From contig RQSC01000678.1 of NCBI GenBank assembly GCA_013416795.1, positions 41,073 through 78,520 on the forward strand: a stretch of 37,448 bases of DNA, written 5' to 3'. The stretch comes from Prasinococcaceae sp. CCMP 1430. Taxonomy: Eukaryota; Prasinodermophyta; Palmophyllophyceae; Prasinococcales; Prasinococcaceae. Positions 1 through 37,448 of the stretch are shown here, in pieces. A program made the position numbers and the translations under genes. Positions within the stretch are counted from its first letter, which is position 1, and the number at the start of each line of letters is the position of its first letter. The notes beneath the pieces were generated by a model that had not been told where the DNA came from, ran no database searches, and saw only the letters and a list, made by a program, of their open reading frames with translations.

Positions 1-2
1 GA

Positions 3-965
3 TACGGCCGCGGCGGCGGCCGCGGCGGCGGAAGCAGGGAGGGGCGCGCGGGCTACGGGGGCGCCCCGGGCGGCTACGGAGACGACGCGCCCCGCTACGG
101 CGGCGGCGCTGGCGAGTACGGGCGCGAAGCTGGCGACTACCAACAGCAGGCGCCCTCGCTGAGCCGCGCAGCGCTCGTGGGCGAGGCGGTGTACGGCTTG
201 TCGTCGGTGGACGCGGCGCTGTCGCAGTACTCGCGCCGTCCCGCAATGCACGCGCTCTACGTGCAGGACAGCTCCTCAGCGCGCGCCGAGACGGCCGCGG
301 CGCGCGCGCGCTGCGTGCGCGCCGCGGGCGAGCGCGGCGTCGACGTGCTGCCCGCGTCCAAGCACGAGCTGAACCTTCTGAGCTCGGATAGGCCGCACCA
401 AGGGGTGGTGCTGGACGCCGCGCCGCTCGAGTTCGACACCATTGACTGCCTTCCGCCGGCGGCGACTCAGCCGCCAGGCACCGTGTGGTTGGCGCTCGAC
501 GAGGTCGTCGACCCGCAGAACCTCGGCGCCATGCTGCGCACGGCGCTCTTCCTCGGCTGCGGCGGCGTGGTGACGTGCGCGCGCAACAGCGCGCCGCTGA
601 GCGCCGCCGTGTCCAAGGCGAGCGCTGGCGCGGCCGAGACAATGGAGCTGCATGCGTGCCGCTCCATGCCGCGCTTCCTGGGGCGCTGCAACGATGCCGG
701 CTGGACCGTCCTGGGTGCCGCCGGCGAGGCCGGGGCGGTGCGCGTGGGCGACGTCCGGCGTGGCACGGGTGCCACCCTGCTGGTCATGGGCAACGAAGGG
801 GCAGGCCTGCGCGCGGCGGTGCGCTCGCAATGCAAGGGTGGACTGGTGGCTGTCGATGGCGGCGCGCCCAGTGGCTCGGGCGTCGACTCGCTCAACGTGA
901 GCGTCGCGTGCGGCGTCCTCCTCCACAGCCTCCTGCACGGCGGCGAGCGCAGCGGGGCCGAGTAG
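3..965 (+). CDS. SpoU-family rRNA 2'-O-methyltransferase, MRM1/RlmB-like (5' partial)
   Basis: Predicted to methylate a ribose 2'-OH in rRNA, probably organellar, using S-adenosylmethionine through the knotted SPOUT fold. The frame is open from the window edge, so the true start lies outside; no ATG occurs before the conserved region. The visible N-terminus is Gly/Arg/Tyr-rich (RGG-like). A substrate-binding L30e-like domain follows, starting VYGLSSVDAAL (about 180-440). The SPOUT domain then carries its three motifs: DPQNLGAMLRTA (motif 1, about 510-545), VMGNEGAGLR (motif 2, about 783-812) and LNVSVACGVLLHSL (motif 3, about 891-932). Spacing and length after the start of the conserved part are normal for the family. 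It converges on the channel gene, about 210 bp away. Family assignment is secure; which rRNA site is modified, and in which compartment, is inference. Confidence 0.88.
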   Translation, partial: YGRGGGRGGGSREGRAGYGGAPGGYGDDAPRYGGGAGEYGREAGDYQQQAPSLSRAALVGEAVYGLSSVDAALSQYSRRPAMHALYVQDSSSARAETAAARARCVRAAGERGVDVLPASKHELNLLSSDRPHQGVVLDAAPLEFDTIDCLPPAATQPPGTVWLALDEVVDPQNLGAMLRTALFLGCGGVVTCARNSAPLSAAVSKASAGAAETMELHACRSMPRFLGRCNDAGWTVLGAAGEAGAVRVGDVRRGTGATLLVMGNEGAGLRAAVRSQCKGGLVAVDGGAPSGSGVDSLNVSVACGVLLHSLLHGGERSGAE

Positions 966-1179
966 GGGCAGCAACAGCAGTACCGCCTGCAAGGCGCCTG
1001 CGCCGCGAAGTTCTGAATACGTTGCGATAGTTATTACTTGAGAATTGCGGCTCTCGCGCCGCGCCGCCGCGCCTCTGCGGGCGAGCGCGGGGGGGCGCAC
1101 AGTACAGCGCCGCACCCGCCCGCGCGCATAGGCTCACGACGGCATTTCCGCGCCGCGCCCCTCCTCCCGCCCTTCTTCT

Positions 1180-4100
1180 CTACCTATTATCAAGCGTCGG
1201 CAAGACGCCGCTGGGCGTTGCCGGCGTCGCCGCCAGGACGTCCTCCGCCCGCGCTGCCTGCGCCCTCGCGGCCTCCTCAGCCAAGCGAGCCGCGACCTCG
1301 CCATCCGGCGCCAGTGCGTTCGCGTTTTCAGCGTCGACGACCTCAAGCGCCCCCCCCCGGGCCTCCACGCCCCCCCTTTCTGCCTGCGTGGTGTGGACCT
1401 TGTACCTCGTGAGGAATCCGCGCACGGCCGCCTGCACATACTCTGCCGCGTGGTAGTGCCCCGCCGTATATTCTGTCTCGGCCTGTGCTGACACCTTGAA
1501 GTAGTCCAGCTTTTTCAATATCTTGATGCGAACCTCCTGCTCGACGGTCGTGGGCAGCGGGTGCGCCGCGACGCGCGCGGCCAGACTGTAGAGAGTCTCG
1601 TGGAAGTTGATCTTCCCATTGTGCACGCTTATGTCGAGATGCCGCAGCATGGACATCAGGGTGCTCGAGCTCACGCCGGTGCCACGAATGCCCAGCGGCG
1701 GCTCCAGCCTGGTGATGAGCTTGGGCAGCAGGCGCCGCTTGATGAAGTACGAACCCTCCGTGTCGAGCTCCTGCCAGACTTCGATGAAGCGGTCCATGTG
1801 GGCGGGCACCACGGGCAGCGTCTCGGCGTCTGAGCTTGCGATGATTTCGTCGAGGATGACGCCGATCACCAGATTGAGCACGATGAGCGCGCACACAACA
1901 ACAAACGAGGAGAAGTAGAGGATCGCAGCGCCCTCCCATGGGGTGCAGCGGTTCTCCACGGCCCGGCTGCCGTACCACTCGCGCGCCATCTGGATGCACG
2001 GGCTCGACGAGTCAAAGTACACCTCCTCGGCCGTCTGGTCGACGCGCTCGCAGATCGTGCCGTCGGCAAGTGTCAGCCGCAGCCAGCGCAGGCCGGTGTC
2101 GTCGTCGTCGTAGGGCTCGCACGTGGGCGGCGCGTCGGCACCGTACTTGACCTCGAGAGCCGCGTTGACCGCCGCAGCGCTCGCAAAGGACGCCACCGCG
2201 CTTGTGGCTTGCTGCGCGATGCCTCGGGGGAACAGGGCGTCCACGGGGCACTTGAGCGGGCTCAGCACCAAGTCGACGTCGACTATCGTGCCGTCCCCCG
2301 ACACCTGAGGCATGGTGTAGTCAAGCTGGTAGTAGGCCTCCGAGAGCGAGTGGCACTCCTGGGTGACCATGGCATCCCACATGATGCCGTTCCACGACTC
2401 GCCGGTGGCCATGCGGAAGAGAGTCATCATGGCCGCAGGGAAGTCTCGGAAGTTGGCGTACCTGTTCAGGTTCTCGCCGTAGCGCACGGAACCGAAGAGG
2501 TTCATGCCCATGATCGAGTAGATGAAGAAGAACAGCAGGAGCACGCTGCCAACGTTCACGAGCGCGGGCAGCGAGAACAGCAGCGTGTGAAAGAGCGTCT
2601 TGAGGCCCTTCGCACGCGGCACCAGCCGGAAGATGCGCGCGACGCGAAAGACGCGAAGCAGGCTCACCACGGGGATACCGCCCCCGGTGAACGCATCAAG
2701 GCAGAGTCCAATGATGGAGAATTGCACCACCACGAAATCGAACTTGTTCCAGGGGTTTCCGAAGTAGTTGCGCGGGCCGAGCGCCCAAATCTTGAAGACC
2801 ATCTCGAGGAAGAAGATCGTCGTGAAGACGAAGTTGGCCCAGAAGAGCACGGCCACCCACTCATCCGTCATGTCAGCCGTGCGCATCGACATGAACACGA
2901 TGTTCGCCATGATGCAGGACATGATGAAGCCGTCGAATGCGTCCGATTGCACGACGTGGAAGGTGCGCGCGCGCCACTCGCCGTCGGGCGGGCTCAGCCG
3001 CACGAGAGGCTTTACGCCGGAAATGATGCGCTGGATGTTCACCCATGCCTGCTGCTCCGAACTGAGAAACACACTCACGCCGTCGTCCGACTTGTGCTTC
3101 ATCTCGTTGAACTTGTCGATGGTCACGCCAACGAAGAGGTTCATCACGAAGAACGAGCCGATGATGATGAAGGACGCGAAGTACAGCGCCAGCGCGGGGT
3201 TGGTGTCGCGGATGGGTTGCGTGGTCGACCCCGTGGAGTCGATGCCCTGGTACATGGTATCGAGGAACATCTCGAGCGTGGCCATCTCGAAGAGCGTCAA
3301 GATGGACGCGAAGATGTTGTCGAAGTGCTTGTCGCGGTTGTTCCACGAGGTCGGCAAGTTGTAGTAGTCGAGGCTGGCAGCATGCGTGACCATCGCGGCG
3401 GCAGCAGGGCTCTCCACGGCGTTCACGCCGCTGTCGGTCCACAATGCCCACGCAGCCGCGAAGCCATCCGCGTCGTCGCCGAAAGCCACCTCGAAGAGCG
3501 CGCGCGCGGCGACCATGTCGGTGTGCACGATGCACGACGCTTTCTCACGCCCCTCTGCGTCTGGAGCACACGCGACGCCACTGCGGACCTCGAAGCCATT
3601 CTGCGCCCACCATGCGAGCGCATAGTACTTGGAGCCGGCAAATTCGGGCAGGTCGGTGAAGGGCGCGACGTTGGGCATGCTTGGGATTTCGCAGAAGTCC
3701 TTGTCAAGCTCCATGGGCTGCAGGCCAAGTGGCCCTCCATCGGCGTCCACGAAACCTGGCGGGTAGAGCGCAGCCGGGACGTCGAGCTTGCCCGCGCGCG
3801 GGCCGAGCATCGGAAAGTCGTCGACCTCCAAGCTCTCGCCGCACTTGCCAAACGAGTCGGGCAGCGACATGCCGTTGATCTGCGCGACGTGCCAGATGTC
3901 ATCGCCGCAGTCGAAGCCGCAGTAGCGCAAACGGCCCAGAAGCAGGTTGAGGCCCAGGATGCCAAAGATGAGGTAGAAGAGCGCGCACACCAGCAGCACA
4001 TTGCCGATGGCGGGGATCGCCTTGAAGAGCGCATTCACGATGACCTTGATGCCCGTGGCGCGGCTGGCCATGCGCAGGGGGCGCAGCGCGCGGAAGGTGC

Positions 4101-7100
4101 GCAGCGCGCGCAGCGCGTCGAGCGCGCCGCCGCTCGCGGCGAGTCCGACAACGCCAACAATGACGATGAGGAAGTCGAGGACGTTCCAGCCATTGCGAAG
4201 GTAGGCATCCTTGTGGGCGACGAATCCCATGGTGATCACCTTGAGCACCATCTCGACAGCGAAAAGCGCCACAAAGAGGACGTCCAAGCCAAAGAGCGCC
4301 GCGCGCAAGGCCTTGCCACTCGACGAGTTGTCGTTGAGCAGCGCGTTGCTGTCGAGCGCGAGCAGCATCGAGCTGATCAGGATGGCGGCGATGATGCCCA
4401 GCTCGAACTTGTTGTGAGACACCACCCTCGCGCAGGCCACGCGCACCGCGTTGTCCGGCGGGAACACGAAGAGGGAGTTTGCCTCCGGCACGAGGCTAGA
4501 CAGGAGCTCATCGATTGAGCGCTCTGTCTGCGACGCGTTCGACGCGTTCGACTCAGACAACAAGCGGCGAAGTGACGGGCCGCCGGGCTTGTCCGAGAAG
4601 CTCTGGCTCCTGGGAATTGAGTTGGCGTCACCCTTGGCGCTCGGAGAAGCCTTGCTCACCTCGGACGATGCCAGCTTGGCGTCCTCCTCGTCCTCGCCCT
4701 TGACGTCGTCCTCGTCCTCGTCATCGTCGTCGTCGTCGGCGGCAAAATTGTCTAGCAGGATCGCCAGGAAGAGGTTGAGGATGATGTAATTGCCGATGGA
4801 GAAGAGCAGCAGGAAGTAGAGCGCGAGCGCGTCGGACGTGGCGTACATGCCGTCATACATGACCTCGTTCCAATTCTCCCCGGTGAGCACCTGGAAGATG
4901 GTGATGATCGACCAGTAGACATCGTCGAAGTTGTGCCGCGGGCGGTAGGGCCGGCCCACGTAGCGCATGGCGGCGATCTCGAAGACATCGCCGTCACCGT
5001 CCTTCTCGCCCGCGAACATCATGCAGCCTTCGACGCCATCCGCGCGGCGGTCGGATACGAGGCTGGCGACGTCTGGAGAAAACGTCACGGTTGCGCGCTG
5101 CTGGGTGTTCAGGCCGGCGTAGATGTCGCCGGCGAGGAAAACGTCGCAGGGTTCAGTTGCGAGCCCGAACGTGCAGTCGAATTTGGACGCACAAGCGACG
5201 CCGGCGTCGTCGACGGACGCGTAGCACTCTCTGTGGTCCGAGCACTTGCCTCCGCCACTGAGGAAAGCAGGCACGCCTTGCACCGCGCCTCCTGGGGGGC
5301 ACATTTGGCCGCCATCGTCACAGAACTCGTAGCGGTAGCCGAAGAGCTGCATCCCGAGCAGGGCAAAAACGAAGATGAAGAGCACCAGGATGAGGCTGAG
5401 GTACGTCACCGAGGCCACGCTCCTGAAGACGGTGGTGATGATCGAGTTGAGCTCTTTCCACGACCGCGCGAGCTTGAAGACACGCAGCAGGCGGAAGGCG
5501 CGCAGCACGGAGAACATGCCGCCGCCGCCCGAGCCGCTCGCCAAGGTGACGACAATCTCCACGATTGACAGCACCACGATGACGCCGTCGAAGACATTCA
5601 TGGGGTCCTTGCGGTAGCCGCCCGGGCCGAGCGCGGTGATCTTCAGGACCATCTCGACGGCGAACGCCGCCGTCAGGATGTAGTTAATGGCGTCGAAGGC
5701 AGTGAACATAGCATCGGGCATGCCGTCGAACTCGGCCGCCATGACTATGGTGTTGATGACTATGAGGGCGACGATGACGTACATGAACGACTCGTGCTCG
5801 ACGATGCTCTGGCAGGTGCGCACAAGCTTGCTCGAGCTCTGCACGGGAACATCGCCGGGCATGCGCCCACCGTTGTCGAACGCCTTGGCATCGCTGGTCA
5901 CCTTTTTATCACCAGCGTTGTCCTGAGCGGACTCCGCTTCTTCGTCGTCGTCGCGCCGGGTGAAGTACAGGTACAGCACAGCCAGCGCCAGGTTGATGGC
6001 GTAGAACGAGCCGACGATAATCAGGAAAAGGAAGTAAATCCATACCCAGGGGCTCTTGCCGTCCTGCAGGTCGTACATCACGTCGGTCCATCCCTCCATC
6101 GATACGCACGTGAAGATCGTCAGCCACGCCCACAGGATGTTGTCAAACGAGATGGCGTTGTGCTTCGGGTTCTCGCCGCGCACGCAGGTCAGCTGCACGC
6201 CGTCGCCATCCCGCGGACACACGCGCCCCGCGCCACTCCTTCCGCTGTACGACGCCTTGCCCCACTCGTCCAGCCCCTCCCACGGGCCCTCGACCACTCC
6301 CGCATCCTTCAGGAGGTCCCACTGTGCCTCGCGCGCGGCCTCGACGTCCTTGGCTTTGCCACCGGCGGCCTTGATCACCTCCAGCCACTCGCACGCCCCG
6401 CCTGCCCCACCAGCGTACGCGAGCGCCTCCTCAGAGCACAGGTGCGGGTGCTGCGCATACAGGGCGGCGAGGTCCCGCTCTTCGTAGTCACCCATCTCGA
6501 GAGGCATTGGGTACATCGGCCCCGAGCACAGGTCGCCCTCGGGGTCCTCGAGCACGTACGTGAGCAGGCCCGTGGCGGTGTCAAAGCCCTCGTAGCCGCA
6601 CCTGTTGCGCATGCGCTCCGCAAAGGACTGGATGCCCACGATGCCCAGTATGAAGAACAGGAAGCCGCAGAGCAGCAGCACGTTCCCGAGCATGGGAAGC
6701 GAGCTCATGAGCGTCACCACGAGCTTTCGCAGCCCCTCGACAGAGGTGAGCGTGCGCAGCGGGCGGAGCACGCGCACGGTGCGAATGGACGTGTAGTTGC
6801 CGATGAGTCCACTGCTCGCGATGATGCCCAGCAGGACCACCAGAAAGTCCATCACGTTCCAGGGGTCGCGCAGGTAGGCACCCTTGCCCAGGAAGAAGCC
6901 CATGCCCAGGACCTTGAGCATCATCTCAATGACGAAGAGAGGCGTGAAGACCCACTCGCTCACAGCGAGGAACTTCCCCAGCCGGCTGCTCTCAAAGTTT
7001 GGCGCGTTCGAGCCCATTGCCAGCGTGATGCAATTGAGGAGGATGAGCAGCAGGATGGCGTTGTCGAAGAGCTTCGAGACGATCGCGCGCATAGCAGCCA

Positions 7101-7419
7101 CCCGCACAGGGTTGCCCTTCGTGAAAACGAACAGCGAGCGCTCCGAGAAAGTAGACACGCGCTTGATGCCCTGCGGCGTGAATGACTTGATCGTCGCCTC
7201 CGTCATGTCGCCCAATTGTATTCGCCAGTCAACCCCTTCACTGCCGGCGTCGCCGCCGCTGTCACCGCCGCTGTGCTGCGAAGGGTCACCGGCGCTCGAG
7301 CCGTTGGAGCCGCCCCCCACGGCGAAGGGCCCCACAGCATCGCCGCCGCCGCCCGCGCCAGCCTCAGCGTCCGCACCGCCCGCCTCCTTGGCAGGCGGCA
7401 TCCACGCGTCCTCGGCCAT
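1180..7419 (-). CDS. Four-domain voltage-gated calcium channel alpha subunit (Cav-like)
   Basis: A pore-forming plasma- or flagellar-membrane channel of 2079 residues with four repeats of six helices in one uninterrupted exon. Each S4 shows Arg/Lys every third residue: RTVRVLRPLR (domain I, near residue 215), LRAFRLLRVFK (II, near 640), LRALRTFRALRPLR (III, near 1108), LLRVFRVARIFR (IV, near 1588). The pore loops read SMEGWTDVMYD, TGENWNEVMYD, TLEMFLDTMYQ and TGESWNGIMWD, so the filter is EEEE, the known signature of Ca2+ rather than Na+ selectivity. After IVS6 comes the Cav EF-hand-like region (FIEVWQELDTEG then EPPLGI) and an IQ-like calmodulin site (VQAAVRGFLTRYK, near residue 1999). The II-III linker is very acidic. 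I chose the ATG at 7417-7419 (MAEDAW; A at -3, G at +4) because the open frame upstream has no earlier ATG. Ion selectivity is inferred from the filter only. Confidence 0.93.
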   Translation of the reverse strand: MAEDAWMPPAKEAGGADAEAGAGGGGDAVGPFAVGGGSNGSSAGDPSQHSGGDSGGDAGSEGVDWRIQLGDMTEATIKSFTPQGIKRVSTFSERSLFVFTKGNPVRVAAMRAIVSKLFDNAILLLILLNCITLAMGSNAPNFESSRLGKFLAVSEWVFTPLFVIEMMLKVLGMGFFLGKGAYLRDPWNVMDFLVVLLGIIASSGLIGNYTSIRTVRVLRPLRTLTSVEGLRKLVVTLMSSLPMLGNVLLLCGFLFFILGIVGIQSFAERMRNRCGYEGFDTATGLLTYVLEDPEGDLCSGPMYPMPLEMGDYEERDLAALYAQHPHLCSEEALAYAGGAGGACEWLEVIKAAGGKAKDVEAAREAQWDLLKDAGVVEGPWEGLDEWGKASYSGRSGAGRVCPRDGDGVQLTCVRGENPKHNAISFDNILWAWLTIFTCVSMEGWTDVMYDLQDGKSPWVWIYFLFLIIVGSFYAINLALAVLYLYFTRRDDDEEAESAQDNAGDKKVTSDAKAFDNGGRMPGDVPVQSSSKLVRTCQSIVEHESFMYVIVALIVINTIVMAAEFDGMPDAMFTAFDAINYILTAAFAVEMVLKITALGPGGYRKDPMNVFDGVIVVLSIVEIVVTLASGSGGGGMFSVLRAFRLLRVFKLARSWKELNSIITTVFRSVASVTYLSLILVLFIFVFALLGMQLFGYRYEFCDDGGQMCPPGGAVQGVPAFLSGGGKCSDHRECYASVDDAGVACASKFDCTFGLATEPCDVFLAGDIYAGLNTQQRATVTFSPDVASLVSDRRADGVEGCMMFAGEKDGDGDVFEIAAMRYVGRPYRPRHNFDDVYWSIITIFQVLTGENWNEVMYDGMYATSDALALYFLLLFSIGNYIILNLFLAILLDNFAADDDDDDEDEDDVKGEDEEDAKLASSEVSKASPSAKGDANSIPRSQSFSDKPGGPSLRRLLSESNASNASQTERSIDELLSSLVPEANSLFVFPPDNAVRVACARVVSHNKFELGIIAAILISSMLLALDSNALLNDNSSSGKALRAALFGLDVLFVALFAVEMVLKVITMGFVAHKDAYLRNGWNVLDFLIVIVGVVGLAASGGALDALRALRTFRALRPLRMASRATGIKVIVNALFKAIPAIGNVLLVCALFYLIFGILGLNLLLGRLRYCGFDCGDDIWHVAQINGMSLPDSFGKCGESLEVDDFPMLGPRAGKLDVPAALYPPGFVDADGGPLGLQPMELDKDFCEIPSMPNVAPFTDLPEFAGSKYYALAWWAQNGFEVRSGVACAPDAEGREKASCIVHTDMVAARALFEVAFGDDADGFAAAWALWTDSGVNAVESPAAAAMVTHAASLDYYNLPTSWNNRDKHFDNIFASILTLFEMATLEMFLDTMYQGIDSTGSTTQPIRDTNPALALYFASFIIIGSFFVMNLFVGVTIDKFNEMKHKSDDGVSVFLSSEQQAWVNIQRIISGVKPLVRLSPPDGEWRARTFHVVQSDAFDGFIMSCIMANIVFMSMRTADMTDEWVAVLFWANFVFTTIFFLEMVFKIWALGPRNYFGNPWNKFDFVVVQFSIIGLCLDAFTGGGIPVVSLLRVFRVARIFRLVPRAKGLKTLFHTLLFSLPALVNVGSVLLLFFFIYSIMGMNLFGSVRYGENLNRYANFRDFPAAMMTLFRMATGESWNGIMWDAMVTQECHSLSEAYYQLDYTMPQVSGDGTIVDVDLVLSPLKCPVDALFPRGIAQQATSAVASFASAAAVNAALEVKYGADAPPTCEPYDDDDTGLRWLRLTLADGTICERVDQTAEEVYFDSSSPCIQMAREWYGSRAVENRCTPWEGAAILYFSSFVVVCALIVLNLVIGVILDEIIASSDAETLPVVPAHMDRFIEVWQELDTEGSYFIKRRLLPKLITRLEPPLGIRGTGVSSSTLMSMLRHLDISVHNGKINFHETLYSLAARVAAHPLPTTVEQEVRIKILKKLDYFKVSAQAETEYTAGHYHAAEYVQAAVRGFLTRYKVHTTQAERGGVEARGGALEVVDAENANALAPDGEVAARLAEEAARAQAARAEDVLAATPATPSGVLPTLDNR

Positions 7420-8935
7420 CGTGGCTCTGTGAACGTCCGCGCCAGCGCTTGTCGCCGGCTCCCACACCCCCGTCCCCGGACCGCAGCCCGTTGCGCTAAA
7501 GCTTCGGCCTGGGAGACATCGGTTCGCTCCGGCCTGTGCGCGTGCCGGCGCGGCGCAGATGGCGGGTCAGCGTCGTCCACGCACGGAGCGCTACCACGCA
7601 GAGGCATTGCGCGGCGGCGAGTGCGATGCTGCCAGCTACGTGCACGCGTCGCCATCCCCAGCCACGTCAGGCATCTCGCGCGGCGCGCGGAGGATGCGCG
7701 GCGCAGCGCCGCGGACACGCGCCCTCGCGGCGTTCGCGCATCCGCGCGCCTCGGGATAAAAAAAAATGCCTTCGGCTCGGCGCCGGCTGGCGGCGGCACA
7801 GCCAGCGCGCTGCTCGCCCACCTGCCCCCTCCCCGCACGCGCGCGCGGGCGTGAAGCGCGGCTGAGGGGTCTGCGGAGTCACCCGCGCCGAGGGAAATGA
7901 CATAATGCGAGGGTCCGTTCCCCTCGCCCCCACTGACCACGCACGCCTCTCGCCCCCTGAGTACACAGCGGGGGAACCAAAAAAAAAATGCAGCGACGAG
8001 GTCAACGCCGCCGGCGTGCGGCCCGCGTGCTCCGCGAGGCTCGCGAGCGAGCTCCCGCGGTGGTGGGGCGGGCGGCGATGAAATACAGGGGGGTCGATTG
8101 CGCGCCCCACCGCGCGCCGCGAGCCCCGACCTCGGCGCCGCCGCAGCGGCAGGTGCCTCAACTGCTGCGGGCGTGCCGCTGGGCCGAACGGGGCCAAAAA
8201 AAAAAAAGGGGGGGGGGACCCCACCCCACCCACCTGCCGCGCGGCGCGCGGTGTGGGGCGCCCGCTGCGACGCCTATTCCGGTCCGCGCGGCGCGCGTGT
8301 TGAACGCAGCCCCCATCAAATCGCATGCGCCTTCGCGCGTACCCGCGTTTCGGTACGGGCGATTCTCCCATCAAATCGCATGCGCCTTCGCGCGTACCCG
8401 CGTTTCGGTACGGGCGATTCTCCCATCAAATCGCATGCGCCTTCGCGCGTACCCGCGTTTCGGTACGGGCGATTCTCCCATCAAATCGCATGCGCCCGCG
8501 GGCGCGCGCGCGTTTCGGTACGGGCGATTCTCCCATCAAATCGCATGCGCCCGCGGGCGCGCGCGCGTTTCGGTACGGGCGATTCTCCCATCAAATCGCA
8601 TGCGCCTGCGGGCGCGGTGCGTTTCGGGACGGGCGATTCGCCCGCGCCGCCGCGCGCGCCCGCCCTGCCACGCGGGCAGAAAAAAACGTGCGGACGCGCG
8701 CGCAAATGCGCGAATCTCCGCGGAATTCGCGCGAGGTACGTACTGAGTGCGCGGGGAAGCGCGGCGGTCGCGCCGCGCCCGCGGCCCCACGCCTCCCGCC
8801 CCCTTCCCCTTCTTGCCTGGAAGGGAGCGTGCCACACGTCGGGCGCGAGGAGCCCCTCCTGCCCGCCGCCCCGCTCTGCCACGCCACGCCACGCCACGCG
8901 CGCGCGACTGCGCGACCGTGGCAGCGGCCGCCGCC
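7420..8935. other. Divergent intergenic region between channel and DUF1295 gene
   Basis: About 1.5 kb that presumably holds both promoters. It has short A runs (about 7757-7765, 7979-7988 and 8195-8207, the last running straight into a G run) and a six-copy 55-bp tandem repeat (listed separately). Several long open frames cross it, but they lack family similarity and continue through a repeat whose unit is not a multiple of three, so I read them as GC-driven and non-coding. Confidence 0.7.
8314..8643. repeat. 55-bp direct tandem repeat, six copies
   Basis: Copies start with CATCAAATCGCATGCG at 8314, 8369, 8424, 8479, 8534 and 8589, exactly 55 bp apart. The flanking constant parts are CGTTTCGGTACGGGCGATTC and the start motif. 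Copies 1-3 share one variable core (CTTCGCGCGTACC), copies 4-5 another (CCGCGGGCGCGCG), and copy 6 is a diverged version (CTGCGGGCGCGGTG) ending in GGGACGGG. This grouping suggests stepwise duplication. Position between two divergent genes allows a regulatory role, which is speculation. Confidence 0.95.
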
Positions 8936-10404
8936 ATGCCGACGTCGGCGCCGTCGCAGACGTTCGCGGACCTGTTCGACGCGCTCAACAAGTGCTACGA
9001 GGCGGGCGTCAGCGATGAGCCCTTCTGCTGGGGATGGCACTCATTCGTCGGCTTCGCCGTGTACTGGTGCGACAGCGCACGGTGGCGGCCCGCGCGCTTG
9101 GCGGCGGCCGCCGGCCCTGGCGCCGCGTGCCGCGGACGGGCGCTCGCCCCCACCGTCTCCTGCGCGCAGCACTGCGCACGCTGAGCCAGCTCGGCTCGCG
9201 ACGGGCTCGCCACGTTGCTGACGCCTCCCAATCCCCCCCCGCCCTTTCCCGCGCGGACTTTGCCGCTACGTCCACGCGCAGCGCGGCCGCAGCGGTGCTC
9301 ACTGGCAACTACTCCCACACGGACCGCCTGTGGAGCATCACGCCTGTGGTGTACGTTTGGATTTGGGCGGCTGCTGCGGGCTTCGATGCGCGCACGTCCA
9401 TCATGGCCGCGCTCTCACTGTACTGGGGGGCTCGCCTCAGCTTCAACTTCTGGAGGAAGGTGCGTGCGGGGCGAGTGCCGTCGCCCTGCGCAAGGGCGAG
9501 CCATGCCAGGCGTGCTGTGGAGCGCCGCGAGGGCGCCACTCTGACGTGCCGTCTCCGGCGCCTGGCGACACCGCTCCGTCCACCCTGCCGCCCTGCAGGG
9601 TGGCTACTCGAAGGGCGAGGAGGACTACCGCTGGCCCGTGCTGCGCGCGCACCCCCTCCTCAAGCACCCGCTCGCATGGCACGCGTTCAACGTGTTTTTC
9701 ATCGCCGGCTATCAGCACTTTCTGCTCTTCCTCATTGCGTGCCCCGCGTACGTCGCCTACACGGGCAAGGACGAGCCGCTCAACTGGGCGGATGCCGTGG
9801 CCATCGTGCTCATGGTGGGCGCTCTGGCGCTTGAAACGGTCGCTGATCAGCAGCAGTGGAACTACCAGGAGGCCAAGGTACGCCGGCGCGCTGGCAGAGG
9901 CGCCTCCGCGCCAGGCGCGCGCGCGCCGCCGACGCGAGCTGACCCCTGCCGACCCTCGCGGGCGCACGTGCTGCCTGAACGCACGGCCGCGCGCACCACT
10001 GCGCGCCCCACCAGTACGGTCGCAGGCCCAAGTGCTCGCAGCGCGTCGCGAATGGCGACTACGAGCGCGGCTTCAACACGGGCGGGCTCTTCAGGTACTC
10101 GCGCCACCCCAACTTCTTCGCTGAGCAGAGCGTGTGGTGGAGCTTCTTCGTGTTCGGCGCTGCGGCGCTCGGTCCCGACAGGTGGGAGTCGTGGACGAAT
10201 TGGACGCTCCTTGCGCCCGTGCTGCTATCGCTGCTCTTCCAGGGCTCCACGCCCTTCACTGAGAGCATCACGACCAAGAAGTACCCGCTGTACAAGGAGT
10301 ACCAGCGTGTGACCTCGGCGCTTCTGCCGCTGCCGCGCTTCGGCCAGCCCAGCTGGGAGACCGGCGAGAGCACGCCGCTCAAAACGGGGACCAACAGGAG
10401 CTAA
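8936..10404 (+). CDS. DUF1295 / steroid 5-alpha-reductase-like membrane protein (4 exons)
   Basis: A polytopic membrane protein of about 330 residues of the DUF1295 family, related to the C-terminal domain of 3-oxo-5-alpha-steroid 4-dehydrogenases; it is expected to act in the ER or another endomembrane as an NADPH-dependent reductase, substrate unknown. Conserved blocks are NYSHTDRLWSITPVVYVW, RLSFNFWRK/GGYSKGEEDYRWPVLR, the DQQQWNYQ block, and GLFRYSRHPNFFAEQ near the C-terminus. Exons: 8936-about 9081, about 9282-9459, 9599-9877, 10015-10404. Introns 2 (9460-9598) and 3 (9878-10014) are GT-AG and phase 0, and fall inside conserved blocks, so they are well supported. Intron 1 is certain, but its exact donor is not; 9082-9281 keeps frame. 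The start sits in GCCGCCATG, a good eukaryotic initiation context. Confidence 0.87.
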
Positions 10405-10768
10405 TGGGCCCGTCGCGGTCCTTCGCGTGAACCTGCTGCCACGCGCACGGCGCGGGCACCAAGGGAGCGCGGCGCGGCGCCGCCCGGAATCCCGAATCGC
10501 GCGACCTCCCGGCACGGCGCGCGGTTGTGGCGGGCACGGGGCGACGTCGCCGGGGCGATGCTCAGCGACTAATGACAACGCGCGCGGCGCGCGCTGCCGC
10601 CTGCGTGCGATCCTACAAGCTATTTTGACGTTCATGGTGCGAGGCCCCGCTGCGCGCGCGCACACCAACGGCCTGCCTTGGCGCGCCGAACTGGAGCCAC
10701 GCACCCGAGGGCCTCTCGCTCCCCGCGAGCGCACCTGCGCGCACGGGCGCGCGCGCATTGTCGCGCTC
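10405..10768. other. Intergenic region, convergent 3' ends
   Basis: GC-rich spacer between the end of the DUF1295 gene and the end of the basic protein gene on the other strand. I see no gene, repeat or structured element in it. Confidence 0.6.
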
Positions 10769-11344
10769 CTATCGCAGGTGTTTCAGCTGCTCCTGCGCCG
10801 CCTCCTTGTTGCGCACGTCGGCAACGGTCGTGCGGTACGTCGAGCGCGTGACGAATGTCTTCGCGGCCTCGTCCATCATCTCCACCTCCTTGACGCGCTT
10901 GTTGTGCTCCCTGACCTGCTCGTTGCTCATCTTCTTCTCCTTTTCCTTCTTGGCCGCAGCTGCGCGCGCCTCGGCGGCCTCTGCCGCGCGCTTCGCGGCG
11001 TCCCGCTGGCGACCGGCAGCCGCGCGCTCGCGCGATCGCGCGTTCTTCGACTGCTTGCTGCGCGGAAGGCTGCTGCCGCTCCCGCCGCCGCCGCCCCGGC
11101 CGGCGTTGCTCCCCTTGCCCTGTTCGCGCGCCTTGGCGGCCTTGGCCGCAGCCTGCTTGGCGCCCTTGGCTGCCGCTGCGCGGCGCTCCTGCCGGCTCGG
11201 CTGCTTGGACGACCCTCTGCCGAAGGCGAACGGCGAGCGCCCGCCCTTGGCGCCCTTGCCCGTGCCGCCGAGGCGCCTGCCCTTGCCCTTGCCGAAGCGG
11301 CCGCGAAGCCACAGCGCGCCCGCGACGAGCGCCCGCGCGGGCAT
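10769..11344 (-). CDS. Small basic Ala/Lys/Arg-rich protein, unrecognised
   Basis: A 191-residue open frame. The N-terminal half is very basic and low in complexity (Gly/Lys/Arg/Ala, including RFGKGKGRR and repeated AAKAAK segments). The C-terminal half is charged and likely helical: Ala/Lys-rich, then MSNEQVREHNKRVKEVEMMD and TRSTYRTTVADVRNK, ending EQLKHLR. The C-terminal 70 residues have normal amino-acid variety and look like real protein; the N-terminus could partly be an artefact of composition, and the ATG at 11342-11344 has a weak context (C at -3). The basic character would suit a nucleolar or ribosome-associated protein, and its divergent neighbour is a ribosome biogenesis factor, but I do not recognise a family. 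Confidence 0.6.
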   Translation of the reverse strand: MPARALVAGALWLRGRFGKGKGRRLGGTGKGAKGGRSPFAFGRGSSKQPSRQERRAAAAKGAKQAAAKAAKAREQGKGSNAGRGGGGGSGSSLPRSKQSKNARSRERAAAGRQRDAAKRAAEAAEARAAAAKKEKEKKMSNEQVREHNKRVKEVEMMDEAAKTFVTRSTYRTTVADVRNKEAAQEQLKHLR

Positions 11345-11877
11345 GGGCCGCCCCCCCGCCCTCCGCGCGGTGTGGGGCGCCCCTCCCCTTTCCCTCTCTT
11401 CTGTCTCCCTTATCGCCCGGCGGCCGTGTGTGTGTGTGTGGTGGTGGTGGGGGGGGCGGGTGAGCATCCGCTCGGGCTCGCGCTCTCGTCTCTCCCTCGG
11501 CCCTCCCCCCGTGCGTCTGCCGCCGCCGCCGGCGCGCCGCGCGGCCGCGCACACCCGTTATCCGCCGCCGCCGCCTCCGCGCGGCGCCGCGCCCGGACAG
11601 GCGCATACGGGGTGGGACACACACACACAGCGCCGCGTCCGTGGGTGCGGTCTGGTTTGGGTTGGGTCGGGTCGGGTCGGGTTGGGTTGGTTGGGGGCGC
11701 GCGCCGGCGGGCGGGCGCGTTGCAAGACTTGAGCAGGCTCGCAGCAGCGGTGTGGAAGGTTTGGGCCAGCTGCCGCCGCTGCCTGCGGGCGGCGTGCTCA
11801 GCGCCGCAGCGAGCGCGTTTGCCGCCGGGGAGGAGAGCAATGGCGCGTCGGACGCCGCGGCTGCAGCGCTGTGCGCA
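11345..11877. repeat. Simple-sequence intergenic region: GT/GGT microsatellite and GGGTY tract
   Basis: Between two divergent genes lie a GT then GGT microsatellite with a G run (about 11425-11460), a CA run (about 11617-11629), and a tract of GGGTT/GGGTC units (about 11652-11697). The last resembles a degenerate telomeric repeat and has many G triplets, so a G-quadruplex on the + strand is possible. The URB2 reading frame is open back to 11464 but has no ATG before 11878. The stretch of about 11730-11877 has protein-like composition, so an upstream coding exon is possible. Confidence 0.7.
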
Positions 11878-14800
11878 ATGGTAGGATCGGAGGTGCTTCG
11901 CCAATCCTTTCGTCCTGCCACAGAGCACGTCGTGCGGCTCGCCGAGGCCGCTTTTGCTCCTGGCGCGCGCGACGCAGCGGCAGGGGCCGCCGCCACAGTG
12001 CTGACAGCACACGCGGGCATGGCCGCGGCGCCGCGCAAGCTATTCGAGCGCTTCGTGGACAGGCTGCTCATGCCTGCAATGCGCCGGAGGGAGCGCGCCT
12101 CGCAGGAGCTCGCGGACGAGCTCGATGCTGCGTCGCGCGCCGTGCTCTTTCACCGCGCGCACCTGCCAGGATTCGCTGCTATGCAGCCAGCGTTTCAGGC
12201 CAACCCGGCCGATGGGGGTGGGCGCACCGAGGCCAACGGTGGCACAGGCGATGGCGGCGGTGCCGACGACGACGTGGCTGCAAACGGCGGTGGCAGGCCC
12301 GCAAAGCAACGCAAGCAAGCTGATGTAGACGCCACCGCGGGTGCGAGAGCGCAGAGCGCCGGTGTGCAGGCAGGCTATCAGCGCGCGCTCTTCGCCAAGC
12401 TGGCGGAGAGCATGGTCGCAGGAGACGCTGCCGCGGCCGCGGCCGCAGTGCGGCTATTGGCTGAGTATAGCGGGGGCGCGGGCGGTCTGGACGGAGCTGC
12501 GCCACCACCAGCCGCCGTGGTTGCATTCATGAGTCGCATAGCGCAACCCGCACTGCTTGCGATGCGCAGGATCGACGGCAGCGCACGTGCGAAGGATGGA
12601 CCGCATGCAACCGCAGACTCGCTTTCGACGGCCACACTGGTCGCCCAGACGCTCGCACGCCTTTGCGAGATCTGCCGCGGTGCTGATGCGTACTCACACG
12701 CCCACGCGTTGGCGCGCGAGGGCGGACCGCACGCCAGGTGTGTCGCTGAGGTCGCAAAGCTGGCCGTGAGTATGCACGACTCGGTGCTCCTCGGGGCTCA
12801 TGGGAGCAGCGACTGCGACGATGCAGTCGCCGTGACGCGAGCAGCTGCTGCTGCGTTGGCTGCGCTGCGTGCTGCATTGCTACTTGACCACCGCGTAGCA
12901 GATGGCTTGATTGAATGCGACGAGCATGCCGACCTCGTCGTCGGCAGCAGCCGCAGTAGCATCTGGGACTCGCTCCTCCTGGCGGCACACTCTGCCCTGA
13001 CGGCAGATGTGCAGGGGGCGGGCGGTGAGCTACTTGCAGCCGCGCAGGATGTCGCTTGCGGATACCTGGACACCGCGCGCGAGCGCAGATCGCTGAGCGA
13101 TTTCGTCACTGAAATGCTTGAGTCCATCCAGCGGCAAGGCTGCGCGGGATGTTCCACGCCTTCGACGAAATCCGCCATTGCCGCTGAGCACAAGGGAAAG
13201 AAGCGGGCGCGCGAGTCGCGAGCCGTTGCAGCTTCAGGCACCGGCAGGCTGACGGTGGAGGGTGGCCTGGGTACGCCCACGGCTATTCGTGCTCTGTTAT
13301 GCGGGCCTAAATTTGCCATGGCGCTGCGTGGGGCTCTGCATGAGATGCTGGGAGCCCAGGCGCCGGTTGTCGCCCAGGCCGCAGTGGCGGCGGCTGGGCG
13401 CTACATGGCGGAGCTCGTGACCTTGACGTCTGCTACGAGTGACGGCCCCTCGCGTGCTTTGGTATCGGCTGAGGTGATCGCAATGTGCCTTGACGGTGTG
13501 CGCGTGGATGCGCACAATGCGGCCGGGCTACAGCGCGAGTGCAGCAAGATGCTGGGTGACACGCTGGCGCGCGTGCTCGGTGCCGCAACCGCCGCGGCGG
13601 CGCGGAAAGAGCGTGTTGACAGCGGCAATGCAAGCCCGGGTGCCGCAGAGCTCGTGTTTAGCCTGAGGCTTTTCGTGGCTGCCTCATGCCTGAAGGGCGA
13701 ATGCACCGGCTGGCTGTCGACACACGCACTGGAGAGCGAGGGCGAGGGCGGTAGTGAGCTGCCTTCAACGTGGGCGAGCGTCGCGCCTGAGAGCAGCCTC
13801 CCTCTCGGCACCTTCGTTCGCTGGGCGATGCGCGAGCACGGTGGCGCGGATCTGTCGCCGCAACAGCAGCGAGCAGCCCAGCGACAGCTGGCATTCGCGC
13901 TGGATGGGCTTGCGCTATGGCGCATGCGTGACCTCCAAAGTGTGGACGCACCAGAGGCCGTCTCGCGCGAGAGCTGTGACCTTTGTGAGTGGCTCATTGC
14001 TGCTGATGACGAGCCTGCAAAGGCAGGCGAGGCCGGTGCCGGCGCCGACGCCGCGATGTGGATGTCCGCGCCTGCACGTGCATCGCCGGTGATCGTCCCA
14101 CCCTTCACAGGCACCGAATATGCGATGGCCCGGCAGGTCATGCTGGAAGCCGCGGCACACGTGTGGAGCCCGCATGCAAACGCTGCCGCCATCGACGTCG
14201 TTGCGCAGAACGCCGTCAGAAACCTTGCTCGCGGCGCCGGCACGGCTGCCAGCGGATCGCTCGCTCAGTGGCCCCCGCAGATGTTCGAGGTGCCCGGCCT
14301 TAACGTGGCCCTCGCCCGGCACTTGGTCACCATGGCGCTTGCCAATGCGTGCTTGGCACTCGAGGAAGTCGACGAGGGCACCTGCGGGAAAGCCCGTGCG
14401 AAGCTCTCCAAACACATGCGCAAGGAGCTCAAGGGTGCAGCCAAGGCACTCAATGCAGCGGGCACACTCTCTGCGGACACTGTTTCCGTCCTCACAGACA
14501 AGCTCGACATGGGCCGCGTACTGGAGGCGCTGCGCTCGACCAATGATCGGCTGGTCGCACCCGGGGACGCGTGTGCATTTGCCAGCGCAATCTTTGAGTG
14601 TGCGGCCTCGCTGCCGCGCGGCTTCATTGGTGACTCGCACGCCGCAGCCGCGCTCTTGTGTGCGGCCGCCGCGTGCGAGGGTGCGTTTGCCCTGGCAGGC
14701 GCGCCCACCGTGGCATTGTCTGCGCGACGAGCTTGCATAGCGACGTTGCACAGCGCCGTGGCGAACGCGCGCGCTGCAGATGTGCTTGCCATCGACGCGA

Positions 14801-16965
14801 GCTCGTCCGAGTCACCGGTTTGCTTCGCGAGCGACTGCGAGAGTGACACGCTGCTGAGTGTCCTCAGCGGAGAGGGATTCGCCGCGTGGCTGGTCGCCGT
14901 GCGAGGCTCCCCTGCAGTTGATAGCGACGGGCGCATGGGCAAGTTGCACGGGGAACTCGCCGAAGAGGGCTGCCGCTGCGCAGCGATGATTGCACTGGCG
15001 AGGCCTGGCGACGAATCCTGCTGTGCGTTGCTGCGCGCAGCCGCGGAGCTGCATGAAGCCGGCGCAGGGGGAGAGGCGCAGGGCACACATGCAACGCTCG
15101 CCGCAGCTGGCGCTATGGCTGGGATCGCCGAGCGCGTGGGCGGTGATCCACGCCTGCGTAGAGTGCTTGCCGCTGCGCGCGTGCAGCAGGAGATCCGTGG
15201 GCTCCCGGCTGTGGACTACGCCCTCCCTGCGCGCAGTGTGCGCGTGCACGAGCTCGCGAGCAAGCTCGACGCATCGGTTGCAACGAGGCTCTCGCGTGCG
15301 CTGATCGCGACGCAATCGGCCCCAGGTTCCAAGGAAGTGTCGGTGGACGAGCTCGCTGCGGCATGTAAGGCAGCGGCGTGCGTGCTGCGCTGGCGTTTGG
15401 CGCACATGCAATGTGACGTCGACGATGCGACCCTCGATGATGCCGACGGGGGCCGTCCCGTTGCCGCTGGCACCGGGGCTGCCGCTATCGTGGCGGTGGA
15501 CGGTGGCACCGATGGCAACGCGGCCAGTGCCGACGGTGGCGAGGTCAGCAGAGGAGCCGGCAGCGCTGAGGATGACGACGAGGCTTTTTCTTTGGAAAGC
15601 GACGGCGATGAGCCTGTCGCTGCAGCCACTGCCTCCGGAGCCGCCGAGCTCGAGGCAGCCGTGGCAGCACAGGATGCCATCGAGGAGACTGCTCTCTTCG
15701 CCATTGGTGGGTCGGAGTCCCCGTGCGTCGCGACGTTGGGGACGAGCATTGCGTCGGTCCTCACCGTGCTGACACGTGGACAAGCGCTTCCGTCGGCCTC
15801 GCGCGACGCGTTATACGACTACCTCGCCGTCGCCATGGAGGTAGTGGTGCGCATTCGGCCTCTGCCCCCGCCGGGTGCGTTCTCCACGCTAGTTGCCGCG
15901 CATGTCGTCCTCGTGGCACGCTGTGGGTCCCGGGCCTTCCTTTCCGACGGACAGCTGGAGGCGGAGGTGGATCCGGAGGCGCTTGGCGCGCGAGCGTCTC
16001 TGCGTGCGATGCTGTCGCACTGCCGCACGTCACAGCTGCGGCTTGCATTCAATGCGCTCTCCGAGGGGCTGGCGACGCACCACCGTGGCGCGTGCCTGGC
16101 GTGCCTCGAGACGGCGCTCGCCGCGGCGACCGGCGGGAGGGCCATAGCGGTGGCAGCAGCGGCGGGGCGAATCGCTCCCGCTCTTCTGGCCGCCGCGCGA
16201 GAGAGCGCCACAGGTGCGCAACTCGGCGCAGGTGATCGCATGGCCGTGTCGGTTGCGCGCGCGACAGTCACGGCGCTGTCGGCGCTCGCCTCGAAGCGGT
16301 CGGTGGTGCTCGGCGTATCCGAGGTGTCGGCCATACTTTCGGCGCCGTGCTTCGTCTACGCTGTGCAGGGCTCGCCCTCCGTGGATGAGCTTGCACTCGC
16401 CCTCCGTGACGATTCGCGGCGCGCCGAGGGCGTCGCTGCGCTCTTTGATGCCGCTGCTGGGGCGCTCCGAGCTGCCTTGCGCTTCCGGCGCGCGGAGACG
16501 CGCCGCCAGGCCGCGCTCGTCCGCGAGGCTTTCGCTTCATTGTTGCGCGTGCTCGACGTGCTAGCGGCCGCGGCGCTGAGGAGCGTCGAGGAAGACACTG
16601 CCAGCGGACCGGCCGCGTGGAGGGTCGTCACATCCTGCGCGAACTCGCTGCGCGGTGCGTACGCAGAGGTTGAGACTCGCAAGGACACCTTCAGCAAGTA
16701 CGCGCCACACATGCTGTCCGACCTTCTCGACGTGCTGGTGGGGCCCAGCGGCAGCGCCTCGCTCGCGTCGTCGCCCAGCGGCAACGGTCCCGCGGGAGCG
16801 GCCGCAGCCCTACGCGAGGGTGCGTTCTGCCTTCTGAGCACCTGCAGCACGCGCGAGCTGGCGCAGGCGCATGCAACGTACGGCTCGCAGACGGCCGCGG
16901 GCGCGGCGCTGCAGGGTCTCAGGACGGAGTGGCAGCGCACGCACAAGTACACGGGCAAGGTTTAA
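11878..16965 (+). CDS. URB2: URB2/NPA2-like nucleolar pre-ribosome biogenesis protein
   Basis: A 1695-residue alpha-helical protein, the size range of URB2/NPA2, which acts in the nucleolus in early 60S (27S pre-rRNA) processing. Two regions support this. Near the N-terminus is APRKLFERFVDRLLMPAMRR (about 12024-12090), like the NPRK-containing segment of the family. At the C-terminus are the HMLSDLLDVL block, then a CSTRELAQAH segment and the ending RTEWQRTHKYTGKV, matching the typical KYKGKV-like end. Between them are long Ala-rich helical repeats and two acidic, disordered inserts (about 12210-12345 and 15420-15650). It is a single exon as read. The first in-frame ATG is at 11878 (G at -3 and +4), but the frame is open to 11464 and upstream residues look protein-like, so the N-terminus may be longer through an upstream exon. 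The stop is 120 bp from the convergent membrane protein gene. Assignment is from recall of family features, not a search. Confidence 0.78.
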   Translation: MVGSEVLRQSFRPATEHVVRLAEAAFAPGARDAAAGAAATVLTAHAGMAAAPRKLFERFVDRLLMPAMRRRERASQELADELDAASRAVLFHRAHLPGFAAMQPAFQANPADGGGRTEANGGTGDGGGADDDVAANGGGRPAKQRKQADVDATAGARAQSAGVQAGYQRALFAKLAESMVAGDAAAAAAAVRLLAEYSGGAGGLDGAAPPPAAVVAFMSRIAQPALLAMRRIDGSARAKDGPHATADSLSTATLVAQTLARLCEICRGADAYSHAHALAREGGPHARCVAEVAKLAVSMHDSVLLGAHGSSDCDDAVAVTRAAAAALAALRAALLLDHRVADGLIECDEHADLVVGSSRSSIWDSLLLAAHSALTADVQGAGGELLAAAQDVACGYLDTARERRSLSDFVTEMLESIQRQGCAGCSTPSTKSAIAAEHKGKKRARESRAVAASGTGRLTVEGGLGTPTAIRALLCGPKFAMALRGALHEMLGAQAPVVAQAAVAAAGRYMAELVTLTSATSDGPSRALVSAEVIAMCLDGVRVDAHNAAGLQRECSKMLGDTLARVLGAATAAAARKERVDSGNASPGAAELVFSLRLFVAASCLKGECTGWLSTHALESEGEGGSELPSTWASVAPESSLPLGTFVRWAMREHGGADLSPQQQRAAQRQLAFALDGLALWRMRDLQSVDAPEAVSRESCDLCEWLIAADDEPAKAGEAGAGADAAMWMSAPARASPVIVPPFTGTEYAMARQVMLEAAAHVWSPHANAAAIDVVAQNAVRNLARGAGTAASGSLAQWPPQMFEVPGLNVALARHLVTMALANACLALEEVDEGTCGKARAKLSKHMRKELKGAAKALNAAGTLSADTVSVLTDKLDMGRVLEALRSTNDRLVAPGDACAFASAIFECAASLPRGFIGDSHAAAALLCAAAACEGAFALAGAPTVALSARRACIATLHSAVANARAADVLAIDASSSESPVCFASDCESDTLLSVLSGEGFAAWLVAVRGSPAVDSDGRMGKLHGELAEEGCRCAAMIALARPGDESCCALLRAAAELHEAGAGGEAQGTHATLAAAGAMAGIAERVGGDPRLRRVLAAARVQQEIRGLPAVDYALPARSVRVHELASKLDASVATRLSRALIATQSAPGSKEVSVDELAAACKAAACVLRWRLAHMQCDVDDATLDDADGGRPVAAGTGAAAIVAVDGGTDGNAASADGGEVSRGAGSAEDDDEAFSLESDGDEPVAAATASGAAELEAAVAAQDAIEETALFAIGGSESPCVATLGTSIASVLTVLTRGQALPSASRDALYDYLAVAMEVVVRIRPLPPPGAFSTLVAAHVVLVARCGSRAFLSDGQLEAEVDPEALGARASLRAMLSHCRTSQLRLAFNALSEGLATHHRGACLACLETALAAATGGRAIAVAAAAGRIAPALLAAARESATGAQLGAGDRMAVSVARATVTALSALASKRSVVLGVSEVSAILSAPCFVYAVQGSPSVDELALALRDDSRRAEGVAALFDAAAGALRAALRFRRAETRRQAALVREAFASLLRVLDVLAAAALRSVEEDTASGPAAWRVVTSCANSLRGAYAEVETRKDTFSKYAPHMLSDLLDVLVGPSGSASLASSPSGNGPAGAAAALREGAFCLLSTCSTRELAQAHATYGSQTAAGAALQGLRTEWQRTHKYTGKV

Positions 16966-17085
16966 GCTATGCTTCGTGTCACCACACTCAGCGCACGTTG
17001 CCAGCGCTGTGCCGCGCTTGCTCCTCCGTCTTCTTGTCCCCACCCCTTGGGGAACGCAGGCGATGATGCTACTGTGTGGCTATAT

Positions 17086-17670
17086 CTAGTCTTCGAGGAT
17101 GGCCTTGACTGTGGGCGCGAGAGGCGTGTCAGCAAGCGCTCCTCGGCACCGGGGCGCACGACGCGCGCCTGTGCGCGCGGGCAACTTGTCGGCGAGCGTG
17201 TCTGCTCCCGCACCTGCATTGACCGCCTGGACAATTGTGAGAATCCCAACGGCCGAGGCGCCAATCTTCACGGGGGGGCCACCGATGACGAAGAAATCGT
17301 AGCATAGGAGCAGGGTGGTGACAACCACACCAACGCCGACCGCACTGGAGACGACGATGCCGCCGGGGCTGTTCTCCATTGCTGTCCTCCACTTGTTGGG
17401 CGGCTTGCTTGTCGCCGCCGCGAACTGCTCCTTCGTCACAAAGCGCTCGCTCTTGCGCGCGCCGAACGAGAGATCGTCGCGCGAGAGAGAGTACCCCCCG
17501 GTGCTGCTCGATGCCGGCGCTGCGTCCGCGTCCTCGGCGCCGCCCGCGTCCCCCTGCCCCTCGCCGCCAGCCGCTGCGCGCGGCGCTTCGACCCCGGCGC
17601 GCGCGTCGCCGCGCGCGCCACGAGCACCGTCGCTCTCGCCATCGCCCCCGCCTCCGCCTGTGCCCGCGCC
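17086..17670 (-). CDS. Small two-helix membrane protein, unrecognised; 5' end unresolved
   Basis: The frame is open from 17670 to the stop at 17086, but its first ATG is at 17379 (MENSPGGIVV). Upstream of that ATG the translation still looks real: an acidic Gly/Ala-rich stretch, then GGYSLSRDDLSFGARKSERF and VTKEQFAAATSKPPNKWRTA. I therefore expect a start codon in an upstream exon, possibly around the ATG at 17642 in another frame. Two hydrophobic segments follow: GGIVVSSAVGVGVVVTTLLL (with CYDFFVI), and IGASAVGILTIVQAV, separated by GGPPVK. The C-terminal tail is basic and ends TVKAILED. Such a plan suits a small organellar membrane protein, but I recognise no family. It converges with the URB2-like gene. 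Confidence 0.6.
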   Translation of the reverse strand, partial: GAGTGGGGGDGESDGARGARGDARAGVEAPRAAAGGEGQGDAGGAEDADAAPASSSTGGYSLSRDDLSFGARKSERFVTKEQFAAATSKPPNKWRTAMENSPGGIVVSSAVGVGVVVTTLLLCYDFFVIGGPPVKIGASAVGILTIVQAVNAGAGADTLADKLPARTGARRAPRCRGALADTPLAPTVKAILED

Positions 17671-18080
17671 TCACCCCGCGCCTCACCCCGCGCCCGCCGC
17701 GCACTGTGGCGGCGACGACGCCAACCCAACCTAATCCACGAGGCCTGCAGCAAATCTATTCCCGGGAACTCGCCTCGCAGCCGGGCGGGAGCCCAAACTC
17801 AAACCTTGCCGCCTCCTCAACACATGCACAGCTTTGGGTTCGAAACGATGCATCGTCGTCTCTCTCCATCACTTACCATCGTCCGTCCGTGATGCTGCCG
17901 TGATGTCTTTGGGGTAGCTGTGTGCTTGACTGAGTGTAGAATGATGAGTGTGGGTATGTAGGGTTTACGTAGTGGTTGGCGACCCGGCCGCCGCGCGTGC
18001 GTAACGGCAGCGCGGACGCCAGGCGGGCGCGAGCGTCAGAGGCGTCAGAGGCGCACCGGGCGGTGGCTCCCGCGCGGGGC
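17671..18080. other. Intergenic region upstream of guanine deaminase
   Basis: Less GC-rich around 17740-17960. It probably contains the divergent promoters of the membrane protein and guanine deaminase genes. The deaminase frame is open back to about 17976 but without an ATG. No repeat or RNA gene seen. Confidence 0.55.
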
Positions 18081-19586
18081 ATGGAGGCAGCGACGGACGG
18101 TGGCGGTGATGATTGCGGAGGCGGCGGCGACGCGCCTCCCGCCGCGGCGCTGTACGTGGGCGCCGCCGTGCGCGTGTGCGCCGAGCGCGGCCGCGTCGAG
18201 GCGCACGCCGAGGCGTGCGTCGCGGTGGGCGCGGATGGTGACGTGCTCGCATCCGCGTTCGGTGGCGGGTCGGTGGAGGCGAGCGTGATGGCAGCGCTCG
18301 CCGAGCATGGCATTGACCGCGGCGCGTGTGCCGTCATCCGGCTCGGCCCGCGCGAGATGCTGCTCCCAGGGCTGATCGACGCGCACGTGCATGCACCACA
18401 GTACGCCTTCGCTGGGACCGGGACGGACAGGGCGCTGATGGGCCCCACGGGCTGGCTCGAGACGTACACATTTCCCTGGGAGCGCGCGTGCAGTGACGAC
18501 GCCGCGGGGCTCGGCCGCCGCGCGTTCGACGCGTGCGTGCGCGCGACGCTTGCGGAAGGCACGACTTGCGCGAATTACTTCGGCGTTCTGAGCTCCGCTG
18601 GCTGCTGCGCTCTCGCCGATGCGTGCGCCGCCGCGGGCCAGCGCGCGTTCGTAGCGAAGGTGTGCATGGACCGAGCCTCCCCTGAGGATTACGTCGAGAG
18701 CGCTGAGGAGGGCGTGCGAGGCGCGCGGGCGCTCGCCGAGCACTGCGCGACGCTGCCGCTGGTGCATGCTGCGCTTGCGCCGCGCTTCGTGCCGACGTGC
18801 TCGAAGGAGTCCCTCGAGGCCCTCGGCGCGCTCGCCGAGGAGCTCGGCCCCGCGTGCCTTGTGCACACGCACGTATCTGAGAGCCTGGACGAGGTGGAAT
18901 ACGTCAAAATTGTCGAAGGCAACGCCGCGGCGCGCGACGCGCCCATCCTCGATGCGGCGGGTCTGCTGAGACCACGCGCGACAGTCCTGGCGCACGGGGT
19001 GCACCTCACCGACTACGAGCTCCGCCTCCTGGCGCAGCGGGAGTGTGCCATCGCGCATTGCCCCCTGAGCAATTGGTTCTTTGCACACGGCGTCCTGCGA
19101 GCGAAGCGCTGCCAGCGGATGGGCGTGACTTTGTGCCTGGGCACGGACGTTGCCGGTGGTTACTCTCCGTCGATGCTCAACGCGTGCCAGCACGCCGTCG
19201 CCGCCTCTCGCGCGGCGGGGTTTGTGGCGCGCGCCGCCAAGGATGAGACGTGGAACGAGGAGGAAGAGCACCTCGACTACGCCGAGGCATTCTGGATGGC
19301 GACCGCTGGAGGTGCGGCGGCGCTTGGGTGCGCGCGCCGCCTCGGCCGACTCGAGGCGGGCTTTGCCTTCGACGCGCTCGTCGTCGACCTCTCGCGCCTC
19401 GAGGAGGACGTCGCGGTCGTCGTCGGCAGTACGGGGACGGGGCCGCAGACGACTGGCAACGCGCAGAGCCGCTTCGAACGATTCGTCAACCGTGGTTGCT
19501 CGTCCGACATCGCACACGTCTTCGTGCAGGGGCGTCGCGTGGCTGGGCGGGTGGGGACTGCCCCAGACGCCGCCGGCGCTCTGTGA
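18081..19586 (+). CDS. GDA: Guanine deaminase
   Basis: A cytosolic zinc amidohydrolase that deaminates guanine to xanthine and ammonia in purine salvage/catabolism; 501 residues, slightly longer than the usual 440-460 because of an acidic Gly-rich N-terminus. Motifs in order: PGLIDAHVHAPQY (metal-binding HxH plus the family Gln/Tyr, near residue 95), GTTCANYF, LVHTHVSE (metal His), LAHGVHLTDYE, IAHCPLSNWFF, and GTDVAGGYSPSML (the metal Asp and substrate loop, near residue 355). These are the specific guanine-deaminase forms of the amidohydrolase motifs. One uninterrupted exon. The ATG at 18081 (context GGGGCATGG) is the first in frame. A short extra segment near the C-terminus (about 19420-19470, Gly/Thr-rich) may be a lineage-specific loop. 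Confidence 0.93.
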   Translation: MEAATDGGGDDCGGGGDAPPAAALYVGAAVRVCAERGRVEAHAEACVAVGADGDVLASAFGGGSVEASVMAALAEHGIDRGACAVIRLGPREMLLPGLIDAHVHAPQYAFAGTGTDRALMGPTGWLETYTFPWERACSDDAAGLGRRAFDACVRATLAEGTTCANYFGVLSSAGCCALADACAAAGQRAFVAKVCMDRASPEDYVESAEEGVRGARALAEHCATLPLVHAALAPRFVPTCSKESLEALGALAEELGPACLVHTHVSESLDEVEYVKIVEGNAAARDAPILDAAGLLRPRATVLAHGVHLTDYELRLLAQRECAIAHCPLSNWFFAHGVLRAKRCQRMGVTLCLGTDVAGGYSPSMLNACQHAVAASRAAGFVARAAKDETWNEEEEHLDYAEAFWMATAGGAAALGCARRLGRLEAGFAFDALVVDLSRLEEDVAVVVGSTGTGPQTTGNAQSRFERFVNRGCSSDIAHVFVQGRRVAGRVGTAPDAAGAL

Positions 19587-19972
19587 TGAGCTAGAGTTGC
19601 CTTCCCGTCTGTAATTTTCCGCTTCGATTGTGTGGGTGCGCGTCGCCACCGGGCGATCTGTGCACGAAATGCTTCGAAGCAGGTCTCTTACGTTTCACTT
19701 CCGTGGGCACCACGCAAGAGTGCGCCACTTCATCCCTCTGGGCTTTGCTGCGGTCATCTTCGGCATCATCCTCGCGTGCGATGAGCTTCTTCGCGTGCTC
19801 GTTGAAGTTCAGAAGTCTGATCTCAGTGGGCCTGTTCTTTGCTGCCCTGTGCGTCGGCGCGTGTCACTTTATGTGCGACGAGCTTCTCAATGTGCTCTTT
19901 GAAGTTCAGAAGTCTTCTCAAAGTCGGCCTGTCGTGTCCTGCACGTCGGCAAGGCCCCCAGCGGAGGCCTGT
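19587..19972. repeat. Intergenic region with a tandem pair of about 97 bp
   Basis: The motif GAAGTTCAGAAGTCT occurs at 19804 and 19901, inside two diverged tandem units (about 19777-19873 and 19874-19970). Read on the - strand, both units encode a similar peptide: RLLNFKEHIEKLVAHKV in the unit nearer the secreted protein gene and RLLNFNEHAKKLIARED in the other, the latter running open to a stop at 19591-19593. This could be the remnant or extra 3' exon of the adjacent - strand gene. A weakly similar stretch occurs at about 21680-21760, downstream of the second gene copy. Confidence 0.6.
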
Positions 19973-21196
19973 TCACAGGCGCGTGCGCTTCAGCAGCATA
20001 CGCCTGTCGCCGTTCTCAGTGTCGTCTTCGCCATCGTCCTCGTCACCCTCTTCATTTCCGCCTCCTCCTCCTCCTCCTCCTCCGCCTTCACCTCCTCCGC
20101 CGCCGCCCTCGCCTCCTCCTCCGCCGCCGCCCTCGCCTCCTCCTCCGCCGCCGCCACCGCCATCGTCGTTGTCGTCGTCCTCGTCACCTTCTTCGCCTTC
20201 GCCTCCTCCTCCTCCTCCTCCCTCGCCTCCGCCTCCTCCTCCCCCTCCTCCTCCTCCTCCGCCTCCTCCTTCGCCTCCTCCGCCTCCTCCTTCGCCTCCT
20301 CCTCCGCCTCCTCCGCCTCCTCCTCCGTTCGAGACGCATTCCTTGTTCCACCAAGTGTACGGCCCTTGGGTTCCGGTCTCGTCGATCGGATCGGCAACGC
20401 CCGAGGCCATCACGCGCTGCACGAAGCAAGACCCATCGCCTTCTTCGCCTTCGTCCTCGTCCTCAAGGTCGAGAATGAGCACGTACGAAAGTGGGCCTAT
20501 TCCGTCTTTGAAACTCTCGTCCTTGGGGAACGTCTGCTTGCATATCGCCTTGACGTCGTCGCCGTCGAGCCCGTCGTCAAACCCGTCGTCGTTATCGTCG
20601 CGGTCTGCGATCACGCACGCGAACCAGCCCAGTCCGACGCCGTCGTCGATCATCTGCCGCGTGCCGCGCACGCGCAGATGCGCATATCGCGCACATATTC
20701 GCACGCGCACACGTGCATCGCGCGGATTGTGTCTGTGTCAGCATTTCGAGCGCAAAGCACGCAACGCTCGTAACGCTCATACCGAGCGTTTCGCTGTGTG
20801 CCCTCCATCCAGTGGGCCTCCACGCGCGGAGCAGGGTGCAGTCGCCCCCAGTGGGCGGGTACGCAACGCACTCGCGTGCGCTCGCATCGCATTCTACACG
20901 CGACGAGGCGGACACACCTGGAAGCCGAAGATGTACGGCTCGGTGAGCCACGCCATCGTCATGGTAAGGCCCTCAGGTACTGGGCCGTCGGGCTGCTGGA
21001 CGACGGGGGGCGTCAGGCTGCCCGAGTTGGTGGGCGTCTGCAAGAGGATGGTAAGCCCGGCTCTCTCCGAGGGGGAGTAGGAGTCGCAAAAAGTCAAGTT
21101 CTGGCAGTCAGAGCGCACTCCGCGCGCGCCTCCCACGAGCGCGAGCACGCCCGCCAGGGCGAGCGCGCGCAAAGCACCATCCGTGCCGGGGGCCAT
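19973..21196 (-). CDS. Secreted acidic protein, tandem copy A, unrecognised family (2 exons)
   Basis: Exons 20918-21196 and 19973-20653, joined across a 264-bp GT-AG phase-0 intron, give 319 residues. The start MAPGTDGALRALALAG (ATG at 21194-21196, A at -3 and G at +4) begins a signal peptide ending near RGVRS. The mature part has DCQNLTFCDSYSPSERAG, a Pro/Thr stretch, TMAWLTEPYIFGFQ, then after the junction MIDDGVGLGWFACVIADRDD, a run of Asp/Gly repeats, KAICKQTFPKDES, and an acidic segment before CFVQRVMASGVADPIDETG and YTWWNKEC. A poly-Gly/Glu stretch of about 90 codons separates this from the tail GDRRMLLKRTRL. The splice model is supported by copy B, which conserves the same junction. 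Cysteine pairs and the signal peptide suggest an extracellular domain. I recognise no family. Confidence 0.75.
20056..20332 (-). repeat. Trinucleotide microsatellite encoding poly-Gly/Glu in copy A
   Basis: A CTC/CCT/CCG-rich trinucleotide tract on the + strand, read on the - strand as long Gly runs broken by single Glu residues, inside the last exon of copy A. The paralogous exon in copy B has only a short SASGTTDNG stretch at this point, so the tract is an expansion specific to copy A. The tract keeps the reading frame. Confidence 0.9.
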
Positions 21197-21774
21197 GTTG
21201 TTCTGCAGTCGTGTCCGCGGCCTCTGCGTGGTGGTGGTTGCTCCAAGGCCGCGGTGTGGCGCGCGCGCGTGGGTGGAGCGCTCTTCCCATTCCCCGCGCC
21301 CCGCCCGCCGCGCCTCAGCGGCGCCACCCCACGCGCTGGTCACGCGCTGGTGTGCTCGAGTCACGCGCGCGCCGTTGTGCGCTGCCCGCATCGATGCCAC
21401 GTAAGCATCGTATTCGAGCTGCTGTCAAGCGCCAGGGCTGCGCCATTGTGTGGGAGGCCCCACGAAGACCAACGTTGAAAAAAATCGCCACCACGTACCC
21501 ACGCAATACTACCAGCGCTCGGTGTGAAATTCATCTAAAGACAATTGGGTCGAATGACAGCGCGAACACGTTGTCGACGTGCGTTGACGATTATCTCACA
21601 TCACATTGCAGCACTTGGATGCATTACATTACATAACCATAACTCTAGTACCGTACATGCTTTTTTGCTTATGGCGAGGTGAAGTCCTTGATGACCCCCT
21701 CGAAGTCGTTGGTATGGCACGCTGATCTCAACAGGCCTGTCTCGCCCAGTGCGTCGGCGACAACGGCGGCCTCC
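21197..21774. other. Intergenic region between duplicate genes A and B
   Basis: The first 200 bp or so (to about 21400) are homologous to sequence upstream of copy B (22838-23045), so the duplication includes 5' flanking DNA. Then follows a distinctly AT-richer stretch (about 21475-21680), the lowest GC in this part of the window, with no open frame of note. Confidence 0.6.
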
Positions 21775-22837
21775 TCACATGCGCGCACGCTTCAGGAGCA
21801 TGCGCCTGTCGCCACCGTTGTCGGTCGTGCCGGAGGCGGAGTCACATTTCTTGTTCCACCACGTGTACGGCCCTTGCGTTCCGCTCTCGTCGATCGGATC
21901 GGCCACGCCGCTAGCCATGACGCGCTGGACGAAGCAAGTCTCCTCTCCTTCGTCTTCTTCCTCCAAGTCCAGAATCAACGTGTACGAGAGTGGGCCGATG
22001 CCATCCTGCGAATGAACGACGCGCGAGGCAGCACGCGCGAGGTGAGGATGGGCGAGCGGCCGGCGTCAGCGCCAAATCGCAGAACGCCGACAGCGAGGGA
22101 GCCAACCATGCGAGTCTGCTCGGCCCCGCTGGCGAGCGAGCGAGTGCAGCGCAGAGCATTCGCGCGCAGAGTATTCGCGCACGTGCCTTGTAGCTCTCGT
22201 CCTTGGGGAACGTCTGCTTGCATATCGCCTTGACGTCGTCGCCGTCGAGCCCGTCGTCGAACCCGTCGTCGTCGTCGTCGCGGTCTGCGATCACGCACGC
22301 GAACCATCCCAGTCCGACACCGTCGTCGATCATCTGCCGCGTGCCGCGCACGTGCAGATGCGCAAGCGGCCACACCGCGCACATTTTTGCGCACGCGTGC
22401 GCGCGTCAGCATGCTGAGCGTTGGGCGCGTCCCCTCCACGCGTGGGCAGACGTAGGTAGTCGCATTGAGTGGGCGGCCACGCAACGCGCGCGCGTGTTCA
22501 TCGCGCGCGCTCACGCCGCGATCTACCCAAGTCGAGGCGGACACACCTGGAAGCCGAAGATGTACGGCTCGGTGAGCCACGCCATGGTCATGGTCAGGCC
22601 CTCTGGCACTGGGCCGTCGGGGGACTGCACGACGGGGGGGGTCAAGTTACCCGAGTTCGTCGGTGTCTGCAAGAGGATGGTGAGCCCGGCTCTCTCCGAG
22701 GGGGAGTAGGAGTCGCAAAAGGTCACGTTCTGGCAGTCGGCGCGCACTCCGCGTACGCCGCCGGCCAGCGCGAGCACGCCTGCTAGGGCGAGCGCGCACA
22801 AGGCACCATCCCTGCCGTGGCGGTCGCTGGGGGCCAT
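21775..22837 (-). CDS. Secreted acidic protein, tandem copy B, unrecognised family (3 exons)
   Basis: Paralogue of copy A, 222 residues. Exons: 22547-22837 (signal peptide starting MAPSDRHGRDGALCALALAG, then DCQNVTFCDSYSPSERAG to EPYIFGFQ), 22187-22333 (MIDDGVGLGWFACVIADRDD to FPKDESYK) and 21775-22005 (DGIGPLSYTLILDL to LLKRARM). Intron 1 (22334-22546) is GT-AG at the same site as in copy A. Intron 2 (22006-22186, 181 bp) is absent from copy A, where the two coding parts join directly as FK/DG; it begins GC and ends AG. Without intron 2 the frame does not reach the conserved C-terminus. The Gly-rich expansion of copy A is missing. Differences are mostly conservative, which suggests both copies are or were under selection. 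Family and function unknown. Confidence 0.72.
22006..22186 (-). other. GC-AG intron unique to copy B
   Basis: On the - strand the junction reads AAG/GCACGT at the 5' side and TTCGCAG/GA at the 3' side. Removing exactly 181 bp restores the uninterrupted reading seen in copy A. A CTGAC branch-point-like motif lies upstream of the acceptor. No GT donor gives the same in-frame join. Confidence 0.75.
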
Positions 22838-23224
22838 GGTCGCCTCGCTCTGCAGTCGAGTCGCCTCTGCGGTGTGTGTTCGTGGTGATGCGTGGTGGTG
22901 GTCGCTCCAAGGCCACGGTGTGGCACGCGCATGTGGGCGGAGCGCCTCTCCCCCAGGCTCGCCCCCCGCGCCCTGGCGCTGGGCTACAGAACCCCACGCG
23001 CTCGACACGCGCGCGCGCTGCGGGCTGCCCGCATCGACGAAACGTTGCCACTGCTCGCTGCTGTCACACGTGCAAAATTGACGTATTTTTTGTTGATGGG
23101 TGTGATTGTCTGCCAGGTAGCCTGCGTTCAGCCAGTCCGAACTACGAGCGACACAATGACACCTTGACCAATACTTTTTTCACATCGTCCGGTCCATTTA
23201 AAGGCAGTGTGAGTGTACTAAGAC
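22838..23224. other. Intergenic region upstream of copy B
   Basis: The part up to about 23045 is homologous to the 5' flank of copy A. The remainder is AT-richer and leads to the 3' end of the methyltransferase gene. It should contain the copy B promoter. No gene seen. Confidence 0.55.
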
Positions 23225-24109
23225 CTAGTCGCGCGCTTTCGGCCTCCTGGCGACAAGCGCCGTGCAGTCGCCCGGCCCCTCGAGGTTGGCGAGGAAGGGT
23301 GGGTAGCCAGGGTGATGGCACAGCTCGGCCGACACGACCTCGAGGCCAGCTCGCCTCGCCGCGCCGGCGAGGTCGTTGGGCTCAACGAGCGTCATGCTCC
23401 TGGGCGCGCGAGCTGCGACCTCGCGCGCCTGCTCGAGCGGCGTACCTTGTGCGAGCAGCTGTTGCTCGAGGCTGTCGCTGATCGCGAGCAGGTCGGCGCC
23501 AGGCCATGCGACTTTCGCCGCCTTACGCGCGCAGTACTCCGCGGTGAAACGCTCGCCCGCCTCGCATCGGCCCGGGGCACATGGGCCGCTGTGCGGGCTC
23601 ATCGCGGTGGCGCAGATGACGCCCCCGGGAGCCAGCAGCTGGGCCAGCGCTGCGAGAGATGCGTCCACTTGGGCGGGCTCCAAGAAGTGCAGCACGTCCG
23701 CCACGAGGATCGCCCCTGCGTCGCGCGCCTCCGCCGTCGGCAGCTCGTCCGGCAGCTTGCAGTGTGCCGTCACGACGCCCGCCAACCCCAGCTTGTTCAC
23801 TGCCTCCAGGTGGCCAACCTCCATGTCTGCCGCCACGACACGCGGCGGCCGCGCGCTGCCGGCGGAGAGCTCCCGCAGCGCGGCGCGTGCGTTGAGGCCG
23901 TACGCGCAGCCGCAGTCCAGCAGGAGCGGCGCCGTGCCCGCCTCGCGCGCAACAGCGAGCGCGCCGTCGACGCACGCTCGCAGCAGCGGGCTCTCCGCCC
24001 CCATCTCAAACCCCGCGCCGTTGAGCGTGGCGGTCGCCCCGCCGGCGCTGAGCGGCGACGAGAAGGCGGCCGCGCCCGCGCCACGCCGCTCGCTTGCGCC
24101 TGGGGCCAT
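23225..24109 (-). CDS. Class I SAM-dependent methyltransferase
   Basis: A 294-residue Rossmann-fold methyltransferase, substrate unknown. The opening motif TLNGAGFEMGAESPLL resembles the N(L)NGxGFxxGxxSP lead-in of a group of bacterial-type class I methyltransferases. Then come motif I LLLDCGCAYGLNARAAL (SAM-binding), VVAADMEVGHLEAV (acidic loop), ILVADVLHFLEP (motif IV-like) and LLAPGGVICATAMSP. The C-terminus is SMTLVEPNDL, then a VVSAELCHHPGYP segment. The ATG at 24107-24109 has A at -3 and G at +4. A further in-frame ATG at 24184 would add 25 residues (MNAVRATHC...), possibly a targeting peptide. One uninterrupted exon. The fold is secure; small molecule versus protein substrate cannot be told from sequence. 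Confidence 0.82.
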   Translation of the reverse strand: MAPGASERRGAGAAAFSSPLSAGGATATLNGAGFEMGAESPLLRACVDGALAVAREAGTAPLLLDCGCAYGLNARAALRELSAGSARPPRVVAADMEVGHLEAVNKLGLAGVVTAHCKLPDELPTAEARDAGAILVADVLHFLEPAQVDASLAALAQLLAPGGVICATAMSPHSGPCAPGRCEAGERFTAEYCARKAAKVAWPGADLLAISDSLEQQLLAQGTPLEQAREVAARAPRSMTLVEPNDLAGAARRAGLEVVSAELCHHPGYPPFLANLEGPGDCTALVARRPKARD

Positions 24110-24184
24110 GCTCGACGCCCGCTGGGGGCGGGGCCACGCGCCGCACACCTCGTGTGTGCAGTGCGTTGCCCGCACCGCATTCAT

Positions 24185-24967
24185 CGCAGGAGCGCAAAAT
24201 GCCCAATGCGCGCACGAACTGCTGTATCGCGTGACATTGTTGGTGCAAAGAAAGACACCACTGCGACGCGACCCCCCATAAAAAGAAACGCAGGAAGTGA
24301 TTTTTGGGGGCGCTCCGCGTCTTTTGACGTCACAACGAATGCTTTCGAATGCGGCACTTGCCAATTTCGGTATCCATAGCCACGTGTTCTCTCACTGCCT
24401 TTTTCCGGCGTCATTTCACGCTGCGAAGTTGCCAACTCGCGAGCTTTGACGGTGGCAAGGCCACATCCTCACCGGTACCAGCTTGCCGATCACGCGCACG
24501 GCCCGACACGATCACAGCCCCCACCCACGGGCACGCCACGCCCACACGCCCCTACACACGCACGCGCAGGCGCACGAGCACACACGCACGCGCCGACCCG
24601 TGCGCGTGCACACACGCACGCACGCGCACGTGCACGCGCACACGCCAACACCGCCACGCGCCATAGGAAGTCCAAGCCTTACCGTAAGAAGCTTAGTCTG
24701 TCTGGTACCTCGCGCGTTACGCGGGTCCCGTCCCACAAAGAGCATCAAAGTGTGGGGGCGGAGATGCTCCCCCGCCTGGGCACGAGGAAGGGAGTGCATT
24801 CGGAGTCGGNGCGCGCGTGTGGGTGCGGGGTCCCAGCGCGCGGTCGGCGCGGAGGGCGGGCCCTCCGCCCCTCCTGGAGCGCGCGGCGCGCGCCGAACTT
24901 TACGCGCGATCGCCGATCGCGCTTTTCTCGCGCCTTGGGCCGCGGGACACACATTTGCGGCGCGCCA
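24185..24967. repeat. Intergenic region with CACACG/ACGCAC low-complexity tract and one ambiguous base
   Basis: A CA/CG-alternating purine-pyrimidine tract runs from about 24535 to 24655, the kind of sequence that can adopt Z-DNA. A single N is at 24810. The frame of the surface protein is open through here but without its own ATG before 24968. The region probably holds the divergent promoters of the methyltransferase and surface protein genes. Confidence 0.7.
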
Positions 24968-27900
24968 ATGCCGGGGCGGGGCGGCGGCCGTGCCGCGCGG
25001 CGGGCGGTGGCTTTGGCAGGGGGGGTGGCACTGGCCTTACTCGCCGCCGGGGGGCCGCGCGCGGCGCGCGGACAGGGCGACGCCGTGGCGACGCTCGCGC
25101 CTGACGTGCTCGATGGCGGGGCGCGTGTGGACGTGCGGCTTTCGGGGCATGGCAGGGCTGTGACCGGCATCCAGTTTAATCTCGCGAGCTGCGACGGCGA
25201 TGAGCGGGTGGATGTCGAGGCGGCCACAGGGGGGCTCGCAGAGGCGGCCGGCCTGACGTCACAGGTGTCGGGCTCCACCGTTTTGTTCTTTAACTTCAAC
25301 GACGGCGCGATCGAGACGACGGGCGTACTGACGACCCTGTCGGTGCTGCCCGACAACCAGCGCAGTGACGGGTACTGCCTCACTTCGGCGGTTGTCAGCG
25401 CGTCTGATGGGGCCCCCATCGAACTGGATCCGAGTGCTCTGTGTGCCTGCGATGGCTCCTCGGGTGCAACAGGGGCAAACGAGCAAGCGCCACCGCCGCC
25501 TCCGTCGCCCTCCTCGCCGTCGACCGGCCAGCCACCGTCACCGCCGAGCCCACCGCCGAGCGCCGGGGCAGCATCGAATTCGTCAGGCGTCCTGACGCCG
25601 TCGCTCGAGGTGTCTGATGGCGGAAGTCGGGTGGACATTACCCTCGCTGGGCTGAGCTCGGATCTTGGGGGGTTCCAGGCCACCCTCACGTCGTGTGACG
25701 GCGAGCCGGTACCCATCGACAGCGCCTCGGGGGGGGCCGCTGAGCAAGCGGAGATGACGGTGCAGGTCAACAACGCGACTGAGCTTGTGTTCAGTCTCAT
25801 GGGGGCCACAATTCCCGCGAGCAAGGCTAACAACGACGTACTGTCGATACTGGCGATCGCCGACGCGGACGTCCAGGCGGGATACTGCCTGTCGAATGTC
25901 CAGGCAAGCGACACTGTGGGTCGAGCTCTCGACTTCGACGGGTCCGAGCTGTGTCGATGCGATCTCGATGAGCCGAACGCCGGGGCGGGCAGCACTGGCG
26001 AATCGCCACCATCGCCTCCACCCCCCTCGTCACCCCCCTCGCCGCCGAACTCTACAGACGGTTTCATCATCGACGAGGACGTGCGGCTCTTCGTAGGAGA
26101 GCTGACCGACGGTGGCGTGGACGTGGACATCATGAACCCAGATGTGGCAGTGGCTGCCTTGCAATTTACTTTCATCGATCAGGACGGCAACCCACTGACA
26201 GTCGCCAGCGTGGGCCAGGAGGGCGCCGCGGCCGACGCGGCCGTACCTGCCACCGTGAGCGGGGATCTCGTGGCGTTCTTCAGCCTGGGTGGCGGCTCCA
26301 TCCCTGCCGGTGGCCAGCGTCTGCTGGCTCGCGTCGAGTTCGGGAGCGCGAACGGCGTGACCTCGGTGTGCCTTGAGCAGTTCGTGGTCACGTCCGAGAC
26401 CGGCGACGTTCTGACGGCCAGCACCGTGTGCGGCGGCGAGGACAACGGCACGGACGTGCTGGCCAACGTGCGCGCACAGCACCGTGTGTGGCGGCACGCC
26501 GGCCGTCGCGGGCGGCGAGGACAACGGCACGGACGTGCTGGCCAACGTGCGCGCCGAGCCGGTGAGCGACGGCACCTTCGACGTACTGTACCGGTCGAAG
26601 GTGCCGCTGTCGAGCTTCCGATTCGAGCTGCGCACGCTGCTCGGCCAGGACGTGACCTTCGCAAGCGCGATGCCCGAGAGCGGCGCTGCTGGCGATGCAG
26701 GCTTCTCGGTGGTCGTGCGCTCGACGGGCGCCGTGAGTGGCTCGCTACTCACCAGCGACGGCCCGCCCGTCCCCCGGTGGTCGCCGCTGCTGATGCGACA
26801 CGACTGCTGGTAGCGCCACTTGTTGTGGTGCCTGCCGTGCGTCGAGACCGCTGTCGGCCCCATCCTGAGCGCAGAGGACGGCACCTCCGTGGCCGTCGAG
26901 GAGGCGTCGTGCGAGGTCCCCAGCGAGGGCCCCGACGGCCCCATCTCGGTTCCCCCGGGACCTGATGGTGCTGGAAACTTCGAATTCCTGCTGCGACCTT
27001 CTGAGACTGTCGCCGGGAAGATCGACGTGTACTACAGGTCGGATGTTGAGGTGTCCGGGTTCTCTTTCACCTTGCTGAGCGAGGCGGGCACTCCCATCGC
27101 GCTCAATACCACGGTGAGGCCCATCGGCCGCGCTGTCGACAACAACTTTTCAGTCTTCGAGGCGGGCTTCAGTGGGGGCGTCGTGGGACTGTACAGCGGC
27201 CTGGCCAGCCAGGTGCTGCCACAGACAGACTCCGAAGAGGGTGAGCTCCTCTTGGAAGTGTACACCGGGGCGGACGTCGTCGATGCCACCGCGTTGTGTA
27301 TCGCAGAGGACGCCTTGGTGACCATCGCGGCGGCCAACACCACGGGCGACACGACCGTCTCCGCGGGAGTGCCAGACTGCCTGCCGACTGCCGACGTTGT
27401 GCTGTCCACGCCCTCGCCGCGCGCTGTCCTAGGGTCCCTAAACGTGAGCGTCGTCTCCACCGAGGCGATGAGCTCGGTGTTCTTCTACGTGCTCCAGGGC
27501 GGCTCTGGCACCCCGGCCCGCTTCGACAAGAGCAGGAAGGTTGCTGGTCTTGCTGTGGATAGCGGCCTGGTCGTCAACACGCTCGACAGCGGCCTGGTCA
27601 GTGCAACAGCATCGCAGGCGTCCACGAGCGTGCCAGCACAGGCTGTGTCGGCAGAACTCGTTTCGATCCCGGTGGCAGTCCCAGACGGCACTGACCTGTG
27701 CATCGTCGGGGTGCAGGTGACCGGGAAGGCCGGCGATGCGCTGACTACGAGCGTCGTCAGTTCGAGTTTTTGCGACGGCCTCGTGCCACCCACAGTTGCG
27801 TCTCCTCCTCCACCTGTTTCGTCCCCCCCACCCCCCCCGGTCGTGGTCGCACCGCCTCCGCCGCCTCCTGTGGCCATGCCGCCCCCACCCGTCGCCGTTG

Positions 27901-29129
27901 GGGCGGTCGAGCTCTTCACGCCGACCGCCGTGACTGGCGGCGTGGTGGAGGTGTACTACACGGCCACGGCGCCGATCGGAGGACTGCAAATGCGCGTGGA
28001 AGTAGGCGGCAATGGCGCGACATTTGATTCTGACGCTGCCACAGTCGGTGGAGCGGCTGCCGACGCCTTCGAGGTCGTGACGGGTAGCGGTCTTGGACCG
28101 AACGTGGTGGCCATCGGCACCGGCGATCCGCTGGACAGGGCGGCCGGCCAGTCGCTGCTGCTGTCCCTGAAGCTCGCGAATGGCACCGAGGCCGAGGGCA
28201 CGCTCCCTTGCATCGCCGACGCAATCTTCACCGACACGGAGAATCCGCCGCGTGCCATGGACGTGACGTTGCCGGACTGCGAGCAGCAGCCGCAGGCGAA
28301 CTCACCGCCGCCATCCCCACCCCCGTCACCCCCGCCCGCGCCGGCGATCCCAGAAACCACCGCCGTGGCGTTCAACATGCGCTTCCCCGGTACGCTGGTC
28401 GCGACTGATGCGGATGGCATCGCGGCGAAGTCGGGTCTGCGCGAGGCCTTCGGCGAGCTGTACAGCGTGCCGCCGACGGCCGTGTCGGTGTTCATGTCGT
28501 TCCTGTGCGCAGACGGCGTTGTGCATAGCACACCTCAGCCGTGCACAGGACAGCGATCCGCCGATATCCCTGTCGTGTCAGCCGACGTGAACGTGGGTCA
28601 GGTGGCAGTATCTGCGGCCGAGTCGGTCACGGTCGACGACATCCGCCAGGCGCTCGCGTCCTCTACGAATGCGGGCATGCAAACCCTCGTGGGCACCGCC
28701 GACGCAGACTCGATCGGCGTGTTCGAGGTTGGCACGCCGAGCCCCCCGCTCGAAGCACCGCCCGCAGCTGCGCCTCCACCGCCTCCGCAGGAGGCAAGCG
28801 GCAGCAGCCCTTCGTCGGGCTCCCAAAGTAGTGGCGGGGGTGGGTTGAGCGGCGGCGCGATCGCGGGCATCGTCGTCGGGAGTGTCTTCGGCGCCTTGCT
28901 GCTCGTGCTGCTCACCTGGTGGCTCTGCCAGCGCAGGTCGTCTTCGGCGGCGGCGCGCGGCGGCGGTTCGAACCAGTTCGCGGTCTCATCGCAGCGCTCA
29001 CCCGCGCACGGCGGCAGTGCCTACAACGGCGCAGGTGGCAGCGCGGGCTCGCCGGTCGTCTCCAAGAAAATGTCAAAGAAGCAGCGCGCGGTGATGCGCC
29101 ACCAGGAGTTCGTGGATGAGGAGGTTTGA
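24968..29129 (+). CDS. Multi-module cohesin-like cell-surface protein with C-terminal membrane anchor; disrupted reading frame
   Basis: The ATG at 24968 starts a signal peptide (MPGRGGGRAARRAVALAGG, hydrophobic core, then ARGQ). Successive beta-sandwich modules of about 120-140 residues follow, with patterns such as RVDVRLSG, VTGIQFNL and VLFFNFNDG typical of cohesin-like domains; most end in a Cys pair. Proline-rich linkers (PPPPPSPSSP, PPSPPPPSSPP, PPPPPP; about 25486-25560, 26005-26045, 27790-27900, 28300-28350) separate some. The third and fourth modules (26072-26935) belong to the same repeat family as the array gene from 31454. Near the C-terminus are a domain with VPPTAVSVFMSF, a membrane helix (about 28855-28925, IAGIVVGSVFGALLLVLL) and a basic tail, so it is a type I surface protein. 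NNTT/NATS-type sequons suggest N-glycosylation. The frame shifts by one at a partial duplication (26419-26534), and a TAG at 26811 lies inside a parallel-complement segment. Both may be data artefacts. Cohesin-like is my reading from pattern. Confidence 0.75.
26419..26534 (+). repeat. Out-of-register partial duplication causing a +1 frameshift
   Basis: CAGCACCGTGTG occurs at 26419 and again at 26477 (58 bp apart), and the following GGCGGCGAGGACAACGGCAC at 26432 and 26511 (79 bp apart). Neither spacing is a multiple of three. The first half matches the module variant near 34800, and the second half matches the variant near 32200 with its extra 21 bp. The join changes frame from that of 24968 to that of the downstream modules. 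Confidence 0.85.
26775..26848 (+). other. Parallel-complement segment 1 (complemented, not reversed)
   Basis: All 74 bases are the complement, in the same left-to-right order, of 34232-34305 (e.g. GCCACCAGCGGCGACGACTA becomes CGGTGGTCGCCGCTGCTGAT). Flanks on both sides return to normal module sequence at once. The module's ATC becomes an in-frame TAG at 26811-26813. Confidence 0.95.
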
Positions 29130-29249
29130 GCGCTGCGCCACGAGAGAAGCGAAGAGAAAGCGACTGTGTACTTCGTAAGTGAATAGGAACGTGCAGGTCT
29201 GCCGTCCGTGCTGCATCGAGCCACGCAGAGGCGACCGAGCGCCAACGTT

Positions 29250-30434
29250 TTAAGCGGCCTGCGGCGGCTCCTCGGGAATCTCCCCGAGCTTGTACACCCT
29301 CGCCGCGGTCGGCGCGCACGCGGCTCCCGCGCCTGGTCCGAAGCCACTGGCGGCTCCGTGCTGAACTGCGGGCTGACCGAACGCCACCGTGGGCGAGCCC
29401 GCCGCGGCTGGTTGTCCAAACGCCGCCGCTGGCGAGCCGGCGACGACGGGGCTGGCGGGAGCCGGCTGCCCAAACGCGGTGGCGGGCGACCCCGCGGAGG
29501 CGGGGGTCGCCTGGGGGAAGGCCGACCCCGGAGAGACCGAGCCACCTAATCCACCAGGATGAGCCTGCTGCTGCTGCGGCGCCGGCGGCTGCTGCGCGCC
29601 GAAGTGGCTGGGCTGCCCGAAGCCGCTCGGCTGCCCGAAGCCTGCGCCTGCGCCAGTCTGTCCGAAGCCACTGCCAGCGCCTGCGCTCGTCTGCCCCAAA
29701 CCCGCTCCGGCACTGGGCTGTCCGAAGCCCCCACCAGCGGTCGCACTGGGCTGTCCGATGCCAGCGCCGGCCGCGGCCGCCTGTCCGAAGCCGCTGGGTT
29801 GTCCGAAGCCGCCTGCCGCGACTCCGCCTTGCGCCTGCCCGAACCCGCCACCTGCGGGGGAGGCGCTGGCGCCCTGTCCAAACCCGCCTCCGGTCGTTCC
29901 GGCCACGCCCTGTCCGAAGCCGCCTCCCGCAGGCTTGCCGAAGCCCCCGCTGGCAGGCATGCCGAACCCACCCGCAGCCGCACCAGCGGCGCCCTGCCCG
30001 AAGCCGCTCGACTGTCCGAAGCCCCCTCCCGTCTGTCCAAAGCCGGCGCTTCGTTGGCCGAAGCCTCCGCCCGTCTGTCCGAAGCCACCGGCGGCCTGCG
30101 CTTGGCCCGTGCCCGAACCGAAGCCTCCTCCTCCCCCGCGGAACCCTCCCTGCTGCTGCTGCTCGCCAGCGGGCCGGCCGAACCTGAGCGGTACGACGCC
30201 CTGTGGCGCCGGTGCTGCGGTCGGCATGCCGCCGCGCGCCTTGGAGACGGCCATGAGTTCCTGCTTGCGCGCGTGCGACGCGCGCTGCCACTCCGCGGCG
30301 TACGCCTGGAGCGGCGTGCCCGCACGCGCCGCCTCCATCGCGGCGAAGCGGTCCTCCTCGAAGCTCCAGTCGCCCCCCACGGCGCTCTGCCCGCTGCGCA
30401 GCGGCGCGTAGCACGTGAGATGCCACCGTGGCAT
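29250..30434 (-). CDS. FG-repeat nucleoporin, NUP42/plant C3H16-like; N-terminus unresolved
   Basis: Predicted nuclear pore component at the cytoplasmic face, working in mRNA export with Gle1/Dbp5. The frame is open from 30788 to the stop at 29250, but the first in-frame ATG is at 30434 (MPRWHLTCYAPL). The segment WHLTCYAPLRSG, then GGDWSFEEDRFAAMEAARAG, matches the conserved block after the CCCH finger in plant-type C3H/NUP42 proteins. A long FG region follows with more than 20 GFGQ/AFGQ repeats among Gly, Ala, Ser and Pro (about 30180-29330), ending VYKLGEIPEEPPQAA. Upstream of the ATG the translation still looks genuine (GGNRFGALQGRV, DWRTEANNDLKNE), so the real N-terminus, and any CCCH finger, is probably in an upstream exon that I could not place. 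It converges with the surface protein gene, 120 bp apart. Confidence 0.75.
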   Translation of the reverse strand: MPRWHLTCYAPLRSGQSAVGGDWSFEEDRFAAMEAARAGTPLQAYAAEWQRASHARKQELMAVSKARGGMPTAAPAPQGVVPLRFGRPAGEQQQQGGFRGGGGGFGSGTGQAQAAGGFGQTGGGFGQRSAGFGQTGGGFGQSSGFGQGAAGAAAGGFGMPASGGFGKPAGGGFGQGVAGTTGGGFGQGASASPAGGGFGQAQGGVAAGGFGQPSGFGQAAAAGAGIGQPSATAGGGFGQPSAGAGLGQTSAGAGSGFGQTGAGAGFGQPSGFGQPSHFGAQQPPAPQQQQAHPGGLGGSVSPGSAFPQATPASAGSPATAFGQPAPASPVVAGSPAAAFGQPAAAGSPTVAFGQPAVQHGAASGFGPGAGAACAPTAARVYKLGEIPEEPPQAA

Positions 30435-30788
30435 CTCGTTCTTGAGGTCGTTGTTCGCCTCGGTGCGCCAGTCGCCGCCGCCGCGCGCGCCGGCATTCGT
30501 GTCGCCCACGCGCCCCTGCAGCGCGCCGAATCGGTTGCCCCCGCCAGCGTGCCCGCCCCCGCCACCCCACCCACCCTGGCCGCCCCACGCGCCGCTTCCG
30601 CCCCTGCTGCCGCCGTTGCTGCTGACGCGTGGAGCGCGCGCTGTGGCCCGCGTCGCGCGCTGCTCGGCGCTCGGCTCGCTCGGTCGGGGCGCGCGCTCGG
30701 TCGGCAGCTTCCTCAGCCTCGTGAAAAGCAGGGGAAGGGGGGGGGGAGGCGGCAGGAGCGCGCTTTTCGGATCAAAATTGCGCTTCAA

Positions 30789-31453
30789 TTCGCGCCGTGG
30801 TTGTGCTTCTGTCTGCGGTCGCGGGTGCTATCATTTCCCGGCCGGCCGGCTTGGGGGGGTCGTTGACTTCCCTGATACTCTTCCCTGCGGAAGCAAAAGC
30901 GAGGCAGGCAGCAAACCACAAACCACTGCTGAAACCAGCCTGCCAGCCCGGCCGGGGGTGCACACACCCGGTGTCTTTCGATGGTCTCCCCCAGTCAGGC
31001 GCGCCATCGATCGATGCAGACGAACCAAATGCCATCGATGGATCCATCGACGCGTGCGCGAGACTCCCCAGGGGGGATCCCCGCCGCGTGCGTGCGGGCC
31101 TGGTCTGGCCGGGGCAGCCCCAACAACAAACCCAACCAACAACACCAACCAACCAATCGCGTTTGTCACCCAAACGCGAAACGCACCGCCCTGCCGCGGA
31201 TCCGGATCCCAATCCGTCGCCCTCCGACCAAACTTTAGATAGCTCGCCGTAGCTCGCGCCGCGCCCGGCCCGTGGCGCGCTCCCCGCGCGACCGACCAAC
31301 ACCCGGCCAGACATGCAGCCAGCCAGGCAGGCCAGCCGGAGATAAACACGACCACCTCGGGCGTTTTTCCCCCCCTCCCCCTTCTTCTGCCCTGCACATC
31401 CGTGGTGGGTCGTTTTCTTCGTCGCGGGCCTTTTGGGCAGCGGGATCATCGGG
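30789..31453. other. Intergenic or cryptic-exon region between nucleoporin and array gene
   Basis: Clearly lower in GC than its neighbours, with clusters of CCATCGAT/ATCGATGG palindromic words (about 31005-31055) and CCAACCAA/AACAACA words (about 31118-31160). It may hold the nucleoporin's first exon and both promoters. No CCCH pattern was found on the - strand in the frames I read. Confidence 0.5.
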
Positions 31454-34400
31454 ATGCGTGGGAAAATTCAGGCAAGCGGGGATTCTTCATCTTCATCGGC
31501 GCGGCGTGGCTGGGGGGGACCTCGGGGGAGGTGTGGCGGGCCTCTCCTCTGTCCTCTCTCCCGCCCACTGCACGGCGCCCGCGGCGCGCGCGGCACACGC
31601 TGCGCGCGCGCGGCGCAGACCGTGCCTGGCAACGCTGTGCTGACGACCATCGCGGTGAACAACACCACGGACGGCACGCAGCTCTGTGCTGTCGGCCCCA
31701 TCCTGAGCGCAGAGGACGGCACTTCCGTGGCCGTCGAGGAGGCGTCGTGCGAGGTCCCCAGCGAGGTCCCTGGTCAGACCCCCGCCGACAACGCCACCAG
31801 CCCCGACAATGCGACCGACAGCGGCGGCGGCTTCGTCATCGACGAGGACGTGCGCCTCTTCGTGGGAGAGCTGACCGACGGCGGCGTGGACGTGGACATC
31901 ATGAACCCAGATGTGGCAGTGGCTGGCTTGGAGCTCCACTTCATCGATCAGGACGGCAACAAGCTCACCATTGGAAGCGTCGGTGATGAGGGGGCCGCGG
32001 CCGCCGCAAACCTGCCAGCACGTAGCGAAGGGAATCGCGTAACCTTCATCGACCTAGCAGCCGGCACAGCATCCATCCCTGCCGGTGGCCAGCGCTTGCT
32101 TGCTCGCTTCGAGTTCGGGAGCACGAACGGCGTGACCTCGGTGTGCCTTGAGCAGTTCGTGGTCACGTCCGCGACCGGCCAGACTCTAGAGACCAGCACC
32201 GTGTGTGGCGGCACGCCGGCCGTCGCGGGCGGCGAGGACAACGGCACGGACGTGCTGGCCAACGTGCGCGCCGAGCCGGTGAGCGATGGCACCTTCGACG
32301 TACTGTACCGGTCGAAGGTGCCGCTGTCGAGCTTCCGGTTCGAGCTGCGCACGCTGCTCGGCCAGGACGTGAGCTTCGCGAGCGCCGTGCCGGACACCGG
32401 CGCTGCCGGCGACGCAGGCTTCTCGGTGGTCGTGCGCGCGACCGGCGCCGTGAGTGGCCTGCGCCTCGACGGCCCGCCCGTCCCCGCCACCAGCGGCGAC
32501 GACTACGCGGTGCTGACGACCATCGCGGTGAACAACACCACGGACGGCACGCAGCTCTGTGCTGTCGGCCCGATCTTCAGCGCAGAGGACGGCACCTCCG
32601 TGGCCGTCGAGGAGGCGTCGTGCGAGGCTCCCAGCGCCGCCACGAGCGACAACGCCACCAGCCCTGACAATGCAACCGACAGCGGCGGCGGCTTCGTCAT
32701 CGACGAGGACGTGCGCCTCTTCGTGGGAGAGCTGACCGACGGCGGCGTAGACGTGGACATCATGAACCCAGATGTGGCAGTGGCTGCCTTGCAATTTACT
32801 TTCATCGATCAGGACGGCAACCCACTGACAGTCGCCAGCGTGGGCCAGGAGGGCGCCGCGGCCGACGCGGCCGTACCTGCCACCGTGAGCGGGGATCTCG
32901 TGGCGTTCTTCAGCCTGGGTGGGGGCTCCATCCCTGCCGGTGGCCAGCGTCTGCTTGCTCGCGTCGAGTTCGGGAGCGCGAACGGCGTGACCTCGGTGTG
33001 CCTTGAGCAGTTCGTGGTCACGTCCGAGACCGGCGACGTCGTGGAGGCCAGCACCGTGTGCGGCGGCAGCTCGGCCGGCAGCCCGCCGAGCTCGAGCTCG
33101 CCGTTGCCGTGCCTGCACGACCGGTTGCACGCGCGCGAGCCGGTGAGCGACGGCACCTTCGACGTACTGTACCGGTCGAAGGTACCGCTGGCGGGCTTCC
33201 AGTTCGAGCTGCGCACGCTGCTCGGCCAGGAAGTGAGCTTCGCGAGCGCCGTGTCGGACACCGGCGCTGCTGACGCCGCCGGCTTTACGGTGACCGTCGG
33301 TCCGACCGGCATCGTGACTGCTCTTGGCAGCCTGGCCAGTAGCGACCAGCTGATACCGGCCACCAGCGGCGACGACTTGCGACACGACTGCTGGTAGCGC
33401 CACTTGTTGTGGTGCCTGCCGTGCGTCGAGACTGCTGTCGGCCCCATCCTGAGCGCAGAGGACGGCACCTCCGTGGCCGTCGAGGAGGCGTCGTGCGAGG
33501 CTCCCAGCGCCGCCACGAGCGACAACGCCACCAGCCCCGACAATGCGACCGACAGCGGCGGCGGCTTCGTCATCGACGAGGACGTGCGCCTCTTCGTGGG
33601 AGAGCTGACCGACGGCGGCGTGGACGTGGACATCATGAACCCAGATGTGGCAGTGGCTGCCTTGCAATTTACTTTCATCGATCAGGACGGCAACCCACTG
33701 ACAGTCGCCAGCGTGGGCCAGGAGGGCGCCGCGGCCGACGCGGCCGTACCTGCCACCGTGAGCGAGGATCTCGTGGCGTTCTTCAGCCTGGGTGGCGGCT
33801 CCATCCCTGCCGGTGGCCAGCGTCTGCTGGCTCGCGTCGAGTTCGGGAGCGCGAACGGCGTGACCTCGGTGTGCCTTGAGCAGTTCGTGGTCACGTCCGA
33901 GACCGGCCAGACTCTAGAGACCAGCACCGTGTGCGGCGGCAGCTCGGCCGGCTCGGGCGGCTCGAGCTCGAGCGGCAACGGCACGGACGTGCTGGCCAAC
34001 GTGCGCGCCGAGCCGGTGAGCGACGGCACCTTCGACGTACTGTACCGGTCGAAGGTACCGCTGGCGGGCTTCCAGTTCGAGCTGCGCACGCTGCTCGGCC
34101 AGGAAGTGAGCTTCGCGAGCGCCGTGTCGGACACCGGCGCTGCTGACGCCGCCGGCTTTACGGTGACCGTCGGTCCGACCGGCATCGTGACTGCTCTTGG
34201 CAGCCTGGCCAGTAGCGACCAGCTGATACCGGCCACCAGCGGCGACGACTACGCTGTGCTGACGACCATCGCGGTGAACAACACCACGGACGGCACGCAG
34301 CTCTGCGCTGTCGGCCCCATCCTGAGCGCAGAGGACGGCACCTCCGTGGCCGTCGAGGAGGCGTCGTGCGAGGCTCCCAGCGCCGCCACGAGCGACAACG

Positions 34401-37400
34401 CCACCAGCCCCGACAATGCGACCGACAGCGGCGGCGGCTTCGTCATCGACGAGGACGTGCGCCTCTTCGTGGGAGAGCTGACCGACGGCGGCGTGGACGT
34501 GGACATCATGAACCCAGATGTGGCAGTGGCTGCCTTGCAATTTACTTTCATCGATCAGGACGGCAACCCACTGACAGTCGCCAGCGTGGGCCAGGAGGGC
34601 GCCGCGGCGGACGCTGCCCTGTCGCCAACCATCGGCGACGACGGCGTGATCTTCTTCGCCCTTGGCAGCACCTTCACCATTCCCGCGGGGGACCAGCGCC
34701 TGCTGGCCCGCTTCGAGTTCGGGAGCACGAATGGCGTGACCTCGGTGTGCCTGCAGCAGTTCGTGGCGACGTCCGCGACCGGCGACGTTCTGACGACCAG
34801 CACCGTGTGCGGCGGCGAGGACAACGGCACGGACGTGCTGGCCAACGTGCGCGCCGAGCCGGTGAGCGACGGCACCTTCGACGTACTGTACCGGTCGAAG
34901 GTGCCGTTGGCGGGCTTCCAGTTCGAGCTGCGCACGCTGCTCGGCCAGGCAGTGAGCTTTGCGACGGCCATGCCCGAGAGCGGCGCCGCTGGCGACGCTG
35001 ATTTCGTGACGGTCGTGGGCCCGACCGGCGTCGTGAGCGGCCTGCGCCTCATCAGCGACGGCCCGCCCGTCCCCGCGACCAGCGGCGACGTCTACGCGGT
35101 GCTGACGACCATCGCGGTGAACAACACCACGGATGGCACGCAGCTCTGCGCCGTGGGCCCCATCCTGACCGCGGAGGACGGCGACTCCGTGGCCGTCGAG
35201 GAGGCGTCGTGTGAAGTCCCCGACAATGCGACCGACAGCGGCGGCGGCTTCGTCATCGACGAGGACGTGCGCCTCTTCGTGGGAGAGCTGACCGACGGCG
35301 GCGTGGACGTGGACATCATGAACCCAGATGTGGCAGTGGCTGCCTTGCAATTTACCTTCATCGATCAGGACGGCAACCCACTGACAGTCGCCAGCGTGGG
35401 CCAGGAGGGCGCCGCGGCCGACGCGGCCGTACCTGCCACCGTGAGCGGGGATCTCGTGGCGTTCTTCAGCCTGGGTGGCGGCTCCATCCCTGCCGGTGGC
35501 CAGCGTCTGCTGGCTCGCGTCGAGTTCGGGAGCGCGAACGGCGTGACCTCGGTGTGCCTTGAGCAGTTCGTGGTCACGTCCGAGACCGGCCAGACTCTAG
35601 AGACCAGCACCGTGTGCGGCGGCAGCTCGGCCGGCTCGGGCGGCTCGAGCTCGAGCGGCAACGGCACGGACGTGCTGGCCAACGTGCGCGCCGAGCCGGT
35701 GAGCGACGGCACCTTCGACGTACTGTACCGGTCGAAGGTACCGCTGGCGGGCTTCCAGTTCGAGCTGCGCACGCTGCTCGGCCAGGAAGTGAGCTTCGCG
35801 AGCGCCGTGTCGGACACCGGCGCTGCTGACGCCGCCGGCTTTACGGTGACCGTCGGTCCGACCGGCATCGTGACTGCTCTTGGCAGCCTGGCCAGTAGCG
35901 ACCAGCTGATACCGGCCACCAGCGGCGACGACTACGCTGTGCTGACGACCATCGCGGTGAACAACACCACGGACGGCACGCAGCTCTGCGCTGTCGGCCC
36001 CATCCTGAGCGCAGAGGACGGCACCTCCGTGGCCGTCGAGGAGGCGTCGTGCGAGGCTCCCAGCGCCGCCACGAGCGACAACGCCACCAGCCCCGACAAT
36101 GCGACCGACAGCGGCGGCGGCTTCGTCATCGACGAGGACGTGCGGCTCTTCGTGGGAGAGCTGACCGACGGCGGCGTAGACGTGGACATCATGAACCCAG
36201 ATGTGGCAGTGGCTGCCTTGCAATTTACTTTCATCGATCAGGACGGCAACCCACTGACAGTCGCCAGCGTGGGCCAGGAGGGCGCCGCGGCCGACGCGGC
36301 CGTACCTGCCACCGTGAGCGAGGATCTCGTGGCGTTTTTCAGCCTGGGTGGCGGCTCCATCCCTGCCGGCGGCCAGCGTCTGCTGGCTCGCGTCGAGTTC
36401 GGGAGCGCGAACGGCGTGACCTCGGTGTGCCTTGAGCAGTTCGTGGTCACGTCCGAGACCGGCCAGACTCTAGAGACCAGCACCGTGTGCGGCGGCAGCT
36501 CGGCCGGCTCGGGCGGCTCGAGCTCGAGCGGCAACGGCACGGACGTGCTGGCCAACGTGCGCGCCGAGCCGGTGAGCGACGGCACCTTCGACGTACTGTA
36601 CCGGTCGAAGGTACCGCTGGCGGGCTTCCAGTTCGAGCTGCGCACGCTGCTCGGCCAGGAAGTGAGCTTCGCGAGCGCCGTGTCGGACACCGGCGCTGCT
36701 GACGCCGCCGGCTTTACGGTGACCGTCGGTCCGACCGGCATCGTGACTGCTCTTGGCAGCCTGGCCAGTAGCGACCAGCTGATACCGGCCACCAGCGGCG
36801 ACGACTACGCTGTGCTGACGACCATCGCGGTGAACAACACCACGGACGGCACGCAGCTCTGCGCTGTCGGCCCCATCCTGAGCGCAGAGGACGGCACCTC
36901 CGTGGCCGTCGAGGAGGCGTCGTGCGAGGCTCCCAGCGCCGCCACGAGCGACAACGCCACCAGCCCCGACAATGCGACCGACAGCGGCGGCGGCTTCGTC
37001 ATCGACGAGGACGTGCGGCTCTTCGTGGGAGAGCTGACCGACGGCGGCGTAGACGTGGACATCATGAACCCAGATGTGGCAGTGGCTGCCTTGCAATTTA
37101 CTTTCATCGATCAGGACGGCAACCCACTGACAGTCGCCAGCGTGGGCCAGGAGGGCGCCGCGGCCGACGCGGCCGTACCTGCCACCGTGAGCGAGGATCT
37201 CGTGGCGTTTTTCAGCCTGGGTGGCGGCTCCATCCCTGCCGGCGGCCAGCGTCTGCTGGCTCGCGTCGAGTTCGGGAGCGCGAACGGCGTGACCTCGGTG
37301 TGCCTTGAGCAGTTCGTGGTCACGTCCGAGACCGGCCAGACTCTAGAGACCAGCACCGTGTGCGGCGGCAGCTCGGCCGGCTCGGGCGGCTCGAGCTCGA

Positions 37401-37448
37401 GCGGCAACGGCACGGACGTGCTGGCCAACGTGCGCGCCGAGCCGGTGA
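31454..37448 (+). CDS. Array-type cohesin-like surface protein (3' partial; one in-frame TAG)
   Basis: From the ATG at 31454 the frame runs to the window end with one stop, TAG at 33396-33398 inside parallel-complement segment 2. The protein is a chain of a two-part unit of about 291 residues. Part A opens with the VIDEDVRLFVGELTDGGVDV motif and contains FIDQDGNPLTVASVG, an IPAGGQRLLAR block and VCLEQFVVTS, ending CGG. Part B contains DVLANVRAEPVSDGTFDVLY, VPLAGFQFELRTLLGQ, VLTTIAVNNTTDGTQLCAVG and EEASCE, then an NATSPDNATD linker rich in N-glycosylation sequons. Part A and Part B look like paired cohesin-like beta sandwiches. The start is uncertain: residues before 31632 show no clear signal peptide and module homology begins abruptly at 31632, in the middle of Part B. 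A likely secreted or surface glycoprotein by analogy with its neighbour at 24968. Confidence 0.72.
33080..33135 (+). other. Parallel-complement segment 3 (complemented, not reversed)
   Basis: All 56 bases complement 33953-34008 in the same direction (TCGGGCGGCTCGAGCTCGAG becomes AGCCCGCCGAGCTCGAGCTC). Flanks are normal module sequence. The reading frame continues without a stop, but SGGSSSSGNGTDVLANVRA is replaced by SPPSSSSPLPCLHDRLHAR. Confidence 0.95.
33378..33432 (+). other. Parallel-complement segment 2 (complemented, not reversed)
   Basis: All 55 bases complement 34251-34305 in the same direction (ACGCTGTGCTGACGACCATC becomes TGCGACACGACTGCTGGTAG). It ends at the same module position as segment 1 but begins 19 bp later. 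It introduces the only stop (33396-33398) in the array gene. Confidence 0.95.

Follow-up and report, generated by a model that had tools for sequence, protein, structure and literature searches.

The DNA examined here raises the question of how a short segment within a repeated protein-coding module could carry the complement of the ordinary module sequence written in the same order, without the reversal that an inversion would bring. The window, meaning the whole stretch of 37,448 nucleotides that was analyzed, corresponds to positions 41073–78520 of contig RQSC01000678.1. Its end is also the end of the contig, which falls inside a tandem array of modules.

Results

Parallel-complement blocks in one module family

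A first-pass annotation of this DNA had claimed that nucleotides 26775–26848 (segment S1) are the unreversed, or parallel, complement of nucleotides 34232–34305. Base-by-base comparison bears this out at 74/74 positions, with identical bases at none of the 74. When the ordinary sequence is set against 26774–26848, agreement is 0/75 for direct identity, 14/75 for the reversed sequence, 21/75 for the reverse complement, and 75/75 for the complement. The region around S1 (25100–28500) is letter-for-letter equal to the stored genome record. Besides the exact partners given in Table 1, further module copies are near-complements of S1 (32486–32559, 73/74; 35075–35148, 70/74; 31613–31686, 62/74).

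Both edges of S1 had been described as sharp. This description holds for the right edge at 26848, but the left edge may lie at either 26774 or 26775. Base 26774 is complementary to copies of the 34232 type, and it is also the same as the base in the two copies that share the left flank of S1 (alignment lines 32466 and 35055). Because the copies sharing this flank have the same base at 26774, position 26775 is the better start.

Comparison of the module copies in register revealed S2 and S3 as further blocks (Table 1). Thus, the original observation holds and extends further than first described, with three parallel-complement blocks present in one module family. With a 60% identity cut used to count places in the S1 module register, there are eight such places. 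Six of these have the ordinary sequence, one is complement throughout, and the last (33359–33432) is complement from 33378 onward. The right edge of S2 is that of S1 in module register, and S2 starts 19 bases later when counted from 26775. The base that follows this shared edge differs between the two (C versus T). Placement is in register with unchanged flanks for 3/3 blocks. Modules of ~873 bases are common to the gene that contains S1 and to the tandem array, and all three blocks lie within modules of this near-identical array family, which makes for difficult assembly.

Table 1. Features of the parallel-complement locus (window coordinates).
Feature	Position	Strand	Basis or relation
Host gene region: repeated modules, proline-rich spacers, hydrophobic stretch near the C-terminal end	24446..29129	+	Translation by eye
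Out-of-register join, ~26475/26477	26470..26480	+	Copy comparison
S1, 74-base parallel complement of ordinary module	26775..26848 (left edge 26774 or 26775)	+	Sequence comparison
Tandem array, modules of ~873 bases, reaching the contig end	31600..37448	+	Repeat comparison
S3	33080..33135	+	Parallel complement, 56/56, of 33953–34008, 35636–35691, 36509–36564, and 37382–37437
S2	33378..33432	+	Parallel complement, 55/55, of 34251–34305, 35934–35988, and 36807–36861
Ordinary module in S1 register, reference copy	34232..34305	+	Equaled as partner by 35915–35988 and 36788–36861, each 74/74 to the complement of S1

Chance and inversion controls

The first-pass annotation had considered chance negligible and had stated that the relationship is not an inversion, and both statements withstand quantitative comparison. 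The longest parallel-complement run in the window is 75 bases, versus 14–22 (mean 16.1) in 100 windows simulated with a first-order Markov model. Masking S1–S3 reduces the longest such run in the real window to 16. Matches to the reverse complement reach only 21/75 for S1, 7/55 for S2, and 26/56 for S3. The longest exact reverse-complement match anywhere in the window is 17 bases (15–24 in the simulations), and therefore the blocks do not represent an inversion. A mirror repeat was likewise rejected because S1 agrees with the reversed ordinary sequence at only 14/75 positions.

Effects on the host reading frame

The reading frame of the host gene is broken by a shift at ~26476 and by a TAG codon at 26811–26813 inside S1. 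In this frame, the T-I-A-V of the ordinary module is replaced by W-stop-R-H in both S1 and S2, with the same in-frame TAG. S3 changes residues without introducing a stop, such that the in-frame TAG is found in 2/3 blocks. Complementing any of the three blocks back yields the amino acids of the ordinary module. We also considered that the blocks might represent a real coding variant of the module, but this was rejected because the open reading frame is not kept in S1 and S2.

Protein searches for an independent transcript or metagenome copy of the junction, in which the C-terminal portion encoded by the host gene served as query, returned nothing at E ≤ 0.001; each search scored the best 8000 candidates by shared words, and proline-rich words may have crowded these. 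In Pfam searches, no family exceeded the cut-off for the module or the C-terminal proteins, and a search of solved structures with one module gave no match. DNA searches were without a match for 25800–28000 in phages, for 31400–37448 in plasmids, and for S1 alone in plasmids. Other repeats were sought through a reverse-transcriptase family search, which produced one weak match below the cut-off.

A defective join and the contig end

The module that contains S1 also has an out-of-register join, which lies ~300 bases upstream of the block. Before this point (~26475/26477) the sequence follows the 34435–34875 copy, and after it the 32194 copy, with ~79 bases repeated and the frame shifted. The join, lying between two different module types, is probably another assembly defect. 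Together with S1, it places two kinds of damage within ~300 bases.

Position 24810 of the window is a single N, and single N letters also occur in 5/21 other loci examined (L015, 8473; L018, 5773; L020, 2728; L026, 5612; L029, 631). Such isolated letters in otherwise readable sequence are perhaps scars of gap closing.

Parallel complements elsewhere in the genome

When the readable genome was searched with a complete 873-base module in complemented form, matches appeared in only three places, all on the window's own contig: 67846–67920 (S1), 74450–74504 (S2), and 74175–74207 (33 bases of S3), in contig coordinates. S3 was matched over 33 bases only because the query module differs from the S3 type outside these. 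Genome-wide, the same contig accounted for 8/8 of the matches listed for a 401-base stretch around S1 and for 10/10 of those listed for the module protein. Note that the genome-wide match counts are lower bounds and apply to readable sequence only.

Outside the window, 25 loci (four wholly masked) comprising 166,439 readable bases contained no parallel complements. However, this sample could hardly have revealed such a block because it includes only four direct-repeat pairs, and it therefore speaks neither for nor against a general software fault. Locus L025 (contig C100) carries a nearly identical 1-kb direct repeat (6565–7579 and 7693–8707) without a complement block.

Discussion

Origin of the blocks

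The first-pass annotation had favored an error made in building the sequence of a hard-to-assemble repeat, while leaving room for a new kind of sequence change should reads confirm the block. The error is supported indirectly by the presence of three in-place blocks in the array, by the stop codons in two of them, by the mis-join, and by the contig end. The further suggestion that the two repeats could pair as a parallel-stranded duplex finds no support in the present results. The blocks are almost certainly an artefact in all, rather than a real feature, and they very probably arose in the sequence assembly or polishing step. We know of no polymerase or recombination route that yields a parallel complement.

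An error of this kind could arise if, in the near-identical 873-base array, a program swapped short, poorly supported stretches for minus-strand consensus. For a stretch X, the stored minus-strand copy would be its reverse complement. Were this copy then only reversed, or a forward copy only complemented, pasting it would create the exact unreversed complement of X. The omission of one strand step would in this way give, for every block, the correct length and place, sharp edges, and untouched flanks. We infer this missing step, and likewise the program responsible for it.

According to its report, the published genome of Prasinoderma coloniale (whose relationship to the window's organism is considered below) was produced with NextDenovo, Arrow, and NextPolish and comprises 25.3 Mb in 22 chromosomes (PMC7455551). 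The window's assembly comprises 24.5 Mb in 145 contigs and may differ from the published one. Naming NextDenovo as the responsible program is therefore a guess. As described in the available portion of its 2024 account, NextDenovo rebuilds low-score regions, which are typical of repeats, by consensus from chosen subsequences and reinserts them in place; that portion describes no strand error in this step (PMC11046930). In-place reinsertion by NextDenovo would fit sharp-edged blocks of 55–75 bases, and the 2020 version may differ from that of 2024.

Two observations fit less well with an assembly or polishing error. Polishing with reads is expected to remove a wrong block of 74 bases, and survival of the blocks would require that the reads did not map uniquely. 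In addition, S1 and S2 have a common right edge despite the differing next base, which indicates either reuse of one wrong consensus or an edge determined by the sequence.

It is possible, though unlikely, that a later manual or scripted edit outside the assembler, made for example during gap filling or at a submission step, pasted in complemented text. The blocks would then also be an artefact, and the product would be the same as that of an assembler error. Single N letters can remain after gap closing, and their presence in the window and in 5/21 other loci is consistent with such editing. However, these letters adjoin 0/3 blocks, and three separate short hand edits are improbable.

We regard it as extremely improbable that the blocks are real cellular DNA, created by copying in parallel orientation or by an in-place swap of bases between strands, with gene conversion then spreading one block. 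Three exact blocks are far beyond chance, and S2 is nested in S1 with a right edge that is common to the base, as might be expected from such a spread. Nevertheless, established knowledge includes no enzyme for parallel copying or base swapping, 2/3 blocks stop the reading frame, and the array that holds the blocks also shows another mis-join and is cut off by the contig end. Were the blocks real, the antiparallel rule of copying and recombination would be contradicted.

The consulted portions of repeat-finder reports on chloroplast genomes do include complement repeats as a category. The probability that coincidence or a sequence property such as low complexity or skewed composition produced the blocks is nevertheless vanishingly small because the simulated windows (n = 100) reach at most 22 bases and the real window without the blocks 16, both far below 75.

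Comparison with known systems and significance

An assembly or polishing error remains the preferred explanation, and the locus resembles those affected by consensus or strand-orientation errors in tandem repeats in having a near-identical array, a contig end, and a frameshifting join nearby. The usual errors in tandem repeats are collapse, inversion, and indels, whereas the form seen here is an in-place unreversed complement. Among the titles and abstract openings listed by literature searches, none describes an artefact of this form. The complement (C) repeats that REPuter reports in organelle genomes have the same formal relation between two sequences. Such C repeats are generally short and often near-chance matches. 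In contrast, S1–S3 comprise 55–75 exact bases and lie in register inside module copies. Inversion is likewise a strand-related rearrangement, but S1 and the reverse complement agree at only 21/75 positions.

As biology, the blocks are most likely without importance; as a matter of quality control, they are important. To our knowledge, the usual assembly checks target inversions and collapses, and not unreversed complements. Errors of this type, which break gene models, would be exposed by simply comparing repeat copies for complement blocks that lie in register. Here, the affected protein is rich in repeats, has a hydrophobic stretch close to its C-terminal end, and acquires a stop codon.

Other features of the window

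Repeats of other kinds are also present in the window. A tandem array at 8312–8643 has a 55-base unit in 6.1 copies with 95% matches. A direct duplication at 20331–22952 has a spacing of ~1.5–1.7 kb and blocks that are 83–95% identical, and it is adjoined by a long TCC-rich stretch (20057–20326).

The window additionally carries a gene for a four-domain voltage-gated cation channel on the minus strand (1180–7467), which is open over 2095 codons and has four stretches matching Ion_trans. Among the aligned blocks listed, its product agrees with EukProt PRCOL_00003146 at 860/864 and 749/750 residues. We take PRCOL in this name to denote Prasinoderma coloniale, and the likeness of the two channel sequences suggests that the window's organism belongs to this species or is a very close relative. 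Two internal stretches, window residues ~881–943 and 1208–1345, are missing from the shorter PRCOL gene model (P0002). An ENA-sourced channel protein (P0001), which is identical at 2055/2073 residues, has both stretches, and the PRCOL model may therefore contain false introns.
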